A stretch of 59,436 nt of DNA. Origin: Bacteroidales bacterium. Its GTDB lineage: Bacteria; Bacteroidota; Bacteroidia; Bacteroidales; Muribaculaceae. Under the pieces are notes generated by a model. That model had not been told where the DNA came from. It made no database searches and saw nothing but the letters and a program-made list of their open reading frames with translations. The DNA lies in assembly GCA_020859845.1 (NCBI GenBank), contig JAJBVL010000062.1, positions 1-59,436 of the forward strand. Direction: 5' to 3'. Position 1 is the first letter of the stretch. The number at the start of each line of letters is the position of its first letter. The translations under genes were made by a program, and so were the position numbers. This document shows, one piece after another, positions 1 to 59,436 of this stretch.

Positions 1-430
1 CGGCAGCGTCGAGCGCGTCTTGGAGTTCGGCCTGGCGAGCTATGAGTGCATCCATCTTGTCGGGGTCTTCCAGCACTTCTGGGTCGCCGAAACTCTCGTT
101 GACCTTGTCAAACTCAGCCAGGAGGTCCATGACAGGCTTCACGCCTTCGCGCACCACCTCGATCACCGTCTTGTCGGGGTCGAGCTGTGGCTCTTGCTCA
201 AGGTAGCCCACGGAGTAGCCGGGCGAGAACACCACTTGACCTTGATAACTCTTGTCGAGGCCTGCTATAATCTTAAGAAGCGACGACTTACCCGAGCCGT
301 TTAGACCTATGATGCCAATCTTGGCACCGTAGAAAAACGACAGGTAAATGTCCTTCAACACTTGCTTCTGGGGAGGGTAGGTCTTGCTGACGCCTACCAT
401 TGAGAATATTATCTTCTTATCGTCTGCCAT
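1..430 (-). CDS. ettA: Energy-dependent translational throttle protein EttA, ABC-F family (N-terminal part, runs off the window)
   Basis: Reading leftward from the ATG at 430 gives an open frame beginning MADDKKIIFSMVGVSKTYPP that continues past base 1, so only about 143 N-terminal residues are present. The Walker A motif GLNGSGKSS and the stretch GYLEQEPQLD, followed by VREGVKP, are typical of EttA, an ABC-F ATPase without membrane segments that binds the ribosomal E site and gates elongation by ATP/ADP ratio. The second ABC domain and the inter-domain linker lie outside the window. It lies on the same strand as def and ruvX, separated from def by a short repeat tract. Another ABC-F paralogue is the only realistic alternative. 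Confidence 0.9.
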   Translation of the reverse strand, partial: MADDKKIIFSMVGVSKTYPPQKQVLKDIYLSFFYGAKIGIIGLNGSGKSSLLKIIAGLDKSYQGQVVFSPGYSVGYLEQEPQLDPDKTVIEVVREGVKPVMDLLAEFDKVNESFGDPEVLEDPDKMDALIARQAELQDALDAA

Positions 431-506
431 TGACTATTTAACTTTTGACTTTTGACTTTTGACTTAATACTTGACTTTTGACTTTTGACTTAATACTTTT
501 GACTTA
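431..506. repeat. Degenerate tandem repeat of TGACTTTT between ettA and def
   Basis: The spacer is almost wholly built of the 8-base unit TGACTTTT and variants. Two longer blocks ending in TTGACTTAATAC (about 441-470 and 471-496) follow each other. It contains no gene. Whether it is a neutral slippage tract or affects expression of ettA cannot be told from sequence. Confidence 0.75.
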
Positions 507-509
507 ACC

Positions 510-1073
510 TTACTTTTTCTTGGGAGCGTATCGCACCGGGTATTCGCAGCGGGTCTTGCCCGTGACGATGTTGTTGAGCTTGCCGCGGATCAGCTGCTTG
601 CGGATGGGCGAGATACGGTCGATGTAAAGTTTGCCTTCGAGATGGTCAAGCTCATGCTGGATAATGCGAGAGAGGAAGCCCGTGAACTCTTGCTCGTGGG
701 GCTGGAGGTCCTCGTCGAGCCACTTGAGGCGTATATGCTCTATGCGACCCACGTTCTCCGACAAGCCTGGGAGGCTCAAGCAACCCTCGCTACGCGTCTC
801 CTTTTCGCCATCGAGGATCTCCAATTCTGGATTGATGATGGCCATCTTGGAGTCGGCACATTCAGGGAAGTTCTCGGCCAGCGGCGAGCCATCCACCACC
901 ACAAGGCGCAGCGCGCGCCCTATCTGTGGGGCGGCGAGGCCCACACCGTCGGAGGCATACATAGTTTCATACATATCCTCCACCAATTGCTTAAGGTCGG
1001 GATAGTCGGCGGGGACATCCGTGGTAGGTTTGCGGAGCACAGGATGGCCGTAGAGATATACAGGGAGTTTCAT
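510..1073 (-). CDS. def: Peptide deformylase
   Basis: The 187-aa protein removes the formyl group from the N-terminal methionine of nascent proteins in the cytosol. All three family motifs are present: GVGLAAPQ at residues 43-50, EGCLS at 96-100 with the metal-binding Cys98, and HELDH at 140-144 with both metal-binding histidines and the catalytic Glu141. Length is normal for the family. Its ATG overlaps the TGA of ruvX by four bases (ATGA), so the two genes are very likely translationally coupled and share the promoter upstream of ruvX. Confidence 0.97.
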   Translation of the reverse strand: MKLPVYLYGHPVLRKPTTDVPADYPDLKQLVEDMYETMYASDGVGLAAPQIGRALRLVVVDGSPLAENFPECADSKMAIINPELEILDGEKETRSEGCLSLPGLSENVGRIEHIRLKWLDEDLQPHEQEFTGFLSRIIQHELDHLEGKLYIDRISPIRKQLIRGKLNNIVTGKTRCEYPVRYAPKKK

Positions 1074-1552
1074 TCAGTGTCGTGGATGTTGAGGTTGGTG
1101 TTTTGAATATCTTCTTTTGGAATATCTAAGGAGTCTTTGTAGGCTTTGCTTTCGAGATAGCTATTGAGTATAATCACGGCGGCCATGCGGTCGACCACCG
1201 CCTTGTCGCGGCGCTGCATCTTGCGCATTCCCGAGTCGAGCATGCTCTGATGGGCCATGGTGGAGGTGAAGCGTTCGTCCCAAAAGATAATAGGCGTCTG
1301 GGGGATGGCTTTGCGCAGTTCACCAATGGCGGGTCGTAGGTAGCGCTGGCTATCGCTGGGTGCGCCGTTGAGGTTGACAGGGAGGCCCACAATGATGGCG
1401 TCTACTTCATTTTCAGCCACATACTTTTTGACTGAGGGAATCAATTGGCGCGTGTCGACAGTGGCAAGAGCCGTGGCCACTATGCGCAAAGCGTCAGTGA
1501 CGGCGATTCCACATCGCCGTCTCCCATAGTCTATAGCCATCAGTCGTCCCAT
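1070..1552 (-). CDS. ruvX: RuvX/YqgF family putative pre-16S rRNA nuclease (Holliday-junction-resolvase fold)
   Basis: The 160-aa protein has the RNase H-like YqgF fold: MAIDYGRRRCGIAVTD at the N-terminus carries the first catalytic Asp, IIVGLPVNLNG forms the second strand, WDERFTS carries the conserved Asp-Glu, and DRMAAVIIL with Asp near residue 130 completes the site. The family takes part in 16S rRNA 5'-end maturation. It is the first gene of a two-gene unit with def (four-base overlap). A promoter sits directly upstream so that the mRNA would begin only a few bases before the ATG. Confidence 0.92.
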   Translation of the reverse strand: MGRLMAIDYGRRRCGIAVTDALRIVATALATVDTRQLIPSVKKYVAENEVDAIIVGLPVNLNGAPSDSQRYLRPAIGELRKAIPQTPIIFWDERFTSTMAHQSMLDSGMRKMQRRDKAVVDRMAAVIILNSYLESKAYKDSLDIPKEDIQNTNLNIHDTE

Positions 1553-1560
1553 ACAAGGTC

Positions 1561-1591
1561 CAAAGTTACTAAACTTTCACGTAATTACCAA
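1561..1591 (-). promoter_or_regulatory. Bacteroidota-type promoter for ruvX-def
   Basis: On the minus strand TAACTTTG (1568-1561) matches the TAnnTTTG -7 element. A TTG lies 20 bases upstream (1591-1589). The predicted start site is within a few bases of the ruvX ATG at 1552, so the transcript would be leaderless or nearly so. Confidence 0.7.
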
Positions 1592-1618
1592 CCACCCAAC
1601 CTACTCCCTTTCCCGTAA

Positions 1619-1993
1619 TTAGCCTATGCTGATGGTTTTGCCAAAGGGGGCTATCGCCAAGCCGGCCATTTTGAAGTGCTGTTTACCCCAAGGGATGCCG
1701 ATAATGGTGATGCAAAGCAACACTCCCCACAGGAGGTGGTTGAGCGCGGCCCAAATGCCGCCAAAGATAAGCCAGATTACGTCGAGGATGAAAGCCAAGC
1801 ACCCCGAAGGTGAGTCGGTGGAGGTCACCTTCGAGCCGAATGGCCATAGGCACAGAACGCCCAGTTTGAGCGTCTGTAAACCCAGCGGTATGCCAATGAT
1901 AGTAATCATCAGGGCCACGCTGCCAGTAAAGTAGCCGATGGCCGCTTCGAGGCCACCAAAGATAAGCCAGATGATATTGCCAAGAATCTTCAT
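1619..1993 (-). CDS. YccF-domain small inner-membrane protein
   Basis: The 124-aa protein has two tandem copies of the YccF (DUF307) unit: NIIWLIFGG then ITIIGIPLG in the first half, and VIWLIFGGIWAALNH then ITIIGIPWGKQ in the second. Each half forms hydrophobic segments, giving about four short membrane spans. The C-terminal APFGK motif is also typical. Family members are inner-membrane proteins of unknown role. It stands alone, upstream of ruvX on the same strand but outside the ruvX promoter. Confidence 0.88.
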   Translation of the reverse strand: MKILGNIIWLIFGGLEAAIGYFTGSVALMITIIGIPLGLQTLKLGVLCLWPFGSKVTSTDSPSGCLAFILDVIWLIFGGIWAALNHLLWGVLLCITIIGIPWGKQHFKMAGLAIAPFGKTISIG

Positions 1994-2243
1994 AGTGTTA
2001 ACTCTTTAAACCTGTTGGTGAACAACTCTTACGCAAAGTTCGTAAAAATTCTTGACATAGGTAAAGAATTTCCCCTAAATAAGATAAACGACAAAGGCAA
2101 TGCTGAAATCCACCAAGACTTGCTTGCTATGGCTTACATAATTCAACCAACTGGTAGTAGTCCTATCCCTTTTCTTAAAAAAGTAAATTCTATTTCAAGC
2201 AGAGGGCTGAGAATTGAGAATTATGATTTAATTCTTTGGTGGG

Positions 2244-2275
2244 TTTGGGAGTTTAAGAAGTTTTAAGTATCTTTG
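2244..2275 (+). promoter_or_regulatory. Strong promoter for the VWA/tubulin/protease unit
   Basis: TTTG at 2244-2247, a 20-base spacer and TATCTTTG at 2268-2275 match the Bacteroidota promoter consensus exactly. It precedes the VWA gene by about 50 bases. The rest of the gap from 1994 is AT-rich; I see no gene or terminator in it, and the 83-codon frame inside it has no family signal. Confidence 0.8.
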
Positions 2276-2324
2276 GGGCGCTGATTTCCTCGGCACGACA
2301 CACATTTCTTCATTTATCTTGACC

Positions 2325-4028
2325 ATGAAACAGGTAAGAAGCCTCCGCCATATACTTCTGGCGCTGTTAGGCCTGCTGGCGGCAATGCCAGTGGGAGCAC
2401 AGCGCGAGCAAAACGTTGTGTTTCTCTTCGACTGCACCAAGTCGATGAAAGGCTACAACGGCGCCCCCGACATATGGGAAGGAGCCAAAGCGAAGCTCCA
2501 CAACGACCTACAGCGCCGTCCCGAAGGCACGCGCGTCACAGTGATACCCTTCCAAAACGCCCCGCTGGAGACATATACCTTCGTGGCCCCCGACTACGAC
2601 TGGGCAGCGTTGGAGCAGCGACTTGACCGCTATGTAGAGAATGTAACCAATACCAACCTTATAGCTCCCTGGCGAGAGGCTCAAAAGCTGCTCGACCCTC
2701 AGCTAAAAAATAGCATCTACGTCATCACCGACGGCGAACACAATATGGAAGGCGACTGGGGCGCGGAGCTCCGCAGCTGGTGTGGACAGCAGGATAATGC
2801 CCGCGCATTCATCGTGGAGCTTACAGAGAACGCCACCAACCCCGTAGTGACCGAGATTGCTGAAAATTGTCCCAACATCCACCGTGTGGCTCCAGGTGTG
2901 GACGATGTGGTCTACAGCGAGCCAGCGGGTCTTCTCGACTTGGAACTGGTGGCCAGCCCCGATGGACAGATGCTGATGCTCACCACCGACGTGATTACCG
3001 AAAAACAGATGGAAGTAAGGAGCCTTGACCCCAATATCACGGTAGAGCCAGGTGCAACCGTAGAAGCTAATACTCCCTTGACCTTCCGACTGGCCCCGGG
3101 TGTGGACTACGATTCGCTGAGCGAACAGCTGCCACGCACATTCTCCTTCGAGATAGCCTCGTCGTGTCCCGGCTTCCGCATGGTCAATCCACGCTTACCA
3201 GTGTCGGTGGTCAACGACCCTTCGCCCAAGGCATGGCTAACAGGCCTCGACCCCGAAGAGACCGACATAGGCACGACCAGCTGGTACGACAAGTTTCTTT
3301 GGAGCTCGGCTGCCGAGCCAGCACGTGCTGCCGTCGACCTCGCCCCTCGCTTCAACAAGAGCGCACGCCAAGAGGGAGCAGCCTTTCGCTATGGCGTGGA
3401 AGGCAAGGACGGATTTCAGGACTTCAAGGTGAGATACAACGGCGTGGAAAGTCCCGACCGCACTTTCGTTGTGGCGCCTACCGACCCCACCTCTACCCTT
3501 GAGATAGAATATACCCCCGAAGCCTCAGAGGGCAAACACTACTTCACCATCTACCCTATGAGTGTCGCTGGCACAGACTACGACCTTCGCGGCAAGCACT
3601 CCGTGGACTGGAATCCCCTGAAGACCTTCCTCTTCTGGCTTGGAGTGGCTCTGCTCCTGATGCTGATTTTATGGTTTGCCGTCATTCAGCGACAGATGTA
3701 TCCACGGATAAAGAAGGTGAGGACCATCACCGTCAACAGTCCCTACTATCGCACAGTGAAGGTGAAAGGTGCTTGGCGAGTCACTTTTACCGCCAAGCCT
3801 CAAAGTCAAGGTATCCTAAGCCGCATCTTTAAAGGCAAGGAGGTCAACCATTCCAACCCAGCATGGTCTACCCCTCTCACCTTCCGGCCCACGAAGAAAG
3901 GTCTGTCAACCGACCGAGGCCACGGCGTATGGTCAATCAACCCTGCCTCATCTTCTCTCCAACCTCGCAACGAGTATACTCTCATCAACAATCAGACAAA
4001 AGAAAAAATCCAAATATCACTTACCTGA
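2325..4028 (+). CDS. Membrane-anchored von Willebrand factor A domain protein
   Basis: I choose the ATG at 2325 over an in-frame TTG six bases earlier. The 567-aa product starts with a signal peptide (hydrophobic core about residues 9-20, cleavage likely after PVGA). A VWA domain follows directly: VVFLFDCTKS places a MIDAS-type DxTxS at D36, T38 and S40, and VITDGEHN supplies the TDG motif near residue 136. Residues about 200-430 are beta-rich and extracytoplasmic. One membrane span (about 435-455, FLFWLGVALLLMLILWF) precedes a basic C-terminal domain of about 110 aa, predicted cytosolic. It is first in a unit with a tubulin-like gene 24 bases downstream. VWA domains bind protein ligands through a metal ion; here the partner is unknown. 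Confidence 0.88.
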   Translation: MKQVRSLRHILLALLGLLAAMPVGAQREQNVVFLFDCTKSMKGYNGAPDIWEGAKAKLHNDLQRRPEGTRVTVIPFQNAPLETYTFVAPDYDWAALEQRLDRYVENVTNTNLIAPWREAQKLLDPQLKNSIYVITDGEHNMEGDWGAELRSWCGQQDNARAFIVELTENATNPVVTEIAENCPNIHRVAPGVDDVVYSEPAGLLDLELVASPDGQMLMLTTDVITEKQMEVRSLDPNITVEPGATVEANTPLTFRLAPGVDYDSLSEQLPRTFSFEIASSCPGFRMVNPRLPVSVVNDPSPKAWLTGLDPEETDIGTTSWYDKFLWSSAAEPARAAVDLAPRFNKSARQEGAAFRYGVEGKDGFQDFKVRYNGVESPDRTFVVAPTDPTSTLEIEYTPEASEGKHYFTIYPMSVAGTDYDLRGKHSVDWNPLKTFLFWLGVALLLMLILWFAVIQRQMYPRIKKVRTITVNSPYYRTVKVKGAWRVTFTAKPQSQGILSRIFKGKEVNHSNPAWSTPLTFRPTKKGLSTDRGHGVWSINPASSSLQPRNEYTLINNQTKEKIQISLT

Positions 4029-4052
4029 CCTATACCCATACTCACCACTACC

Positions 4053-6818
4053 ATGGCAACCAAAATAAGAAGATGCCTCTTCGTAGGCCTCGGAGGCACA
4101 GGCATGACCTCACTCCTCCACACCAAGAAAGCTTTCATCGACACCTATGGCGAGGTGCCTCCAATGATAGGATTTCTGGGCATCGACACCGACGGCGGTG
4201 CCTTTGCTAAGACACTCAACACCGTGGCAGGCCCCGTAGGCCTCCTCCCCTCGGAGCAATACTCCAGCACGATGAGAACGCCTGAGGACACCTTCCGCAA
4301 CAACAAATCGAAGTTTGCCTGGGTACCCGAGGGCAACAGTGGCGCTCTGGCCTCACTCAAGGGCCGCGGCGCTGGCGCCAAGCGCTCCAGCGGCCGCTTC
4401 TGGCTAATCAACCAGATGAATGGCAACTCAGGCCTTGAGGCACAGATACGCGCGGCCTTGGCACGCATCACCTCAAGCGCTAACAATCGCGACCCTCGCT
4501 ACACGCTGCTCAGCGACGATGTGGAGGTCCATCTGGTGTTCTCGCTCTGCGGAGGCACCGGCGCTGGCACCTTTATCGACATGGCCTACATGCTGCGACG
4601 CATGGTGGGTGCCCGTGCCAAGATCGCTGCCTACGCTGTGCTCCCCGACGTGTTTGTCAACCAGTCGCCCTACGGCACAGAGAACGTCAAGCCCAACGCC
4701 TATGGGTGTATCATGGACCTTGACTACCTTATGCGCCTCTCGCCCGAGAATGAGCCCATCGCCGTGGAGTATCTCGACAAGAGCGTGGAGTTTAAGCAGC
4801 GCCCCGTCAACGCCATCTTCCTTATCGACAATAAGAATCAGAACGGCGACAGTTTCAACAACGTTGACCAGCTCGCCGAGATGATCTCGCTGGCACTCAT
4901 CACCGCCGCTGGCCAACTCTCCGACGCTGCAGCCTCGACGCTCGACAATATCGACGTGACCATCAATGAGGCAAACTCGCGCGCCGGCGCCAACATAGCG
5001 TGGGTGAGCACCATGGGGGCCTCAGAAATCGTGGTGCGCTCGTCGATACTGGAGCGTATCTATGCCATCAAGGCAGCCCGCTACCTCATCGATCGCCTGC
5101 TCCACTCCGACATCGACTGCAGCGCCCTGGCCAACGCCTGGATTGACAATCCCCGAGTAAACATACGCGAAAACAATGGCGACGAGAACAATAACGTCAT
5201 CGACTTCTTGATGGCGCGCGACTATGAGTATCCCTACGAGGAGATTGCCGACCCCGACAATCCTATGCCCGAAATCCAAGTATATCTCAAGAGAGCCGTC
5301 CCCACAGCCGACGAACAGACCCGTCGCCGACAAGAGAAGACCGAGAGCGTCAACAACGAGCTTAGCGACTTTGTGCGTACCAATCTTTCCTCTGATGGAG
5401 GCGTGGCAAAGACGCTCGAGACCTTGAAAGCTATCCGCTACCAGGTCAACGACCTCTTCCTGAAGGAAATGAAAGATGAGCTCAACGACCTACAGAAGCA
5501 AGACCGGCGCTGCGAAGAAGACCTAAAGACCGACATCAACGAGATGCAGGCCGCCTCAGGATTTTTCACCTCGCGCGCTCGCAAACGCGACTCAAGAGCC
5601 GCAGTGGTCAACACTGTCAATACCTGGGCCACCGTGAAGCGCGAGATAATGCGCCACAATGGTGCCATCTCCTTCTTCAACGGACTGCTCGCTGAGCTCG
5701 ACCGCCATATCGAAGTGGTGGAGGGCATCAAGAGTAAACTCAAAGCCGTTGACAACGACCTTGAAAACGAGGCTATGCGTCTGCAAAACCTCTCATCTAC
5801 CACCGCCGAGGTAAATGCTTTCAGCATCGACCTTACTGGGCGCGAGGCTCTAAGCGTGGCTATCAATCACGACGAGGTGTCGGTCGACGAATATCTGACA
5901 GAAGGGGGCAACTCAATAGAGGCCTTCGCCGCCCTGTCGCAAAAAGAGATAGGCCAGCGGCTTACAGCCTTTGCCTCCAAGCTCAAAGGCGCTCAGCGCC
6001 TCAGCACGCTGTCGGTCAACGATGTGCTTGCGCGTATCAACCAGCAGCAACCGGGCTCACTCACCTTTATCATCGACCGCGCCCTTAAGGGTGCACGCCC
6101 GCTGCTCGCCTTCGACGACCGCGGTTATCCCAACGAAGCCTCCACTATCTCCGACCTCTGCTTTATAGGCGTTGGCGATAAGGACAACAACGTGATAAGC
6201 TCCGAACTGCTGATGCTTCGCGATGGCTCAGCCAAGCCACAAGTGGTGTCGACGGGTATGAAAGACCGTGTAATCATATATCGTCAGCAGGGTGTGGCCA
6301 AGGCATTCATGATTGGTCCGCTGCTCACCTATGAGACGGCCTACCGGAAGAACCCCGACACGTATCATGCCACGATGGAAATCAAGAGCCTGCTCGACCG
6401 CGAGAAGTGGACGCTCATGCCCAAAGCTGCCACCGACGATGCTCACGAGATATGGGTGAGGGCTCTGGTCTACGGCCTCGTGAAGCGTGAGGAGGGACGC
6501 TATTGGTATTACAACCGCGCCGAGGGCGAAGCTCTGGACGACTATATGTGTGAACTCGCCAGCGACCGCGTCAAGGCCTTCTCAAAATTCCGCAAGAAGC
6601 TCGATGCTGTGCGCGACAGCTATCAAGAGCGCTTTGACGACCACAATCGCCAGCAGAGCATGGAGGAGCGCAAAGAGCTGCGCCGCGACGTGAAAGCCAA
6701 CTACCTTGAGAAATACTCCCAACTGGAGGTAGACCGCTCAGCTCTACGCGACCCCATCAATAAAGAGCTCCGCGACCTTCTCAACAAAGAAATAGAATTT
6801 GTAAACTCGCTCGAATGA
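4053..6818 (+). CDS. Tubulin/FtsZ-like GTPase (Tubulin_2-type), 921 aa
   Basis: The N-terminal third reads as a tubulin/FtsZ GTPase: FVGLGGTGMTS (residues 11-20) at the T1 nucleotide loop, FLGIDTDGG (41-49) at the position of the FtsZ NTD strand, and CGGTGAGT (166-173) as the tubulin signature loop. FLIDNKN, then VDQLAEMISLAL, follow at the position of the late nucleotide-contacting helix. I find no clear copy of the T7 catalytic NxDxxD loop. The rest, about residues 420-921, is mostly helical and charged with probable coiled coils (about 460-600 and 850-921), far longer than FtsZ. There is no signal peptide or membrane span, so it should be cytosolic. Its TGA overlaps the ATG of the protease gene (ATGA), indicating coupled translation. 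It resembles FtsZ relatives proposed to work with VWA proteins in membrane remodelling; function here is inferred. Confidence 0.85.
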   Translation: MATKIRRCLFVGLGGTGMTSLLHTKKAFIDTYGEVPPMIGFLGIDTDGGAFAKTLNTVAGPVGLLPSEQYSSTMRTPEDTFRNNKSKFAWVPEGNSGALASLKGRGAGAKRSSGRFWLINQMNGNSGLEAQIRAALARITSSANNRDPRYTLLSDDVEVHLVFSLCGGTGAGTFIDMAYMLRRMVGARAKIAAYAVLPDVFVNQSPYGTENVKPNAYGCIMDLDYLMRLSPENEPIAVEYLDKSVEFKQRPVNAIFLIDNKNQNGDSFNNVDQLAEMISLALITAAGQLSDAAASTLDNIDVTINEANSRAGANIAWVSTMGASEIVVRSSILERIYAIKAARYLIDRLLHSDIDCSALANAWIDNPRVNIRENNGDENNNVIDFLMARDYEYPYEEIADPDNPMPEIQVYLKRAVPTADEQTRRRQEKTESVNNELSDFVRTNLSSDGGVAKTLETLKAIRYQVNDLFLKEMKDELNDLQKQDRRCEEDLKTDINEMQAASGFFTSRARKRDSRAAVVNTVNTWATVKREIMRHNGAISFFNGLLAELDRHIEVVEGIKSKLKAVDNDLENEAMRLQNLSSTTAEVNAFSIDLTGREALSVAINHDEVSVDEYLTEGGNSIEAFAALSQKEIGQRLTAFASKLKGAQRLSTLSVNDVLARINQQQPGSLTFIIDRALKGARPLLAFDDRGYPNEASTISDLCFIGVGDKDNNVISSELLMLRDGSAKPQVVSTGMKDRVIIYRQQGVAKAFMIGPLLTYETAYRKNPDTYHATMEIKSLLDREKWTLMPKAATDDAHEIWVRALVYGLVKREEGRYWYYNRAEGEALDDYMCELASDRVKAFSKFRKKLDAVRDSYQERFDDHNRQQSMEERKELRRDVKANYLEKYSQLEVDRSALRDPINKELRDLLNKEIEFVNSLE

Positions 6819-9800
6819 GGCATACCATAGCCCTATACATAGGAGCCGGAGCAGCTCAAAGCGCCAAGAGCGCTGGAGAGCAAGCTCAAGGCGCCGGCCG
6901 CTATCTCTCTATAGCCACAGCCCTCCCCACTGATGAAGGGCTTGTGGCCGTGGAGGTAGAGGGGCGCGGCGAAGAGGTGCAGACTATTGAGCCTACACCG
7001 CAAGCTTGGAACACCCTGCTCGGGAAAATGCATCGTCGCCGTGTGACCATAGAAGATGCGGGCGACGACAGCCGTCTGCTGCTTGTCATAGTCACTACTG
7101 CTGCCGCTGCCGATATGGCAATTGTCAACGCATTGGCAAAGGGAGCCTCGGCCGACCTGTATGAGATTGACCTGATAGTGCTCACGGCCTCCTTGGCTGA
7201 TAGCGCTCTTGGGCTTTCAGGTGGCGAGGGAGAAGCGCCAGCGGTGGCGCAGCATTTGGCAGCTCTTAGGAAAGAGTTGCCCGTAGTGGGCCATGCTATG
7301 ATAATGGACAATATCAATAGCTGTGGACGGTCGGTGACGCTCGACGCCTCCTCGATAGGGGTACTCACTGGACGCCTGGGCGTACTTTCAGCCATCTGCT
7401 ACACGTCGCTCTACTCGGCCAATCTTGACCTCGACGGCCTCAGCCCTATCTTGGGGATGGGTATGTCGACAGTGATGTTTGACCGTCAACTCTTCGCCGA
7501 CTACCTCCTGCGTCGCACCCTTCTCAGCGCTATGGAGCGCGAGGGAGTGGAGCAGACATCGGTAGATGTCAACTCGGCTGTCAACAAAGCCAACGAGTTT
7601 GTAGGCTCTTGTCGTCGTGAGATAGATGATTTTTGGGAGAAGTATGTCGACAGCCGCAAACTCGAATCGGCCGACGACCACTATATCGTAGAAGAGGCCG
7701 TGGACAGGCTTGGCGACATCTTTCGCGGCATCAATAAGGGCTTTACCGACGTGATGCACGATGAGAGCCTGTCGCTTGCCGACAAGCGAGCATTCATAGC
7801 GGCCCTGCTCAACGATGACGACCCTCTGCTTTCAGGCTTACAGTTTGACACCCATCAAGGCGACATCTCATCCTTGACCGAGCGACAACTCGACTTCTTT
7901 GCCGAGATAGACCGCGAGGGTGCCATCTTTGAACGCAACCTTAAGAGAGCCGAGACCGGCGAGGATTATCCCTCGTTGGCTCCATTTCTCAAGGTGGCGA
8001 TGCCTATCGACAATGGCACTCTCACGCAACGCATACGCAGCCTGCGCCACTCTATCAAAGGCTCAGCGCGCTATATGCGGTCGCTCCAGACCGACATCGA
8101 CCGCCAGCGCAAGGTGCTGGCCGAGGAACGCCGAGCAGCCAACATCGTCATGCCAGAGCATGGTGAGCTTCTGGAGAAGGTCGACGATCGTCTGCTCGAA
8201 GAGACCTTTAAGGCCGCTGAGGGGCTGGAGATGCCCGAAAGCGTTGACCTGCGCGAGTGGTTTCTCGCTGCCGAGGACCAAGGGAAGCAAGGAGCATGCT
8301 CAGCCTTTGCCGTGACGGCTATGATGGAGTATATGCTGCGCCGCTCTAAGGGAGAGGCTGTTGACCTTAGTCCCGCCTACCTCTATTGGCAGACACGCCA
8401 ACTCCGCGGCCAAGCTCATGGCGACACAGGGGCTACCCTCTACGACGCCATCACTGCTGCCGCTGAAAAAGGCGTAGCCTTGGAGGCACTTTGCCCTTAC
8501 AACCCCCGCAAGGTGGCCTCCCAGCCATCAGAGACGGCCGACAGTGACGCTGCAGAGCGCAAGGTGGCAAAGGCCTGCAATGTGGAGCGCACGCCCGACG
8601 CCATCAAGCAAGCTCTCGCCTCGGGCTATCCCGTAGGCGTGTCGCTGAAGGTGAGCAAAAAGATGGGCGAAGACACAGCCTATATCTCCCTCCCAGGCCC
8701 CAACGAAGCCACAGGCTACCACGCCATGGTGGTGGTGGGTTATAGCGAGAAAGGGCGTTTCTTCATCGTGCGCAATTCGTGGGGCACCTCGTTTGGCGAC
8801 AAAGGCTACTGCTACATCCCATATCGCTACATGGCCGACTCGTCGCTGCTCAACGCTGCTTATGTCATCACCGAGATAAAAGGCTTGGGGTCGTTGACCC
8901 AGGAGCAGAAGGCCGTGAAGCCTCTGAGCGTCTCTATCCAGTCGACAGATGCTCAGATTATCGTAGCTGTCAACTCGGAGCTATTGGAGGACGAGAAAAT
9001 CAAGCTCTCAGAGCTACAAAATGAATATCAGAAACTGATGAGCCTCCACACCACTATGCGCTCCCAACTTTCCAACGAGCGTGTAGTGGCTGAGCTTGTA
9101 GAGAGCTGCCGGAGTGCCATCCGGAGTAAAGTCGCCTCTCTCAAGCGAGAGATCGACAGCGAGCAGTCGGGACGCCAATCAGCGTTGAATCTGCTGCGCC
9201 ACAACTGGAAGTACTGGGCGTTTACCGTTGTGTGCTACACTTTGGCAGCTGCAATAGTGCTTGTCACTATGGTGCTGATGGGTAGCTCCAAATGGTATTG
9301 GCCGGCAATCTTCACTGGTATAGGTGTCTTGGCTATGGTGGTGCAATGGGGTGTCTACAAGCATCAACGCGCCAAGATACGCCAAGAGTATGACGAGAGA
9401 ATAGCCGAACTCACGGATAAAACCACCGAGGAGACTCGTCGCCACGACCGCCTCGCCATGAGAGCCAACATTGCTGCACAGATGCTACTGAAGGCCAACG
9501 AGTTTGTGGCAAGGGTCAAGGAAGATGGGACGGCCATGAAGAAGTATTGCGACGGCCTGGGGCAATGGAAGAAAGCACTTCAACGAACGCTCGACGGACT
9601 GAAGACCACGCTTCGCGCTCCTATCCTGCCTGTAGCGGATCTCCAGGTGCTTGACCGATATTATGCCAACGAAGCTGATGGTCTGGCCGAGGAGGTGAAG
9701 CTCCATGAAATTTTTGAGACGTATAGCGCTCGCCTCAAAAACCAAGCCGACCAGCAAGGCGAAGAGGAGGTGATGAGAGCGCTCGAAGATGAACTATGCA

Positions 9801-10168
9801 CGACTGTCAGGGCCAAGCTCTTGGAGCGTACAGCCGATTTTTCGATGCTGGATTATCTCCTTGGCGACAGAGAGTATAGCTACCTGCCCGAGCCCAATCC
9901 TTCGGGCCTGATGGGCAGCATGGTGGCCATGTCGTATCCCATGGTGGCAATTCGTCCGGCCTTGGGGCGTAACAATGAGCCTATACGCCTATTGCTGGCC
10001 ACCGTAGGCGAGGGGCAACGCGACCGCTGGCAAGACTTGGCTTATCGTTGTTGTCGCTCGATGCCTATATCTATCGACCTTGGCAAGCAAGGCGACGCAA
10101 GCGTCACGATGCTCTCCATCCAGCCACTGATGGTCGAGGAAATCGTCTCGCCCGCTCTCATCTTCTGA
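6815..10168 (+). CDS. Papain-like (C1) cysteine protease fused to coiled coils and a two-span membrane region, 1117 aa
   Basis: Residues about 475-690 form a complete papain-fold domain: DQGKQGACSAF holds the oxyanion-hole Gln489 and nucleophile Cys495, GYHAMVVVGY holds His636, and VRNSWGTSFGDKGY holds Asn654. The first 470 residues are an alpha/beta region I do not recognise (LLLVIVTTAAAAD, IGVLTGRLGVLSA) followed by helices. After the protease come a coiled coil (about 710-790), two membrane spans (about 801-824 and 831-850), a second coiled coil and a C-terminal domain. With no signal peptide and a basic stretch after span two (KHQRAKIRQ), both ends are predicted cytosolic, which would place the protease in the cytosol beside the tubulin-like partner. 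Its ATG overlaps the stop of that gene. Papain-type enzymes are usually secreted, so this layout is odd. An adaptor role without proteolysis is possible but all catalytic residues are kept. Confidence 0.85.
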   Translation: MRHTIALYIGAGAAQSAKSAGEQAQGAGRYLSIATALPTDEGLVAVEVEGRGEEVQTIEPTPQAWNTLLGKMHRRRVTIEDAGDDSRLLLVIVTTAAAADMAIVNALAKGASADLYEIDLIVLTASLADSALGLSGGEGEAPAVAQHLAALRKELPVVGHAMIMDNINSCGRSVTLDASSIGVLTGRLGVLSAICYTSLYSANLDLDGLSPILGMGMSTVMFDRQLFADYLLRRTLLSAMEREGVEQTSVDVNSAVNKANEFVGSCRREIDDFWEKYVDSRKLESADDHYIVEEAVDRLGDIFRGINKGFTDVMHDESLSLADKRAFIAALLNDDDPLLSGLQFDTHQGDISSLTERQLDFFAEIDREGAIFERNLKRAETGEDYPSLAPFLKVAMPIDNGTLTQRIRSLRHSIKGSARYMRSLQTDIDRQRKVLAEERRAANIVMPEHGELLEKVDDRLLEETFKAAEGLEMPESVDLREWFLAAEDQGKQGACSAFAVTAMMEYMLRRSKGEAVDLSPAYLYWQTRQLRGQAHGDTGATLYDAITAAAEKGVALEALCPYNPRKVASQPSETADSDAAERKVAKACNVERTPDAIKQALASGYPVGVSLKVSKKMGEDTAYISLPGPNEATGYHAMVVVGYSEKGRFFIVRNSWGTSFGDKGYCYIPYRYMADSSLLNAAYVITEIKGLGSLTQEQKAVKPLSVSIQSTDAQIIVAVNSELLEDEKIKLSELQNEYQKLMSLHTTMRSQLSNERVVAELVESCRSAIRSKVASLKREIDSEQSGRQSALNLLRHNWKYWAFTVVCYTLAAAIVLVTMVLMGSSKWYWPAIFTGIGVLAMVVQWGVYKHQRAKIRQEYDERIAELTDKTTEETRRHDRLAMRANIAAQMLLKANEFVARVKEDGTAMKKYCDGLGQWKKALQRTLDGLKTTLRAPILPVADLQVLDRYYANEADGLAEEVKLHEIFETYSARLKNQADQQGEEEVMRALEDELCTTVRAKLLERTADFSMLDYLLGDREYSYLPEPNPSGLMGSMVAMSYPMVAIRPALGRNNEPIRLLLATVGEGQRDRWQDLAYRCCRSMPISIDLGKQGDASVTMLSIQPLMVEEIVSPALIF

Positions 10169-10187
10169 CCCTCTAAAAATCGATAGT

Positions 10188-11480
10188 ATGACCCCAAAAT
10201 CTACAAAGCCATTCTCGCTGGTAGAAGCCAGAGACAATCAGAAGGCTGTAAACAGGCTATCGAAAAGAATGGAGGAAGAAGACGCCCTCAGGAGAGCCTA
10301 TGGCCTCTTTTGTGTCAGAAATCTTCAAGATGATTGTGCTTTCTCCAAGCTCCACTTTCTCCTCTTTGTGCGGCAGCACTCTGACCACAAGCAGGAGAGT
10401 CTGCTTCAGTTTGCCGAGTCGTTCACCGAGTGGCCAGAGATTACTTTCCCCGAAGTGCTAAGCGAGGCTGTGGCAGCATTCGATCCCGACGCTCGCCCCA
10501 TCAGCCCTTCGTCAAAAGGGAAGAATAGCAATGTCACCACAAAGAATGAGATTGACCGCCATCGGGAAGAGCTTTCTCAAATCCTAAAGTTAAAGGGCCT
10601 CACTGTGGGTCACGAATGCTTTATAGATGTCAACTGCATTTTAGGGGAGATTGAGATAAACTCCGCTGCGCCTTACCACCTCTTCTTGACTCCCTCCTTT
10701 GAGATCTTTGCCATTGATAGTAATGGCAGTGTCCTTCCTGTAGAGATGGAGGTATGGGGTAAGTTGATTTATTTCATTGCTGCTTATGAGGGAAAAGTAT
10801 CCTTTACCGACTCCAACTGGGGGAATCCTTTGAAAGGCCTCGTAAAGCCTCTTTTAAAACAATATAACTTCTATGACAAATTGAACCATAAATTAAGGTC
10901 GGTGGCAATCACCAATCTAAAAGAGCTCCAGGAGAATTGGGAGAAAGCTTTTAAGGAAATGAAAGAAGGGGAGAAAATCAGCAACGCCAACGATGCTCTG
11001 CAAAAGGTCTTAGGTCAGGAGTGGGCATATGACTTTAAATTATTCGCTCTGGAAAAAGGCTCAGAAGAAGCGAAGATTGTCAATCCTACCACCATACTTC
11101 TAGAGAAGGATTTTGCAAAGTGGTGGGATAAGTGGGAAACCCTAAAGCGCCAACTTCCCAAGAAGGATTCTGACTTAGAAAAAGCTGTTGAGTTTGCCGA
11201 CTCGTGGCTGCCTCTCAAGCTCTATGGTACCCTTTATCACGAAGTAGTAGCCAAGGACCTACACGCCCTCGAGGAGGCGCTTAAGCAAGAGCTCGATGAT
11301 GTCACAATAATGGAGGAGTATGCAAAATTTCACGAGGACCAGAAGAAAGAGCACGGAGAATCCAATTATCTCGACTACCAGCTTAGGGTATTCGCACAAT
11401 CTCTTATGCTAAAAGGCTACTCTCAGGCCTTCATCTGTGGCATTTTCCGAAATTCCGATTCTAAACTCACTTTGGAATAA
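10188..11480 (+). CDS. Protein of unknown function, last gene of the VWA/tubulin/protease unit
   Basis: I do not recognise this 430-aa protein. It lacks a signal peptide and membrane spans and is helical and charged. A middle part reads like a compact alpha/beta domain (HECFIDVNCILGEIEI, YHLFLTPSFEIFAID) and the C-terminal half like helical bundles (LKELQENWEKAFKEM, HALEEALKQELDD). It starts 19 bases after the protease gene with no promoter or terminator between, so co-transcription is likely; a terminator follows at 11513. From about 10600 the codon choice becomes more AT-rich than in the three upstream genes, which may mean a separate origin. It could be an accessory or effector of the upstream three proteins. 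Confidence 0.7.
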   Translation: MTPKSTKPFSLVEARDNQKAVNRLSKRMEEEDALRRAYGLFCVRNLQDDCAFSKLHFLLFVRQHSDHKQESLLQFAESFTEWPEITFPEVLSEAVAAFDPDARPISPSSKGKNSNVTTKNEIDRHREELSQILKLKGLTVGHECFIDVNCILGEIEINSAAPYHLFLTPSFEIFAIDSNGSVLPVEMEVWGKLIYFIAAYEGKVSFTDSNWGNPLKGLVKPLLKQYNFYDKLNHKLRSVAITNLKELQENWEKAFKEMKEGEKISNANDALQKVLGQEWAYDFKLFALEKGSEEAKIVNPTTILLEKDFAKWWDKWETLKRQLPKKDSDLEKAVEFADSWLPLKLYGTLYHEVVAKDLHALEEALKQELDDVTIMEEYAKFHEDQKKEHGESNYLDYQLRVFAQSLMLKGYSQAFICGIFRNSDSKLTLE

Positions 11481-11512
11481 GCAGCTCTTAAATTCTTAAT
11501 ATAAAAGCGTTT

Positions 11513-11546
11513 GGCCTTTTCAATCTTTCACGAGATTGGAAAGGCC
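11513..11546 (+). terminator. Terminator of the VWA/tubulin/protease unit
   Basis: GGCCTTTTCAATCT and AGATTGGAAAGGCC form a 14-bp stem (one G-T pair) around a six-base loop, followed by a T-rich run (ATTTTGTCGTTTTC). It lies 33 bases after the stop of the 430-aa gene. Confidence 0.8.
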
Positions 11547-11880
11547 ATTTTGTCGTTTTCAATTTTCCTACCTTTGCGCTATGACAACCAACCATCCCAC
11601 CCCCTCCGCAAGGAGATCGCCATTCCAGCAATGGGAAACACATACTCTCTAGAGAGCATTCTCCGCCTTTGGAGGATGGACAACGTAATGCCCCGGTCGC
11701 CTTGTCAATGGGATGGTAATGGCGACTGGCACTATGAAGTCCATCCTCCTTTCTTCTGCATTGGCATCCTAAGTGGGGAAAAGTGTAGTCCGACCACACT
11801 TCTCCATAGGTAATAAAGCAAAGGTGCAGATTTTTTGAGCTGTAATCCAAAATCTTCTTCTCCCCAGCAATAATCCATAT
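11547..11880. other. Gap without a convincing gene; promoter-like element and weak dyad
   Basis: TACCTTTG at 11569-11576 matches the -7 element on the plus strand, but the nearest TTTG (11549-11552) is only 16 bases away. It would drive a 23-codon frame at 11581 (MTTNHPTPSARRSPF...), not recognised. An imperfect inverted repeat lies at 11781-11801. The 135-codon minus frame and the 100-codon plus frame across here look like chance: neither has domain-like composition and both cross the terminator region. Confidence 0.4.
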
Positions 11881-11905
11881 GCTTGTGGTCCACAAGCGTG
11901 TGGAC
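11881..11905. repeat. GTGGTCCAC palindromes downstream of an ATPase gene
   Basis: GCTTGTGG-T-CCACAAGC (11881-11897) is a perfect dyad. It overlaps a second one, GTCCACA-AGCG-TGTGGAC (11888-11905). They lie 16-40 bases after the stop of the ATPase gene read leftward, with no T-run following, so a protein-binding site is likelier than a terminator. The core TTGTGGTCCACAA is also the centre of the palindrome at 14445-14479. Confidence 0.65.
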
Positions 11906-11920
11906 TTCTTATGCTTCAGA

Positions 11921-13066
11921 CTAAAGCTTTAGGATTTTACGGCGTAGCCATAAGCCGAAAATCTGGTCATAGATGGTATAGGTGGAGTCTTCACGAGTGA
12001 TAAGATCCTTTTCAAGCAATAGCTTTGTTGTTGAAGCCACAGCGCTTTGCGAGGCCAGTTTATGGCGGCGGATAAAGTTTGCGCTATTTATTTCGTGGGC
12101 TTCTACATCTCGTGCTATCGCCAAGAGAAGTTCGCGTTGACGCTCGCTCAGCTGGTTGAAAAGGGTGGAATATCCCTCGTGACCGTTGTCTATGAGCTTG
12201 CAAATGGCTATCTCTACATCCTCTATAGTGCCTAACCCATCTTTAGGGGTAAGAAGGAAGACCTCGTTGAGCACTTTGTGCATGTATAGAGTAATCCCTC
12301 TGAATCGCTCATAGACATTGTCTACCACTTCGGGGGCAAGACGTTTACCATAGGCTTCAAATAGCCTCTGGCAAAACTCCAAATACCTATCCTTTGGTAT
12401 GGGAGCCAATCCCAAGAGAGTAGCAGATTGGAAGAAAGGTCGCGCGCCCGAGGTAAACATCTCCGCCATGAGATGTCGGTCTGATCCTGCAAAGATAAAG
12501 CGAGTATTGGGACTGTGTTGAACATAGCTTCGTAGCAACGCCTCGACTCTCGATCCATTAGGATAATTAGTTATCTGCTGAAACTCGTCGATTGCCACTA
12601 TACATGGGATTTTTGCCGCGTTAAGGTAATGGAATATCTCATCTAAGGTGATTTCAGGCTTTACCGATGGCCCAAGTCCGACTCCCCACACTGGCATCCC
12701 TTGAAAATCAAGAGAAATCTCTGAGCGAAGCGAGGTCAACATCTCTACAAATTTCTCAATAGCGCCTCTCCCCTTTGGCTTAAGAGCGTCGGTCACTGCT
12801 TTACCAAAGGCTTCTATTAGCTCTGAAAGATTTCCCGTTGGGTAAGCATCAACATAAATGCCCAGATACTCTTCTTGTATCTCCTGTTGGGCAAAAAGAT
12901 GACTTATAAGATCGGTCTTCCCTATACGGCGCTTACTTGTCAGCACCACATTGTTGCCGTTGGTCAGAAGTTCTATCAACCGAGAGGTCTCCTCTTCCCG
13001 ATCGCAGAAATATTGTGGCCCGTCATAGCCATTGATTACAAACGGGTTTTTACGCGTCAGTTCCAT
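11921..13066 (-). CDS. ATPase of the archaeal-type ATPase_2 family (AAA/STAND-like), first copy
   Basis: The 381-aa protein has a Walker A variant SKRRIGKT (residues 44-51), a Walker B CIVAIDEFQQI with D160 and E161, and FIFAGSDRHLM as a sensor-1-like strand. The C-terminus (about 310-381) is a winged-helix-like region with SQSAVASTTKLLLEKDLI, and the protein ends LWLRRKILKL. This layout matches the ATP-binding proteins common in Bacteroidales as several paralogues, whose function is not established. It has its own consensus promoter. A paralogue with Walker motifs at the same residue numbers lies upstream on the same strand, and GTGGTCCAC palindromes follow its 3' end. Roles in defence or mobile-element maintenance are guesses. 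Confidence 0.85.
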   Translation of the reverse strand: MELTRKNPFVINGYDGPQYFCDREEETSRLIELLTNGNNVVLTSKRRIGKTDLISHLFAQQEIQEEYLGIYVDAYPTGNLSELIEAFGKAVTDALKPKGRGAIEKFVEMLTSLRSEISLDFQGMPVWGVGLGPSVKPEITLDEIFHYLNAAKIPCIVAIDEFQQITNYPNGSRVEALLRSYVQHSPNTRFIFAGSDRHLMAEMFTSGARPFFQSATLLGLAPIPKDRYLEFCQRLFEAYGKRLAPEVVDNVYERFRGITLYMHKVLNEVFLLTPKDGLGTIEDVEIAICKLIDNGHEGYSTLFNQLSERQRELLLAIARDVEAHEINSANFIRRHKLASQSAVASTTKLLLEKDLITREDSTYTIYDQIFGLWLRRKILKL

Positions 13067-13083
13067 ACTCTGCAGTTTTACAG

Positions 13084-13114
13084 CAAAGTTACCAAAATTA
13101 CTCCACGCAACAAA
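13084..13114 (-). promoter_or_regulatory. Promoter of the first ATPase gene
   Basis: On the minus strand TTTG (13114-13111), a 19-base spacer and TAACTTTG (13091-13084) match the consensus. The ATPase ATG is at 13066, giving a leader of about ten bases. Confidence 0.75.
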
Positions 13115-13196
13115 TTTTCCACAACAGTTTTTTCACAACAGAAATATTGTTGCGCGTATTATTCTTTTCCGCCCCCTGTGCGGCAGCTTTCGCAGT

Positions 13197-13219
13197 GCAG
13201 CGGCCCTCCGCTGCTCTTT
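13197..13219 (+). terminator. Orphan intrinsic terminator between two minus-strand ATPase genes
   Basis: GCAGCGG (13197-13203), loop CCCT, CCGCTGC (13208-13214) and then TCTTTTT make a textbook plus-strand terminator, yet no plus-strand gene precedes it. Read on the minus strand the T-run is absent. It might end an unrecognised small RNA starting near 13100-13180, or be a relic. Confidence 0.5.
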
Positions 13220-13287
13220 TTGAGCCAGCCCTCTGGCCCCCACAAGTTTTCAACGTTAATAGGAGGCGAGTGCGTTGCTCAATGACG

Positions 13288-14418
13288 CTATAGACAGTTG
13301 GAACGAAACCAGAGGGCGAAAAGTGGGTCAGCAAGATAGAGACCATCGGAGCGCTCTTCTATCAGCTCCTTCTCGATGAGAGAGGACTGGAGACGGGCGA
13401 CGTTTGACTTGCTTCCGATGCTATACTGGCTCAAGATCTCTTGCCGAGTGAAGCCTCTATTCACCCCTTGAGCTATAGCCCTCAAGAAATTAAGATGGTA
13501 GCCGCTAAGGGAGTTGATTTGCTGCTGGAAGAGAGCGCTTGTCTGAGCCTTCAGCGCTTCAAGGCCAGCTTCATAAGCCTGTGCGTCGGCTTCGTAGTCG
13601 GTTTCCGCATAGACATTCCATGCCAACTGCTGCACGTAGGAAGAGTAGCACTCCGTCACTTCGCATATCTTCTCGCAAAGCGCCTTGGAGATGGTCTTCC
13701 CTCTGCTCTCAAAGCGCCGCTGAATATATAGCACCCATTCGCCAATAGGTATTTTCTCGAGAATCATCATCTCGCCAAACATATAGAAGGGCATCCTCTT
13801 GTTCTGAAAAAGGTTGGTCATCAGATGACGCTTGCTACCAAAGAGGCAATAAGAACATGACTGCTGATGCTGCCACACTCCTCTGAAGCGCTTTTGTATC
13901 GTCAGCGACTCTGTCAATTCTCCTATCTGTTGAAACTCATCTATGCAGATCACCAACCGCTTACCCCTACGCTTGGCTACCTCCTCTGGCAATTGGAGAA
14001 TTTCCTCGGGAGTATGATTGGCTGGACTTAATCCTAAGGATAGGGAATACTCCCCACCCGGCTCCGTGCCAAAAGAGATTTTTGGAGTGATGCGAGAGAG
14101 GAACGTCCGGGCCATTTCAAGCCAGTGTTCCACCTTTGTCGACGACTGCTGAATGACCGCCGCAGCAAGTTTGTTGTAGAAGTCGTATTCCGTGCGGCAA
14201 TCATACACGTCTAAGTATACTGGAATGACTGCGCTTGTATCTGGAAGCGAGGCGATAGCCTTCTTCACCAGGGAGGTCTTACCCATGCGGCGCGGGGATA
14301 TAAGTATGGTGTTGATGCCATTCTCAAAGTTGAGCACCAAGCGTCGGGTCTCTTTCTCGCGGTCGGTGAAGTTCTCCCCCTCCACGGCCGTCCCGTATGC
14401 AAATACCTTCTCGTTCAT
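13288..14418 (-). CDS. ATPase of the archaeal-type ATPase_2 family, second copy
   Basis: The 376-aa protein has Walker A SPRRMGKT (residues 41-48), Walker B LVICIDEFQQI with D160 and E161, and CLFGSKRHLM in the sensor position, so it is a paralogue of the protein at 11921-13066. The C-terminus holds a winged-helix-like region with GSKSNVARLQSSLIEKELI, then RSDGLYLADPLFALWF. The promoter directly upstream is overlapped by a 35-base palindrome, which suggests control by a dyad-binding protein, perhaps the ATPase itself. A degraded copy of its 3' end lies at about 18545-18600. Confidence 0.85.
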   Translation of the reverse strand: MNEKVFAYGTAVEGENFTDREKETRRLVLNFENGINTILISPRRMGKTSLVKKAIASLPDTSAVIPVYLDVYDCRTEYDFYNKLAAAVIQQSSTKVEHWLEMARTFLSRITPKISFGTEPGGEYSLSLGLSPANHTPEEILQLPEEVAKRRGKRLVICIDEFQQIGELTESLTIQKRFRGVWQHQQSCSYCLFGSKRHLMTNLFQNKRMPFYMFGEMMILEKIPIGEWVLYIQRRFESRGKTISKALCEKICEVTECYSSYVQQLAWNVYAETDYEADAQAYEAGLEALKAQTSALFQQQINSLSGYHLNFLRAIAQGVNRGFTRQEILSQYSIGSKSNVARLQSSLIEKELIEERSDGLYLADPLFALWFRSNCL

Positions 14419-14422
14419 GACA

Positions 14423-14454
14423 CAAAATTACTAAAAGTCTTCCGAGTTCACAAG
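14423..14454 (-). promoter_or_regulatory. Promoter of the second ATPase gene
   Basis: On the minus strand TAATTTTG (14430-14423) is a TAnnTTTG element just ahead of the ATG at 14418. CTTG (14454-14451) stands 20 bases upstream as the -33 element and lies inside the palindrome at 14445-14479. The start site would leave almost no leader. Confidence 0.65.
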
Positions 14455-14479
14455 TTTGTGGTCCACAAACTTGTGAACT
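14445..14479. promoter_or_regulatory. 35-base perfect palindrome, candidate operator
   Basis: The left arm AGTTCACAAGTTTGTGG (14445-14461) and its exact reverse complement CCACAAACTTGTGAACT (14463-14479) flank one T. It covers the -33 region of the second ATPase promoter and lies between two divergent ATPase genes. Its centre TTGTGGTCCACAA recurs at the 3' end of the first ATPase gene. Confidence 0.75.
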
Positions 14480-14664
14480 TTGTCAACTCCAGTCCCTAAA
14501 AAGAATTTTTTCAAAAACTTTCGTGGAATAGGCCCTGCCGACATCTCGTCGAAGGCTACGGGCATTATCTCCACCTGTAGGTCGATACGATTCCATGATT
14601 GGGCTCTGAGTCCTTTTATAGCCTGACAAAGAAGCTTAAATATTGTTAACACCAAGATTCCTTT
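14480..14664. other. Intergenic stretch with a protein-like minus-strand frame
   Basis: Between the divergent ATPase genes, about 14510-14640 is richer in GC than its surroundings. On the minus strand it reads LRAQSWNRIDLQVEIMPVAF, then DEMSAGPIPRKFLKKFF, which looks like the end of a real coding sequence. It runs through the palindrome and has no sensible start, so a gene remnant is more likely than an intact gene. The family is not recognised. Confidence 0.35.
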
Positions 14665-14696
14665 ATTGACTGATTCGTTAAAAACCGCTACCTTTG
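14665..14696 (+). promoter_or_regulatory. Promoter of the third ATPase gene
   Basis: ATTG (14665-14668), a 20-base spacer and TACCTTTG (14689-14696) precede the ATG at 14737 by about 40 bases. Confidence 0.65.
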
Positions 14697-14736
14697 CAGG
14701 GTAAAAATCTGTTTTTCCATAAAAATTACCCCCGAA

Positions 14737-16032
14737 ATGAATGTCATACATAGAGACCGATATCTCAATCAGCTTATAAACCTTCGCCACAATGGTCAAG
14801 TGAAAATCATCACTGGCATTCGCCGTTGCGGAAAATCATTCCTATTGAATAAGATTTTCTATAAATACCTTATAGAGCAAGGCATTTCAGAAAATCAGAT
14901 TATCAAGATTGATCTGGATGACAGCATAAATGCCAGATATCGCAATCCCATTGAGTTGGATACTTATCTCAGAAGCCTCATTAAAAATGAATCAACCCAA
15001 TATTATATTTTGCTTGACGAAATACAAAAAGTAAAGTCTGTACCCAATCCTTATTTAAAAGAGGACAAAATAGGTTTCGTGGATATTCTCAATGGCTTGA
15101 AGAATCTTCCTAACGTCGATGTGTATGTTACGGGGAGCAATTCCAAAATGCTGTCGACTGATATAGCTACCGACTTCCGAGGTCGTGGCGATTTGATACC
15201 GATGTTCCCTTTGACTTATGATGAGTTTTATGCGGCATACCCAGAAGACAAATCCAAGGCATGGCGTGAGTTCTTCACTTATGGTGGAATGCCCAAAGTT
15301 ATATCCCTAAGCTCTCACGAGGATAAGGCTAAATACCTCTCAGACCTTTTCAGCCTTATATATATTCGTGGCATCATCGATCGATATAGCTTAAAGGCCG
15401 ATGTGGCAACTCTTAATGACTTGTTAAATGTGATATCTTCAGCTGTAGGATCTCTTACCAATCCTACTCGAATTGCGGATACGTTCCAGTCGGTTAAGAA
15501 GTTGAAAATTAAGAATGAGACAATCTCAAGATATCTCGATTGTTTTGTAGAGGCATTCTTGCTTAACACGGCTTTGCGATTCAATATCAAGGGTCGCTCC
15601 TATGTTGAAACTCCGCTAAAATATTACTTCACTGATATTGGCCTACGCAATGCTAAAATCAACTTCCGGCAGATGGAAGAGAACCATATAATGGAAAATA
15701 TCCTTTTCAACGAACTCAAAGCTAGGGGCTTCTCAGTGGATGTTGGCATAGTAGAGTATAACCATAAAAATGCTGAGGGCAAGAACGTTTGCACTCAGCT
15801 CGAAGTGGATTTCGTAGTGAACAAGGGTGTTTCACGCTATTATATTCAGTCGGCTTTAACCGTAGATGAAGAATCAAAACGATTTCAGGAGATAAACTCA
15901 CTGAATCGTATTGACGATTCATTCACAAAAATCGTAGTTGTAAAAGACGAAATCCTCCCATGGACCGATGACCGTGGCATCCAATACATCAACATCCAGG
16001 ATTTCCTGCTGACCCGCATCAATAGCATGTAA
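14737..16032 (+). CDS. AAA_14 / DUF4143 family ATPase
   Basis: The 431-aa protein has Walker A GIRRCGKS (residues 27-34), Walker B YILLDEIQKV with D94 and E95, and VYVTGSNSKML as sensor 1, the set typical of AAA_14 ATPases. The second half matches DUF4143, including LKYYFTDIGLRNA and a nuclease-like end where LEVDFVVNKG gives a D-x-hydrophobic motif as in PD-(D/E)XK folds. These proteins are common accessory genes in gut bacteria; their role is unknown. It is divergent from the second ATPase and is visibly richer in AT than the housekeeping genes nearby. Confidence 0.88.
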   Translation: MNVIHRDRYLNQLINLRHNGQVKIITGIRRCGKSFLLNKIFYKYLIEQGISENQIIKIDLDDSINARYRNPIELDTYLRSLIKNESTQYYILLDEIQKVKSVPNPYLKEDKIGFVDILNGLKNLPNVDVYVTGSNSKMLSTDIATDFRGRGDLIPMFPLTYDEFYAAYPEDKSKAWREFFTYGGMPKVISLSSHEDKAKYLSDLFSLIYIRGIIDRYSLKADVATLNDLLNVISSAVGSLTNPTRIADTFQSVKKLKIKNETISRYLDCFVEAFLLNTALRFNIKGRSYVETPLKYYFTDIGLRNAKINFRQMEENHIMENILFNELKARGFSVDVGIVEYNHKNAEGKNVCTQLEVDFVVNKGVSRYYIQSALTVDEESKRFQEINSLNRIDDSFTKIVVVKDEILPWTDDRGIQYINIQDFLLTRINSM

Positions 16033-16073
16033 ACTCATTAATGAAAATTTCCCCCAAAAATTGGGTCATAAAT

Positions 16074-16105
16074 TTTGACATCAAGGAAAAATGATAGTAA
16101 CTTTG
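16074..16105 (+). promoter_or_regulatory. Promoter of the BspA-like gene
   Basis: TTTG (16074-16077), a 20-base spacer and TAACTTTG (16098-16105) match the consensus exactly. Transcription would start near 16111, about 380 bases before the coding start. Confidence 0.8.
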
Positions 16106-16111
16106 CGATGA

Positions 16112-16494
16112 GGAAAAGGTAAGAGTGCCTCCATCCTCGCCTTCTCATATCGGCCAGCTGACCAACAGGGAGGGTAATTACATACTATAAAGGCGTTTTT
16201 CCGACGCTATCTTCTACGCTTGAAAACCTAGGAAATTTTCAAATCCACTCAGAAGAATGCGCAGTTTGGAGACGTCCAGGGTAGATTATATTTACCTGAT
16301 GGCGAGTTGCAGCGATGCGACCCGTCATTTGGGCTTATGTATAATCACAACGTGGGCTGACCGACTGCTTATCCTGAGTGATGGGCTTTCCTAGGGCCTC
16401 AAGTGTGGGATAAGCAGGATTGAGCATCCCACGTCTTTTATTATAAACCAATCTAATGCCGAATCTGGGAAGCAATAGGCGATAGAATGATAAA
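16112..16494 (+). promoter_or_regulatory. Long structured 5' leader of the BspA-like gene, candidate cis-acting RNA
   Basis: The region from the predicted transcript start to the ATG contains no gene but several stems. TTGAAAA (16220-16226) pairs with TTTTCAA (16236-16242). CGTGGG (16351-16356) pairs with CCCACG (16428-16433), enclosing CTGCTTATCC (16365-16374) paired with GGATAAGCAG (16408-16417). Inside this, TGAG/CTCA and GGC/GCC can also pair. The outer stem is followed by TCTTTTATTA, so the 3' part could act as an attenuator. I cannot match it to a named riboswitch. Confidence 0.55.
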
Positions 16495-18402
16495 ATGAGA
16501 AAGATTTACTCAAATTGTGACAGAGAGGGAATCTGGGCACCGCAACTATGGGCCTTTCCCCTCATCTTGTTCATCTTGGTTCTTATGCCAACGAAAAGTG
16601 CAGCCGAACAAATGTATGACTTTATGGTAGATGGCATATGTTATGACATCCTTACACCCCAAGACTATGATTTTATATCCTATACTGACCAAGTTTGTGG
16701 GGTGAAATATTACACCGACTATTATGTCAATGGTAATTTTTATAAGGGATCTATCATAATCCCTTCTACAGTACAATGGGAAGGAGTAACATATGAAGTT
16801 AAGACAATTGAGTATGGAGCTTTTAGGTATTGTACTGAATTGACCGAAATTGAAATACCAAATTCAGTTAAAGTAATTGGAGGACGCGCGTTCTACGAAA
16901 CAAATATATCTGCAATAAATATACCAGAATCTGTAGAAATCATAGATGAATGGTGTTTTGAAGATTGTTCTCAGCTCACTGAGATCCATCTTACACAAAA
17001 TTTAACTTCGATTAAATCGAGTGCTCTTAGTGGTTCGGCATGGTGGGAACAGCAGGAAGATGGTCTTATATATTTGGACAATGTACTTTTGGGATATAAG
17101 GGAGAAAGTCTGGATTTGGATAATCTTGAGGTAAAGGACGGGACATACATCATTGCTGACTATGCATTTTCTTATTGCAATTTTGACAAGATCAACCTTC
17201 CAAAGAGCATGAAGTACATAGGGGAAAGTACTTTTTATGATGCATCTTTTGCTTCCATCAATCTTGAGAATACCCAAGTAGTCACTATTGGGGGCTACGC
17301 TTTTCAATCCAATGACGAGTTAACAACAGTAAAATTCCCATCTACTTTAAAAAGTATTGGAAAGCAGGCATTTTATAACAATACAAACCTAAAATCAGTT
17401 TTTATGAACGATGGTTTGTTTGAAATTGGGGAGGAATGTTTTTGGTACTGTACAAATCTAAGCATCTTTAATATTCCTGAGACAGTAATGCATATTGGGA
17501 AAGATGCCTTTCGCTACACCTATTGGTTAACTGAGGCTAAAAAAACGGAAGATGTGATTTATAAAGATGACTGTTTACTGTATTATACAGGTATTAATGA
17601 TCCGACTCACACCTTGATAGTAAAAGAAGGAACCAGAGTCCTTATCGATAATGAACCAGGATCGAATGATATTGAAGTTCTATTGTTGCCAAACACATTA
17701 AAGACAATTGGCGAAGAAGCATTTATTGGAGGAAAATTTACATCCCTTGACATACCTGAAAGCGTAGAATATATAGGTGCTGAAGCTTTCGAGAGTTGTC
17801 TCAATCTTGTTTCTGTACAACTACCTCCAAATATTACAGAGATAAATGATAGAACGTTTTGTTATTGTGATGCCTTGAGGGAAATAACAATACCAAATTC
17901 TGTAACTGTTATAGGAAAACAAGCTTTCACTGGCTGTAAAGTTTTGGAGAACGTTACCATAGGAGCTCGTGTAGGTTATATCGGTGCAGAAGCATTTAGC
18001 ATATCTAAGTTGGCAACCATAAATGCTTATCCGATTACTCCCCCAATGTGTGAATGGAATGTATTCAAAAATGTAGATAAATCCACATGCAAGCTTAATG
18101 TCCCCAAAGGTTACCTTTACGAGTATGCAACAGCCCCCATTTGGGAGGATTTCCTCCTAATTAATGCAAATTTGGAGGTGATCAGTGGCGTTGACAATAT
18201 CGAAAATGACTGTTATCATGCCAAAGTCATAGCCAAGGACGGCTCAATACAGATTTTGGATGAAGATGAGGCTTTTATGGTCTTTAATGTTTCTGGACAA
18301 TGCATCTATGCAGGAAGAAACAAGACAGTGGTTGTGCCTTGCACCGGCATCTATTTGGTGAGATTGGCTGACCGCGTTGAGAAAATCTATGTCAAAAAGT
18401 GA
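16495..18402 (+). CDS. BspA-like leucine-rich repeat (LRR_5) secreted surface protein
   Basis: The 635-aa protein begins with a signal peptide (hydrophobic core about residues 21-33, ending near TKSAAEQ). At least ten LRR_5-type repeats follow, each with the pattern IPxSVxxIGxxAFxxC, for example ITIPNSVTVIGKQAFTGC. The last 65 residues form a short beta domain ending GIYLVRLADRVEKIYVKK, which resembles the C-terminal sorting tails of type IX secretion cargo, though shorter. BspA-like proteins are surface adhesins binding host or bacterial proteins. The gene stands alone behind its own promoter and a long structured leader, and ends in a double hairpin. It is AT-rich compared with the chromosome core. 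Confidence 0.88.
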   Translation: MRKIYSNCDREGIWAPQLWAFPLILFILVLMPTKSAAEQMYDFMVDGICYDILTPQDYDFISYTDQVCGVKYYTDYYVNGNFYKGSIIIPSTVQWEGVTYEVKTIEYGAFRYCTELTEIEIPNSVKVIGGRAFYETNISAINIPESVEIIDEWCFEDCSQLTEIHLTQNLTSIKSSALSGSAWWEQQEDGLIYLDNVLLGYKGESLDLDNLEVKDGTYIIADYAFSYCNFDKINLPKSMKYIGESTFYDASFASINLENTQVVTIGGYAFQSNDELTTVKFPSTLKSIGKQAFYNNTNLKSVFMNDGLFEIGEECFWYCTNLSIFNIPETVMHIGKDAFRYTYWLTEAKKTEDVIYKDDCLLYYTGINDPTHTLIVKEGTRVLIDNEPGSNDIEVLLLPNTLKTIGEEAFIGGKFTSLDIPESVEYIGAEAFESCLNLVSVQLPPNITEINDRTFCYCDALREITIPNSVTVIGKQAFTGCKVLENVTIGARVGYIGAEAFSISKLATINAYPITPPMCEWNVFKNVDKSTCKLNVPKGYLYEYATAPIWEDFLLINANLEVISGVDNIENDCYHAKVIAKDGSIQILDEDEAFMVFNVSGQCIYAGRNKTVVVPCTGIYLVRLADRVEKIYVKK

Positions 18403-18424
18403 GAGACATAGATTGGTGCATAAT

Positions 18425-18491
18425 CCTCAGGAATCCTAGGCAACCTAGGTCTCCTAGGATTCCTGAGGCTGTGTCATAATGACACAGCCTC
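18425..18491 (+). terminator. Two consecutive strong hairpins after the BspA-like gene
   Basis: CCTCAGGAATCCTAGG (18425-18440) pairs perfectly with CCTAGGATTCCTGAGG (18453-18468). GAGGCTGTGTCAT (18465-18477) pairs perfectly with ATGACACAGCCTC (18479-18491), followed by TTTC. The two stems share GAGG, so they cannot both form in full. Confidence 0.75.
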
Positions 18492-18544
18492 TTTCAACAA
18501 TCTTTTCACCGTCAATTAACAACGGAGTGGGTCGCTTAATGCCA

Positions 18545-18600
18545 CTATAGGGCTTCGGAGCGCTCTTCTATCAACTCCTTATCCATAAACTCCCTTTGCC
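18545..18600 (-). pseudogene. Remnant of an ATPase_2 gene 3' end
   Basis: On the minus strand the frame FMDKELIEERSEAL then a stop aligns with SLIEKELIEERSDGL of the ATPase at 13288-14418, and the DNA (cggagcgctcttctatca) is almost identical to that gene's 3' end. Sequence further left (18514-18550) also resembles the stretch ending at the ATPase stop codon near 13290, with the piece between deleted. It is therefore a scar of a third paralogue. Confidence 0.6.
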
Positions 18601-18641
18601 CAGTCAGCTTACAATCAGTCATAAAGAGGGAAGTTTACTTT

Positions 18642-18974
18642 TTAGGCAATAGGGTACAGTCCAAGTTCAGTTTTAAGGAAGACGGGCATACCTAATGCAC
18701 GAAATACTTTCCGTAATGTTTCACCGCTAACATTTCGGCCATTCTCCCAACGAGAGATTTGTGCCTTTTTTACGCCTACTAACTCTCCGAGTTGCTCTTG
18801 GGTGAGTTTTCTCGCCTCCCGGGCATCTTTTATCGATTGGCCCATGTAATAACTGTCAAGAGCCTTATCCACCTCATTCTCAAAAGCTATTCTTTCGGGA
18901 GATTCTTCATTGCCAATGTGTTTGTCAAGAATCTCCTCAAATGAGGTTAATGTAAATTTACCATGCTTTTCCAT
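18642..18974 (-). CDS. higA: HigA-type antitoxin, XRE helix-turn-helix
   Basis: The 110-aa protein has a C-terminal XRE helix-turn-helix: KLTQEQLGELVGVKKAQISRW then ENGRNVSGETLRKVFRALG. The N-terminal 40 residues would contact the toxin. It begins nine bases after the stop of the toxin gene, so the order is toxin then antitoxin, as in higBA loci. Antitoxins of this type bind both the toxin and the locus promoter and so repress their own transcription. Confidence 0.88.
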   Translation of the reverse strand: MEKHGKFTLTSFEEILDKHIGNEESPERIAFENEVDKALDSYYMGQSIKDAREARKLTQEQLGELVGVKKAQISRWENGRNVSGETLRKVFRALGMPVFLKTELGLYPIA

Positions 18975-18983
18975 AACTTTAAA

Positions 18984-19319
18984 TCATTGTAAATAATATT
19001 CTTTCATAATCGCTATCGCATGATTTATTTCACTTTGCGGGGTCTTCTGGGTCTTCTTGTAAAACCCATGAGTTGCCACTATTAAAGAGCCAGTATTCTT
19101 ATCCCAGAAAGCTAATAGACGATAAGACATTTCCATCATTCTTACTCGAAACTCCCATATATCTTCATTGAGTTTCTTAAAGATTTCTGGATTTCGCTCA
19201 CCTCCCATAACTCTAGCGATATTATAAGCAAATTTCTTTGCAACTGGAGGTGGAAGTGAGTTGATATAATCATTGGCTTCGTCCAAGAATTTGACTTTTA
19301 TTTTAATTTCATGTTTCAT
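18984..19319 (-). CDS. higB: HigB/RelE-superfamily toxin
   Basis: The 111-aa protein has the RelE/ParE-like layout of phage-derived Gp49/HigB-type toxins: FLDEANDYINSLP at the N-terminus, IWEFRVRMMEMSYRLLAFWD in the middle with the conserved arginines, and LIVATHGFYKKTQKTP near the end. Family members are ribosome-dependent mRNA endonucleases. It is followed directly by the XRE antitoxin. The promoter-like TACCTTTG on the minus strand (19347-19340) would start the transcript close to the ATG. Confidence 0.88.
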   Translation of the reverse strand: MKHEIKIKVKFLDEANDYINSLPPPVAKKFAYNIARVMGGERNPEIFKKLNEDIWEFRVRMMEMSYRLLAFWDKNTGSLIVATHGFYKKTQKTPQSEINHAIAIMKEYYLQ

Positions 19320-19339
19320 CGATTGTAATATTAACTATG

Positions 19340-19347
19340 CAAAGGTA
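19340..19347 (-). promoter_or_regulatory. -7 element of the higBA promoter
   Basis: TACCTTTG on the minus strand lies 21 bases before the higB ATG. I see no good TTTG 19-21 bases further upstream, as often when a promoter is controlled by a repressor. Confidence 0.5.
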
Positions 19348-19364
19348 TTGAAAGTTTACGAAAT

Positions 19365-19529
19365 ATGAAACTTTATTTGTTAATTTTACTCCTTCCACTG
19401 CAGTTGTTGTCAAAACAAGTCCAACAAATTGACACTGCCATCAAGGGCATGGAGCGCACCATCACCGTTCCCGCTAAGGGAGTCTACACGGTAGCCATAG
19501 CCGGCCATGTATTCAAGCTGCGACTCTAA
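19365..19529 (+). pseudogene. 54-codon remnant of a secreted-protein C-terminal tail
   Basis: An ATG at 19365 opens a 54-codon frame with a hydrophobic start (MKLYLLILLLPLQLL) and the ending TITVPAKGVYTVAIAGHVFKLRL minus its first residues. That ending parallels the tail of the BspA-like protein (TVVVPCTGIYLVRLADRV), including GVY/GIY and the basic end. It is probably what is left of a larger secreted protein after deletion, although a tiny exported peptide cannot be excluded. Confidence 0.45.
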
Positions 19530-19552
19530 TTTTATATTAATCTTTTTATCGA

Positions 19553-19576
19553 GGGGGGAGTTTCACGACTTCCCCC
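19553..19576. terminator. Bidirectional terminator left of hipA
   Basis: GGGGGGAGT (19553-19561) pairs with ACTTCCCCC (19568-19576), with one G-T pair and a six-base loop. TTTC follows on the plus strand; on the minus strand, where hipA ends at 19587, the stem is followed by GATAAAAAGATTAA. Confidence 0.6.
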
Positions 19577-19586
19577 TTTCTTAATA

Positions 19587-20858
19587 TTATGGCTTTAGGA
19601 GAAGCGAATTCTCAGAAAGGGTTTTGATAATGACTTCTTGCCAAGCGAAAGGAATACCTGCTTGCGAAGCGAAGGAATGAAACTCCGAAGCTGCATCGAG
19701 GGCTAGGTCAATAATTGAGGCAGGACCTTTAATATCCATTTCTCGAGCAAGGGTGAGAAGATCGGCTCGCGTTATATCGTGATCCTTACCTCCTAAACTC
19801 AAACTATGACGATTGACATATCTGGGAGCCGAGGGGTCGATGGTAAACGTAAAGTCGTAGGCAGGAGCAACACGCCAGTTGCCACTTTGATCCATGATAA
19901 AACTGAAATTCTTGCTATGGTCATCAACGTTGCCACAAAGGACATTCATCACCACCTGGAGGAAAAGTTGACTCTTATCCTCCGATGGGACTGCCAAAGC
20001 CAGCGCCGTAGAGAATAGTTCTTCGTAAGATGAAGCACCCGGGTCAAGAGCTGCAAGAGTCTGTACATGTAGCTTTTCTCCATCTTTAGTGCGATCAAAC
20101 CGATGGGTAAGAAAATGCATTCCATCCTCAACCTGAATGAGGCTCGAAGGCATCATCCTCATTTCTGCCGCTTGAGCCATAAGCCAGTATGCATACTCTA
20201 TTCGAGTAGTAGGGACATCCGAATGCTCATCAAACTTTATTATCATCGGTATGCAACCCTCCTCAGGAGCTGCCACCTGCCCTGAGTAACAGACTCCAGA
20301 CGAAGGATTATAGTTAATAATGGCCTTGGGACGCTTCCCTCCTGCCGATGTACCTACCTTAAACAAGCTCTCCAGCATTATATTATCGTATATATTGGCC
20401 TTAAAGGAGCCTGCCATTTCTAAGGCTGACTTAGAAAGCTGATGGAGCATCCCCAGCTCTATCCGGAAGGGCTCCTCCATCTCCTTAGCGCTCGAAGGCA
20501 CAAACTCCAGTGCTCCCATCCCTCTAAGGCCTATATAAGCCAACCGATCAAGCGGCGACAATTCTTTTTGAGGGATTTCACGAGCCGCGGCCCAGCGAGC
20601 AAACACTTGGTCCCCCCAGCGGTCGGGCAATGAATCGGCAATAAACGAGGGGAGATACGAGAAAGCCTTGTTGCTTTCACCATATATAGGCGTAAGAGCT
20701 ACACGCTTAATGGAAGCTCTGAGGGGTGATATGTCCCACCCAAGCTTGGGAAAAGCTTTATCAAAGTAAAAACAGTATTTTTCGGTATACTTGTCTTTAA
20801 CTGCAATAAGGGTACCCACATGATGCCCCCATAGACAAACTTCTAGATTTGTAAGCAT
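19587..20858 (-). CDS. hipA: HipA-type serine/threonine kinase toxin
   Basis: The 423-aa protein has the HipA layout: N-terminal beta subdomain, SLPDRWG (residues 76-82), GTSAGGKRPKA (169-179) at the P-loop-like phosphate loop, FDRTKDGEKLHVQ (254-266), the catalytic motif GNVDDHSKN with D312 and N317 (309-317), and YDFT with the metal-binding D335. HipA kinases phosphorylate translation factors such as glutamyl-tRNA synthetase and slow growth. All kinase residues are kept. It starts four bases after the hipB-like antitoxin gene, the usual order. Length is near that of E. coli HipA. Confidence 0.93.
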   Translation of the reverse strand: MLTNLEVCLWGHHVGTLIAVKDKYTEKYCFYFDKAFPKLGWDISPLRASIKRVALTPIYGESNKAFSYLPSFIADSLPDRWGDQVFARWAAAREIPQKELSPLDRLAYIGLRGMGALEFVPSSAKEMEEPFRIELGMLHQLSKSALEMAGSFKANIYDNIMLESLFKVGTSAGGKRPKAIINYNPSSGVCYSGQVAAPEEGCIPMIIKFDEHSDVPTTRIEYAYWLMAQAAEMRMMPSSLIQVEDGMHFLTHRFDRTKDGEKLHVQTLAALDPGASSYEELFSTALALAVPSEDKSQLFLQVVMNVLCGNVDDHSKNFSFIMDQSGNWRVAPAYDFTFTIDPSAPRYVNRHSLSLGGKDHDITRADLLTLAREMDIKGPASIIDLALDAASEFHSFASQAGIPFAWQEVIIKTLSENSLLLKP

Positions 20859-20862
20859 CGCA

Positions 20863-21180
20863 TTAAGAATTTTTAGTGGTACGCTTTATTCGTTTAGGGA
20901 TGAGTTTGTTGATTTCTTTTAAAGCTAAGGGCGGCATGGGGAGAGGGGGCAACAGTTCTTCCAACCGGTCGGCCAGCTCAAGTGCCCGGAGGAGAGATAT
21001 AAAGTTGCCTAACGTCAGATTACGGCTCACCCCTTGCTCAAAATGGGCAATCGTAGCTAAACCCACGCCCGACTTCTCGGCCAGCTCACGCTGGCTCATG
21101 CGCGAAGCAAGGCGATAATCTTTTAGGCGCTGCGCCAACAGGCGCAACCAATCATAAGTGGTGACAGGAGCAGAGTTCAT
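20863..21180 (-). CDS. hipB: HipB-type antitoxin, XRE helix-turn-helix
   Basis: The 105-aa protein carries a central XRE helix-turn-helix: RMSQRELAEKSGVGLATIAH then FEQGVSRNLTLGNFISLLRAL. The C-terminal 30 residues are proline- and lysine-rich. HipB binds HipA and represses the operon. It lies directly upstream of hipA with a four-base gap, and an inverted repeat next to its start is a candidate operator. Confidence 0.9.
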   Translation of the reverse strand: MNSAPVTTYDWLRLLAQRLKDYRLASRMSQRELAEKSGVGLATIAHFEQGVSRNLTLGNFISLLRALELADRLEELLPPLPMPPLALKEINKLIPKRIKRTTKNS

Positions 21181-21213
21181 ATAGTCGTTTTCTACTATTT
21201 AAGCGCAAATATA
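21181..21213 (-). promoter_or_regulatory. Promoter and candidate operator of hipBA
   Basis: TATATTTG on the minus strand (21213-21206) matches the -7 element. Between it and the ATG lies ATAGT-N8-ACTAT (21181-21198), an inverted repeat with the same 5-8-5 geometry as the E. coli HipB operator, though with a different sequence. Confidence 0.5.
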
Positions 21214-21277
21214 AGGATAATTATTGGAATATTACTACATAATGATGGCTTTTTAGGAGGCATGAATGCGAAGCGGC

Positions 21278-21308
21278 TTGGCAATAAGACAAGAATGTCG
21301 TAAATTTG
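21278..21308 (+). promoter_or_regulatory. Promoter of the outer-membrane barrel gene
   Basis: TTG (21278-21280), a 20-base spacer and TAAATTTG (21301-21308) precede the ATG at 21337 by 28 bases. Confidence 0.7.
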
Positions 21309-21336
21309 CGAATATAACCGTAAAAACGCCTATCGT

Positions 21337-21834
21337 ATGAAGAAGACCATCATCTCTATGCTTATCGCGCTATGCGCCGCTGCCACGGCCTTTGCCCAAG
21401 AGGGCAAGATGGCGGTGGGTGCTCAGTTGAGCTACGCCTCATGCAACGAAAATCTCGGTATCGGGGCCAAAGTGCAATACTACATCTCCGACCCCGTATG
21501 TCTTGAAGCCTCAGCCAACTACTTTTTCAAAAACGACTGCGTATCGGCGTGGGACATCAACCTCAACGGCCACTACCTGATACGCCTCGGCTCCGCTTTT
21601 CATTTTTATCCCTTGGCAGGCATCACCTTCTCGCGATGGAACGCCGAGGTGGACTACGCAGGTCCTGTATGGCACACAGTGAAATCTTCCGTCAACCGCT
21701 TCGGTATCAATATCGGCGCCGGTCTGGAGTATGAGGTGGCGCCATGCCTTATCGCTTCCCTCGAATGTAAATATCAGGCGATAAAAGACTTTGACCAAGC
21801 TGTGATTAGCCTTGGATTGGCCTACAAGTTTTAA
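21337..21834 (+). CDS. Small outer-membrane beta-barrel protein
   Basis: The 165-aa protein has a clear signal peptide (cleavage near TAFAQ, about residue 20) and then alternating hydrophobic strands with aromatic girdles: KMAVGAQLSYAS, IGAKVQYYI, FHFYPLAGITFSRW, FGINIGAGLEYEV. It ends with phenylalanine (LAYKF), as needed for barrel insertion. It fits the eight-stranded outer-membrane barrel (OMP_b-brl) group of Bacteroidota. No ligand can be inferred. The NlpC/P60-like gene starts 12 bases downstream, so the two probably form an operon. Confidence 0.8.
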   Translation: MKKTIISMLIALCAAATAFAQEGKMAVGAQLSYASCNENLGIGAKVQYYISDPVCLEASANYFFKNDCVSAWDINLNGHYLIRLGSAFHFYPLAGITFSRWNAEVDYAGPVWHTVKSSVNRFGINIGAGLEYEVAPCLIASLECKYQAIKDFDQAVISLGLAYKF

Positions 21835-21846
21835 CTCCTCCCCCAC

Positions 21847-23223
21847 ATGATTCTTCGCTTAACAAAATGGCTGGAGGCAACTCGCGCAGTGGCCTCCATA
21901 GGGTTTTTGGCCTTTTTCATATGGCCCTATACTGGCTCAGCTCAGACATTTATGATATATAAAGGAGTGGTGGATTATGGTCAAGAAGAGGTGACTAAGG
22001 CCAACGCTGATAGTCTCCGTTTCGATTTCATCTCTCCCGATGGCCAAAGCCACCATCTAAAGCTCTCCTCGCTCGGTGGCTCCTACAAGCTCCACGACCG
22101 TCTGGAGGAAGGCGCCCTGTTTGAGCTGCGCCTGGCCCAAGGAACCGACTCCATCATCGCGTTAGAGCGCCAGTGGCCCGTAGCGCAAGGCCATGTCACT
22201 GCCCTATCTCCCGCCACCATAGAAATTGACCAGCAAGTTTATCCTCTGCCCGACAGCGTGGCCTTTGCGGCTATCGAGCCAAGAGCGGGAGGAGCCGCAA
22301 TAGCAATGGGGGCTCCTATAAGAATCGGCGACCCAGCGATGGTCTACTCTTTGCCCATCCCGTGGGTTGTCAAGACCTATATAGCTGAGCCTTATACCCC
22401 ACCAGTGGCTGGCACGCCAGGGCTACGCACTATCAAAAACCTTCTGCAGACGGCCCTCATGCCAGTAGGCACTACCCTCTACGTCTACGGCGGAGGGTGG
22501 AACTGGATGGACACTGCCGGGGGCGAAACGGCATGCATCCTTGGGCTGCCAGAAGAGTGGTTAAGATTCTTTCAAAGCAACGACTCTACTTACCAGTACA
22601 AGAACCCCTACCCACCACAGAGCTTTTACCCGTGGAGCGGATTCAACGAGTACAACCACCATGGAGCCGACTGTACGGGCTACATTGGCTGGGCGCTCTA
22701 CAACGTGATGGAAACCTCCCAAGATGACAACCGCGAGGGCTACGTAAGCTCCTCAACACGGATGGCAAGCGACCTGGCCGAGCGCTACGGGTGGGGGGAA
22801 GTAGCCACTTCGCGCGACCCTCAGGATTACCTCCCGGGCGACATCGTAAGCTTTACCGGCCATATATGGATGGTGGTGGGACGTTGCGCCGACAACAGTA
22901 TAGTGCTACTCCACTCCACCGTCGACAACGACGCCCCTCTCGGAAGCGGCGTGCAGCTCTCGGCCCTAAGCCCCACGGCCGACCCCGACTGTCAAGCCTT
23001 AGCCTTGGCGCGCCATTATATGACTACTTACTACCCCGAATGGACCTGCCGCTATCGAGTTCTCCTCAAGGATTGGGATAAATACACCCTCTTTGAAGCT
23101 CCAGAAAGTGGGCGCTTCACATGGCACATCGGGGCCGAAGGACTCTCCGACCCCGATGGCTATCGCAGCCTCACTGCCGAGGAGATTCTCCTCGACTTGT
23201 TTAAGGACGCGGCTAAGCCTTAA
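21847..23223 (+). CDS. Secreted NlpC/P60-like (papain-fold) cell-wall amidase candidate
   Basis: The 458-aa protein has an N-terminal hydrophobic export signal (residues about 15-30). The first 200 residues are beta-rich and unrecognised. The C-terminal half has the NlpC/P60 signature: GADCTGYIGWAL with nucleophile Cys276, then GDIVSFTGHIWMVVG with His339, and LLHST after it. NlpC/P60 enzymes cut peptidoglycan stem peptides or related amides. A third catalytic residue is not obvious. It follows the barrel gene by 12 bases and converges on the epimerase gene with only four bases between stops. Confidence 0.7.
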   Translation: MILRLTKWLEATRAVASIGFLAFFIWPYTGSAQTFMIYKGVVDYGQEEVTKANADSLRFDFISPDGQSHHLKLSSLGGSYKLHDRLEEGALFELRLAQGTDSIIALERQWPVAQGHVTALSPATIEIDQQVYPLPDSVAFAAIEPRAGGAAIAMGAPIRIGDPAMVYSLPIPWVVKTYIAEPYTPPVAGTPGLRTIKNLLQTALMPVGTTLYVYGGGWNWMDTAGGETACILGLPEEWLRFFQSNDSTYQYKNPYPPQSFYPWSGFNEYNHHGADCTGYIGWALYNVMETSQDDNREGYVSSSTRMASDLAERYGWGEVATSRDPQDYLPGDIVSFTGHIWMVVGRCADNSIVLLHSTVDNDAPLGSGVQLSALSPTADPDCQALALARHYMTTYYPEWTCRYRVLLKDWDKYTLFEAPESGRFTWHIGAEGLSDPDGYRSLTAEEILLDLFKDAAKP

Positions 23224-23227
23224 GAGT

Positions 23228-24109
23228 TTAAAGCACGTCGATCTCATATTGAGCATCAAACGCAGCCTCTGGCGCCAATACGTTGACCCACGGACGAGCT
23301 GCGAAGTCGCCTGTATAGCCCATCGTGTCGCAGCGGCCATACCACGGCTCCAGACACACGAAGGGAGCCACTACGCCATCCTTTACTGGCGCCCAGATGC
23401 CCACTACGGGAGCCGTGTGGCGTAGGCGTAGCCACGGAGCCTCGTTAAGGTCGAGAAGAGTGATCGACTGCATGGGACATTCCTCTACGATAATCGTGGG
23501 CCATGCCTCGAAGAGACCCGCCGTGATAGGAAGCTCTTTGCCAAGCTCCACGGGGCGTATCTCGCCGGTGACACACCCTTTCTCGCCAATGACCGACAGC
23601 GGATACTCTCGCCGATCGTCGTCGAAGCGCATGTAGCCATACACGGTATTGTTAGGATTGTAGTCGGGCAACACAAAGGCTGGATGGGCGCCAATCTGGA
23701 AAGCGAGAGTGCGGGAATCCGTGTTCTCCACATGCCACTTCACTATCACCGTTGCTCCCCTTAGTTCATAAGCTATCTCCAAGCGAAAGCTGTAGGGGTA
23801 AAAGCCGCGGGTAGCCTCACTGTCAATTAGCACAAAGCGAATGGCATCTTCTTGCTGCTCCACGAGTTCAAAGTCCAAGTCGCGAGCAAAGCCATGCTGA
23901 CCCATGCGATACTCTTGACCCTCTATCAGGCCCTTGCCCTCCCACATCATTCCTACGATAGGAAACAAGACAGGGGAATGACGCTTCCACCAAGAAGCAT
24001 CTGCATTCCACAACAACTCTTTGCCATCGCTTTTGCGCACCAGCGACGTTAGCTCTGCGCCATGAGCGCTCACTTGCGCTCTGATTTGCTGATTTTCTAT
24101 GGTATACAT
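23228..24109 (-). CDS. Aldose 1-epimerase family protein (LacX-like)
   Basis: The 293-aa protein has the galactose-mutarotase fold: SWWKRHSPVLFPIVG, QHGFARDLDF with the conserved His, GAHPAFVLP with the second His, and LEPWYGRCD near the end with the acidic residue. The shorter length and motif spacing match the LacX-like branch rather than GalM. It probably interconverts anomers of a hexose or hexose phosphate in the cytosol, since no signal peptide is present. It is transcribed alone; TATTTTTG on the minus strand (24161-24154) is a possible -7 element. Confidence 0.9.
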   Translation of the reverse strand: MYTIENQQIRAQVSAHGAELTSLVRKSDGKELLWNADASWWKRHSPVLFPIVGMMWEGKGLIEGQEYRMGQHGFARDLDFELVEQQEDAIRFVLIDSEATRGFYPYSFRLEIAYELRGATVIVKWHVENTDSRTLAFQIGAHPAFVLPDYNPNNTVYGYMRFDDDRREYPLSVIGEKGCVTGEIRPVELGKELPITAGLFEAWPTIIVEECPMQSITLLDLNEAPWLRLRHTAPVVGIWAPVKDGVVAPFVCLEPWYGRCDTMGYTGDFAARPWVNVLAPEAAFDAQYEIDVL

Positions 24110-24244
24110 ATCTCTATTATGAGGTGACTTATGAGGTTATGATTATCACTACGCAAAAATAGCCATAATTTCCCATCCGTCGAGTCATCTCGCTATAGAA
24201 AATTGTCGTTTATTGTCACAAATACGCTGTCTATTTACGCCTCC

Positions 24245-24275
24245 TTGGAGGATGGAGGGTGAGCTAGTAACTTTG
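24245..24275 (+). promoter_or_regulatory. Promoter of the PepSY-like gene
   Basis: TTG (24245-24247), a 20-base spacer and TAACTTTG (24268-24275) match the consensus. The leader to the ATG at 24335 is about 55 bases. Nothing else is seen between 24162 and 24244. Confidence 0.7.
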
Positions 24276-24334
24276 CATCATCAAAATCAGAAACAACAAC
24301 TCATAAGTATTTAACTCTAATCAAGATTAACAAG

Positions 24335-24652
24335 ATGAAAAAGTATTTTATCATGGCAGCCCTCTTCGTTGGCGCCCTCTCCGCTTCCTCCCTCCAAGCC
24401 ACCACTCTTCCCCAGGAAGAAGTAGCTGCAGCCACCCAAGCTACTGCTGAGTTTGTAGCCATCAATGCCGATGAGCTCCCACAAGCTGTAAAGGATGCCA
24501 TCGCGGCCAACTATGAAGGCCAGAGCATCAACGCTGCCTCGGTCAAGGACGAGGAAGGCGTGAAGACCTACAAGGTCAATCTTGTGGATGCCGATGGCAA
24601 TGGTCAGGACGTACTGTTTAACGAAAAGGGTGAGACCCTCGCAGGAGAATAA
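24335..24652 (+). CDS. Small periplasmic PepSY-like (BLIP-like) protein
   Basis: The 105-aa protein has a signal peptide (cleavage near SLQA, about residue 22). One PepSY_like/DUF2874-type unit follows: ELPQAVKDAIAANYEG, then INAASVKDEEGVKTYKV and the ending GQDVLFNEKGETL. These domains occur in small exported proteins of Bacteroidota; a protease-inhibitor or folding role has been suggested but not shown. It has its own promoter and a strong terminator, and its short abundant-type codons suggest good expression. Confidence 0.75.
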   Translation: MKKYFIMAALFVGALSASSLQATTLPQEEVAAATQATAEFVAINADELPQAVKDAIAANYEGQSINAASVKDEEGVKTYKVNLVDADGNGQDVLFNEKGETLAGE

Positions 24653-24682
24653 TTCCCCTTATCGCAATAAGATAGATTGCCC

Positions 24683-24731
24683 TGAAGGCATCTAAGACCT
24701 TCTCTCCAAAGGAAAGTCTTGGGTGCCTTCA
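24683..24731. terminator. Shared bidirectional terminator
   Basis: TGAAGGCATCTAAGAC (24683-24698) pairs with GTCTTGGGTGCCTTCA (24716-24731) through 16 bp including two G-T pairs. The right arm contains the stop codon of the convergent minus-strand gene. Confidence 0.7.
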
Positions 24732-25595
24732 CTCAATCTCTACTACAAGATAGTTGGTGAGAGTCCAAAACTTCGACGTGTCGAGGATATGGAGAGCCTT
24801 TTGCCCATCGGCTTGCTCTATTATCTCATATGAGTCTTGAGGATGGGTGGTATGGAGCTTGACTTTGTCGCTCCCTAAAGGCAACGATAGCAGTTGGCGT
24901 TTGTCGCCTATGAAGAAAAACTGCTGGTCGTAGTCGCCCGCAAGCAGACGCGTGCGTCGCAGAAATGGTTGCTCGAGTATCTTATGCTGCTTGAGGGCGG
25001 CTTTAGAGGCCACGATATAGTAGCACACGTTGAGTTCATCCTCCAATTGCTGTGACTGGGCATTAGCTTGTGCCAGGCGTCGTGAGGTGCTGACCATCCC
25101 TGTCGACAAGGAGTCGACTGCGTGATTAAGAGCTCCAATTTCCTGCGCCAAGGAGTCGAAGAGCCGCTTAAACTCATTAATCTCTTCGGTCTGCGCATCT
25201 ATCTGTGAACGCAAAGCTCCTACTGTCGTGCGAAGTTCGTCGGTACACAGAGATGAGGTGAGCAATCGCTCCTCGAGATCGGCAATCTGCTCGCGGCGCA
25301 GCTGCAGCGTCTTCTGCACCTCGCGAATATCCGATAAGATTTTGGTGCGTTGCGAAGGATTCTCTATGGCACGAATGCCCGTGAGCGACAATACGTTCTC
25401 CAGTTGCTTTATCTGATCAAGAGTAGAAGCCACGTCGGTAACGAGCGCCAACAGCTGGTCGCGCTCTTCAAGGGCTGTCACCAGTTCCTGCTTAGAAGCC
25501 TCCATCAGCGACTGATGAGCCGCGTTAGGCTGCTTGTCATTACATGCCGAGAGAGCCAGGGCAAGAGCGAAAGTTAGAGGTAAGTAACGGTTCAT
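24729..25595 (-). CDS. Coiled-coil lipoprotein of unknown function
   Basis: I choose the ATG at 25595 because it gives a lipoprotein signal (MNRYLPLTFALALALSAC, lipobox Cys at residue 18); the longer frame adds 15 residues that mask it and would include the promoter-proximal leader. The 288-aa product has an all-helical heptad region of about 180 residues (ALEERDQLLALVTDVAS, EVQKTLQLRREQIADLEER). A beta-rich C-terminal domain follows with YYIVASKAALKQHKIL and FIGDKRQLLSLPLGS. This pattern recurs in Bacteroidota envelope lipoproteins; the role is unknown. It is divergent from the LytS gene, with two promoters packed in 75 bases. Confidence 0.75.
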   Translation of the reverse strand: MNRYLPLTFALALALSACNDKQPNAAHQSLMEASKQELVTALEERDQLLALVTDVASTLDQIKQLENVLSLTGIRAIENPSQRTKILSDIREVQKTLQLRREQIADLEERLLTSSLCTDELRTTVGALRSQIDAQTEEINEFKRLFDSLAQEIGALNHAVDSLSTGMVSTSRRLAQANAQSQQLEDELNVCYYIVASKAALKQHKILEQPFLRRTRLLAGDYDQQFFFIGDKRQLLSLPLGSDKVKLHTTHPQDSYEIIEQADGQKALHILDTSKFWTLTNYLVVEIE

Positions 25596-25628
25596 TGCTT
25601 TCTGAATTGGAATAACGCTTAGAGACAT

Positions 25629-25636
25629 CAAAGTTA
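25629..25636 (-). promoter_or_regulatory. -7 element for the coiled-coil lipoprotein gene
   Basis: TAACTTTG read on the minus strand (25636-25629) lies 33 bases before the ATG at 25595. No clear TTTG is present at the right distance. Confidence 0.5.
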
Positions 25637-25658
25637 GCACAAATTCCTCAAGAAGCGT

Positions 25659-25666
25659 TATCTTTG
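25659..25666 (+). promoter_or_regulatory. -7 element of the lytS promoter, predicting a leaderless mRNA
   Basis: TATCTTTG ends four bases before the ATG at 25671. In this promoter class transcription starts about five to seven bases after the element, i.e. at the start codon itself. Confidence 0.6.
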
Positions 25667-25670
25667 CAAG

Positions 25671-26699
25671 ATGAAATCCTTAGAGCATAAATCGTCCCTC
25701 CTGCTTGACGTATTCTTTTGCGCGGTGTTCATGCCCATTTTGGTGCTCTTAGGGCCCGCTCACAACTGGTTGGGGCAGTGGCCATTGTTTTCCATCCTGG
25801 CTTGCGCATTCCTCTACGGGTGCTACTTCCTGCTGATGCGAATCAATGTGCCTCATCTCCTCATAGCTCGCCGGATAGGAGTGATAGGGGGCGTATTGGC
25901 AGGTCTCACTTTGCTCAACTACCTGCTGTCGCTCTACCCCCTCCCCGAAGTGGAGTTTGTCACGCCGTCGCTAAGCGAATACCAGACGAGTGTACGCAAT
26001 TTTGGGGTGTCAATCACCCTGTGGCTCATGTTTTCCTTGGTGATAGGCTACGCGTTGACAGTGTCGTTTGTCAAAGAGATGTATGACCAATTGCTCCTCC
26101 GCAAAAAGATAGAAGCACAGCGCAACAAGGCTGAACTGGCTATGTTTAAAGCGCAGATAAGCCCCCACTTCATGTTTAACACTCTCAATTCGCTCTATGG
26201 CTTGGTGTTATCGGGAAGTCAGAAGACCGAAGAAGCTTTTGTTAAGTTCACCGAGTTGCTTCGCTACACCTACGTCACGGTCGACAAGGACCTCGTCACT
26301 CTCCGCGAAGAAGTTGACTACATCCAGAACTATATCGACTTGCAGCGTCTGCGTCTCAACGAGTGTACGATCACCAAATGGGAATGCCTTCTCGACGATG
26401 ATACGCTTCAAGTGCCTCCCATGCTTATGCTCACCTTCGTAGAAAATGCCTTCAAGTATGGTGCCTCCACAAGTCAACCATGCGTCATCACCATCCGTAT
26501 CAGCCAGCATGACGACACTCTTGAATTTGAGACCATCAACCAAGTGATGAAGCATAGCGAAGATTTCCGTCGCGATGTCCCTACGGGCATTGAGAATTGC
26601 CGTTCACGCCTCTCCAATCTCTTCCCTGAGCGCTTTGCGTTGAAAACCGAAGAGGTGAATGGCGTGTTTAAAGTCTTTCTGAAGTTACAGCTAAGATAA
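25671..26699 (+). CDS. LytS/YehU-type membrane sensor histidine kinase
   Basis: The 342-aa protein has four N-terminal membrane spans (about residues 10-30, 38-55, 66-87, 115-135) and no large extracellular domain. A short coiled coil leads to the His_kinase domain (PF06580): FKAQISPHFMFNTLNSLYGL with the phosphorylated His166, and PPMLMLTFVENAFKYG as the N box for ATP. IENCRSRL is at the end, where the family has a degenerate G box. It phosphorylates the LytTR regulator encoded 40 bases downstream. The signal is unknown; these kinases often sense envelope state or small metabolites. Confidence 0.92.
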   Translation: MKSLEHKSSLLLDVFFCAVFMPILVLLGPAHNWLGQWPLFSILACAFLYGCYFLLMRINVPHLLIARRIGVIGGVLAGLTLLNYLLSLYPLPEVEFVTPSLSEYQTSVRNFGVSITLWLMFSLVIGYALTVSFVKEMYDQLLLRKKIEAQRNKAELAMFKAQISPHFMFNTLNSLYGLVLSGSQKTEEAFVKFTELLRYTYVTVDKDLVTLREEVDYIQNYIDLQRLRLNECTITKWECLLDDDTLQVPPMLMLTFVENAFKYGASTSQPCVITIRISQHDDTLEFETINQVMKHSEDFRRDVPTGIENCRSRLSNLFPERFALKTEEVNGVFKVFLKLQLR

Positions 26700-26739
26700 A
26701 TGATGCGCTCCATAATCCACTCTATCACCCACATCCCAC

Positions 26740-27477
26740 ATGGAAAGCTTCATAAAATGTATAGCCATCGACGATGAACCTCTGGCGCTTGAAGTAATTA
26801 CTAAATTCTGCCAGCGCAAAGGAGGCATTCAATTGACAACCTTTACCGACCCTTCACAAGGATTGACAGCCATACGACGCGAGGAGCCCCAGATAGTGTT
26901 TCTCGACATTGAGATGGACGACATCAACGGACTGGATATAGCCTCACAGCTACCCTCCGACACATGCTTGATATTCACCACCGCCTATCTCGACTATGCC
27001 ATCCACGGCTATGAACTCGACGCTGTCGACTACCTGCATAAGCCCTTTGCTTATTCGCGCTTTGTCAAGGCCCTCGACAAAGCTATGAGAAGAATCTCTC
27101 CTCGCCCTGCCCCTCTTGCCTCGGAGAAAGCCCAAGAGAAGATGTTGGTGGTCAAGCAAGAGTACAACAACGTCAGCATCCCGCTCGCCCAAATCGCATA
27201 CATAGAGGCGATGGAAGGCTATGTGAAGATTTATCGCGATGACGGTAAATGCACGCTGACTCGTATCATTCTTAAGAATATTGAAGCGACGTTGCCTGCC
27301 GACCAATTTCTTAGGATACATCGCTCGTTTATTATCCCCAAGAGCAAGGTGAAACATTTCAACAAGCAAGAAGTGAAGCTTACCTCGGGCAAGAGTCTTC
27401 CCGTGGGGCGCAAGTATGCCAATAGCGTGGCGAAGGCTCTAAGAGGCATATCCGATGAGAATGAAGGTTTTTTATGA
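26740..27477 (+). CDS. LytTR-family response regulator
   Basis: The 245-aa protein has a receiver domain (residues 5-115): acidic pair IAIDDEP (9-14), phosphoacceptor D56 in VFLDIEMDD, and K101 in YLHKPF. A LytTR DNA-binding domain follows (about 140-240): IPLAQIAYIEAMEGYVKIY, FLRIHRSFIIP, and LPVGRKYANSV. It pairs with the LytS-like kinase upstream as a two-component system. Targets cannot be told from sequence; imperfect direct repeats near promoters would be expected for a LytTR protein. Confidence 0.94.
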   Translation: MESFIKCIAIDDEPLALEVITKFCQRKGGIQLTTFTDPSQGLTAIRREEPQIVFLDIEMDDINGLDIASQLPSDTCLIFTTAYLDYAIHGYELDAVDYLHKPFAYSRFVKALDKAMRRISPRPAPLASEKAQEKMLVVKQEYNNVSIPLAQIAYIEAMEGYVKIYRDDGKCTLTRIILKNIEATLPADQFLRIHRSFIIPKSKVKHFNKQEVKLTSGKSLPVGRKYANSVAKALRGISDENEGFL

Positions 27478-27496
27478 TAATGACATAGAAGTTTTG

Positions 27497-27504
27497 TAAT
27501 TTTG
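27497..27504 (+). promoter_or_regulatory. -7 element upstream of the CobW-type gene
   Basis: TAATTTTG lies 29 bases before the ATG at 27534. The -33 position has no clear TTTG, so the promoter is a moderate call. Confidence 0.5.
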
Positions 27505-27533
27505 TAGTCATCAAGCATAATTCTTTTGACAAT

Positions 27534-28778
27534 ATGAAGAAGCAACTCCCAATACTGCTGCTCACGGGCTACCTCGGTAGCGGCAAGACAACCCTCGTCA
27601 ACCATATCCTCACCAACGAGCGAGGCATCAAGTTTGCCGTTATAGTCAACGACCTTGGAGAAGTGAACATCGACGCCGACCTCATCCAGAAGGGCGGCGT
27701 GGTGGACAAGAAAGACGACAGCCTCGTGGCTCTGCAAAATGGCTGCATCTGCTGCACCCTCAAGATGGACCTCATAGCACAGATTGACGACATCATAGCC
27801 ATGAACCGCTTTGACTATCTGGTGATAGAAGCCAGTGGCATCTGCGAGCCAGCCCCCATCGCCCAGACGATATGTATGATGCCCCACATGGTGGTGGATC
27901 GCAAGGCTCAGCCGCGTCTTGACTGCATCTGCACAGTGGTGGATGCCCTGAGGCTCCGCGACGAGTTTGCCTGCGGCGCGTCGCTCCAAGCCGAGAGCAT
28001 TGATGAAGAGGACATCGAGAATCTCATCATCCAGCAAATAGAATTTTGCGACATCATCCTTCTCAACAAGATATCGGAGTTGACGGTGGATGAGGCCCAG
28101 AAGGTGCGCAAAGTGGTGCGCGCGCTCCAACCTCGCGCTCGCATCATAGAGTGTGACTACTGCGATGTTGACCTCGACCTGCTGCTCAACACCCATGCCT
28201 TCAACTTTGACCAAGTGGCCACCTCGGCCACCTGGGTACGCGAGCTCGAAAAGCCCATAGAAAATGATGATGACGACGACGAGGATGACCACCACCATCA
28301 TGACCATGAACATCATGACCATCATAATCATGACCACCATGATCATGACCACTATGATCACGACCATGACCATCATCATCACCACCATCATGGCGAGGGA
28401 GAAGCCGAGGAGTATGGCATCGCCACCTTTGTCTACTATCGCCGTCGGCCCTTCGACCTCAACAAGTTTGACTGGTGGATTGGCGCCAAGTGGCCCCAGA
28501 ACGTCATCCGCTGCAAAGGCCTATGCTTTTTCAAAGACAACCCTCGCATGTCGTATCTCTTCGAGAGCGCTGGGCGCCAAAAGAAGCTCAACGAGAGCGG
28601 TCTCTGGTATGCCGCAGCGCCTAAGGATGAGCTTGAGGAGATGATAGAGGCTGACCCTTCTATCCTCCGCGACTGGGACGACACCTATGGCGACCGCATG
28701 AACAAGCTGGTCTTCATAGGTCAAAACCTCGACAAGGAGGCTATCGCCAAGAGCCTCGACATGTGTCTTACCGATTAA
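27534..28778 (+). CDS. CobW/YjiA-type G3E GTPase with a long histidine-rich metal-binding insert
   Basis: The 414-aa protein has Walker A GYLGSGKT (residues 12-19), the family metal motif CICC with Cys71, Cys73 and Cys74, the switch region VIEASGICEPAPIAQ, and NKISE at the guanine-binding NKxD position. The CobW C-terminal domain ends the protein. Residues 253-286 are 34 positions with 23 histidines, preceded by acidic residues. Such inserts bind zinc or other divalent ions, and G3E GTPases of this type act as metallochaperones. The substrate enzyme is unknown; neighbours are a two-component system and a PLP sulfhydrylase 30 bases downstream. No Zur-box was recognised. Confidence 0.9.
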   Translation: MKKQLPILLLTGYLGSGKTTLVNHILTNERGIKFAVIVNDLGEVNIDADLIQKGGVVDKKDDSLVALQNGCICCTLKMDLIAQIDDIIAMNRFDYLVIEASGICEPAPIAQTICMMPHMVVDRKAQPRLDCICTVVDALRLRDEFACGASLQAESIDEEDIENLIIQQIEFCDIILLNKISELTVDEAQKVRKVVRALQPRARIIECDYCDVDLDLLLNTHAFNFDQVATSATWVRELEKPIENDDDDDEDDHHHHDHEHHDHHNHDHHDHDHYDHDHDHHHHHHHGEGEAEEYGIATFVYYRRRPFDLNKFDWWIGAKWPQNVIRCKGLCFFKDNPRMSYLFESAGRQKKLNESGLWYAAAPKDELEEMIEADPSILRDWDDTYGDRMNKLVFIGQNLDKEAIAKSLDMCLTD

Positions 28779-28808
28779 CGCCAACTTACACATAACAACC
28801 CTCTCATA

Positions 28809-30092
28809 ATGAATCGTAAACTCAACAAGGCCACCCTCTGTGTACAGGCAGGATGGCAGCCCGAGAATGGCGGTCCACGCCAGCTCCCCATCATCCAAAG
28901 CACAACCTTCAACTATGCCAACTCGGAAGAGATGGCCATGCTCTTCGATCTCAAGAAAGAAGGATACTTCTATACCCGCCTCCAAAACCCCACCAACGAC
29001 CAAGTAGCAGCTAAGATATGCGCTCTTGAAGGGGGCGTAGGCGCTATGCTCACCTCCAGCGGCCAAGCGGCCAACTTCTACGCCGTATTTAACATCTGCG
29101 GCGCTGGCGACCACTTCATCTCTTGCAACGACATCTATGGCGGCACGTTCAACCTCTTTGGCGTGACCATGAAGAAACTCGGCATAGAATGCACGTTTGT
29201 ATCGCCCGACGCTACAGATGAGGAGATCGAGGCTCAATTTCGTCCCAACACCAAGCTTGTCTTTGGCGAGACTATCTCCAATCCCGGATGTAAGGTGTTT
29301 GACATCGAGCGTTTTGCTCGGCTGGCCCATAAGCATGGCGTGCCTCTCATCGTTGACAACACCTTTGCCACTCCGGTCAATTGCAATCCCTTCGACTGGG
29401 GCTGCGACATCGTGACCCACTCCACCACGAAATACATGGATGGCCATGGCTCGCAAGTGGGCGGTTGCATTGTGGACAGCGGCAACTTTGACTGGGATGC
29501 TAACGCCGACAAGTTCCCCGGCCTCACAACCCCTGATGAATCCTATCATGGGTTGACCTATACCAAGACCTTTGGCAAAATGGCCTACACCACCAAACTG
29601 GTGGCCCAACTGATGCGCGACCTCGGCAGTATCCCCGCGCCTCAAAATTCTTTCCTGCTCAACCTCGGCCTCGAAACTCTCCACCTGCGCATGGCTCAAC
29701 ATTGCCGCAACGCCCAGCGCGTGGCTGAGTATCTCGAGAGCGATCCCCGCGTGGCTTGGGTCAACTATCCAGGCTTGCCCTCATCCAAAAGCTATGAGTT
29801 GGCCCAGAAATATCTTCCCAATGGCTCCTGCGGGGTGTTGGCGTTTGGCCTTAAGGGCGACCGCGACCGTGCCATCCGCTTCATGGATGCCTTGCGCCTG
29901 ATACGTATCGCCACCCACGTGGCCGATGCTCGTAGCTGCGTGCTCCATCCCGCGAGCCACACCCATCGTCAGCTTAGCGATGAGCAGCTGGCAGAGGCTG
30001 GCATTGCCCCCGACCTCATCCGCCTCAGCTGTGGTATAGAGGATGCCGACGACCTCATCGCCGATATCCAGCAAGCTCTCGACAAAGGTTAA
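28809..30092 (+). CDS. metY: O-acetylhomoserine (thiol)-lyase
   Basis: The 427-aa PLP enzyme joins O-acetylhomoserine and sulfide to give homocysteine in methionine synthesis. Typical Cys/Met-metabolism motifs are present: TLCVQAGWQPENG at the N-terminus, LTSSGQAANFYAV, IVDNTFATPV with the cofactor-contacting Asp, and HSTTKYMDGHG with PLP-binding Lys208. The C-terminal ESDPRVAWVNYPGL and SCGIEDADDLIADI are characteristic. Length fits the MetY/Met17 branch better than the shorter cystathionine lyases. It starts 30 bases after the CobW gene and could share its transcript. No SAM riboswitch is visible upstream. Confidence 0.93.
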   Translation: MNRKLNKATLCVQAGWQPENGGPRQLPIIQSTTFNYANSEEMAMLFDLKKEGYFYTRLQNPTNDQVAAKICALEGGVGAMLTSSGQAANFYAVFNICGAGDHFISCNDIYGGTFNLFGVTMKKLGIECTFVSPDATDEEIEAQFRPNTKLVFGETISNPGCKVFDIERFARLAHKHGVPLIVDNTFATPVNCNPFDWGCDIVTHSTTKYMDGHGSQVGGCIVDSGNFDWDANADKFPGLTTPDESYHGLTYTKTFGKMAYTTKLVAQLMRDLGSIPAPQNSFLLNLGLETLHLRMAQHCRNAQRVAEYLESDPRVAWVNYPGLPSSKSYELAQKYLPNGSCGVLAFGLKGDRDRAIRFMDALRLIRIATHVADARSCVLHPASHTHRQLSDEQLAEAGIAPDLIRLSCGIEDADDLIADIQQALDKG

Positions 30093-30123
30093 TGCCCCAT
30101 CATAAATCTTTCTCTCATAAATC

Positions 30124-31824
30124 ATGCTCTCGCTCATCCTCTCTCTGATTTTTGAGCTATTTATACTTGACAACGGCCACGCCTTGCCAAGCACTGGTGA
30201 AATACTTATCGAGCAAGAGGCAACGGCTCCTTGCTCGATAAGCATCGTCAACACTGCCACAGCCGACACTATCCCCTTTGTGCTCCTTACGCCCCCAGAC
30301 GGCGCTGAGAGCCATGTGTTGACGTTTCGCGGGATAGGCACATCTCAGCCTGTATTTTTGTGGGTGACCACCGAGGGAAATACGCAGCTCTTACCCTCCA
30401 CCCTTCCCATTGAGGAGCGATGGCTTAACCCAGAGAATGCACCACGTATTCGGGAACTCCTCTACGACGCTGACGGACAGCGCAAGATATATGTCAGCTC
30501 GCTTGAAAGCACAGGAGCCTCTCCTCTCAATCCCGGCACCCAGCAGCTTCCCATCTCCACCCTCTCGCAAGCCCTCAGTTATGGGCCAGGGACGATGCTC
30601 TTGGAGCGTGGAAGCACGTTTTATGAGTCTCTTAAATACAACAAGGTGACTCTGGATGCCTATGGCGAGGGTCCTCTCCCAGCAATCTGCGGCTTGAAGA
30701 TACCTCGCTTCGACAACCTTTGGCAACGTGGCTCCATCCAGAATGGAGAGTGGGTAGCCGACGCTCAGGGTGACGTCTACCGCCTATGGCTTGCGGCGCC
30801 CGACAGTTGCTATCTCGGAGTGGCCACAAGCGAGGATCCTCTGTTCAATAATATCGGGCAAATAGTGTCGCTTGACGATGATGGCATGAACTCCGTGCTC
30901 CGCGTATTTGACATCAATGACCTCCAGGACGACTTTGATTTCTATCAGTCGACAAATACCAGCGACCCTGCAGCGTTTGACTACCTCTACGTGAAATATT
31001 CCGCTCCTGACGGGGTGGCTCTTGACAAGCAGCGCATCGGCCTTGCCGTGGGCACTCATGGTCTAAGGGTCTACAATGCTACCATCCGCAACGTCAAGGT
31101 GACTCATTGGGGCAAGGATGGGATAGTGGGGCATAGCGGAGCCGTGGTGGATAGCTGCGAGGTGGATGGAATCGGCGGCTCATTGGCCGACCCTACTATC
31201 TGTTATGGCAACGGCATAGAGTTTTGGATAGCCGATGGCAAGGATGTGGTGGTGGAGAATGCCTCCGTCACCAACACTAAAATATCCCGCACCTACGACT
31301 GTGGTCTCTCAATCCAAGGCCATAATCCAGCGCGCAACATCATCCTTAGCCACAACACTCTGGTCAATTGTTGCCAATCGTTTGAGTTCTTTCTCCGCTC
31401 CAAGGTGGAGGGTGAGGAATTGGTGTTTGACAATTGCGTGACGGAGTATAATCTCTCCATCTCTCCCGGACAGGATACAGGCTTCCGCTACCCTGCTGCT
31501 CGCAAGAAATATTGTCATATCTTGGAGAACACCACATCCCACCGCATGAAGATGGTATACCGCCAAAACACCTTCCGCGACGGCAACTATTATTGCACCA
31601 ATACCAACGCCCAGGGGGAGGTAATGGCCCCAGTGTGGGAGGGCAACGTTTGCCACATCCGTCGCGGTCAAAACCTTTATATGGGCTACACTGGCCAGCG
31701 ACCCATCACTGTCCCCACCTCACGCGGCTCCTTCCCCACCCTCGAAGCAGCCACCGCCGACGCTATCGCCCGCTATCGCTCCCTCACCTCCGACACCACC
31801 ACCCAATTCCTCATCACCGAATAA
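30124..31824 (+). CDS. Right-handed parallel beta-helix (pectate-lyase-like) protein
   Basis: The 566-aa protein has a weak hydrophobic N-terminus (MLSLILSLIFELFIL) that could be a signal. The first 100 residues are a beta domain. Beyond residue 110 come KIYVSSLESTGASPLNPGTQQ, typical of secreted beta-helix proteins, and then repeated short strands with stacked Asn and Val (VYNATIRNVKVTHWGKDGIV, VENASVTNTKISRT, HNTLVNCCQSFEF). Catalytic residues of a particular polysaccharide lyase family were not identifiable. It starts 31 bases after metY with no clear promoter. The last 70 residues look like a degenerate cap. Confidence 0.7.
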   Translation: MLSLILSLIFELFILDNGHALPSTGEILIEQEATAPCSISIVNTATADTIPFVLLTPPDGAESHVLTFRGIGTSQPVFLWVTTEGNTQLLPSTLPIEERWLNPENAPRIRELLYDADGQRKIYVSSLESTGASPLNPGTQQLPISTLSQALSYGPGTMLLERGSTFYESLKYNKVTLDAYGEGPLPAICGLKIPRFDNLWQRGSIQNGEWVADAQGDVYRLWLAAPDSCYLGVATSEDPLFNNIGQIVSLDDDGMNSVLRVFDINDLQDDFDFYQSTNTSDPAAFDYLYVKYSAPDGVALDKQRIGLAVGTHGLRVYNATIRNVKVTHWGKDGIVGHSGAVVDSCEVDGIGGSLADPTICYGNGIEFWIADGKDVVVENASVTNTKISRTYDCGLSIQGHNPARNIILSHNTLVNCCQSFEFFLRSKVEGEELVFDNCVTEYNLSISPGQDTGFRYPAARKKYCHILENTTSHRMKMVYRQNTFRDGNYYCTNTNAQGEVMAPVWEGNVCHIRRGQNLYMGYTGQRPITVPTSRGSFPTLEAATADAIARYRSLTSDTTTQFLITE

Positions 31825-31874
31825 TCCAACCCGATTTCACAGAGTTAAAAAGAGTTTCTCAATCGCATATAAAG

Positions 31875-31897
31875 ATTAAATATTGTTAATATTTAAT
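31875..31897. repeat. AT-rich perfect palindrome upstream of rimP
   Basis: ATTAAATATT (31875-31884), GTT, AATATTTAAT (31888-31897). It lies about 65 bases before the rimP -7 element and after the beta-helix gene. A binding site and chance in AT-rich DNA are both possible. Confidence 0.5.
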
Positions 31898-31960
31898 GAC
31901 CGCACTCCTTGTCCTTATTAATATATGAGATAAAATAGGGGCTGGTTGAGAAATGTTTTG

Positions 31961-31968
31961 TAACTTTG
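31961..31968 (+). promoter_or_regulatory. -7 element of the rimP-nusA-infB operon; decides the rimP start
   Basis: TAACTTTG lies inside the longest possible rimP frame (which would open at 31953), so a start at 31953 would precede its own transcript. The true start must be downstream; the ATG at 32034 fits the family. Confidence 0.65.
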
Positions 31969-31984
31969 CAGACAGAAAAGTCGC

Positions 31985-32016
31985 GGAGGAGGCCAATGAG
32001 CTTCCTCCTTTTGTTT
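31985..32016 (+). promoter_or_regulatory. Terminator-like hairpin in the rimP leader, possible attenuator
   Basis: GGAGGA (31985-31990) with neighbours pairs with TCCTCC (32003-32008) and is followed by TTTTGTTT. It lies between the predicted transcript start and the rimP ATG, where a terminator would gate rimP-nusA-infB. NusA controls its own operon in other bacteria. Confidence 0.5.
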
Positions 32017-32033
32017 ACCAATATTTCAAGCCA

Positions 32034-32519
32034 ATGATAGATCGACAATTACTGACCACTACTATTGAGGAGCTCCTCAGTTCTACGGATGCTTTTTTGG
32101 TTGACCTCAAGGTGACCACCGACAATGTTATTACCGTAGAAATCGATAGTCCCACAGGAATCGACCTCGACGACTGTGTGGAGCTAACGCGCAAGATAGA
32201 GGAGCGATTTGACCGCGACAAGGAAGACTACGAGCTCGAAGTGGGCTCCGCAGGCCTCACCTCCCCGCTACGTGTACGTGGACAGTATGAGAAGTATCTA
32301 GGCCAAGAGATAGATGTCTTGACTCGCGATGGCCGCAAGTTGCATGGTCGCCTCGCAGAGCTATCACCAGCAGAGGGCCCAGAGATAGAGGGCTTCACTA
32401 TGATGGTGACTAAGAAAGTGAAAGAAGAGGGCAAGAAAAAGCCTGTCATGGTGGAGGAGGCTGTGGAGCTACCTATATCTCTTACCAAGCAAGTGACCTA
32501 CCACCTCAACTTTAAATAA
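32034..32519 (+). CDS. rimP: Ribosome maturation factor RimP
   Basis: The 161-aa protein helps mature the 30S subunit. The N-terminal alpha/beta domain contains VDLKVTTDNVITVEID and DDCVELTRKIEERFD, and ELEVGSAGLTSPLR is the most conserved RimP motif (here SPGL becomes SAGL). A C-terminal SH3-like domain has LGQEIDVLTRDGRKLHGRL. The start at 32034 was chosen because the operon promoter lies inside the longer frame. It leads the rimP-nusA-infB operon. Confidence 0.95.
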   Translation: MIDRQLLTTTIEELLSSTDAFLVDLKVTTDNVITVEIDSPTGIDLDDCVELTRKIEERFDRDKEDYELEVGSAGLTSPLRVRGQYEKYLGQEIDVLTRDGRKLHGRLAELSPAEGPEIEGFTMMVTKKVKEEGKKKPVMVEEAVELPISLTKQVTYHLNFK

Positions 32520-32588
32520 TCCTCTTCAACAACCCATAACCACTAACCCCAAAAACTAACTCAACCTTCTCAACTACAAGATACAGCT

Positions 32589-33971
32589 ATGGCTAAGAAA
32601 GACGATGCTCCCAACATGGTGGAGCGATTTGCCGAATTTAAAGAGCTAAAAAACATTGACAAGACCACGATGATCAGCGTGCTCGAGGAGTCGTTTCGCA
32701 ACGTGCTAGCCAAGATGTTTGGCACGGACGAAAACCTCGACGTGATTATGAACCCCGACAAGGGCGACGTGCAGATATTCCAAAACCTTGAGGTGGTCGA
32801 CGATGGATGTGTCACCGACCCCAACAAGCAGATAGGCATCTCGGACGCACGCGCCGACAACAACCCCGACGTTGAGATAGGTGAGGAGCATACCAAGGAG
32901 ATTTTCTTTGCCGACTTTGGACGTCGCGCCATCCTCAACTTGCGCCAGACTCTCCAGAGCAAGATTCTCGACCTGCAGAAGGACGCTATCGTCTCCAAGT
33001 TTAAAGAGCTCGAAGGCGAGCTCGTGTCGGGCGAGGTGTATCAAACATGGTCAAAGGAGACCCTCCTGCTCGACGACGACAAGAACGAACTCCTGCTCCC
33101 CAAGAGCGAGTCGATCCCCGGCGACTACTTCCGCAAGGGTGAGACAGTGCGCGCCGTCGTTGCCAAGGTCGATAATAAGAACAACAATCCCAAGATTACT
33201 GTGTCGCGCACCAACGACAACTTCCTGCGTCGACTCTTCGAGCTGGAGGTGCCAGAGATCCACGAAGGCTTGATTCACATCAAGGCTGTGGCCCGTATCC
33301 CTGGCGAGCGCGCCAAGATAGCCGTGGAAAGCTACGACGACCGCATCGACCCAGTGGGTGCTTGCGTGGGAGTGAAGGGTTCGCGTATCCACGGCATTGT
33401 GCGCGAGCTGCGCAACGAAAATATCGACGTCATCAACTACACGTCCAATCCCTCGCTATTCATACAGCGCGCCCTGAGCCCCGCCAAGATATCCTCTATC
33501 CGCCTCGACGAAGAGGAGAAGAAGGCCGAGGTATTCCTACGTCCTGAGGAGGTGTCGCTTGCCATTGGCAAAAACGGCTTCAACATCAAGCTGGCTTCTA
33601 TGCTTACGGGCTATGTAATCGCTGTGTATCGCGACACTGCCGACAACTACGACGACGATATCTACCTCGACGAGTTTAAGGACGAGATTGACGAATGGGT
33701 GATCGAGGCCCTTAAAAATATGGGATGCGTCACGGCCAAGAGCGTTCTTGCCACTCCACGCCAGGTGCTCATCGATAAAGCCGACCTTGAGGAAAACACC
33801 GTTGACCACGTCATCGAGGTGCTGAAGGCCGAGTTTGAGGACGACGAACTGGAGGAGACACCACACCCCGAGGATGAAGAAGCTCAAGCTCCAGCGCAGG
33901 AGGCTGACGCCCCAGCTGCTGAAGAAGCTGAAGAGGCCGAAGAGGCTGACGAATCTGAGCCTCAACAATAA
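32589..33971 (+). CDS. nusA: Transcription termination/antitermination protein NusA
   Basis: The 460-aa protein binds RNA polymerase and nascent RNA and affects pausing, termination and antitermination. Domains in order: N-terminal polymerase-binding domain (residues 1-130), S1 domain (about 135-205, VSGEVYQTWSKETLLL), KH1 (about 230-300, RIPGERAKIAVESYD with VGACVGVKGSRI), KH2 (about 305-370, SLAIGKNGFNIKLAS). The C-terminal 40 residues are an acidic Glu/Ala tail seen in Bacteroidota NusA. It sits 69 bases after rimP and 31 before infB. Confidence 0.97.
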   Translation: MAKKDDAPNMVERFAEFKELKNIDKTTMISVLEESFRNVLAKMFGTDENLDVIMNPDKGDVQIFQNLEVVDDGCVTDPNKQIGISDARADNNPDVEIGEEHTKEIFFADFGRRAILNLRQTLQSKILDLQKDAIVSKFKELEGELVSGEVYQTWSKETLLLDDDKNELLLPKSESIPGDYFRKGETVRAVVAKVDNKNNNPKITVSRTNDNFLRRLFELEVPEIHEGLIHIKAVARIPGERAKIAVESYDDRIDPVGACVGVKGSRIHGIVRELRNENIDVINYTSNPSLFIQRALSPAKISSIRLDEEEKKAEVFLRPEEVSLAIGKNGFNIKLASMLTGYVIAVYRDTADNYDDDIYLDEFKDEIDEWVIEALKNMGCVTAKSVLATPRQVLIDKADLEENTVDHVIEVLKAEFEDDELEETPHPEDEEAQAPAQEADAPAAEEAEEAEEADESEPQQ

Positions 33972-34002
33972 CAATCAATAAGAGAAATCCCTAACACAAT
34001 AT

Positions 34003-36984
34003 ATGGCGAAGACGAAAATAAGTAAAATAGCAAAAGACTTCAATGTCGCTGTCTCCACGATGGTGGAGTTTCTGCGCAAGAAAGGCCATCCCATCGAGAA
34101 AGTAAACCCCAACTACGGTGTCGATGAGGAGGAATATGCCCTCTTGGTGCAGGAATACAAGCCCGACCGGGAGCAGAAAGACAAATCTCAACAATTATCC
34201 TCCGAACGTCAGAAAGAGAAAGCTAAAACAGCAGCTCCCGCTCCTAAAGAAGAAGTGAAGCTCACGTCGCGCCATTCTCAGGGACTGAAAGTGGTGGGGC
34301 ACATCGACCTTGACAAGCCAGGGGCGAAGGTTCAGCCTATAGTGGAGGAAGAAGTGAAGGTGGAGCCCGTAGAGGAGAAGCCTGCTCCAGCCCCTGTTCC
34401 CGCAAAAGAGGAAGCCAAGGAGGTAAAGAGAGAGGAAGCGCCTACGGTCGTGGCTCCTGCTGAGGAAAAGTCCGTGGCCCCGAAGCCAGAAGCCGAGGTG
34501 AAAGCCAAGGCAGAAGAGGCCGCCAAGGACAACTCGCAGCCCAAAGCTACTGAGCAACCCAAGCCCGCAGAACAACCCAAAGCCGCCGAGCACCCCAAAG
34601 CCTCTGAGCAACCTAAAGAGCAACCCAAAGAGCAACCCAAAGCGCCTCAGCCTGCGCCGCAGGAAGAGAGCCGTCAGACACCGGAGGCGAAGGACGAACC
34701 CGAGGTGTTCACCGTGGGCAAGGCTCCCGTAGGTCCACAAATCAACGTAGTGGGCAAGATCGACCTTTCGGCAATCAACCAGTCTACGCGCCCCAAGAAA
34801 CGCTCCAAGGAAGAGCGTCGCCGCGCTGAGGCTCAAGCACGTAAAGGGGGAGAACAAGCCACTCCCGGCACCAATGGGACCGCTCCAGCATCGGGCGACC
34901 GCAAAAAGCGTCGCCGTATAGGCAAGGAGAAAATAGATATCGAGAAGACATCACAGCAGACAACCAATAGTGGTGGCCAAGGGGGCAACTCCTCAAAAGA
35001 GGGTGGCCGACGCGGCGAACGCTCCTCGCGGCGTGAACGCGAGCGCGAGCGTGCTAAGCGCCCCGTACATACCGAAGTCAACGAGGAAGACGTACAGAAG
35101 CAGGTAAAAGAGACTCTGGCACGCCTTACCAATAAGGACAAGGGCCAGAAGGAGGCAGCTAAGTGGCGCAAGAAGAAGCGTGAAGCCTTTGCAGAGCGCG
35201 AACGCGAACATCTCGAGCAAGAAGAAGCCGAAAGCAAGGTGCTGAAACTCACCGAATTTGTGACGGCCAACGACTTGGCTTCGATGATGAACATACCCGT
35301 CAACAACGTCATAGCCACCTGTATGAGCCTCGGAGTGATGGTATCCATCAACCAGCGTCTCGACGCCGAGACCATCAATATCGTAGCCGAGGAGTTTGGC
35401 TTCGAGACCGAATATGTATCGGCCGAGGTGGTAGAAGCCATCAACCAAGAGGAGGATGACGAGGACCAGCTCGTGTCGCGTCCGCCTATCGTCACTGTGA
35501 TGGGCCACGTTGACCATGGCAAGACATCACTCCTCGACTATATACGCAACTCCAACGTCATCGCTGGCGAGGCTGGCGGTATCACTCAGCATATCGGAGC
35601 CTACAACGTGAAGCTCCCTGATGGACGACGCATCACCTTCCTCGACACTCCTGGCCACGAAGCCTTTACGGCTATGCGTGCCCGCGGAGCCAAGGTGACC
35701 GACCTCTGTATCATCATCGTAGCCGCCGACGACAATGTGATGCCCCAGACCGTGGAGGCCATCAACCATGCCTCGGCTGCCGGTGTGCCTATCGTCTTCG
35801 CCATCAACAAGATTGATAAGCCTGCTGCCAACCCCGAGAAAGTAAAGGAGGAGCTGGCTAATATGAACTATCTGGTGGAAGACTGGGGCGGTAAATATCA
35901 GAGCCAAGACATCTCGGCCAAGAAGGGTATCGGCGTGGACGAACTGATGGAGAAGGTGCTTCTGGAGGCTGAGATGCTCGACCTCAAGGCCAATCCTCAT
36001 CGCAATGCCACGGGTTCGATCATCGAGTCGAGTCTCGACAAGGGTCGTGGATATGTGGCCACAGTGCTCGTGCAGAACGGCACCCTCCACGTGGGCGACA
36101 CCATCCTCGCTGGCACTCATTACGGCAAGATTAAAGCCATGTTTAATGAGCGCAATCAGCGCATCCAAGAGGCTGGCCCCTCTACCCCGGCTCTCATCCT
36201 CGGTCTCAACGGCGCTCCGACGGCTGGCGACACCTTCAACGTGCTCGATAGCGAACCCGAAGCACGCGAGATAGCCACCAAGCGCGAGCAGCTCCAGCGC
36301 GAGATGGATATGCGCACTCATCGTATCCCCACACTTGAAGATATTGGCCGTCTGCGCGCCATAGGCAACTTCCAGGAGCTCAACGTGGTGGTGAAGGGCG
36401 ATGTCGATGGCTCGATAGAAGCTCTTAGCGATTCGCTTATCAAGCTCTCCACTGATGAGATACAGGTGAAGGTGCTCCACAAGGCTGTGGGTCAAATCTC
36501 CGAGAGCGACGTATCGCTCGCAGCGGCTTCCAACGCCATTATCATTGGTTTCCAGGTGCGACCCTCGATTGCTGCCAAGCGCGAAGCAGAGCGTGAAGGT
36601 GTGCAGATACGTCTCTACTCCATCATCTATCAAGCCATCGAGGATGTGAAGGATGCTATGGAAGGCATGCTTGCTCCTGAGATCAAGGAGGAAGTGACCG
36701 GCACCGCCGAGGTGCTTCAGACCTATCATATCTCCAAGGTGGGCACTATCGCTGGCTGTATCGTGCTCGATGGCCGCATCAAGCGTTCTTGCAAGGTGCG
36801 TCTCATCCGTGATGGCATCGTGCGCTACACGGGCGAACTGGAGTCGCTTAAGCGCTTCAAGGATGATGTCAAGGAGGTGGTATCGGGCTACGACTGTGGC
36901 TTGAGCATCGCTGGCTACAACGACATCAAGGAGGGCGACATGATCGAAGCCTTCGAGGAGGTAGAGGTTAAGAAGTCGCTCTAA
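34003..36984 (+). CDS. infB: Translation initiation factor IF-2
   Basis: The 993-aa GTPase places initiator tRNA on the 30S subunit. An IF2_N domain (residues 1-50) precedes a long Pro/Lys/Glu-rich linker with repeats of EQPK and similar (34549-34644), then basic tracts and a second IF2_N domain (about 410-460). The G domain starts with G1 GHVDHGKT (501-508), then DTPGHEAF and NKIDKP. C-terminal domains follow with [13 protein letters not shown] and ending EEVEVKKSL. The variable linker accounts for the long size, usual in Bacteroidota. It is last in rimP-nusA-infB; folK starts 27 bases later. Confidence 0.98.
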
Positions 36985-37011
36985 GCAAAGACTATTATCT
37001 CATCAGTAGAT

Positions 37012-37491
37012 ATGGCTACTGCCTATATCAACATAGGTTCAAATATCGGCGACCGCCAGGCCTTCTTAGGCCGGGCGGTCGCTGCTATTCAAGAGAGGCT
37101 CCACGCCGAAGCTGAGGTATCTGACGTGGTAGAAAGCGAGCCGTGGGGCTATGAGAGCCAGGCGCCTTATCTCAACGTCGGTCTTAAAATTACCACCACC
37201 TTGGCTCCAGAGCGATTGTTGGAGACGCTACTGACAATAGAAAAGGAGATTGACCCAGCGCCTCATCGCGACTCGCAGGGGCGATACATCGACCGCGCCA
37301 TCGACATCGACCTGATAGCTGTAGACGAGCTGGTGGTCAGCACCTCCACGCTGACCCTCCCTCATCCGCGTATGCATCTGCGCCTTTTCGTTCTCGCACC
37401 TCTGGCCCAGCTGGCCCCTGACTGGCGCCATCCACTCTTGGGAGTGACAGCTCAAGCACTCTACCATACCCTCTTGATAAAAGGGAAATAA
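37012..37491 (+). CDS. folK: 2-amino-4-hydroxy-6-hydroxymethyldihydropteridine diphosphokinase
   Basis: The 159-aa enzyme transfers pyrophosphate from ATP to 6-hydroxymethyl-7,8-dihydropterin in folate synthesis. Motifs are intact: INIGSNIGDRQAFL, ESEPWGYESQAPYLN, DRAIDIDLIAV with the two magnesium-binding aspartates, and LPHPRMHLRLFVLAPL. It follows infB at 27 bases and may be read through from that operon. A bidirectional terminator follows immediately. Confidence 0.96.
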   Translation: MATAYINIGSNIGDRQAFLGRAVAAIQERLHAEAEVSDVVESEPWGYESQAPYLNVGLKITTTLAPERLLETLLTIEKEIDPAPHRDSQGRYIDRAIDIDLIAVDELVVSTSTLTLPHPRMHLRLFVLAPLAQLAPDWRHPLLGVTAQALYHTLLIKGK

Positions 37492-37530
37492 AAAACTTAC
37501 CAAAGAGTAAGTTACCCTCGAGTAAGTTTT
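37492..37530. terminator. Bidirectional terminator after folK
   Basis: AAAACTTAC (37492-37500) pairs perfectly with GTAAGTTTT (37522-37530); an alternative inner stem uses GTAAGTT at 37507-37513. A and T runs flank both sides, so it would serve folK and the convergent gene ending at 37548. Confidence 0.65.
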
Positions 37531-37547
37531 GAAAATAATTGGAGATA

Positions 37548-39143
37548 TCAAGAGGCGCGCTGGGGGCGTGGAGTGGTGTTGGGCTGGTTGTCGCGATAGC
37601 GAGCCAGAGTGTCGTAGAGCTGGGGAAGGTCAATTTGCTCTTTGCCCTTGAGCTGGCGCAGCACACGCTCATTGGCCACTTGCACAGGCGACTTATAGGC
37701 TCGCCATAGCATATCAATCATCTTAAGAGCAGTGGTGTTGGTGGCTTGGCCTGGAATGTAGAAATAGTCGGCGCGGGCTATTGCATCTATATCACCCTTG
37801 GCAAAGAGGTCGAAAAACGACTGATACTTGTCGCTCTTGAGCTGACTACGCTGCCACACTGTGTGAGAATTAAGGTAAGCCACATCAGCGGCCTCAAGGC
37901 TACTGGCAGGGTTAAGAGCCTTCTCGTTGGCATTGTCAACAAGAGTGTTGGTCGCTGGAGAAGCGGCCACTGGGGCTACACTATCCAGAGCTACACTATC
38001 AGAGACTATCGAATCCGTAGGGAGAGCCTCCGAGATGGTAGCTACGGGAGTGTCCGACACATCGACAAGCTCCATTTCATCGTAGGATGAGGTGGGGACA
38101 ATCGAAGGGAGGAAGTTGACCAAGGCCCAAGCCACGAGCACGGCCACGATGACAATAAGCGATATCCACACCCAAGCCATGGAGCGCCGCTTGCGTTGCG
38201 GCTCTGCGAGAAGCTCTTCTTCGAGTTCTTCGAGAGGCGACACAGTAATAGGCGTGGTAGCTGAGGTGGTGGAAGTTGAAGTTTGGGTCTCTTCAGCAGT
38301 GGCTTGGGAAGAAGGGAGCGATATGTCAAACGAAGGCATAGTGGCTTTAACTTCCACGCGCCACGTGGGGTTGTGGCCCGGCTGGTCGGGCTCTTTAGTT
38401 GCCGGGAAGCCGTGGAAGCGTCCTTGACGTAGGTCGTGATATTCTTGGCTCGACGACTCCATCTCCACATCGTGCTCTATCACATAGCCATCGCTAAAAT
38501 CGAGCAGGAGAGTAAGGGACAAGGCCTCCGACGCCGACTCGGCCAACTCTTCTTGAGGGATAGGCTCGGGAGTGGCTACTCTCGCTATGCTGACCCCTGG
38601 CATGATCACTACGGTAGCCTCAGCTGCAATCACGTATTGGTAGGCCTCAAAACCCTCATAAAACGGCTGTCCAAGAATCTCCGTCAGATCCTCCTCTGAG
38701 AGATAGCTGCATAGACAAGCGCTCCCCATCTTAAACGAGGCAGCCCCCGAAGGCTTGCCCAGCATAAATCCCGAGGGCATCCCTACCCCCTTTACAAGCG
38801 TCGTCAGGTGGCGCGTGGCTGTCTCCGGGTCTTGCCACGTGGAGAGGGGCGTAGCAGCGAGGCTCTTTAGCAAATGTAGAGTAGCCGAGCCATTAGGCGC
38901 GCTTAGTGCGCTGACACGTATGATGTACTCGGTGGCTGTCTCTGGACCTTCCACTTGTAGCAATGAGAAGGTGAGTAGCCCTATCTGTCGGCCTACTACG
39001 AAGAGCTCTTCAGCGTAGATAAAGAGGCTGAGGGGAGAGAAAAAAGCAGGCAGACTGGAGGCCTCACAGGTGGAATAAAGCACAGAGACCGAGCGTTGAT
39101 GAATGCGCCTTACGGCAATATCTATATGGGGAAATTGGGTCAT
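37548..39143 (-). CDS. Single-span membrane protein of unknown function, 531 aa
   Basis: I do not recognise this protein. Residues 1-265 are beta-rich and mixed (DIAVRRIHQRSVSVLYST, CLCSYLSEEDLTEILGQPFYEGF). A Ser/Thr/Glu-rich linker (about 270-320) leads to a basic patch (QRKRRS) and one membrane span (about 325-347, MAWVWISLIVIVAVLVAWALV). The C-terminal 185 residues have a low-complexity Ser/Val/Ala/Asp part, then a helical domain (VWQRSQLKSDKYQSFFDLF). The basic patch before the span suggests the N-terminus is cytosolic and the rest periplasmic. A minus-strand TACCTTTG (39179-39172) is a likely -7 element. It is divergent from the LOG gene. Confidence 0.75.
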   Translation of the reverse strand: MTQFPHIDIAVRRIHQRSVSVLYSTCEASSLPAFFSPLSLFIYAEELFVVGRQIGLLTFSLLQVEGPETATEYIIRVSALSAPNGSATLHLLKSLAATPLSTWQDPETATRHLTTLVKGVGMPSGFMLGKPSGAASFKMGSACLCSYLSEEDLTEILGQPFYEGFEAYQYVIAAEATVVIMPGVSIARVATPEPIPQEELAESASEALSLTLLLDFSDGYVIEHDVEMESSSQEYHDLRQGRFHGFPATKEPDQPGHNPTWRVEVKATMPSFDISLPSSQATAEETQTSTSTTSATTPITVSPLEELEEELLAEPQRKRRSMAWVWISLIVIVAVLVAWALVNFLPSIVPTSSYDEMELVDVSDTPVATISEALPTDSIVSDSVALDSVAPVAASPATNTLVDNANEKALNPASSLEAADVAYLNSHTVWQRSQLKSDKYQSFFDLFAKGDIDAIARADYFYIPGQATNTTALKMIDMLWRAYKSPVQVANERVLRQLKGKEQIDLPQLYDTLARYRDNQPNTTPRPQRAS

Positions 39144-39171
39144 AATGTGTATGAAATATGATTGGGTGGTG

Positions 39172-39179
39172 CAAAGGTA
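39172..39179 (-). promoter_or_regulatory. -7 element for the 531-aa membrane protein gene
   Basis: TACCTTTG on the minus strand, 28 bases before the ATG at 39143. The -33 position is not clear. Confidence 0.5.
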
Positions 39180-39214
39180 CTACTTTAAATGAGTGAAAAC
39201 CCGATTTTTTGGCG

Positions 39215-39222
39215 TAAATTTG
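39215..39222 (+). promoter_or_regulatory. -7 element for the LOG-DUF4271 genes; decides the start
   Basis: TAAATTTG lies inside the longest LOG frame (opening at 39193), so translation must begin later. ATGs at 39226 and 39250 are the candidates; 39250 leaves a leader of about 20 bases. Confidence 0.55.
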
Positions 39223-39249
39223 CAGATGGAAATCCACTTTAACACCCCT

Positions 39250-39801
39250 ATGACCACCGACACTACCAAAGCAATAGGCATCTATGGCGCCTCGCGCCAA
39301 CATATCGACCCAAAATACCTCTCTGCGGCCCACGAGCTGGGGCGCTTGATAGGCGAGCGCGGATATGCACTGGTGAGCGGTGGCGGACGTGCCGGCCTTA
39401 TGGCGGCCGCCATCGATGGTGTGTTGGAGGTGGGAGGTGAAGCCATCGGTGTATTGCCTCGCTTCATGGTGGAACGCGGATGGCAACATCAAGGCCTTAC
39501 GCGCATGGAAGTGACCGAGACTATGCATACCCGCAAGGAACTGATGGCCCGTCTCTCCCAAGGCATCATCGCTCTGCCAGGAGGCGTGGGGACTCTCGAC
39601 GAGCTGATGGAGATCATCACCTGGCGCCAGCTGCATCTTTATCACGGACAAGTGGTGATACTCAACGTAGACGGCTACTACGACCCACTGCTGGCAATGC
39701 TTCAGCGCATCGTTGACCAAGGCTTTATGCGCTCTGAGACCGACAATGAGCTATGGCGCGTGGCTTCTACACCCCTGCAAGCCCTGACACTCGCCCTATG
39801 A
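39250..39801 (+). CDS. LOG-family nucleoside 5'-monophosphate phosphoribohydrolase
   Basis: The 183-aa protein belongs to the LOG/TIGR00730 group with a Rossmann-like fold: GIYGAS at the N-terminus, ALVSGGGRAGLMAA, the catalytic pair in MHTRKELMARLS, and PGGVGTLDEL. Members cut the N-glycosidic bond of nucleoside monophosphates such as cytokinin ribotides or AMP-type substrates. I prefer the ATG at 39250 because the promoter lies inside the longer frame. The stop overlaps the ATG of the DUF4271 gene by four bases (ATGA). Confidence 0.9.
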   Translation: MTTDTTKAIGIYGASRQHIDPKYLSAAHELGRLIGERGYALVSGGGRAGLMAAAIDGVLEVGGEAIGVLPRFMVERGWQHQGLTRMEVTETMHTRKELMARLSQGIIALPGGVGTLDELMEIITWRQLHLYHGQVVILNVDGYYDPLLAMLQRIVDQGFMRSETDNELWRVASTPLQALTLAL

Positions 39802-40598
39802 CCCACGCCACCAATCCTCTTCGCCCTGTCTCAACGCCGATGGATGCTCCTTGGGCGGTTGACGAGCATGTGGAGCATACACTGGGCAAGGTGGGATATC
39901 TTACCGGCGTTGAGCCCTTGCCACGCACTCCTCTTCCTGGCTACGACACCGGGGTGATTACACTGCTGATACTGGTATTTGTGGTGTTGGCCATCAACAT
40001 GCGCCATTACTCTACGTTTCTTAAGACCTTCACCAAGAATCTATGGCAGGTGCGCTCGCGCAGCAATGTGTTTGACGACCACACAGTGAGCGAGACCCGC
40101 GTCCTGGCCTCGTTGGTGCTACTGGTATGCGTCTGCGAGGGAGTGTTGCTTTACTTTCTGATGGTGGCCACCCAAGCAAGTACTGTGGCCACGGCTCATT
40201 CCATGCCAGTGTTTCAGACGATAGGGTTGCTGAGTCTTTTGGCCGTGGCCTATTATCTGTTTCAGCTCCTAAGCTATCGCTTGGTGGGCTACGTGTTCAC
40301 CAGCCGATTTAAGGCTGTGCAGTGGGTAGAGGGCTTTAATGCCTCGCAGTCACTGCTGGGCTTGGCTCTTCTCTTGCCCGTAGTAATCTTGCTCTTCAAC
40401 CCCGCCTACACGGTGGAGCTAATATGGGGATGTGGAGTGCTTTACGTGATAGCCCGCCTAATATTCATTTGCAAGGGATTTAGGATTTTTTATCACAATT
40501 TGTTCTCTTTAGTCTACTTTTTTTTGTACTTTTGCACCCTCGAAATAGTTCCTCTTATCATTGTATACAAAGGAACACTGGTGTTAGCTAATTTATGA
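39798..40598 (+). CDS. DUF4271 multi-span membrane protein
   Basis: The 266-aa protein starts at the ATG overlapping the LOG stop. After a soluble 55-residue N-terminus it has about six membrane spans, beginning GVITLLILVFVVLAINM and ending LVYFFLYFCTLEIVPLIIVY. This is the DUF4271 pattern found next to hemD in Bacteroidota. Function is not known. The downstream hemD promoter lies inside its last codons. Confidence 0.85.
   Translation: MTHATNPLRPVSTPMDAPWAVDEHVEHTLGKVGYLTGVEPLPRTPLPGYDTGVITLLILVFVVLAINMRHYSTFLKTFTKNLWQVRSRSNVFDDHTVSETRVLASLVLLVCVCEGVLLYFLMVATQASTVATAHSMPVFQTIGLLSLLAVAYYLFQLLSYRLVGYVFTSRFKAVQWVEGFNASQSLLGLALLLPVVILLFNPAYTVELIWGCGVLYVIARLIFICKGFRIFYHNLFSLVYFFLYFCTLEIVPLIIVYKGTLVLANL
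40527..40534 (+). promoter_or_regulatory. Internal -7 element for hemD-rnpA-yidD
   Basis: TACTTTTG lies within the 3' end of the DUF4271 coding region, 87 bases before the hemD start. A TTTG (40499-40502) is 24 bases upstream, longer than the usual spacer. Confidence 0.4.
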
Positions 40599-40621
40599 AC
40601 TAATTCAAGCATAGTAATAGC

Positions 40622-41371
40622 GTGAAAGTTAAGAAAATATTGGTTTCTCAGCCTAAACCCTCCTCTGAGAAGTCGCCCTACTATGAAATCGCCGAGAAGT
40701 ACGGTGTAGAATTGGACTTTAGACCCTTTATCAAAGTCGAAGGCTTGACCGCTAAGGAGTTTCGTCAGTCAAAGATCAACATCTCTGACTTTACAGCCAT
40801 CATCTTTACTGCCCGCACAGCCATCGACCACTTCTTCCGCCTCTGTGAAGAGATGAGAGTTACCATCCCCGACACAATGAAATATTTCTGCACTACGGAG
40901 TCGATAGCCCTCTATCTACAGAAGTATATCGTCTATCGCAAGCGCAAGATTTTTCATGGCAACACTGGCAAACTCGACGACCTTCTACCCGCGTTGGTGA
41001 AGCACAACAAGGAGCGCTATCTCTTTGCAGTAAGCGACGTTCACAATGGCGAGTCAAATATCCTCGACAAGCATAAGATCAACTATACCAATGCTGTGAT
41101 GTATCGTACGGTGAGCAACGATTTTGGCCCCGACGAGAAGTTTGACTACGACATGCTCCTCTTCTTCAGCCCGGCTGGTATAGCATCGCTTCTCAAAAAC
41201 TTCCCCCACTTCGAACAAAAAGATATCAAGATAGGGTGTTTCGGGCTCAACACAGCCAAGGCCGTAAAAGAGGCTGGCCTGCGTCTGGACATCGAGGCTC
41301 CCACCTCAAAGGCTCCCTCGATGGTAGCTGCCCTCGACGAATACCTTGGGAGTGACGACAACAAAGAATAA
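40622..41371 (+). CDS. hemD: Uroporphyrinogen-III synthase (HemD family)
   Basis: The 249-aa protein opens with a GTG, which gives the conserved N-terminal strand VKKILVSQPKPSS. The two-domain HemD fold is seen in IIFTARTAIDHFFRLC, SDVHNGESNIL and LLFFSPAGIASLLKNFP, with CFGLNTAKAVKEAGL near the end. The enzyme closes and inverts ring D of hydroxymethylbilane in tetrapyrrole synthesis. The DUF4271-hemD-rnpA-yidD order is typical for Bacteroidota. HemD is poorly conserved, so the exact activity is inferred. Confidence 0.85.
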   Translation: MKVKKILVSQPKPSSEKSPYYEIAEKYGVELDFRPFIKVEGLTAKEFRQSKINISDFTAIIFTARTAIDHFFRLCEEMRVTIPDTMKYFCTTESIALYLQKYIVYRKRKIFHGNTGKLDDLLPALVKHNKERYLFAVSDVHNGESNILDKHKINYTNAVMYRTVSNDFGPDEKFDYDMLLFFSPAGIASLLKNFPHFEQKDIKIGCFGLNTAKAVKEAGLRLDIEAPTSKAPSMVAALDEYLGSDDNKE

Positions 41372-41386
41372 CCCTCCCGCAAGCCC

Positions 41387-41851
41387 ATGACCTCCTTCCG
41401 CCTGTATAAGAAGGAAAAGCTTTGTAGCCTGACGGCTATCAACCTACTGTTCACGCCCAAGTCAGCCACGGCTGATGAGGGCGTGAATCATAGTGTCATG
41501 GCTTATCCTTGGCGCGCGGTGTGGAGGGACAACGGCGAGGGCGTGTGTCGCTTCCTCATATCCGTGGGCAAGAAGCGCCTCAAGCATGCTGTGGATCGTG
41601 TGAAGATGAGGCGCCGCTGTCGCGAAGCCTATCGTCTCAACCGAGTATTGTTGCCTGAGGGAGCGGGTATCGACTTAGCCTTCATCTACGTGGGCAAAGG
41701 AGTGACCGACTATCGCTCCACTGAGCGCGCCATCCAGCGCATTCTCCACCGTGTATCCCATCAACTCTCCACCTCTCACCATGAACCATCCCCAACCCAC
41801 ACCGACTCCTCCCACACCTCTCTGGAAGCATCTGGCACAACAGGGGCTTAA
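41387..41851 (+). CDS. rnpA: Ribonuclease P protein component
   Basis: The 154-aa basic protein assists the RNase P RNA in tRNA 5'-end maturation. The RNR signature is [20 protein letters not shown], and [11 protein letters not shown] at the N-terminus is also typical. A Ser/Thr/His-rich tail of about 30 residues, outside the core fold, overlaps the start of yidD by 71 bases. The gene lies 15 bases after hemD. Confidence 0.94.
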
Positions 41852-42065
41852 GGCGCTGTCGTGGGTTTTGATTCTCCCCATACGCTTCTACCAACTCAGC
41901 ATCTCCCCTATGCTCGGCCAAAACTGCCGGTTTACGCCTACGTGTAGCCAGTATGCTATCGAGGCTCTGCGTCGCCATGGACCTTTCAAGGGCTTATGGT
42001 TGGCCCTGAGGCGCGTGCTTCGCTGTCATCCTTGGGGAGGATCGGGCTATGATCCTGTGCCATGA
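41781..42065 (+). CDS. yidD: Membrane protein insertion efficiency factor YidD
   Basis: I choose the ATG at 41781 (94 aa) over a GTG 30 bases earlier. The family motif [20 protein letters not shown] then [10 protein letters not shown] and [12 protein letters not shown] are complete, including the two conserved cysteines. YidD is a small amphipathic membrane-associated protein encoded with rnpA. It overlaps rnpA by 71 bases, usual for this pair, and its TGA overlaps the TatD ATG by four bases. Confidence 0.95.
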
Positions 42066-42673
42066 ACCAGCTCTTTGACTTTCATACCCACAACCCCGAA
42101 GCTACCCATGCCATCATCGACCTTGAGCCAGGTGTAGAGCCTATAAGCCTTCATCCAGAAAGGCTCTACTCCGTGGGCATTCATCCATGGAGTTTGAAAG
42201 ATCTTAATAGTGACACGTTGGCCACTTCTTGGGATGCCGTGGAGCGCTTAGCCCGACTTCCCAACGTAGTGGCTATTGGTGAGACAGGGTTTGATCGGGT
42301 CATGGATGGCTGCGCCGAGGGGTTGGCTCGACAAGAAGAGCTTTTCGCTCGCCATGTGGCCCTGAGTGAACTTTTAGAGAAGCCTTTGATTATTCACAAT
42401 GTAAGGGCTTCGGATCTCATCCTGGCACACCACAAGCTATTAAAGCCTCGCCAGCAGTGGACAATCCACGGCTTTCGAGGCAAACCACAAGAGGCTACCA
42501 TGCTCCGCAGCCATGGCTTGCGCCTTAGCTTTGGTCCACGATTCAACCCCTCCACAGTGGCCCTTATCCCCGAAGAAGAGCTCCTCATAGAGACCGACGA
42601 CTCGGGCCTCACCATCGATCAAGTATATCAACGCATCTATCCTTACATACACAATGGAAATAATCAATTTTGA
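42062..42673 (+). CDS. TatD-family metal-dependent hydrolase
   Basis: The 203-aa protein is a compact TatD-type TIM barrel: FDFHTHNP carries the first metal-binding histidines, SVGIHPWS the next strand, IGETGFDR the bridging Glu, LIIHNVRA and WTIHGFRG later histidines, and LIETDDSG the catalytic Asp. It is shorter than E. coli TatD (about 260 aa), as in the truncated branch of Bacteroidota. Family members are 3'-5' exonucleases or other phosphodiesterases. It is coupled to yidD (ATGA) and overlaps upp by 20 bases. Confidence 0.88.
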
Positions 42674-43307
42674 CGCCACGCCGTCGTTGGTGGGTGTCTA
42701 CATGTCGGAGCTACGCGACATCAACATTCAGCGCGACCCGCTGCGCTTTCGCATCAATCTGGAGCGTATAGGTCAAATCATGGCCTATGAGATAAGCCGA
42801 CGCCTGACCTATGAAGATATCGAAGTGGCCACACCTCTTGGAGTGGCTCCATGCAAGACACCAGCTGAACAGGTGGTGCTCGGCACAATATTTCGCGCTG
42901 GCATACCTTTCCATCAGGGCTTTCTCAGCTACTTTGACCGCGCAGAAAATGCCTTTGTATCGGCCTATCGCAAGTATAAAGAGAAAGAGAACTTTGATGT
43001 ATTCATAGAGTATCTGGCCTCGCCACGCCTTGATGGCAAGACGCTCATCCTCACCGATCCTATGCTTGCCACAGGCGCTTCGATGGAGCTCAGCTATCGA
43101 GCATTGCTCACCAAAGGGCTCCCTTCGCATATACATATCGCCTCGGTGATAGCCTCTCAGCAGGCCATCGATTATATTCAAGGGGCCTTCCCTCAAGAGA
43201 AGACCACCCTATGGGTGGGTGCTATCGACCCATCCATCAACGAGCATTCCTACATAGTGCCAGGCCTTGGCGACGCAGGCGACCTTGCCTACGGCATCAA
43301 GGACTAA
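42654..43307 (+). CDS. upp: Uracil phosphoribosyltransferase
   Basis: The 217-aa enzyme makes UMP from uracil and PRPP. The PRPP-binding loop is TLILTDPMLATGASM, and VPGLGDAGDLAYGIKD at the C-terminus is the uracil-binding end. LGVAPCKTPAEQVVLGT and RAGIPFHQGFL are typical. The ATG lies within the 3' end of the TatD gene. Its stop is three bases from the stop of the convergent GH16 gene. Confidence 0.95.
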   Translation: MEIINFDATPSLVGVYMSELRDINIQRDPLRFRINLERIGQIMAYEISRRLTYEDIEVATPLGVAPCKTPAEQVVLGTIFRAGIPFHQGFLSYFDRAENAFVSAYRKYKEKENFDVFIEYLASPRLDGKTLILTDPMLATGASMELSYRALLTKGLPSHIHIASVIASQQAIDYIQGAFPQEKTTLWVGAIDPSINEHSYIVPGLGDAGDLAYGIKD

Positions 43308-43310
43308 GGC

Positions 43311-44102
43311 TTAAGGTTTCTTATATACCCTCACGTAGTCGAAGGCCGTGGAGTAGACATAGGCGGGGTCGTAAGGCCCTGCCCATGAGCCGTTGCCCAC
43401 AGCTTGGTTGATTATGATATAGAAGGGCTTGTCAAAAGGCCAAGCGTAGGGGTTGGTGTCGGTATGGTCGCGGCGTTGCACCTCCACCACATTGCCATCT
43501 ACGAGCCACGTGAGGCTCTCTGGAGTCCATTCAAGTGAGTAGACATGCCAGTCGGTCATATCGCCTGGCTTCTTCACTGAGCGTCCCGCGCCATCATGGT
43601 TGGTCCAATAGCCATGGGTAGTGTGGTAGGAGGCATTTTCATCGTCGATCTGCTCAAAGATATCAATCTCGCCACACTCGGGCCAACCATCGCTGGCGTC
43701 GACAGGCATCATCCAGAAGGCGGGGAAATTACCCTTGTGGGGTGAAGTCTTAATGCGAGCCTCCACCACTCCATATTGGCAACTAAACGAATCCTTGGTG
43801 TTGAGAGCACCGGTGAGAAACTCCACAGGGTCAGCATCCCAATTGTCGTTGAGTTTGCCATATAGCACCAGAGCACTATCCTCAATCACATACAGGTCCT
43901 CGCGTGGGGAGTTAAACCTACACCATGTGGGGTGGGCACGATCAGCCACCTTCCACTGCTGGGTCATATCGGGATGGGAACCCGTGGGGAGATTAAACTC
44001 GTCGGCCCATACCAGACGATAACCTTGGTCTTCCCAGCTCTGCTGGGCGTAAGATGTAAGAGAAGCTATGAGCAAAGCTCCAGTGAAGAGAATTTTGGTC
44101 AT
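43311..44102 (-). CDS. Secreted glycoside hydrolase family 16 beta-glucanase
   Basis: The 263-aa protein has a signal peptide (cleavage near TSYAQ, about residue 20). The GH16 active-site motif ExDxxE is complete as EIDIFE with Glu145 as nucleophile, Asp147 and Glu150 as acid/base. WADEFNLP at the start, FPAFWMMP, and YSLEWTPESLTWLVDG are typical GH16 strands. Likely substrates are beta-1,3 or mixed-linked glucans (laminarin or lichenin type). It follows hisIE on the same strand by 59 bases and could be read through from the his operon, an unusual neighbour. The sequence is full length. Confidence 0.92.
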   Translation of the reverse strand: MTKILFTGALLIASLTSYAQQSWEDQGYRLVWADEFNLPTGSHPDMTQQWKVADRAHPTWCRFNSPREDLYVIEDSALVLYGKLNDNWDADPVEFLTGALNTKDSFSCQYGVVEARIKTSPHKGNFPAFWMMPVDASDGWPECGEIDIFEQIDDENASYHTTHGYWTNHDGAGRSVKKPGDMTDWHVYSLEWTPESLTWLVDGNVVEVQRRDHTDTNPYAWPFDKPFYIIINQAVGNGSWAGPYDPAYVYSTAFDYVRVYKKP

Positions 44103-44161
44103 TTTTAATTAAAAAGGAGTTTAGAAAGGGATGAATATTTTTAGGTGAGTGGTTAAATAAG

Positions 44162-44767
44162 TCAAGAGGGGCGATGACGACGCTGGAGCTCTGCCTCGAG
44201 ATCGCTCAGTTTACACCCCATCTGCTCGGTCAACACCAAAAGGTGATAGATGAGGTCGCTGGCCTCATAGAGAAAGCGATCGCGGTTGCCGTCGACGGCT
44301 TCTATCACCGTCTCTACGGCCTCCTCGCCCACTTTCTGAGCTATCTTCTTGACGCCCTTAATAAAGAGGCGCGTAGTGTAGCTTCCTTCAGGCATTTCTT
44401 GATGGCGACGCTCCACGACGCTGCTCAGCTGGCGGATAAAGCCTTCGGCCTCTGGAGTGTCAAAGCAGGAGGTAGTGCCACGATGGCAGGTAGGACCATG
44501 AGGATTGGCCTTGATAAGGAGGGTGTCGCGATCGCAGTCGGTCAGCATTTCCACCACGTCGAGATAGTTGCCGCTGGTCTCGCCCTTAGTCCACAGGGCG
44601 TGGCGCGAACGGCTCCAAAAGGTGACGCGCCCAGTGGCCAAAGTCTTGTCGAAAGCCTCGCCGTTCATATACCCTACCATAAGTACACGGAGAGTAGTGG
44701 CATCTTGCACCACGACAGGCAATAGCCCATCGCTACATTTTGAAAGGTCAAAGTCGGAGAAAGTCAT
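44162..44767 (-). CDS. hisIE: Bifunctional phosphoribosyl-AMP cyclohydrolase / phosphoribosyl-ATP pyrophosphatase
   Basis: The 201-aa protein joins steps two and three of histidine synthesis. The HisI half has MVGYMNGEAF, TFWSRSRHALWTKGETSG, the zinc/magnesium site DCDRDTLLIK, and HTC-like GPTCHRGTTSCF. The HisE half (about 110-201) has SYTTRLFIKGVKKIAQKVGE and EASDLIYHLLVLL-type helices. It is the last his gene, separated from hisF by 67 bases that include a short repeat. Confidence 0.96.
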   Translation of the reverse strand: MTFSDFDLSKCSDGLLPVVVQDATTLRVLMVGYMNGEAFDKTLATGRVTFWSRSRHALWTKGETSGNYLDVVEMLTDCDRDTLLIKANPHGPTCHRGTTSCFDTPEAEGFIRQLSSVVERRHQEMPEGSYTTRLFIKGVKKIAQKVGEEAVETVIEAVDGNRDRFLYEASDLIYHLLVLTEQMGCKLSDLEAELQRRHRPS

Positions 44768-44834
44768 CTCTTTATCTCTTTTCTATATCTAATCTCTATA
44801 TTTCTAATCTCTATCACTCTGTCTCTCTATCTCT

Positions 44835-45617
<783 letters not shown>

Positions 45618-45638
45618 GCGTGTCATGCGTGTCTTTGA

Positions 45639-46364
45639 TTAGTTGTTGGCCAATTGTTGGAGTTCCTTAAGGCTTATAAGCCCCTCATAAATAGCTTTTC
45701 CCACTATGACTCGCGGCAATCCTTCTTGGGCTAAGCGCTCTATGTGAGCTGCCGTCCCGATTCCGCCAGACACAGTGAAGGTCAACGAAGGCAGCTGACA
45801 TTGAAGTGCCGTGTAGAGCTCATAGTTGGGGCCTTTGAGCATGCCATCACAGGCTATATCGGTGACGATGGCTTGAGATAATCCAGCGTTGGCAAAGCGC
45901 TGAAGAATATCGACGAGAGCAATAGGCGTGGCCTCTTGCCAGCCATTGACGGCAATCCTGCCATCGCGAGCATCAGCGCCAAGCACTATCTTATCGCTGC
46001 CATAGCTCCCAAGCCACTGCTCAAAGAGCTCGGGGTCAGTGGCGGCTACGCTTCCTATAATAGCATATGCAGCGCCAGCGTTGAACACATCTTTCAGCGC
46101 CTGATGGTTTTTCAATCCGCCGCCCCACTCTATGGCTACGCTCTCGATACGAGCCATCTGCTCCAGCAGCCGCAAGTTGGCCGGCGATTTAGCCTTGGCG
46201 CCATCAAGATCCACCACATGGATACGCCGCAGGCCATGGTCGGCATAGCGCTTGGCCATGTCGACTGGCGAAGCCTTGTATTCGCTTCGTTGGTGATAGT
46301 CGCCTTGCGATAGGCGCACACACTTCCCTTCGATAATATCTATGGCAGGAATAATCTCTATCAT
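45639..46364 (-). CDS. hisA: ProFAR isomerase HisA
   Basis: The 241-aa (beta/alpha)8 barrel isomerises ProFAR to PRFAR. IIPAIDIIEGKCVRLSQGD contains catalytic Asp9, VVDLDGAKA follows, WGGGLKN the phosphate loop, and TDIACDGMLKGPN the second catalytic Asp. SGGIGTAAHI binds the other phosphate. It lies five bases after hisH. Confidence 0.97.
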   Translation of the reverse strand: MIEIIPAIDIIEGKCVRLSQGDYHQRSEYKASPVDMAKRYADHGLRRIHVVDLDGAKAKSPANLRLLEQMARIESVAIEWGGGLKNHQALKDVFNAGAAYAIIGSVAATDPELFEQWLGSYGSDKIVLGADARDGRIAVNGWQEATPIALVDILQRFANAGLSQAIVTDIACDGMLKGPNYELYTALQCQLPSLTFTVSGGIGTAAHIERLAQEGLPRVIVGKAIYEGLISLKELQQLANN

Positions 46365-46369
46365 AGGCC

Positions 46370-46957
46370 TTAGAGTGAAAGAAAATTGGCGAGGATACGC
46401 TCACCCACATCGCCGCTCTTCTCGGGATGAAATTGGGTGCCGTAGAAGTTTTCATACTTAAGTACGGAGCTAAACATCACATCGCCATAGCGAGTAGTTG
46501 CGGCTGTGTCGGGACATAGAGTGGCATAGTAGGAATGTACAAAGTAGACGTAGCTCCCCGATGGGATATCCTTCAGGAGTTTGCTTTCCAGATTGCCCAA
46601 CGTGTTCCAGCCCATATGTGGCACCTTCAGGTCCTCGGCCACTGGGAAACGCTTGACGTGGGCATCAAAGATGTTGAGACAGTCGACATCGCCCTCTTCC
46701 GAATGGCGACACATGGCCTGCAGCCCTACACAAATGCCGAGCACAGGCCGGCGCAGGGTACGTATCACCTCTGTCAAGCCGCGCTCACGTAGATGAGCCA
46801 TGGCCTCGCCGCAGTGGCCCACTCCAGGGAGGAGCACACGGTCGGCGCTGCGCAGTGCCTGAGGATCGGCCGTAAGTTGCCACTCGGCTCCCAGGCGATG
46901 GAGAGCGTTCTCCACCGAGCGGAGATTGCCCATTTTATAGTCAACGATTGCTATCAT
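46370..46957 (-). CDS. hisH: Imidazole glycerol phosphate synthase glutamine amidotransferase subunit HisH
   Basis: The 195-aa class I amidotransferase supplies ammonia to HisF. Catalytic triad: Cys76 in LGICVGLQAMC, His177 and Glu179 in FHPEKSG. LLPGVGHCGEAM forms the oxyanion region. It overlaps the end of hisB by four bases (ATGA). Confidence 0.97.
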   Translation of the reverse strand: MIAIVDYKMGNLRSVENALHRLGAEWQLTADPQALRSADRVLLPGVGHCGEAMAHLRERGLTEVIRTLRRPVLGICVGLQAMCRHSEEGDVDCLNIFDAHVKRFPVAEDLKVPHMGWNTLGNLESKLLKDIPSGSYVYFVHSYYATLCPDTAATTRYGDVMFSSVLKYENFYGTQFHPEKSGDVGERILANFLSL

Positions 46958-48072
46958 AGGAGTCCTTTGCTTGAGGGTAAAGAATAGGAGAAGGGGTCGC
47001 GGCGTATGGCTTGGCGCAGAGCGCGAGCAAAAGCCTTAAACACTCCCTCTATCAAGTGATGGTTGTTTTCTCCGCGAGCCGATATATGGAGATTGCACTT
47101 CATGGCCACGCATAGCGAGTGGAAGAAGTGGCGATACATCTCTGTAGGGGTGTCGCCCACATATTCGCGTGTGAAGGTGACATCCCAGTCAAAGTCGGCA
47201 CGGCCTCCAAAGTCGATGAGCACCATAGCTCGGCTTTCATCCATAGGAAGCACGAAGCCATAGCGTTCGATGCCTCGTTTGGAACCCAGAGCCGCCAAGA
47301 TGGCCTCCCCCAACAGAATGGCTACGTCCTCCATTGAGTGATGTTCGTCGACCTCCAGGTCGCCACGGCATGTGAGCTCCAGCGAGATGCCAGCATGGTG
47401 GGGCAGTTGCCAGAGCATATGGTCAAGAAACTTTAGGCCCGAGTCTATTTCCGAGCGGCCGTTGCCGTCAAGGTCGAGGGCCACTCGTATACGGGTCTCC
47501 GACGTGTTGCGCTCCAGCTCCACAGCGCGGTCGCTGCTGAGAATGGTGCGCGCAATCTCGTGCCAGGAGGTGGTGACCAGTCGGCATGGTATCCCCTCAG
47601 GCGTCGTGTCGGCAAGGAGTATACCTTGTGCTCCCAGATTTTGGGCCAGCTGCAGGTCGGTAATACGGTCGCCCACCACGAAGCTGGCCCCTAAGTCATA
47701 GCTCCCGTCCATATAAGCGGTAAGCATCCCCGTGCCAGGCTTGCGGGTAGGAGCACATTCATAGGGGAAGGTGGAGTCGATGAGAATGTTGTCAAAGTGG
47801 ACCCCTTCGCCAGCCAAGGTGCGGAGCATCAGTTCCTGTGGCGGGAGAAAGTCCTCCATCGGGAACGAAGCTGTGCCCAGCCCATCTTGATTGCTCACCA
47901 TCACCAGTTGGTAGCCTCGCCCCATGAGCTGAGCCAAGGCGGTGATTACCTCAGGCACAAACTCCACCTTCTCCAGCGCATCTATCTGTTCATCGGCAGG
48001 TTCGCGCAGGATGGTGCCGTCGCGGTCAATAAAGATGGCCTTTTTAAGTGGCTGAGGAGCTGGTCTTGTCAT
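46954..48072 (-). CDS. hisB: Bifunctional histidinol-phosphatase / imidazoleglycerol-phosphate dehydratase
   Basis: The 372-aa fusion has an N-terminal HAD phosphatase (IFIDRDGTI with nucleophile Asp16 and Asp18, SNQDGLG, VVGDRITDL) and a C-terminal IGPD domain (about 180-372) with metal-binding histidine motifs DHMLWQLPHHAGI, DEHHSMEDVAI and FHSLCVAMKCNLHI. It performs steps six and eight of the pathway. The fused form is shared with Enterobacteria and Bacteroidota. It overlaps hisC by 29 bases and hisH by four. Confidence 0.97.
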   Translation of the reverse strand: MTRPAPQPLKKAIFIDRDGTILREPADEQIDALEKVEFVPEVITALAQLMGRGYQLVMVSNQDGLGTASFPMEDFLPPQELMLRTLAGEGVHFDNILIDSTFPYECAPTRKPGTGMLTAYMDGSYDLGASFVVGDRITDLQLAQNLGAQGILLADTTPEGIPCRLVTTSWHEIARTILSSDRAVELERNTSETRIRVALDLDGNGRSEIDSGLKFLDHMLWQLPHHAGISLELTCRGDLEVDEHHSMEDVAILLGEAILAALGSKRGIERYGFVLPMDESRAMVLIDFGGRADFDWDVTFTREYVGDTPTEMYRHFFHSLCVAMKCNLHISARGENNHHLIEGVFKAFARALRQAIRRDPFSYSLPSSKGLL

Positions 48073-49111
48073 TGTTGGGATAGTCTTTTAGTAGGGATAA
48101 TATACGCGTATTTTCTTCGGGAGTGCCGATGGTGAAGCGTAGAGTAGACTCACACCCCTTGACGCGCGAACGATTGCGCACTATCACACCATGGCTCAGC
48201 AGATAGTCATACAGATTGTCGGCATCCGTCACCTTCACCAGCAAGAAATTGGCATCGCTGGGATACACCTTCACAACGCAAGGCAGCCCTGGGAGCTCGC
48301 GCTCCATACGTAGACGCTCCGAGATAATCTCGTTGACCATCGGGCGAATGTCTGTATGCAGCCGACGGATTACCTCCTCCTGCGTTGGTCCATTAAGGTT
48401 GTAAGGATATTTCACTCGGGCATATATCTCGCTAATCTCTGGCGCAGAAAAGGCCATGCCCACACGCAGAGAGGCCATTCCCCAAGCCTTCGAGAAGGTC
48501 TGGAGGATGATGAGGTTGGGATATGATGCCAAGTGGGGCAAAAGGGAGCCTTCGGTGGAGAAGTCGACATACGCCTCATCCACCACTACCATGCCATCAA
48601 ACCGCCGAGCCAACTCGAGGATTTGCTCGTGGGGGAATGCGTTGGCCGTAGGGTTGTTGGGGGAGCAGAGCCACATCAGCTTGGTATACTCATCTGCAGC
48701 GCCCAGTAGCTCCTCTACGGGGAGGGAATAGTCGGGTCGCAGAGCCACAGCGCGCAGCTCCACATCGTTGACAGCGGCTGCCACTTGATACACCCCATAA
48801 CTTGGGGCGATGGCGATGGCGTTGTCAACACGTGGCTCGCAGAAGATACGATAAGTCAAGTCGATAGCCTCATCGCTGCCGGCACCTCCTATAAATATAT
48901 TTTCAGGCTTTACGCCCTTTAGCTTAGCGATAGCTTCCTTGAGACGCCGCTGATGAGGATCGGGATATCGGTTGACGCCCGTAGGATAAGGATTTTCGTT
49001 GGCATCAACCCATATCGAAATGTCGATGCCTCCCTTAAAGTCGTCGCGAGCCGTAGAGTAAGGCTCAAGAGCGCGTATGCAAGGGCGAATGTATTTTGAG
49101 GGATTTTGCAT
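48044..49111 (-). CDS. hisC: Histidinol-phosphate aminotransferase
   Basis: I choose the ATG at 49111 (355 aa); the longer frame opens with TTG overlapping the hisD stop. The PLP aminotransferase makes histidinol phosphate with glutamate. DANENPYPTGVNRYPDP at the N-terminus, CSPNNPTANAFP, VVDEAYVDF with the cofactor Asp, and TFSKAWGMASLRVG with the PLP lysine are all present. RNRSRVKGCESTLRFTIGT ends the protein. It overlaps hisB. Confidence 0.96.
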   Translation of the reverse strand: MQNPSKYIRPCIRALEPYSTARDDFKGGIDISIWVDANENPYPTGVNRYPDPHQRRLKEAIAKLKGVKPENIFIGGAGSDEAIDLTYRIFCEPRVDNAIAIAPSYGVYQVAAAVNDVELRAVALRPDYSLPVEELLGAADEYTKLMWLCSPNNPTANAFPHEQILELARRFDGMVVVDEAYVDFSTEGSLLPHLASYPNLIILQTFSKAWGMASLRVGMAFSAPEISEIYARVKYPYNLNGPTQEEVIRRLHTDIRPMVNEIISERLRMERELPGLPCVVKVYPSDANFLLVKVTDADNLYDYLLSHGVIVRNRSRVKGCESTLRFTIGTPEENTRILSLLKDYPNNDKTSSSAT

Positions 49112-49137
49112 GCGGGAAAGAAAAAAATGGAGGGATG

Positions 49138-50427
49138 TCAAGACTGGAGGTATTGGAGACGTAGCTTCACGGCTTGTGCATGGGCATCCAGCCCTTCAGC
49201 CTCAGCCATCGCTATGATAGTTGGCGCCAGCCCAGCTATCCCTTCTGGCTCCAGTTCTTGATAAGTAATCTTGCGAAAGAAGCTGTCGGTGTTGACACCG
49301 CTGAAAGCACGAGCCCAGCCTCCGGTGGGCAGAGTATGGTTGGTGCCAGAGGCATAGTCGCCGGCGCTCTCTGGAGAGTAAGGACCCACGAACACGCTAC
49401 CGGCATTCTTTATCTGATTGGCTACTTCCCACGGCTGATGCATAGCGATGATAAGATGCTCCGGCCCATACTGATTGACAAAGTGGATCATCGTCCCTAT
49501 ATGGTCAAACACCAAGATACGACTATGGCTCAGCGAACCTTCCACCGACTCGCGACGACTCAGCAGCGAAGCTTGGCGCTCCACTTCAAGCTCTACTTGG
49601 CGAGCGAAGTCGGCATCATGACACACCAACAGGGCTTGGCTATCGGGGCCATGCTCAGCCTGCGACAACATATCGCTGGCCACAAACACTGGCGAAGCGC
49701 TCTCATCGGCCATCACCAACACCTCGCTTGGACCAGCAGGCATGTCGATAGCGGTGGCCGTGGAGAGGGTCTGTTTGGCCTTGGTCACATATCTGTTGCC
49801 TGGCCCAAAAATCTTGTCAACACGGGGTATGCTCTCTGTGCCCAACGCCATAGCGGCTATGGCTTGAGCCCCACCCACGCGATAGATATGGTCGACGCCA
49901 CACAATTTTGCGCTATAGAGAATGGCCGGAGCTATTGGAGTGTTGTGGCTTTGAGGTGTGCAGAGCACCACCTCCCCGCATCCAGCTATTCTCGCGGGGA
50001 TGGCCAGCATCAACACTGTGGAGAAGAGTGGCGCACGCCCGCCAGGTATATAGAGGCCTACACGCTCGATGGCCACTTGACGTTGCACGCAGCGCACCCC
50101 CGGAGCCGTAAACACCTCGACGGGCTCCGTCATGAGTTGGGCTCGATGAAAAGCCTCGATATTGGCGGCTGCCGTCTTAATGGCTTCTTTTAGCTCGGGG
50201 CTCACTTGCTTCTCGGCCTCGGCTATCTCCTCGTCGGTTACCTCCAGAGCAGTGATAGTGGTGTGGTCAAAGCGCTCGGCAAGTTCTATGAGGGCAGCGT
50301 CGCCTCGCTCTTTCACTTGAGCTATGACATCGTCTACTGCCTCTTGCACTCGCGGGTCATCGTCGGGTATGTTGCGCTCTGTGAGTTGAGCCCAGCGCGA
50401 GGGTTCGGGGTTGATAATGATTTCCAT
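49138..50427 (-). CDS. hisD: Histidinol dehydrogenase
   Basis: The 429-aa zinc enzyme oxidises histidinol twice to histidine, the last step. Motifs: VGLYIPGGRAPLFSTVLM, KIFGPGNRYVTKAKQ, IDMPAGPSEVLVMAD, DMLSQAEHGPDSQ with the zinc-binding Gln and His, and QYGPEHLIIAM with the catalytic Glu and His. SGTNHTLPTGGWAR holds the last histidine. It begins one base after hisG. Confidence 0.98.
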   Translation of the reverse strand: MEIIINPEPSRWAQLTERNIPDDDPRVQEAVDDVIAQVKERGDAALIELAERFDHTTITALEVTDEEIAEAEKQVSPELKEAIKTAAANIEAFHRAQLMTEPVEVFTAPGVRCVQRQVAIERVGLYIPGGRAPLFSTVLMLAIPARIAGCGEVVLCTPQSHNTPIAPAILYSAKLCGVDHIYRVGGAQAIAAMALGTESIPRVDKIFGPGNRYVTKAKQTLSTATAIDMPAGPSEVLVMADESASPVFVASDMLSQAEHGPDSQALLVCHDADFARQVELEVERQASLLSRRESVEGSLSHSRILVFDHIGTMIHFVNQYGPEHLIIAMHQPWEVANQIKNAGSVFVGPYSPESAGDYASGTNHTLPTGGWARAFSGVNTDSFFRKITYQELEPEGIAGLAPTIIAMAEAEGLDAHAQAVKLRLQYLQS

Positions 50428-50428
50428 A

Positions 50429-51280
50429 TCAGCGTATAAGATTTTCGAGCGATAACACCAGTATATCCTCAGCGCCTATCTCCTTGAGCTGATGTATCTT
50501 GTCCCAAAGGGTATCTTCTTTGATGACGGCGTGGAGCGAATACCATCCCTTCTCGGCCAATGGCAGGAGAGTGGGGCTCTTCATGCCTGGCAGCAAAGCT
50601 ACAGCCTGGTCGATGCTCGCCTCAGGAAGGTTGAGGAGCACATACTTCATGCCGCGACTCTCCACAATGCTGTTAAATCTAAACTTCAAGCGCTCCAAGT
50701 CGGCTTGCTTCTCATCGCTCAGGCCAGGGGTGGCTATCAACACGGCCTCAGAGAAAAACACCTGCTCCACCTCGACCAATCCGTTTTGGATAAGAGTGCC
50801 TCCTGAAGATACAATGTCAAATATAGCATCGGCCATACCCACGGCAGGAGCCACCTCCACCGAGCCCGCTATCTCGTGGATTTCGGCAGGGATGTTATGC
50901 TCATGGAGCCATTGCGAAAGGATATGGGGATATGACGTGGCAATCCTCTTGCCGGCAAGGGTCTGTGGCCCTTCGTAGGCCACCTCGCGCGGCAGGGCTA
51001 TGGAGATTCTACACTCACTAAAGCCAAGCTTCATCACCTCCTCTACCGGCAGATGACGCTCAGCCACCTCATTTGCTCCCACGATGCCCAAGTCGGCCAC
51101 ACCCATACACACCGCTTGAGGTATGTCGTCGTCGCGCAGATATAGCACGTCGATGGGGAAGCCTTTTGCACGCGCCATAAGGCGGCGCTGGCTGCCCGAG
51201 ATGGTGATACCGGCGTCGGCAAGCAGGCGTACGCTGTCTTCGTTGAGCCTTCCTTTGGCCTGAATAGCTATTCTCAGCAT
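50429..51280 (-). CDS. hisG: ATP phosphoribosyltransferase, long form
   Basis: The 283-aa enzyme catalyses the first, committed step from ATP and PRPP. It is the long form: catalytic domain (residues 1-210, RIAIQAKGRLNEDS, DDIPQAVCMGVADLGIVG, and PRPP loop DIVSSGGTLIQNGL) plus a C-terminal regulatory domain (about 215-283) that binds histidine for feedback inhibition. It needs no HisZ. It leads the whole his operon; no attenuator with a run of His codons is seen upstream. Confidence 0.97.
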   Translation of the reverse strand: MLRIAIQAKGRLNEDSVRLLADAGITISGSQRRLMARAKGFPIDVLYLRDDDIPQAVCMGVADLGIVGANEVAERHLPVEEVMKLGFSECRISIALPREVAYEGPQTLAGKRIATSYPHILSQWLHEHNIPAEIHEIAGSVEVAPAVGMADAIFDIVSSGGTLIQNGLVEVEQVFFSEAVLIATPGLSDEKQADLERLKFRFNSIVESRGMKYVLLNLPEASIDQAVALLPGMKSPTLLPLAEKGWYSLHAVIKEDTLWDKIHQLKEIGAEDILVLSLENLIR

Positions 51281-51361
51281 AAATGTCAGAAAAGTATGAA
51301 AAGTATATTGAAAAGTATTATGTGTTAGTAACGATCAAACCTATAACGCGATTTGGAAGTG

Positions 51362-51369
51362 CAAAGTTA
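51362..51369 (-). promoter_or_regulatory. -7 element of the his operon promoter
   Basis: TAACTTTG on the minus strand (51369-51362) gives a leader of about 75 bases before hisG. A minus-strand TTTG (51396-51393) is 23 bases upstream, slightly long. No histidine-rich leader peptide was found. Confidence 0.55.
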
Positions 51370-51474
51370 ATGATTTTAAGCATATTTTAAAACAAAGTGT
51401 TGTGAATGGTCTTTATTCTTTGACTAAATGATGAAATATTGCAAAAATGTGGGCGCAAATAAAAATATTTGCGT

Positions 51475-51482
51475 TATCTTTG
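51475..51482 (+). promoter_or_regulatory. -7 element of the psd promoter
   Basis: TATCTTTG lies 14 bases before the psd ATG at 51497, leaving a leader of only a few bases. It diverges from the his promoter. Confidence 0.5.
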
Positions 51483-51496
51483 TAGCTTGATAAGAA

Positions 51497-52162
51497 ATGA
51501 GAGTTAAGATACACCGCGAAGGTACCAATATATTGATAATCCTGCTACTAATCCTGGCCATTATCAATGTCCCCGCCTGGATGTTTATCCGGCCGGCGGT
51601 CATCCCTATTATTTTTTCTTCAGTGTCAGGAGTAGTGTTTCTGCTCGTGCTCAACTTCTTCCGCTCCCCTCGGCGCCATTTCCGCGGCGACCCCAGGAAT
51701 GTGGTGGTGTCGTCGGTCGATGGCAAGGTGGTGGCGCTCGAAGAGACCTATGAGAGCGAGTATCTCCACAGGCGCGTCATTCAGCTATCGGTGTTTATGA
51801 CCATCTTTAATGTGCATGCCAACTGGTTTCCCGTGGATGGGCGGGTGCTCTTGGTGCGTCATCACTCGGGACGCTTCATGTCGGCCTACCTCCCCAAGTC
51901 GAGCACCGAGAACGAGCGCTCCACCGTGGTGATCCGAGCCACCAACGGCCAGGACATCCTCGTGAGGCAGATAGCGGGCGCCATTGCTCGACGCATCGTC
52001 ACGTATGCCGAGCCTGGCGAGGAGGCCAATATAGAAGACCACATGGGATTTATCAAGTTTGGCTCGCGTGTGGACATCTTTCTCCCGCTTGACGCCGAGA
52101 TTTACGTAAAAATCGGCGACCACACCACCGGAGGCATCACCGAAGTGGCTCGCTTACAATAG
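51497..52162 (+). CDS. psd: Phosphatidylserine decarboxylase, short form
   Basis: The 221-aa membrane enzyme makes phosphatidylethanolamine. Two N-terminal membrane spans (about residues 12-30 and 32-54) precede the catalytic part with SSVDGKVVALEE, FMTIFNVHANWFPVDGRV and the self-cleavage site GFIKFGSRVD, where Ser190 becomes the pyruvoyl cofactor. Length and the FGSR site fit the short archaeal-type branch. pssA starts 44 bases downstream. Confidence 0.96.
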   Translation: MRVKIHREGTNILIILLLILAIINVPAWMFIRPAVIPIIFSSVSGVVFLLVLNFFRSPRRHFRGDPRNVVVSSVDGKVVALEETYESEYLHRRVIQLSVFMTIFNVHANWFPVDGRVLLVRHHSGRFMSAYLPKSSTENERSTVVIRATNGQDILVRQIAGAIARRIVTYAEPGEEANIEDHMGFIKFGSRVDIFLPLDAEIYVKIGDHTTGGITEVARLQ

Positions 52163-52206
52163 ACGCCCCGTCTCCAACCATCTCCTTTTACTTATACTCC
52201 AGCCCC

Positions 52207-52911
52207 ATGGCCAATATTCTTACACGAAATATCCCCAACACCATCACCTGTCTCAACCTCCTCTCAGGAGCCATTGCCTGCATATTCTCTTTTCGGTATG
52301 CCGAGATGATATGCGGTTTGCGAGGCTTTGAGTGGGCTTTTATCTTTATAGGCATTGCCGCAGTCTTTGACTTTGCCGACGGCGCTGCGGCACGAGCCCT
52401 GAAAGCGTATTCCGAGCTTGGCAAGCAGCTGGATTCGCTCTCCGACTTGGTGAGCTTCGGCTTGGCCCCAGCCCTGCTGGTATATAACACTTGGTGTTAC
52501 TTTGCCGGGGGCTTCACATTTTGGGCACTTTGCGCGCTCTATATAGCAGTGGCTGGAGCCTTACGTCTGGCACGGTTTAATATCGACACTACACAATCCA
52601 CCACCTTTCGCGGCCTCCCTATCCCTGCCAACGCCATCTTCTGGGTGGGCTATATAGCGTGGGTGCAGAGTCATGCCTGGACCGGCAATTGGGTGACGGC
52701 TATCATCGTCTTTATCATGGCCTCACTGATGCTGAGCCGGATGAGGATGTTTTCTTTGAAGTTTAAAAACTTTGAGTGGCGCGAGAATTTCCGCCGCTAT
52801 GTCATAATCCTGGCCGCCATCCTGTTTGTTATATCCGAGGGGATAGCCGGATTGGCCTGGACCATCCTCCTCTACATCCTCATCTCCGCCGTTGGGCGCA
52901 AGGGCATCTAA
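52207..52911 (+). CDS. pssA: CDP-diacylglycerol-serine O-phosphatidyltransferase
   Basis: The 234-aa integral membrane enzyme makes phosphatidylserine, the substrate of Psd. The CDP-alcohol phosphatidyltransferase motif is complete: DFADGAAAR, then GKQLDSLSD. NIPNTITCLNLLSGAIA begins the protein, and about six membrane spans are visible. Its place directly after psd completes the phosphatidylethanolamine branch. Confidence 0.96.
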   Translation: MANILTRNIPNTITCLNLLSGAIACIFSFRYAEMICGLRGFEWAFIFIGIAAVFDFADGAAARALKAYSELGKQLDSLSDLVSFGLAPALLVYNTWCYFAGGFTFWALCALYIAVAGALRLARFNIDTTQSTTFRGLPIPANAIFWVGYIAWVQSHAWTGNWVTAIIVFIMASLMLSRMRMFSLKFKNFEWRENFRRYVIILAAILFVISEGIAGLAWTILLYILISAVGRKGI

Positions 52912-52969
52912 GCCTTTTGGCATAATAATTGCGTATACCACGGCATAACAGCCGTCAAACGAATATAGA

Positions 52970-53350
52970 ATGTCTTTATTACTATTAATATTTCTCATCA
53001 TCTTGATAGTGATAGCGTGGCCAGTGCTACGTTCTATCATGGCTTTTTGGCATCTACGCCGACAGATGAGGGAGATGTATCGCCAAGCCACGGGCCAGGA
53101 TCCCCGCCAAGGAGCCTATCAGCGACAGCGCGCCTCAGCCTCCAAAGGGGACACCCAACGCTCCTCGCGTGGCGGGTGGACCTATCCTCGCCGACGCAAG
53201 CGCAAGGTGATCACACGCGATATGGGAGAGTATGTCAAGTGGGAAGACGTTCCTGTCGACCCCTCGCAGCCTCCGTCTACCTCCAGCTACACCTCTTCCA
53301 CTGTAGAGAGTCAGGTGGAGGATGCAGAATGGGAGGAGATAAAAAATTAA
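52970..53350 (+). CDS. DUF4834 small membrane protein
   Basis: The 126-aa protein has one N-terminal membrane span (residues 2-20) and a basic cytosolic part with RRQMREMYRQATG and YPRRRKRKVITRDMGEYVKWED, the core of DUF4834. The tail is acidic and Ser/Thr-rich. The family is confined to Bacteroidota and often lies near pssA; function is unknown. Confidence 0.8.
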   Translation: MSLLLLIFLIILIVIAWPVLRSIMAFWHLRRQMREMYRQATGQDPRQGAYQRQRASASKGDTQRSSRGGWTYPRRRKRKVITRDMGEYVKWEDVPVDPSQPPSTSSYTSSTVESQVEDAEWEEIKN

Positions 53351-53381
53351 AATTCATAGAAATCTTCTAATCAATATAATT

Positions 53382-53834
53382 ATGGATTGGTTTGACAAAA
53401 TCACAGCCGACATCAAGTCGGCAATGCTCGCTAAGGACAAGGTGCGACTGGAGTCCCTGCGCGGTATCAAGAAAGAGTTTATAGAGGCTAAGACGGCCGA
53501 AGGCGCTGGCGGAGTGCTTACCGACGAGGCTGCCCTTAAGATCCTGGCCAAGATGGTGAAACAGCGTCGCGACACCGCCATCATCTACAAGGAGCAAAAC
53601 CGCCCAGAGCTCGCCGAAGGCGAACTTGCCGAGGCTGCCATCATCGAGGAATACCTTCCCAAGGCCCTCACCGACGAGGAGCTGACAGAGGCTCTCCGGT
53701 CGATTATCGCCGAGGTGGGCGCCTCTTCGCCCAAAGATATGGGCAAGGTGATGGGTGTGGCTTCCAAGCGTCTTGCAGGACGTGCCGAGGGGCGCGCCAT
53801 CTCGGCCAAGGTGAAGGAGCTCCTCGCCAATTAA
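53382..53834 (+). CDS. GatB/YqeY domain protein
   Basis: The 150-aa protein is the stand-alone YqeY form of the tRNA-binding tail of GatB: ITADIKSAMLAKDKVRLESL at the start, YKEQNRPELAEGELAEAAII in the middle, and SPKDMGKVMGVASKRLAGRA then SAKVKELL near the end. It may bind tRNA, but its role is not established. It lies 57 bases before serS. Confidence 0.93.
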   Translation: MDWFDKITADIKSAMLAKDKVRLESLRGIKKEFIEAKTAEGAGGVLTDEAALKILAKMVKQRRDTAIIYKEQNRPELAEGELAEAAIIEEYLPKALTDEELTEALRSIIAEVGASSPKDMGKVMGVASKRLAGRAEGRAISAKVKELLAN

Positions 53835-53891
53835 TCCGACAGTCCGTTATTCTCTTATTCTTATATTCTTTTAGCATCCAGCAATCACACT

Positions 53892-55163
53892 ATGCTTACA
53901 CTCCAACAGATAAAGACCTCGCCCGAGCGCGTAGTAGAGCGCTTGGCCGTGAAAGGTTTTGATGGCAAGGAAGCCATCGCCCGCATATTGGAGCTCGACA
54001 ATCGCCGCCGTGAGCTCCAGCTCAAGAATGACAATCAGGCAGCCCAACTCAAACAGCTTGCCGCCTCCATCGGCGCGCTCATGAAGCAAGGCAAAGCCGA
54101 CGAAGCCCAAGAGGCCAAAGCCACCGTTGCCGCTCTTAAAGAGGAGCAGAAGTCCTATGCCGAAGGGCTGGCAGCTGCCGAAGAGGAGATACACCAGCTG
54201 CTGCTCAATATCCCCAACCTCCCTTGCGACGCTGTGCCCGAAGGTAAGACCGCTGCCGACAACGTGGTGGAAAAGACCGGAGGCCCCATGCCCAATCTTC
54301 CTGAAGACGCTCTGCCCCATTGGGAGCTCGCCAAGAAATACAATATCATCGACTTTGACCTCGGTGTGAAGATTACAGGCGCTGGCTTCCCCGTTTACGT
54401 AGGCAAGGGTGCACGCCTCCAGAGAGCCCTCATCCAGTTCTTCCTCGACGAGGCTGGTAAGGCCGGCTATCTGGAGATTCAGCCTCCCTATGTGGTCAAC
54501 GAGGCATCGGGCTATGGCACTGGTCAGCTCCCCGACAAGGAAGGCCAGATGTATCATTGCAATCTCGACAACCTCTACCTGATACCTACTGCCGAGGTAC
54601 CGGTCACCAATCTCTATCGCGACGTGATTCTCACCGATGCCCAGCTCCCCATCAAGAATTGCGCCTACTCGGCTTGCTTCCGTCGCGAAGCTGGTAGCTA
54701 TGGCAAGGACGTGAGAGGCTTGAATCGTCTGCATCAGTTTGACAAGGTGGAGATAGTGCGCATCGAGAAGCCCGAAAACTCCTACGCTGCTCTCGAAGAG
54801 ATGAAAGACCACGTGCAGGGGCTTCTCGAAAAGCTCGGCTTGCCTTGGCACATACTGCGCCTCTGTGGCGGCGACATGAGCTTCACATCGGCCATTACCT
54901 TCGACTTTGAGGTCTTCTCGGCCGCTCAGAAGCGCTGGCTGGAGGTGTCGTCGGTATCCAACTTTGAGACATATCAAGCCAACCGTCTGAAGTGTCGCTA
55001 CCGCGACGAAAACAAGAAGACTCAGCTATGCCATACGCTCAACGGCTCTGCTCTTGCCCTGCCGCGTATCATGGCTGCCCTGCTCGAAAACAACCAGACT
55101 CCCGAGGGTATTGTCGTGCCTGAATGTCTGCGCAAGTACACGGGCTTTGACATCATCGACTAA
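53892..55163 (+). CDS. serS: Seryl-tRNA synthetase
   Basis: The 423-aa class II enzyme charges tRNA-Ser. A long N-terminal helical arm (residues about 30-110) binds tRNA. The catalytic core has motif 1 near IQFFLDEAGKAGYLEIQPP, motif 2 FRREAGSYGKDVRGLNRLHQ and motif 3 ALPRIMAALLENNQ, with TAEVPVTN before motif 2. Length is normal. The methyltransferase gene begins 24 bases downstream. Confidence 0.98.
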   Translation: MLTLQQIKTSPERVVERLAVKGFDGKEAIARILELDNRRRELQLKNDNQAAQLKQLAASIGALMKQGKADEAQEAKATVAALKEEQKSYAEGLAAAEEEIHQLLLNIPNLPCDAVPEGKTAADNVVEKTGGPMPNLPEDALPHWELAKKYNIIDFDLGVKITGAGFPVYVGKGARLQRALIQFFLDEAGKAGYLEIQPPYVVNEASGYGTGQLPDKEGQMYHCNLDNLYLIPTAEVPVTNLYRDVILTDAQLPIKNCAYSACFRREAGSYGKDVRGLNRLHQFDKVEIVRIEKPENSYAALEEMKDHVQGLLEKLGLPWHILRLCGGDMSFTSAITFDFEVFSAAQKRWLEVSSVSNFETYQANRLKCRYRDENKKTQLCHTLNGSALALPRIMAALLENNQTPEGIVVPECLRKYTGFDIID

Positions 55164-55187
55164 TCTCCCACAGGCTCTCCTTTACTA

Positions 55188-55739
55188 ATGGAAAAGAAGA
55201 CCATTTGGGACCTCCATCGCGACACCATCACCACCTATCGACTTCGTAAGAAGCTACCGGTGGTGATGGTGCTCGATAATATCCGGAGCCTCAATAATAT
55301 AGGCTCTATTTTCCGCACGAGTGATGCCTTCTTGGTGGAAGAAATCATGCTGTGTGGGATTTCCGCAACGCCTCCGTCGCCCGAGATTCACAAGACGGCC
55401 CTCGGAGCCGAAGACTCTGTAGAGTGGCGTTATTTCGCATCCACTATGGAGTGTATTCTTTACCTGAAGGAGCAAGGATATAAGATATGTGTGCTTGAGC
55501 AGGTGAAAGGTAGTGTGGCTCTTCAGGACTTCAAGCCTTCCCCCGACCAGCGCTATGCCATTGTGGCTGGTCATGAAGTGGAGGGAGTAAGCCAAGAGGC
55601 TGTCGACGCTGCCGACGTCTGTCTGGAAATACCCCAGTATGGCACCAAGCATTCGCTCAACGTCGCCGTCTCCTCCGGCATCGCCCTCTGGCATTTTTTC
55701 TCTTCCCTTTTATCTCTTTCCACCTCCACAGTAAAATAG
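55188..55739 (+). CDS. SpoU-family (TrmH-like) RNA 2'-O-methyltransferase
   Basis: The 183-aa SPOUT methyltransferase has all three motifs: NIRSLNNIGSIFRTSDAF, IVAGHEVEGVSQE, and IPQYGTKHSLNVAVSSGIAL with the knot. It should methylate a ribose in tRNA or rRNA with SAM. The lack of an extra substrate-binding domain fits small TrmL/TrmH-type enzymes; the target base cannot be assigned. The last 15 residues are Ser/Leu-rich and unusual. Confidence 0.92.
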   Translation: MEKKTIWDLHRDTITTYRLRKKLPVVMVLDNIRSLNNIGSIFRTSDAFLVEEIMLCGISATPPSPEIHKTALGAEDSVEWRYFASTMECILYLKEQGYKICVLEQVKGSVALQDFKPSPDQRYAIVAGHEVEGVSQEAVDAADVCLEIPQYGTKHSLNVAVSSGIALWHFFSSLLSLSTSTVK

Positions 55740-55766
55740 CACATCCGAGGAGGAGATTCAAACAAA

Positions 55767-55800
55767 AGCGAGGACCGCGACTCAGTTCGCAGCCCTCGCT
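55767..55800. terminator. Hairpin after the SpoU gene
   Basis: AGCGAGG (55767-55773) pairs with CCTCGCT (55794-55800), and inside it GCGA (55777-55780) with TCGC (55787-55790). The T-run after it is weak. It separates the convergent SpoU and AAA/nuclease genes. Confidence 0.55.
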
Positions 55801-55829
55801 CTTCAATCCTTGTATTTCAATAAGGGTAC

Positions 55830-57398
55830 TTATTGTATCAGCCAACCGGTGATGCCGCGCTCCGTGGTGGAGAAGTTGATGCCCACCTTGACCAGGGGGA
55901 GCTTGCTGAGCTGGAAGCGGGCGGCGTACTGCTTGCGCTCTATCTGCGCCAGCGCCTCCTCGGGCGAGCTGTCGAGCTTCACCTCTATCAGGTAGAGCTT
56001 GCCCCGGTAGACCATGGCGATGTCCACGCGGCCTTCGCGCGTGCGCACCTCCACGTCGGCATACGCTCCGAGCAGCGAGAACACCACGTAGAGCATCTGC
56101 TGCCAGTGGCCCTCGTAGTCGATGTTGCTGCAGTAGGGCACCGTGGCGAAGAACTTCTTCAAGGCCTCCATGGCCCCTTCTATGTCGCCTTCGCTGAAGA
56201 GCTCGATGAGGTCGCCAACTACGTTGCGAGCCAGCATGGGGTTGCGCACGTAGTCGGGGAGGAGGGAGTTCATCAACCCCACGCGCACCTCCTGGTTGGG
56301 GATGCCGAGGATGTAGCGGCCGTTGACCTCCTTGTAGCCCTTGATGGTGAGGTAGCCGCTCTGGTACATCAGCGGGATGACGTTGGAGATGAGCTCCGTT
56401 GGGGTGTCGAAGTCGGTGGCGTCGACCACGATGTCGTCGAGCTCCGAGGGGATGGTGTCGTACTTGCGCATCACCTGCACCAGCGACGTCGGCGTCCCCG
56501 TGGCAAACCAGAAGTCATTGAACTTCTTGGTCTTGAAGCAGTTGAGCAGACTGAAGGGATTGAAAATCTCCGGGGAGCACTCCGAGAATGCGTAGCCGTC
56601 ATACTTCACCCTGAGCCTCTCCACCGTCTGTTCGTGGGTCATGGAGTGGGCAGCGGCCAGGGCCTCGATGTCGGGGGCCATCTCCGAGAGCATCTGGTCG
56701 AGGGTGATGCCGCAGATTGAGGCGTACTCCGGGAGCATAGAGATGTTCTCGATGTTGTTGAGGCAGCTGAAGATGCTCATCTGTGAGAACTTGGTGATGC
56801 CGGCGATGAAGACGAAGCGCAGCCACGGGTCGCAGTCCTTGAGCGGGGCGTACAATTCCGACATGACCTGTCGCACGGCCTCCACCTTCTCCTGGTCGAG
56901 GTGGATGACGTTGAGCAGCGGATTGTCATACTCGTCGATGATCACCACTGTCGGCTGGCCGGTCTTCTCCGCTGGATCCTTGATAATCTTCATCAGGCGG
57001 TCGCCGAGACTCATACCCTCGTTGCCGTCAATCCCAAATCCCCTCTCTATCCATTCCAAGGCATTATGGATGGAGCCGCGGAGCGTCGCCGGGTCCTGCG
57101 TCTTGATGCCTCCGAGGCTCAGGTGCACCACGGGGTGAGGCGTCCAGTCGGTGGCAAGGCGGTCCAAAGCCAAGCCCTCGAAGAGGTCGCGTCGCCCCTC
57201 GAAGTAGGCTCGCAGAGTGGAGCACAGCAAGCTCTTGCCGAAACGTCGCGGACGGCTCAGGAATATGTAGTTGGAATCGGAGTTTATGAGATTGTAGATT
57301 ACCTCCGTCTTGTCGATATAGAGGTACCCACCTTCGCGAATCTTCTCGAAGGTCTGTATGCCTATGGGGTATCTGCGTCTTGGCTGCGTCTTCGTCAT
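55830..57398 (-). CDS. AAA-ATPase-like / PD-(D/E)XK nuclease-domain protein (AAA-ATPase_like plus PDDEXK_9)
   Basis: The 522-aa protein starts RRRYPIGIQTFEKIREGGYL, the typical opening of the AAA-ATPase_like family. Walker A is SRPRRFGKS (residues 48-56) and Walker B VVIIDEYDNPLL. The C-terminal domain (about 430-522) has VDIAMVYRGKLYLIEVK, giving the D-x(n)-ExK core of a PD-(D/E)XK nuclease, then QIERKQYAARF. These proteins occur in many copies in Bacteroidales; their role is not known. Its DNA is clearly richer in GC than the flanking genes, pointing to recent transfer. It is transcribed leftward with no good promoter seen. Confidence 0.92.
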   Translation of the reverse strand: MTKTQPRRRYPIGIQTFEKIREGGYLYIDKTEVIYNLINSDSNYIFLSRPRRFGKSLLCSTLRAYFEGRRDLFEGLALDRLATDWTPHPVVHLSLGGIKTQDPATLRGSIHNALEWIERGFGIDGNEGMSLGDRLMKIIKDPAEKTGQPTVVIIDEYDNPLLNVIHLDQEKVEAVRQVMSELYAPLKDCDPWLRFVFIAGITKFSQMSIFSCLNNIENISMLPEYASICGITLDQMLSEMAPDIEALAAAHSMTHEQTVERLRVKYDGYAFSECSPEIFNPFSLLNCFKTKKFNDFWFATGTPTSLVQVMRKYDTIPSELDDIVVDATDFDTPTELISNVIPLMYQSGYLTIKGYKEVNGRYILGIPNQEVRVGLMNSLLPDYVRNPMLARNVVGDLIELFSEGDIEGAMEALKKFFATVPYCSNIDYEGHWQQMLYVVFSLLGAYADVEVRTREGRVDIAMVYRGKLYLIEVKLDSSPEEALAQIERKQYAARFQLSKLPLVKVGINFSTTERGITGWLIQ

Positions 57399-57481
57399 TG
57401 GGGCTTGCGTGGATTATCAAAACGCAAATATAACTCTTTTTGGCGAGCATCCCAAACTTTAACCTTGCCCTTTATATAAAC

Positions 57482-57515
57482 AGGCGTGGCTACACTGTGA
57501 ATCGCAGCCACGCCT
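57482..57515. terminator. Terminator for the serpin gene
   Basis: AGGCGTGGCT (57482-57491) pairs perfectly with AGCCACGCCT (57506-57515) around a 14-base loop. It lies 25 bases past the serpin stop on the minus strand, followed by GTTTATATAAA. Confidence 0.65.
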
Positions 57516-57540
57516 CTATCATTTTAAACCATCATTAAAT

Positions 57541-58782
57541 TTACAGATCCTCTACCTTGCCCATGAAGAGGATGAGCCCCGTGCTCTGCTCACGGATGAA
57601 GAAGTAGAACGGATGGTCGATTACTACAGTTTCAATCAATTCTATATTATCTGTATACTCACCTGCACCTGTTGAAGAAACCGTTACAACTTTAGCTCCT
57701 GCCTCATTGACCTCAATTCTTGAGCATTGAAGCATTTGGGTTAAATATGGGCGCTCGGCTTTGTTTTCGTATAACAAGGGGAATTCTGCCCTCCCTTCAT
57801 CAAAAGCTTTCTCTATTCCCATCGCCTTTAGCGCACCCGTAAGATCCATATCTGTTTCCAAGGTAAAGCGAGGCATCGACAGGTTTACCTTTGCATGTTT
57901 TAAATTGGACGCCTCTTCCCAGCTTCCATGGGCCAAAAGTTGAGCTCCTCTTTCTGCCACGCCAATTTCAGGCATAGCCAATATTAACGAAAAAGAAGAA
58001 TTGCCAAATGGTATCAACGCCCAGGTGAAATCAGTCGAAGCGCCCGACCAACAATCCAGAGAGGAGTTTTGCATCATTGGCACATTGACGGTGGAAGTGA
58101 GGCCATAAAAGGCCTTTGTCTTGGTGTCCTTTTCTTCAAATTTCTCTTTCCATCTGCCTTGGAAATTGACAATGTTAGTCAGGATTGAGTACGCATCTTT
58201 CCACATATTATTGAAGGACACTTTCTTGCCGCTTTTCTTTGAGGCCCAGTTTTCTATTCCTTCCTCCATGGAATTAAAATCCTCATATAGGGGCAAAATT
58301 TCTGTATCAAAAGATTGCAAAGCATCTGAAAAAGTAGGAGTGAAATCCCCCCATTCCTCCACACAATAGCCATAACTGTTATATATGTTTAACTTACTCT
58401 CATTATCCATGGTGGGGAGGGTAGTGAGTATTCTTTGATACAGGGAGTTTATTGTGCCAAGATCAGTATTTCCCCCATTGAGGGTGTTGATTATTTGCTC
58501 CAGGGTCTCACCGGAAGCGCCATTGGCAAAGAGCACCAAGTTGTTGGCCGCTGCCAATGGAGAGACTATAAAGTTGGTGTTGGTCGTTGAATCAAGAGCA
58601 GATAACAACTGGAGAGAAAAAGTGACATTATTATTTACAATCTCTTCCTCTGCTCTTGACAGCATGATGTTGACACGCACGTTCTCCTGTTCCTCGGAAC
58701 TGGAGGAATCACAACTCCAGAAAATGGATGTTTGTGCCATGATCAGTACGATGGCAAGAAGCTTAATTTTAATCGTTTTCAT
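57541..58782 (-). CDS. Serpin-family lipoprotein (serine-protease inhibitor)
   Basis: I choose the ATG at 58782 (413 aa) because it gives a lipoprotein signal (hydrophobic core then IFWSC with the lipid-bearing Cys at residue 24); the longer frame adds 32 residues that hide it. The serpin fold is full length: FSLQLLSALDSTTNTNFIVSP, NNLVLFANGASGETLEQI, FQGRWKEKFEEKDTKTKAFY, the hinge VNEAGAKVV and the signature DHPFYFFIREQSTGLILFMGKV. The reactive loop after the hinge is short and Ser/Thr/Gly-rich, so the target protease is not predictable. It is directly downstream of a broken C10-type peptidase gene. Confidence 0.92.
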   Translation of the reverse strand: MKTIKIKLLAIVLIMAQTSIFWSCDSSSSEEQENVRVNIMLSRAEEEIVNNNVTFSLQLLSALDSTTNTNFIVSPLAAANNLVLFANGASGETLEQIINTLNGGNTDLGTINSLYQRILTTLPTMDNESKLNIYNSYGYCVEEWGDFTPTFSDALQSFDTEILPLYEDFNSMEEGIENWASKKSGKKVSFNNMWKDAYSILTNIVNFQGRWKEKFEEKDTKTKAFYGLTSTVNVPMMQNSSLDCWSGASTDFTWALIPFGNSSFSLILAMPEIGVAERGAQLLAHGSWEEASNLKHAKVNLSMPRFTLETDMDLTGALKAMGIEKAFDEGRAEFPLLYENKAERPYLTQMLQCSRIEVNEAGAKVVTVSSTGAGEYTDNIELIETVVIDHPFYFFIREQSTGLILFMGKVEDL

Positions 58783-58786
58783 AAGG

Positions 58787-59322
58787 TTAATAAAGTTTAT
58801 AAAGAATTTTGATATCTGAATAAGTATAAGTCGTGTTCTGGTAAGATGGATTATATTGTCCGTATTCATACCATCCATTGGCTATACCTCTCCAGCCCCA
58901 ATTATGATGCCAATAGGGATTGCCTGAGGAGTTTTTTGTAGTAGACCAAACTTCTTCCAATGGAGCCCCCAACATAGTATAAAACTCCCCAACATAGGCC
59001 ACGAGTTTTATCTCCGTCTGAGAACTAGCGCAAAAACTTCCGTCACAAACCCAGGAATGACCACTTCCTCCTGAGCGACTACCAAACATGTTGACTACCC
59101 TATTGAGAGACAATTCAGATTCTATGGTATTCACGGAATAATTACTTTGCGATACATTAGAATATCCATTATTAGTATAGGCAATCTTGGCTTTCGAGAT
59201 GTAAGCAATGCTCTTTGTCCTATAGTTGGCGTCTCCTCTGGAGGAGAGACGATGGGGTCTTGCTGGCTACAGCCAATGAAAAGCAAGGAGGTAAGACCCA
59301 AGAAAAATAGTCTGTTAGTCAT
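58787..59322 (-). pseudogene. Frameshifted and internally deleted peptidase C10 (streptopain/SpeB-like) lipoprotein
   Basis: The ATG at 59322 opens a lipoprotein signal (FLGLTSLLFIGCSQQ) that reads to about 59190. Near there the frame must shift by one base: the other frame then runs AKIAYTNNGYSNVSQSNYSV into a peptidase C10-like C-terminus with SGGSGHSWVCDGS (catalytic His region) and HHNWGWRGIANGWY (the NWGW motif). The region with the catalytic Cys is missing, so about 170 residues replace a usual 400 or more. Even with the shift repaired it would lack the nucleophile. The shift could also be a sequencing error; the deletion could not. It lies four bases before the serpin gene. Confidence 0.65.
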
Positions 59323-59436
59323 GAATGATTATTAATGGTTTAAAAGTTTATGGTTAGTATGGGGAAGAAACGCCCCTCTACCATATAGAGACCAAAAAGT
59401 ACTAAATCTTACAACTTACCTTTGTAAGTTTAGATA
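59323..59436. other. Window end: promoter-like element within an inverted repeat
   Basis: AACTTAC (59413-59419) and GTAAGTT (59424-59430) form an inverted repeat that contains a plus-strand TACCTTTG (59417-59424), a possible -7 element for a gene beyond the window. No coding frame is seen. An obvious promoter for the minus-strand peptidase remnant was not found. Confidence 0.4.

Follow-up and report, generated by a model that had tools for sequence, protein, structure and literature searches.

A three-gene VWA, tubulin-like GTPase and papain-type protease operon of Bacteroidota that may couple a GTPase to proteolysis

A contig of a Muribaculaceae bacterium, 59,436 nucleotides long and called the window below, carries in close succession genes for a VWA protein, a tubulin-like GTPase, a papain-type protease and a fourth protein, which raises the question of whether these genes form one machine and, if so, what its parts might do together. 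The original prediction described a self-contained four-gene unit, and its physical layout was borne out: a promoter at 2244-2275, four open reading frames that all lie on the + strand and are separated by 24, -4 and 19 bases in the ORF list, and a strong terminator (Table 1). The promoter is an exact match to TTTG-N20-TATCTTTG, the Bacteroidota-type consensus; TTTG/TATCTTTG sites with a spacer of 18-21 occur five times in the window, both strands counted, as against 0.43 expected by shuffling. The stretch 11505-11560 around the terminator folds with a z of -6.5, and an Rfam scan of positions 1-15000 found no RNA element at gathering score.

Table 1. Features of the operon, with positions in the window.
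Feature	Position	Strand	Basis
Promoter, Bacteroidota type, TTTG-N20-TATCTTTG	2244-2275	+	exact match
VWA protein (gene 1), 569 aa from TTG; alternative ATG at 2325	2319-4028	+	ORF; Pfam VWA_2
Tubulin-like GTPase (gene 2), PF13809 / FtsZl1, 921 aa	4053-6818	+	Pfam Tubulin_2
Protease protein (gene 3), 1117 aa	6815-10168	+	Pfam, xylellain match, catalytic residues, profile comparisons
Papain-like domain, aa 473-669; Q489, C495, H636, N654	8231-8821	+	Pfam, alignment
Probable membrane hairpin, about aa 799-852	9209-9370	+	hydropathy (first segment), eye (second), helical hairpin in model
Gene 4, 430 aa, orphan, apparent co-oriented passenger	10188-11480	+	family searches, G+C
Intrinsic terminator hairpin, 16 pairs	11512-11547	+	hairpin search

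The conserved unit, however, consists of three genes: VWA, tubulin-like and papain-type. Among 25 loci selected for carrying the tubulin-like gene, these three stand in one order and on one strand in 20 (the window counted), and a third gene lacking the papain domain is found in three further loci. The VWA gene lies beside the tubulin-like gene in 24 of the 25, the exception (L006) being a locus that starts within the tubulin-like gene. Note that one VWA gene was found by tblastn (L071), one is interrupted by a stop (L003) and one papain half lies on a separate contig (L079). Omitted from the 25 were a 3.4-kb contig with the tubulin-like gene alone (L005), two entries that are the same contigs, at equal lengths, as L002 and L003 (L066 and L067), the Thermales and Azospirillum plasmid loci, and more distant tubulin-like genes from G048 (L011/L014), G240 (L017/L023) and a phage record (L026); tblastn for the protease protein in L011, L023 and L026 gave no match. 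Of 297 genomes from the same family, 19 carry the tubulin-like gene, and 18 of these 19, but no others, encode a full-length papain protein. Distances between the tubulin-like proteins and between the protease proteins correlate across 20 loci (r 0.95, Mantel 0/2000), a value to which shared species history contributes. Searches at the level of genus, family, order, class and phylum overlap one another, and all of them include the window's own genome. The three-gene set is rare but recurring among bacteria, and its patchy presence and varied neighbours fit an accessory system. Its carriers include two environmental bacteria in culture, Aestuariibaculum sediminum TT11 and Brumimicrobium glaciale IC156 (loci L004, L007). 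At the window site, yqgF adjoins the cassette and is found in 34 of 34 genus genomes. The expected co-occurrence thus held for the VWA, tubulin-like and papain-type genes, which keep their order in distant Bacteroidota, and failed for gene 4.

Gene 4 lies 19 bases downstream of the protease gene and ahead of the terminator, as a component of a four-gene machine might, yet it is missing beside the cassette from the other 24 of the 25 loci, has no relative in the genomes of 60 relatives or among plasmids, and has a G+C content of 45.7% as compared with 55.5-56.7% for genes 1-3. It also has no Pfam family above cut-off and no match in NCBIfam, PADLOC or PHROGs. Its absence from other loci and relatives refutes the four genes as a conserved set, and we consider a machine that includes gene 4 highly improbable. 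Confined to this genome among all genomes, loci and plasmids searched, the proposed fourth partner was rejected as a system component and seems to be a local passenger.

Genes 1 and 2 both retain the hallmarks of their families. The tubulin-like protein matches Tubulin_2 (PF13809) at E 5e-51, with 174 bits against a cut-off of 27, and its GLGGTG and GGTGAG loops are intact. The pattern G[LIV]GGTG occurs in 24 of the 25 tubulin-like sequences, with L079 being cut at that point, and the glycine-rich T4 GTP loop GGTG[ASC]G occurs in all 25. Judged by its sequence, with the model match, T4 loop and VWA neighbour all present, gene 2 is a member of the FtsZl1 / Tubulin_2 family. Hydropathy gave no hydrophobic stretch in this protein, and sequence search found no solved relative. 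The VWA protein matches VWA_2 at E 5e-07, above the family cut-off, and has an intact metal-site pattern (D-x-T-x-S / T / D) with D36, S40, T110 and D136 invariant in eight of eight aligned sequences. Hydropathy alone marks hydrophobic stretches at its N-terminus (6-25) and at 430-459, and its C-terminal tail carries a QGxxxRxFxG-like motif.

The product of gene 3 matches Peptidase_C1 (PF00112) at aa 473-669 with E 9e-21, above cut-off. The nearest solved relative of this papain domain is the C1 cysteine peptidase xylellain (PDB 3ois; E 5e-23 by sequence), which is also the top Foldseek row for the protein at 26% identity; 3ois, 291 residues long, is a peptidase on its own, whereas here the papain domain is flanked on both sides by other domains of a membrane protein. 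The catalytic Gln, His and Asn are found in 20 of 20 papain proteins and the Cys in 19, with Ser in its place in L070 (L079, cut before the papain domain, was left out of this count). The family model and these four residues identify a predicted member of papain family C1. This part is also the best conserved, with a mean pairwise identity of 41% as compared with 21% for the N-part and 20% for the C-part. Hydropathy alone marks two hydrophobic stretches in the protein, 86-108 and 799-825. The former is probably buried core since it lies inside a modelled strand-helix unit. The latter is paired with a second segment (~829-850) that was read by eye, and the model has a helical hairpin at H755-822/H828-928. 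As 799-825 alone of the pair passes the hydropathy cut-off, the double membrane crossing of the original prediction is likely rather than proven. The full-length model has a mean pLDDT of 66.5, with a poor papain region.

Profile comparisons of the N- and C-terminal parts of the protease protein suggest a resemblance to the neighbouring tubulin-like protein. Specifically, the N-part scores 35.5 against the tubulin-like N-part, where the best of 200 column shuffles reached 26.3 and the best of 60 block shuffles 27.8, and the C-part scores 41.3 against the C-part in the C-terminal half of the tubulin-like protein (best of 60 block shuffles, 27.7); five decoy comparisons score 15.8-27.1. The matches are collinear, with profile columns 167-290 and 859-1093 of the protease protein aligning to 256-394 and 510-744 of the tubulin-like protein. 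The hhalign probabilities are modest at 20-43%, and were 2-5% with the first eight-row profiles. Papain-less third proteins from three Bacteroidota loci match the N-part when used as a profile (85%, P 6e-6), and G900 (L091) has a papain-less N+C version that matches both halves (P 1e-13 and 1e-21) with the middle missing. Searched singly, the papain-less third proteins, L091 included, gave no match to the tubulin-like protein, and Tubulin_2 was touched by one of 26 proteins (20 N-parts and six papain-less third proteins) at E 0.19. Because the N- and C-parts align collinearly with the tubulin-like protein, and because a papain-less version of the scaffold exists, the protease protein may be a degenerate, much diverged tubulin-like paralogue whose two halves are separated by an inserted xylellain-like protease and a membrane hairpin. 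In the window protein the glycine-rich GTP loop is absent, in sequence and model, between strand 88-95 and helix 98-112, and none was seen by eye among aligned relatives; such a protein would thus be a pseudo-GTPase. The collinear alignment and the papain-less version of the scaffold are the new elements here; the paralogue reading found no confirmation in the fold search.

A different reading is that the N-terminal domain is an unrelated Rossmann-like domain, for example VWA-like, and that a membrane protease is simply controlled by the tubulin-like protein, acting as a GTP switch without polymerising. Foldseek with the full-length model gave integrin-I and TFIIH-type folds, none better than E 0.03 (0.03-0.06), and no tubulin among the best 50 of 305 rows; we infer that the integrin-I and TFIIH-type rows belong to the N-part, of which a model of the domain by itself reached a pLDDT of 46.8. 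The N-part, however, shows no relation to the VWA profile of its own operon (P 0.44), whereas the tubulin-like profile gives P 0.001, with collinear C-terminal support. We regard the Rossmann-like reading as unlikely.

When the FtsZl1 / Tubulin_2 family was described, in 2010, the function proposed for it was based on gene context alone; its operons, as described there, have a patchy distribution, membrane-associated partners and, as here, a core of VWA and FtsZl1 with membrane anchors (Makarova and Koonin, 2010; PMC2875224). The main text of that study names no protease, peptidase or papain, whereas the window operon has a papain-type gene, and its passages covered here describe no neighbour as a tubulin paralogue (PMC2875224). 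These shared features suit the role in membrane remodelling or cell shape proposed for FtsZl1, in which the tubulin-like protein, together with the VWA protein, would polymerise at the inner membrane, leaving the protease only to mature or turn over components. The existence of papain-less third proteins points the same way, as it implies that the core can do without the protease. However, presence in 19 of 297 family genomes argues against a basic cell function, and no other part of the third protein is as well conserved as the papain domain; a cytoskeletal role of this kind is improbable in our estimation. As the original prediction stated, VWA and FtsZ-like pairs had been proposed before; the publications date from 2010 and 2020 (PMC2875224, PMC7159879; both as far as covered here), and no description of the protease variant was found in the literature searched.

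The second of these proposals concerns conflict systems. Kaur et al. (2020) proposed tubulin and vWA genes as parts of such systems, and the GAP1-N2 GTPase-centric systems, in the passages covered here, share with the window operon tubulin-domain (coiled-coil) proteins and membrane vWA proteins, with two tubulin genes in Firmicutes versions (PMC7159879). They differ in being centred on a TRAFAC GTPase and GAP1, the descriptions of their tubulin theme come from Firmicutes and Actinobacteria, and those passages mention no papain fusion (PMC7159879). None of the four operon proteins has a Pfam match to a TRAFAC GTPase family. An anti-invader system directed at phages or plasmids, in which either the protease or the long membrane hairpin would do the killing, would be congruent with the Thermales plasmids, where a VWA gene, a tubulin-like gene and, behind them, a third gene lie just upstream of brxL in three of three found (an IS element intervenes in L024); PADLOC confirmed BrxL in both plasmids scanned and matched no BREX family among six window proteins. 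Cassettes elsewhere have nearby a C5-methylase and NERD helicase (L004), HsdM (L006) or a Cas3-like gene (L012); the scan of flanking ORFs, in which 130 of 142 that passed filters were scanned and 12 of >800 aa omitted, matched 100 families. There is also a weak PADLOC match of LeoBC to aa 755-975 of the protease protein (E 3e-4), and the best 50 of 305 Foldseek rows include the helical pore formers AhlB, MakA and SmhB (E 0.016-0.059, low TM-scores), which presumably cover the hairpin; long helices, however, produce chance matches. Against this reading, most Bacteroidales copies are flanked, by eye, by housekeeping-looking genes with no obvious defence neighbour. The best PADLOC match beside the window cassette, PDC-S27 (E 2e-5), spans ~95 residues within a widespread ATPase domain. 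The Thermales third proteins (677-686 aa) lack the papain domain and, in single-sequence profile searches, do not clearly resemble the protease protein; a mixed profile gave P 0.002. Overall, an anti-invader role is possible but doubtful.

A phage or viral origin was rejected, with no confirmed tubulin-like relative in IMG/VR and one weak relative in phage records. The protease protein has 139 viral relatives, of which the 80 retained match in the region of the papain domain, spanning at most aa 351-724, with no piece wholly beyond aa 430-725 and no match to the VWA, tubulin-like, third or gene 4 proteins.

The reading that we prefer, with a probability of roughly 0.45, is a patchily distributed three-gene inner-membrane system made up of a VWA sensor, a GTPase and a pseudo-GTPase paralogue that carries an assembly-activated papain protease. 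In such a system the VWA domain would bind a ligand outside the inner membrane and the protein would signal through a single membrane segment and its conserved tail. The GTPase would then assemble, as polymer or oligomer, with the membrane-held pseudo-GTPase, and this assembly would cluster papain domains at the cytosolic face and switch on cleavage, much as caspases are activated by apoptosome-like scaffolds. The system would most likely serve as an inducible answer to stress at the envelope or to invading elements. The polymer-controlled proteolytic machine of the original prediction is a reasonable inference, strengthened by the profile evidence for a possible pseudo-tubulin. A more specific and more tentative version is an apoptosome-style counterpart built on the tubulin fold, with a GTP-binding subunit and a membrane-tethered, papain-carrying pseudo-tubulin whose assembly, set by the VWA sensor, gates intracellular proteolysis.

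The papain-containing and papain-less versions occur within one genus (G885, G900), which invites their direct comparison. With the protease version, the FtsZl1/Tubulin_2 family gains cleavage as a possible readout and a partner open to testing. If true, a protease housed within a tubulin paralogue would amount to a novel link between a cytoskeletal GTPase and proteolysis.

The four open reading frames of the original prediction, together with their spacings, promoter and terminator, were all found as described in the window, whose source genome comprises 2.9 Mb in 112 contigs. The first gene codes for a VWA protein with a hydrophobic N-terminal stretch and a single hydrophobic segment at 430-459, the second for a tubulin-like protein (Pfam Tubulin_2, hereafter Tub), and the third for a protease protein of 1117 residues with a papain domain mid-protein. 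The gene 4 product matches no family above cut-off in Pfam, NCBIfam, PADLOC or PHROGs. The gene set, its order and its motifs are direct observations.

We next compared 25 loci selected for carrying Tub (the window, nine earlier loci and L068-L082). The VWA gene is present in 24 of these, counting one detected by tblastn (L071) and one interrupted by a stop (L003), with the exception being L006 where the contig begins within Tub. A papain-type third gene occurs at 21/25 loci, including L079, which has the N-terminal part alone on its contig and a second piece on a different contig from that genome. Three loci (L021, L022 and L080) instead have a papain-less third gene without a Peptidase_C1 match, and the L082 contig stops within Tub. 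Overall, 20 loci carry the VWA, Tub and papain-type genes together, co-oriented and in this order, with no more than 113 bases between VWA and Tub or between Tub and the papain-type gene (taken from tblastn ends for L071). In L004, L007, L080 and L081 the VWA protein is represented by two adjacent genes. The VWA gene of L003 is broken by an in-frame stop, and its L002 counterpart is open.

The expected co-occurrence therefore holds for VWA, Tub and protease but not for gene 4, which is absent from the other 24 loci and was not found in any of 60 relatives (0/60). The G+C content of gene 4 is 45.7%, versus 55.5-56.7% for genes 1-3, and is near that of its neighbor (46.4%). Given its occurrence in the window alone among the sequences searched and its deviating G+C, gene 4 is very probably not the fourth partner once suggested, and is best read as a passenger sharing the operon promoter.

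Tub is present in 19/297 genomes (10/30 genera) of the same family, 3/34 genomes of the window's genus, and 3/393, 2/395 and 2/395 genomes of the order, class and phylum samples, respectively, with every count including the window's own genome. Among named relatives, the cassettes nearest to that of the window (Tub 67% identical) come from two assemblies labelled 'Bacteroidales bacterium', which are family members G862 and G822. Used as a query against the family sample, the protease alignment matched 21/297 genomes at E 1e-10, 18 of which have a full-length protease protein (spread across two contigs in G1069), and all 18 fall among the 19 Tub-positive genomes. In the remaining Tub-positive genome, G1005, the third gene at the Tub locus (L080) is papain-less, and a separate C-terminal fragment lies elsewhere. 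Genomes G900 and G946 gave partial matches near contig ends, with Tub not among the matches listed. Beyond the family, Aestuariibaculum and Brumimicrobium, both genera of Flavobacteriales, have cassettes, and a Marixanthomonas contig carries Tub and a papain gene. Neighbors of the cassette vary among most genomes, which fits an operon of accessory character, and no element carrying it was identified at the loci compared.

Catalytic Gln, His and Asn are kept in 20/20 readable papain domains and Cys in 19/20, with the exception (L070) having Ser at the aligned site and Cys one residue earlier. Among solved structures, xylellain is the nearest match (E 5e-23). Across 20 loci the papain part has a mean pairwise identity of 41%, far above that of the N-terminal (21%) and C-terminal (20%) parts, a difference that points to selection acting on the peptidase. 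The probable membrane hairpin has basic residues at both outer flanks, and the protein lacks a hydrophobic signal at its N-terminus. Under the positive-inside rule, these features predict that the papain domain lies on the cytosolic side. A hydrophobic stretch at 86-108 coincides with a strand and helix in the structural model, and is taken as domain core. Viral contigs in IMG/VR also often carry xylellain-like papain domains, with 139 relatives confirmed and 80 of them retained as L093-L172.

We estimate a probability of about two in three that the N- and C-parts of the protease protein are a paralogue of Tub. Specifically, profile comparison of the N-part with Tub gave a match around the motif IDNxNxxG...GxS (score 35.5; best of 200 column shuffles 26.3, best of 60 block shuffles 27.8), and the C-part matched the C-terminal half of Tub (41.3; best of 60 block shuffles 27.7). 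The two matches are collinear. Five decoy comparisons (VWA profile; N against C) scored 15.8-27.1. The papain-less proteins of L021, L022 and L080, pooled as a profile, matched the N-part at 85% (P 6e-6). Several results count against paralogy. The hhalign probabilities for the Tub matches are 20-43%, or 2-5% when the initial eight-row profiles are used, and 1/26 third-protein sequences touched Pfam Tubulin_2, at E 0.19. The 50 matches listed by Foldseek for a model from eight sequences include integrin-I-type folds, at E 0.03 or worse, and no tubulin fold. The glycine-rich GTP loop is absent from the third protein, suggesting from sequence that it would not bind GTP in the usual manner. A 585-residue protein of G900 (L091) that lacks the papain and membrane stretches matches both the N-part (P 1e-13) and the C-part (P 1e-21), indicating that the protease is a removable module; alone, this protein gave no match to Tub. 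G900 is a genus-mate of a papain-bearing genome.

Operons of VWA and FtsZl1 were described in 2010, in a main text where a term search found no mention of protease, peptidase or papain (PMC2875224). Tubulin and vWA genes were placed in 2020 among GTPase-centric conflict systems, the Firmicutes versions of which have two tubulin genes (PMC7159879), and a 2023 study excluded Tubulin_2 proteins as sparse and divergent (PMC9871819). Word counts gave zero occurrences of tubulin or FtsZ in a 2026 BREX survey (PMC12839542). We recognized no description of the VWA-tubulin-papain set in literature covered mainly at the title and abstract level, with supplements and subscription papers outside this coverage.

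A defence role for the cassette has partial support. In 3/3 Thermales plasmids found, VWA, Tub and a third gene stand immediately before brxL, with an IS element separating the third gene and brxL in L024, and PADLOC confirmed BrxL in both plasmids scanned. This arrangement is possibly a tubulin-bearing BREX-like variant. Restriction-modification or Cas3-like neighbors also occur at L004 and L006 (Flavobacteriales) and at L012 (the window's genus). Arguing against defence, most Bacteroidales copies lie among genes that look by eye like housekeeping genes, and the Thermales third proteins have no clear relation to the papain protein. WYL, helicase, methyltransferase, exonuclease or Swt1-HEPN genes lie near the Thermales loci.

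Coordinates of features in the window and at the compared loci
Locus	Positions	Feature
Window	11921-13066	Neighbor of gene 4
Window	11921-20858	Lower-G+C stretch right of operon; three AAA ATPases (two ATPase_2, one AAA_14-DUF4143), HipA-like protein
Window	27534-28778	Predicted GTPase, presumably CobW-type, with long His/Asp-rich stretch, metal-binding by look
L003	1236-3164	Stop-interrupted VWA gene
L004	16023-20894	Cassette, then extra gene, C5 methylase and NERD helicase
L006	6154-9954	Cassette, then extra gene and HsdM methylase gene
L007 (Flavobacteriales)		Extra gene behind cassette, matching Exo_endo_phos
L024 (Thermales)	8378-14779	VWA, tubulin-like, third gene, upstream of brxL
L025 (Thermales)	8407-14761	VWA, tubulin-like, third gene, upstream of brxL
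L083 (Thermales)	6309-12742	VWA, tubulin-like, third gene, upstream of brxL
L083 (M. taiwanensis)	4606-5772	AAA_14-DUF4143 gene adjoining cassette
L091	5143-6900	Gene for 585-residue protein; adjoins ftsY- and rimO-like genes (named by eye)

We propose that the VWA protein would serve as a receptor and that Tub would assemble in a GTP-dependent manner, with the putative pseudo-tubulin protease held at the membrane. The three proteins may constitute one inner-membrane complex, the assembly state of which would gate proteolysis.
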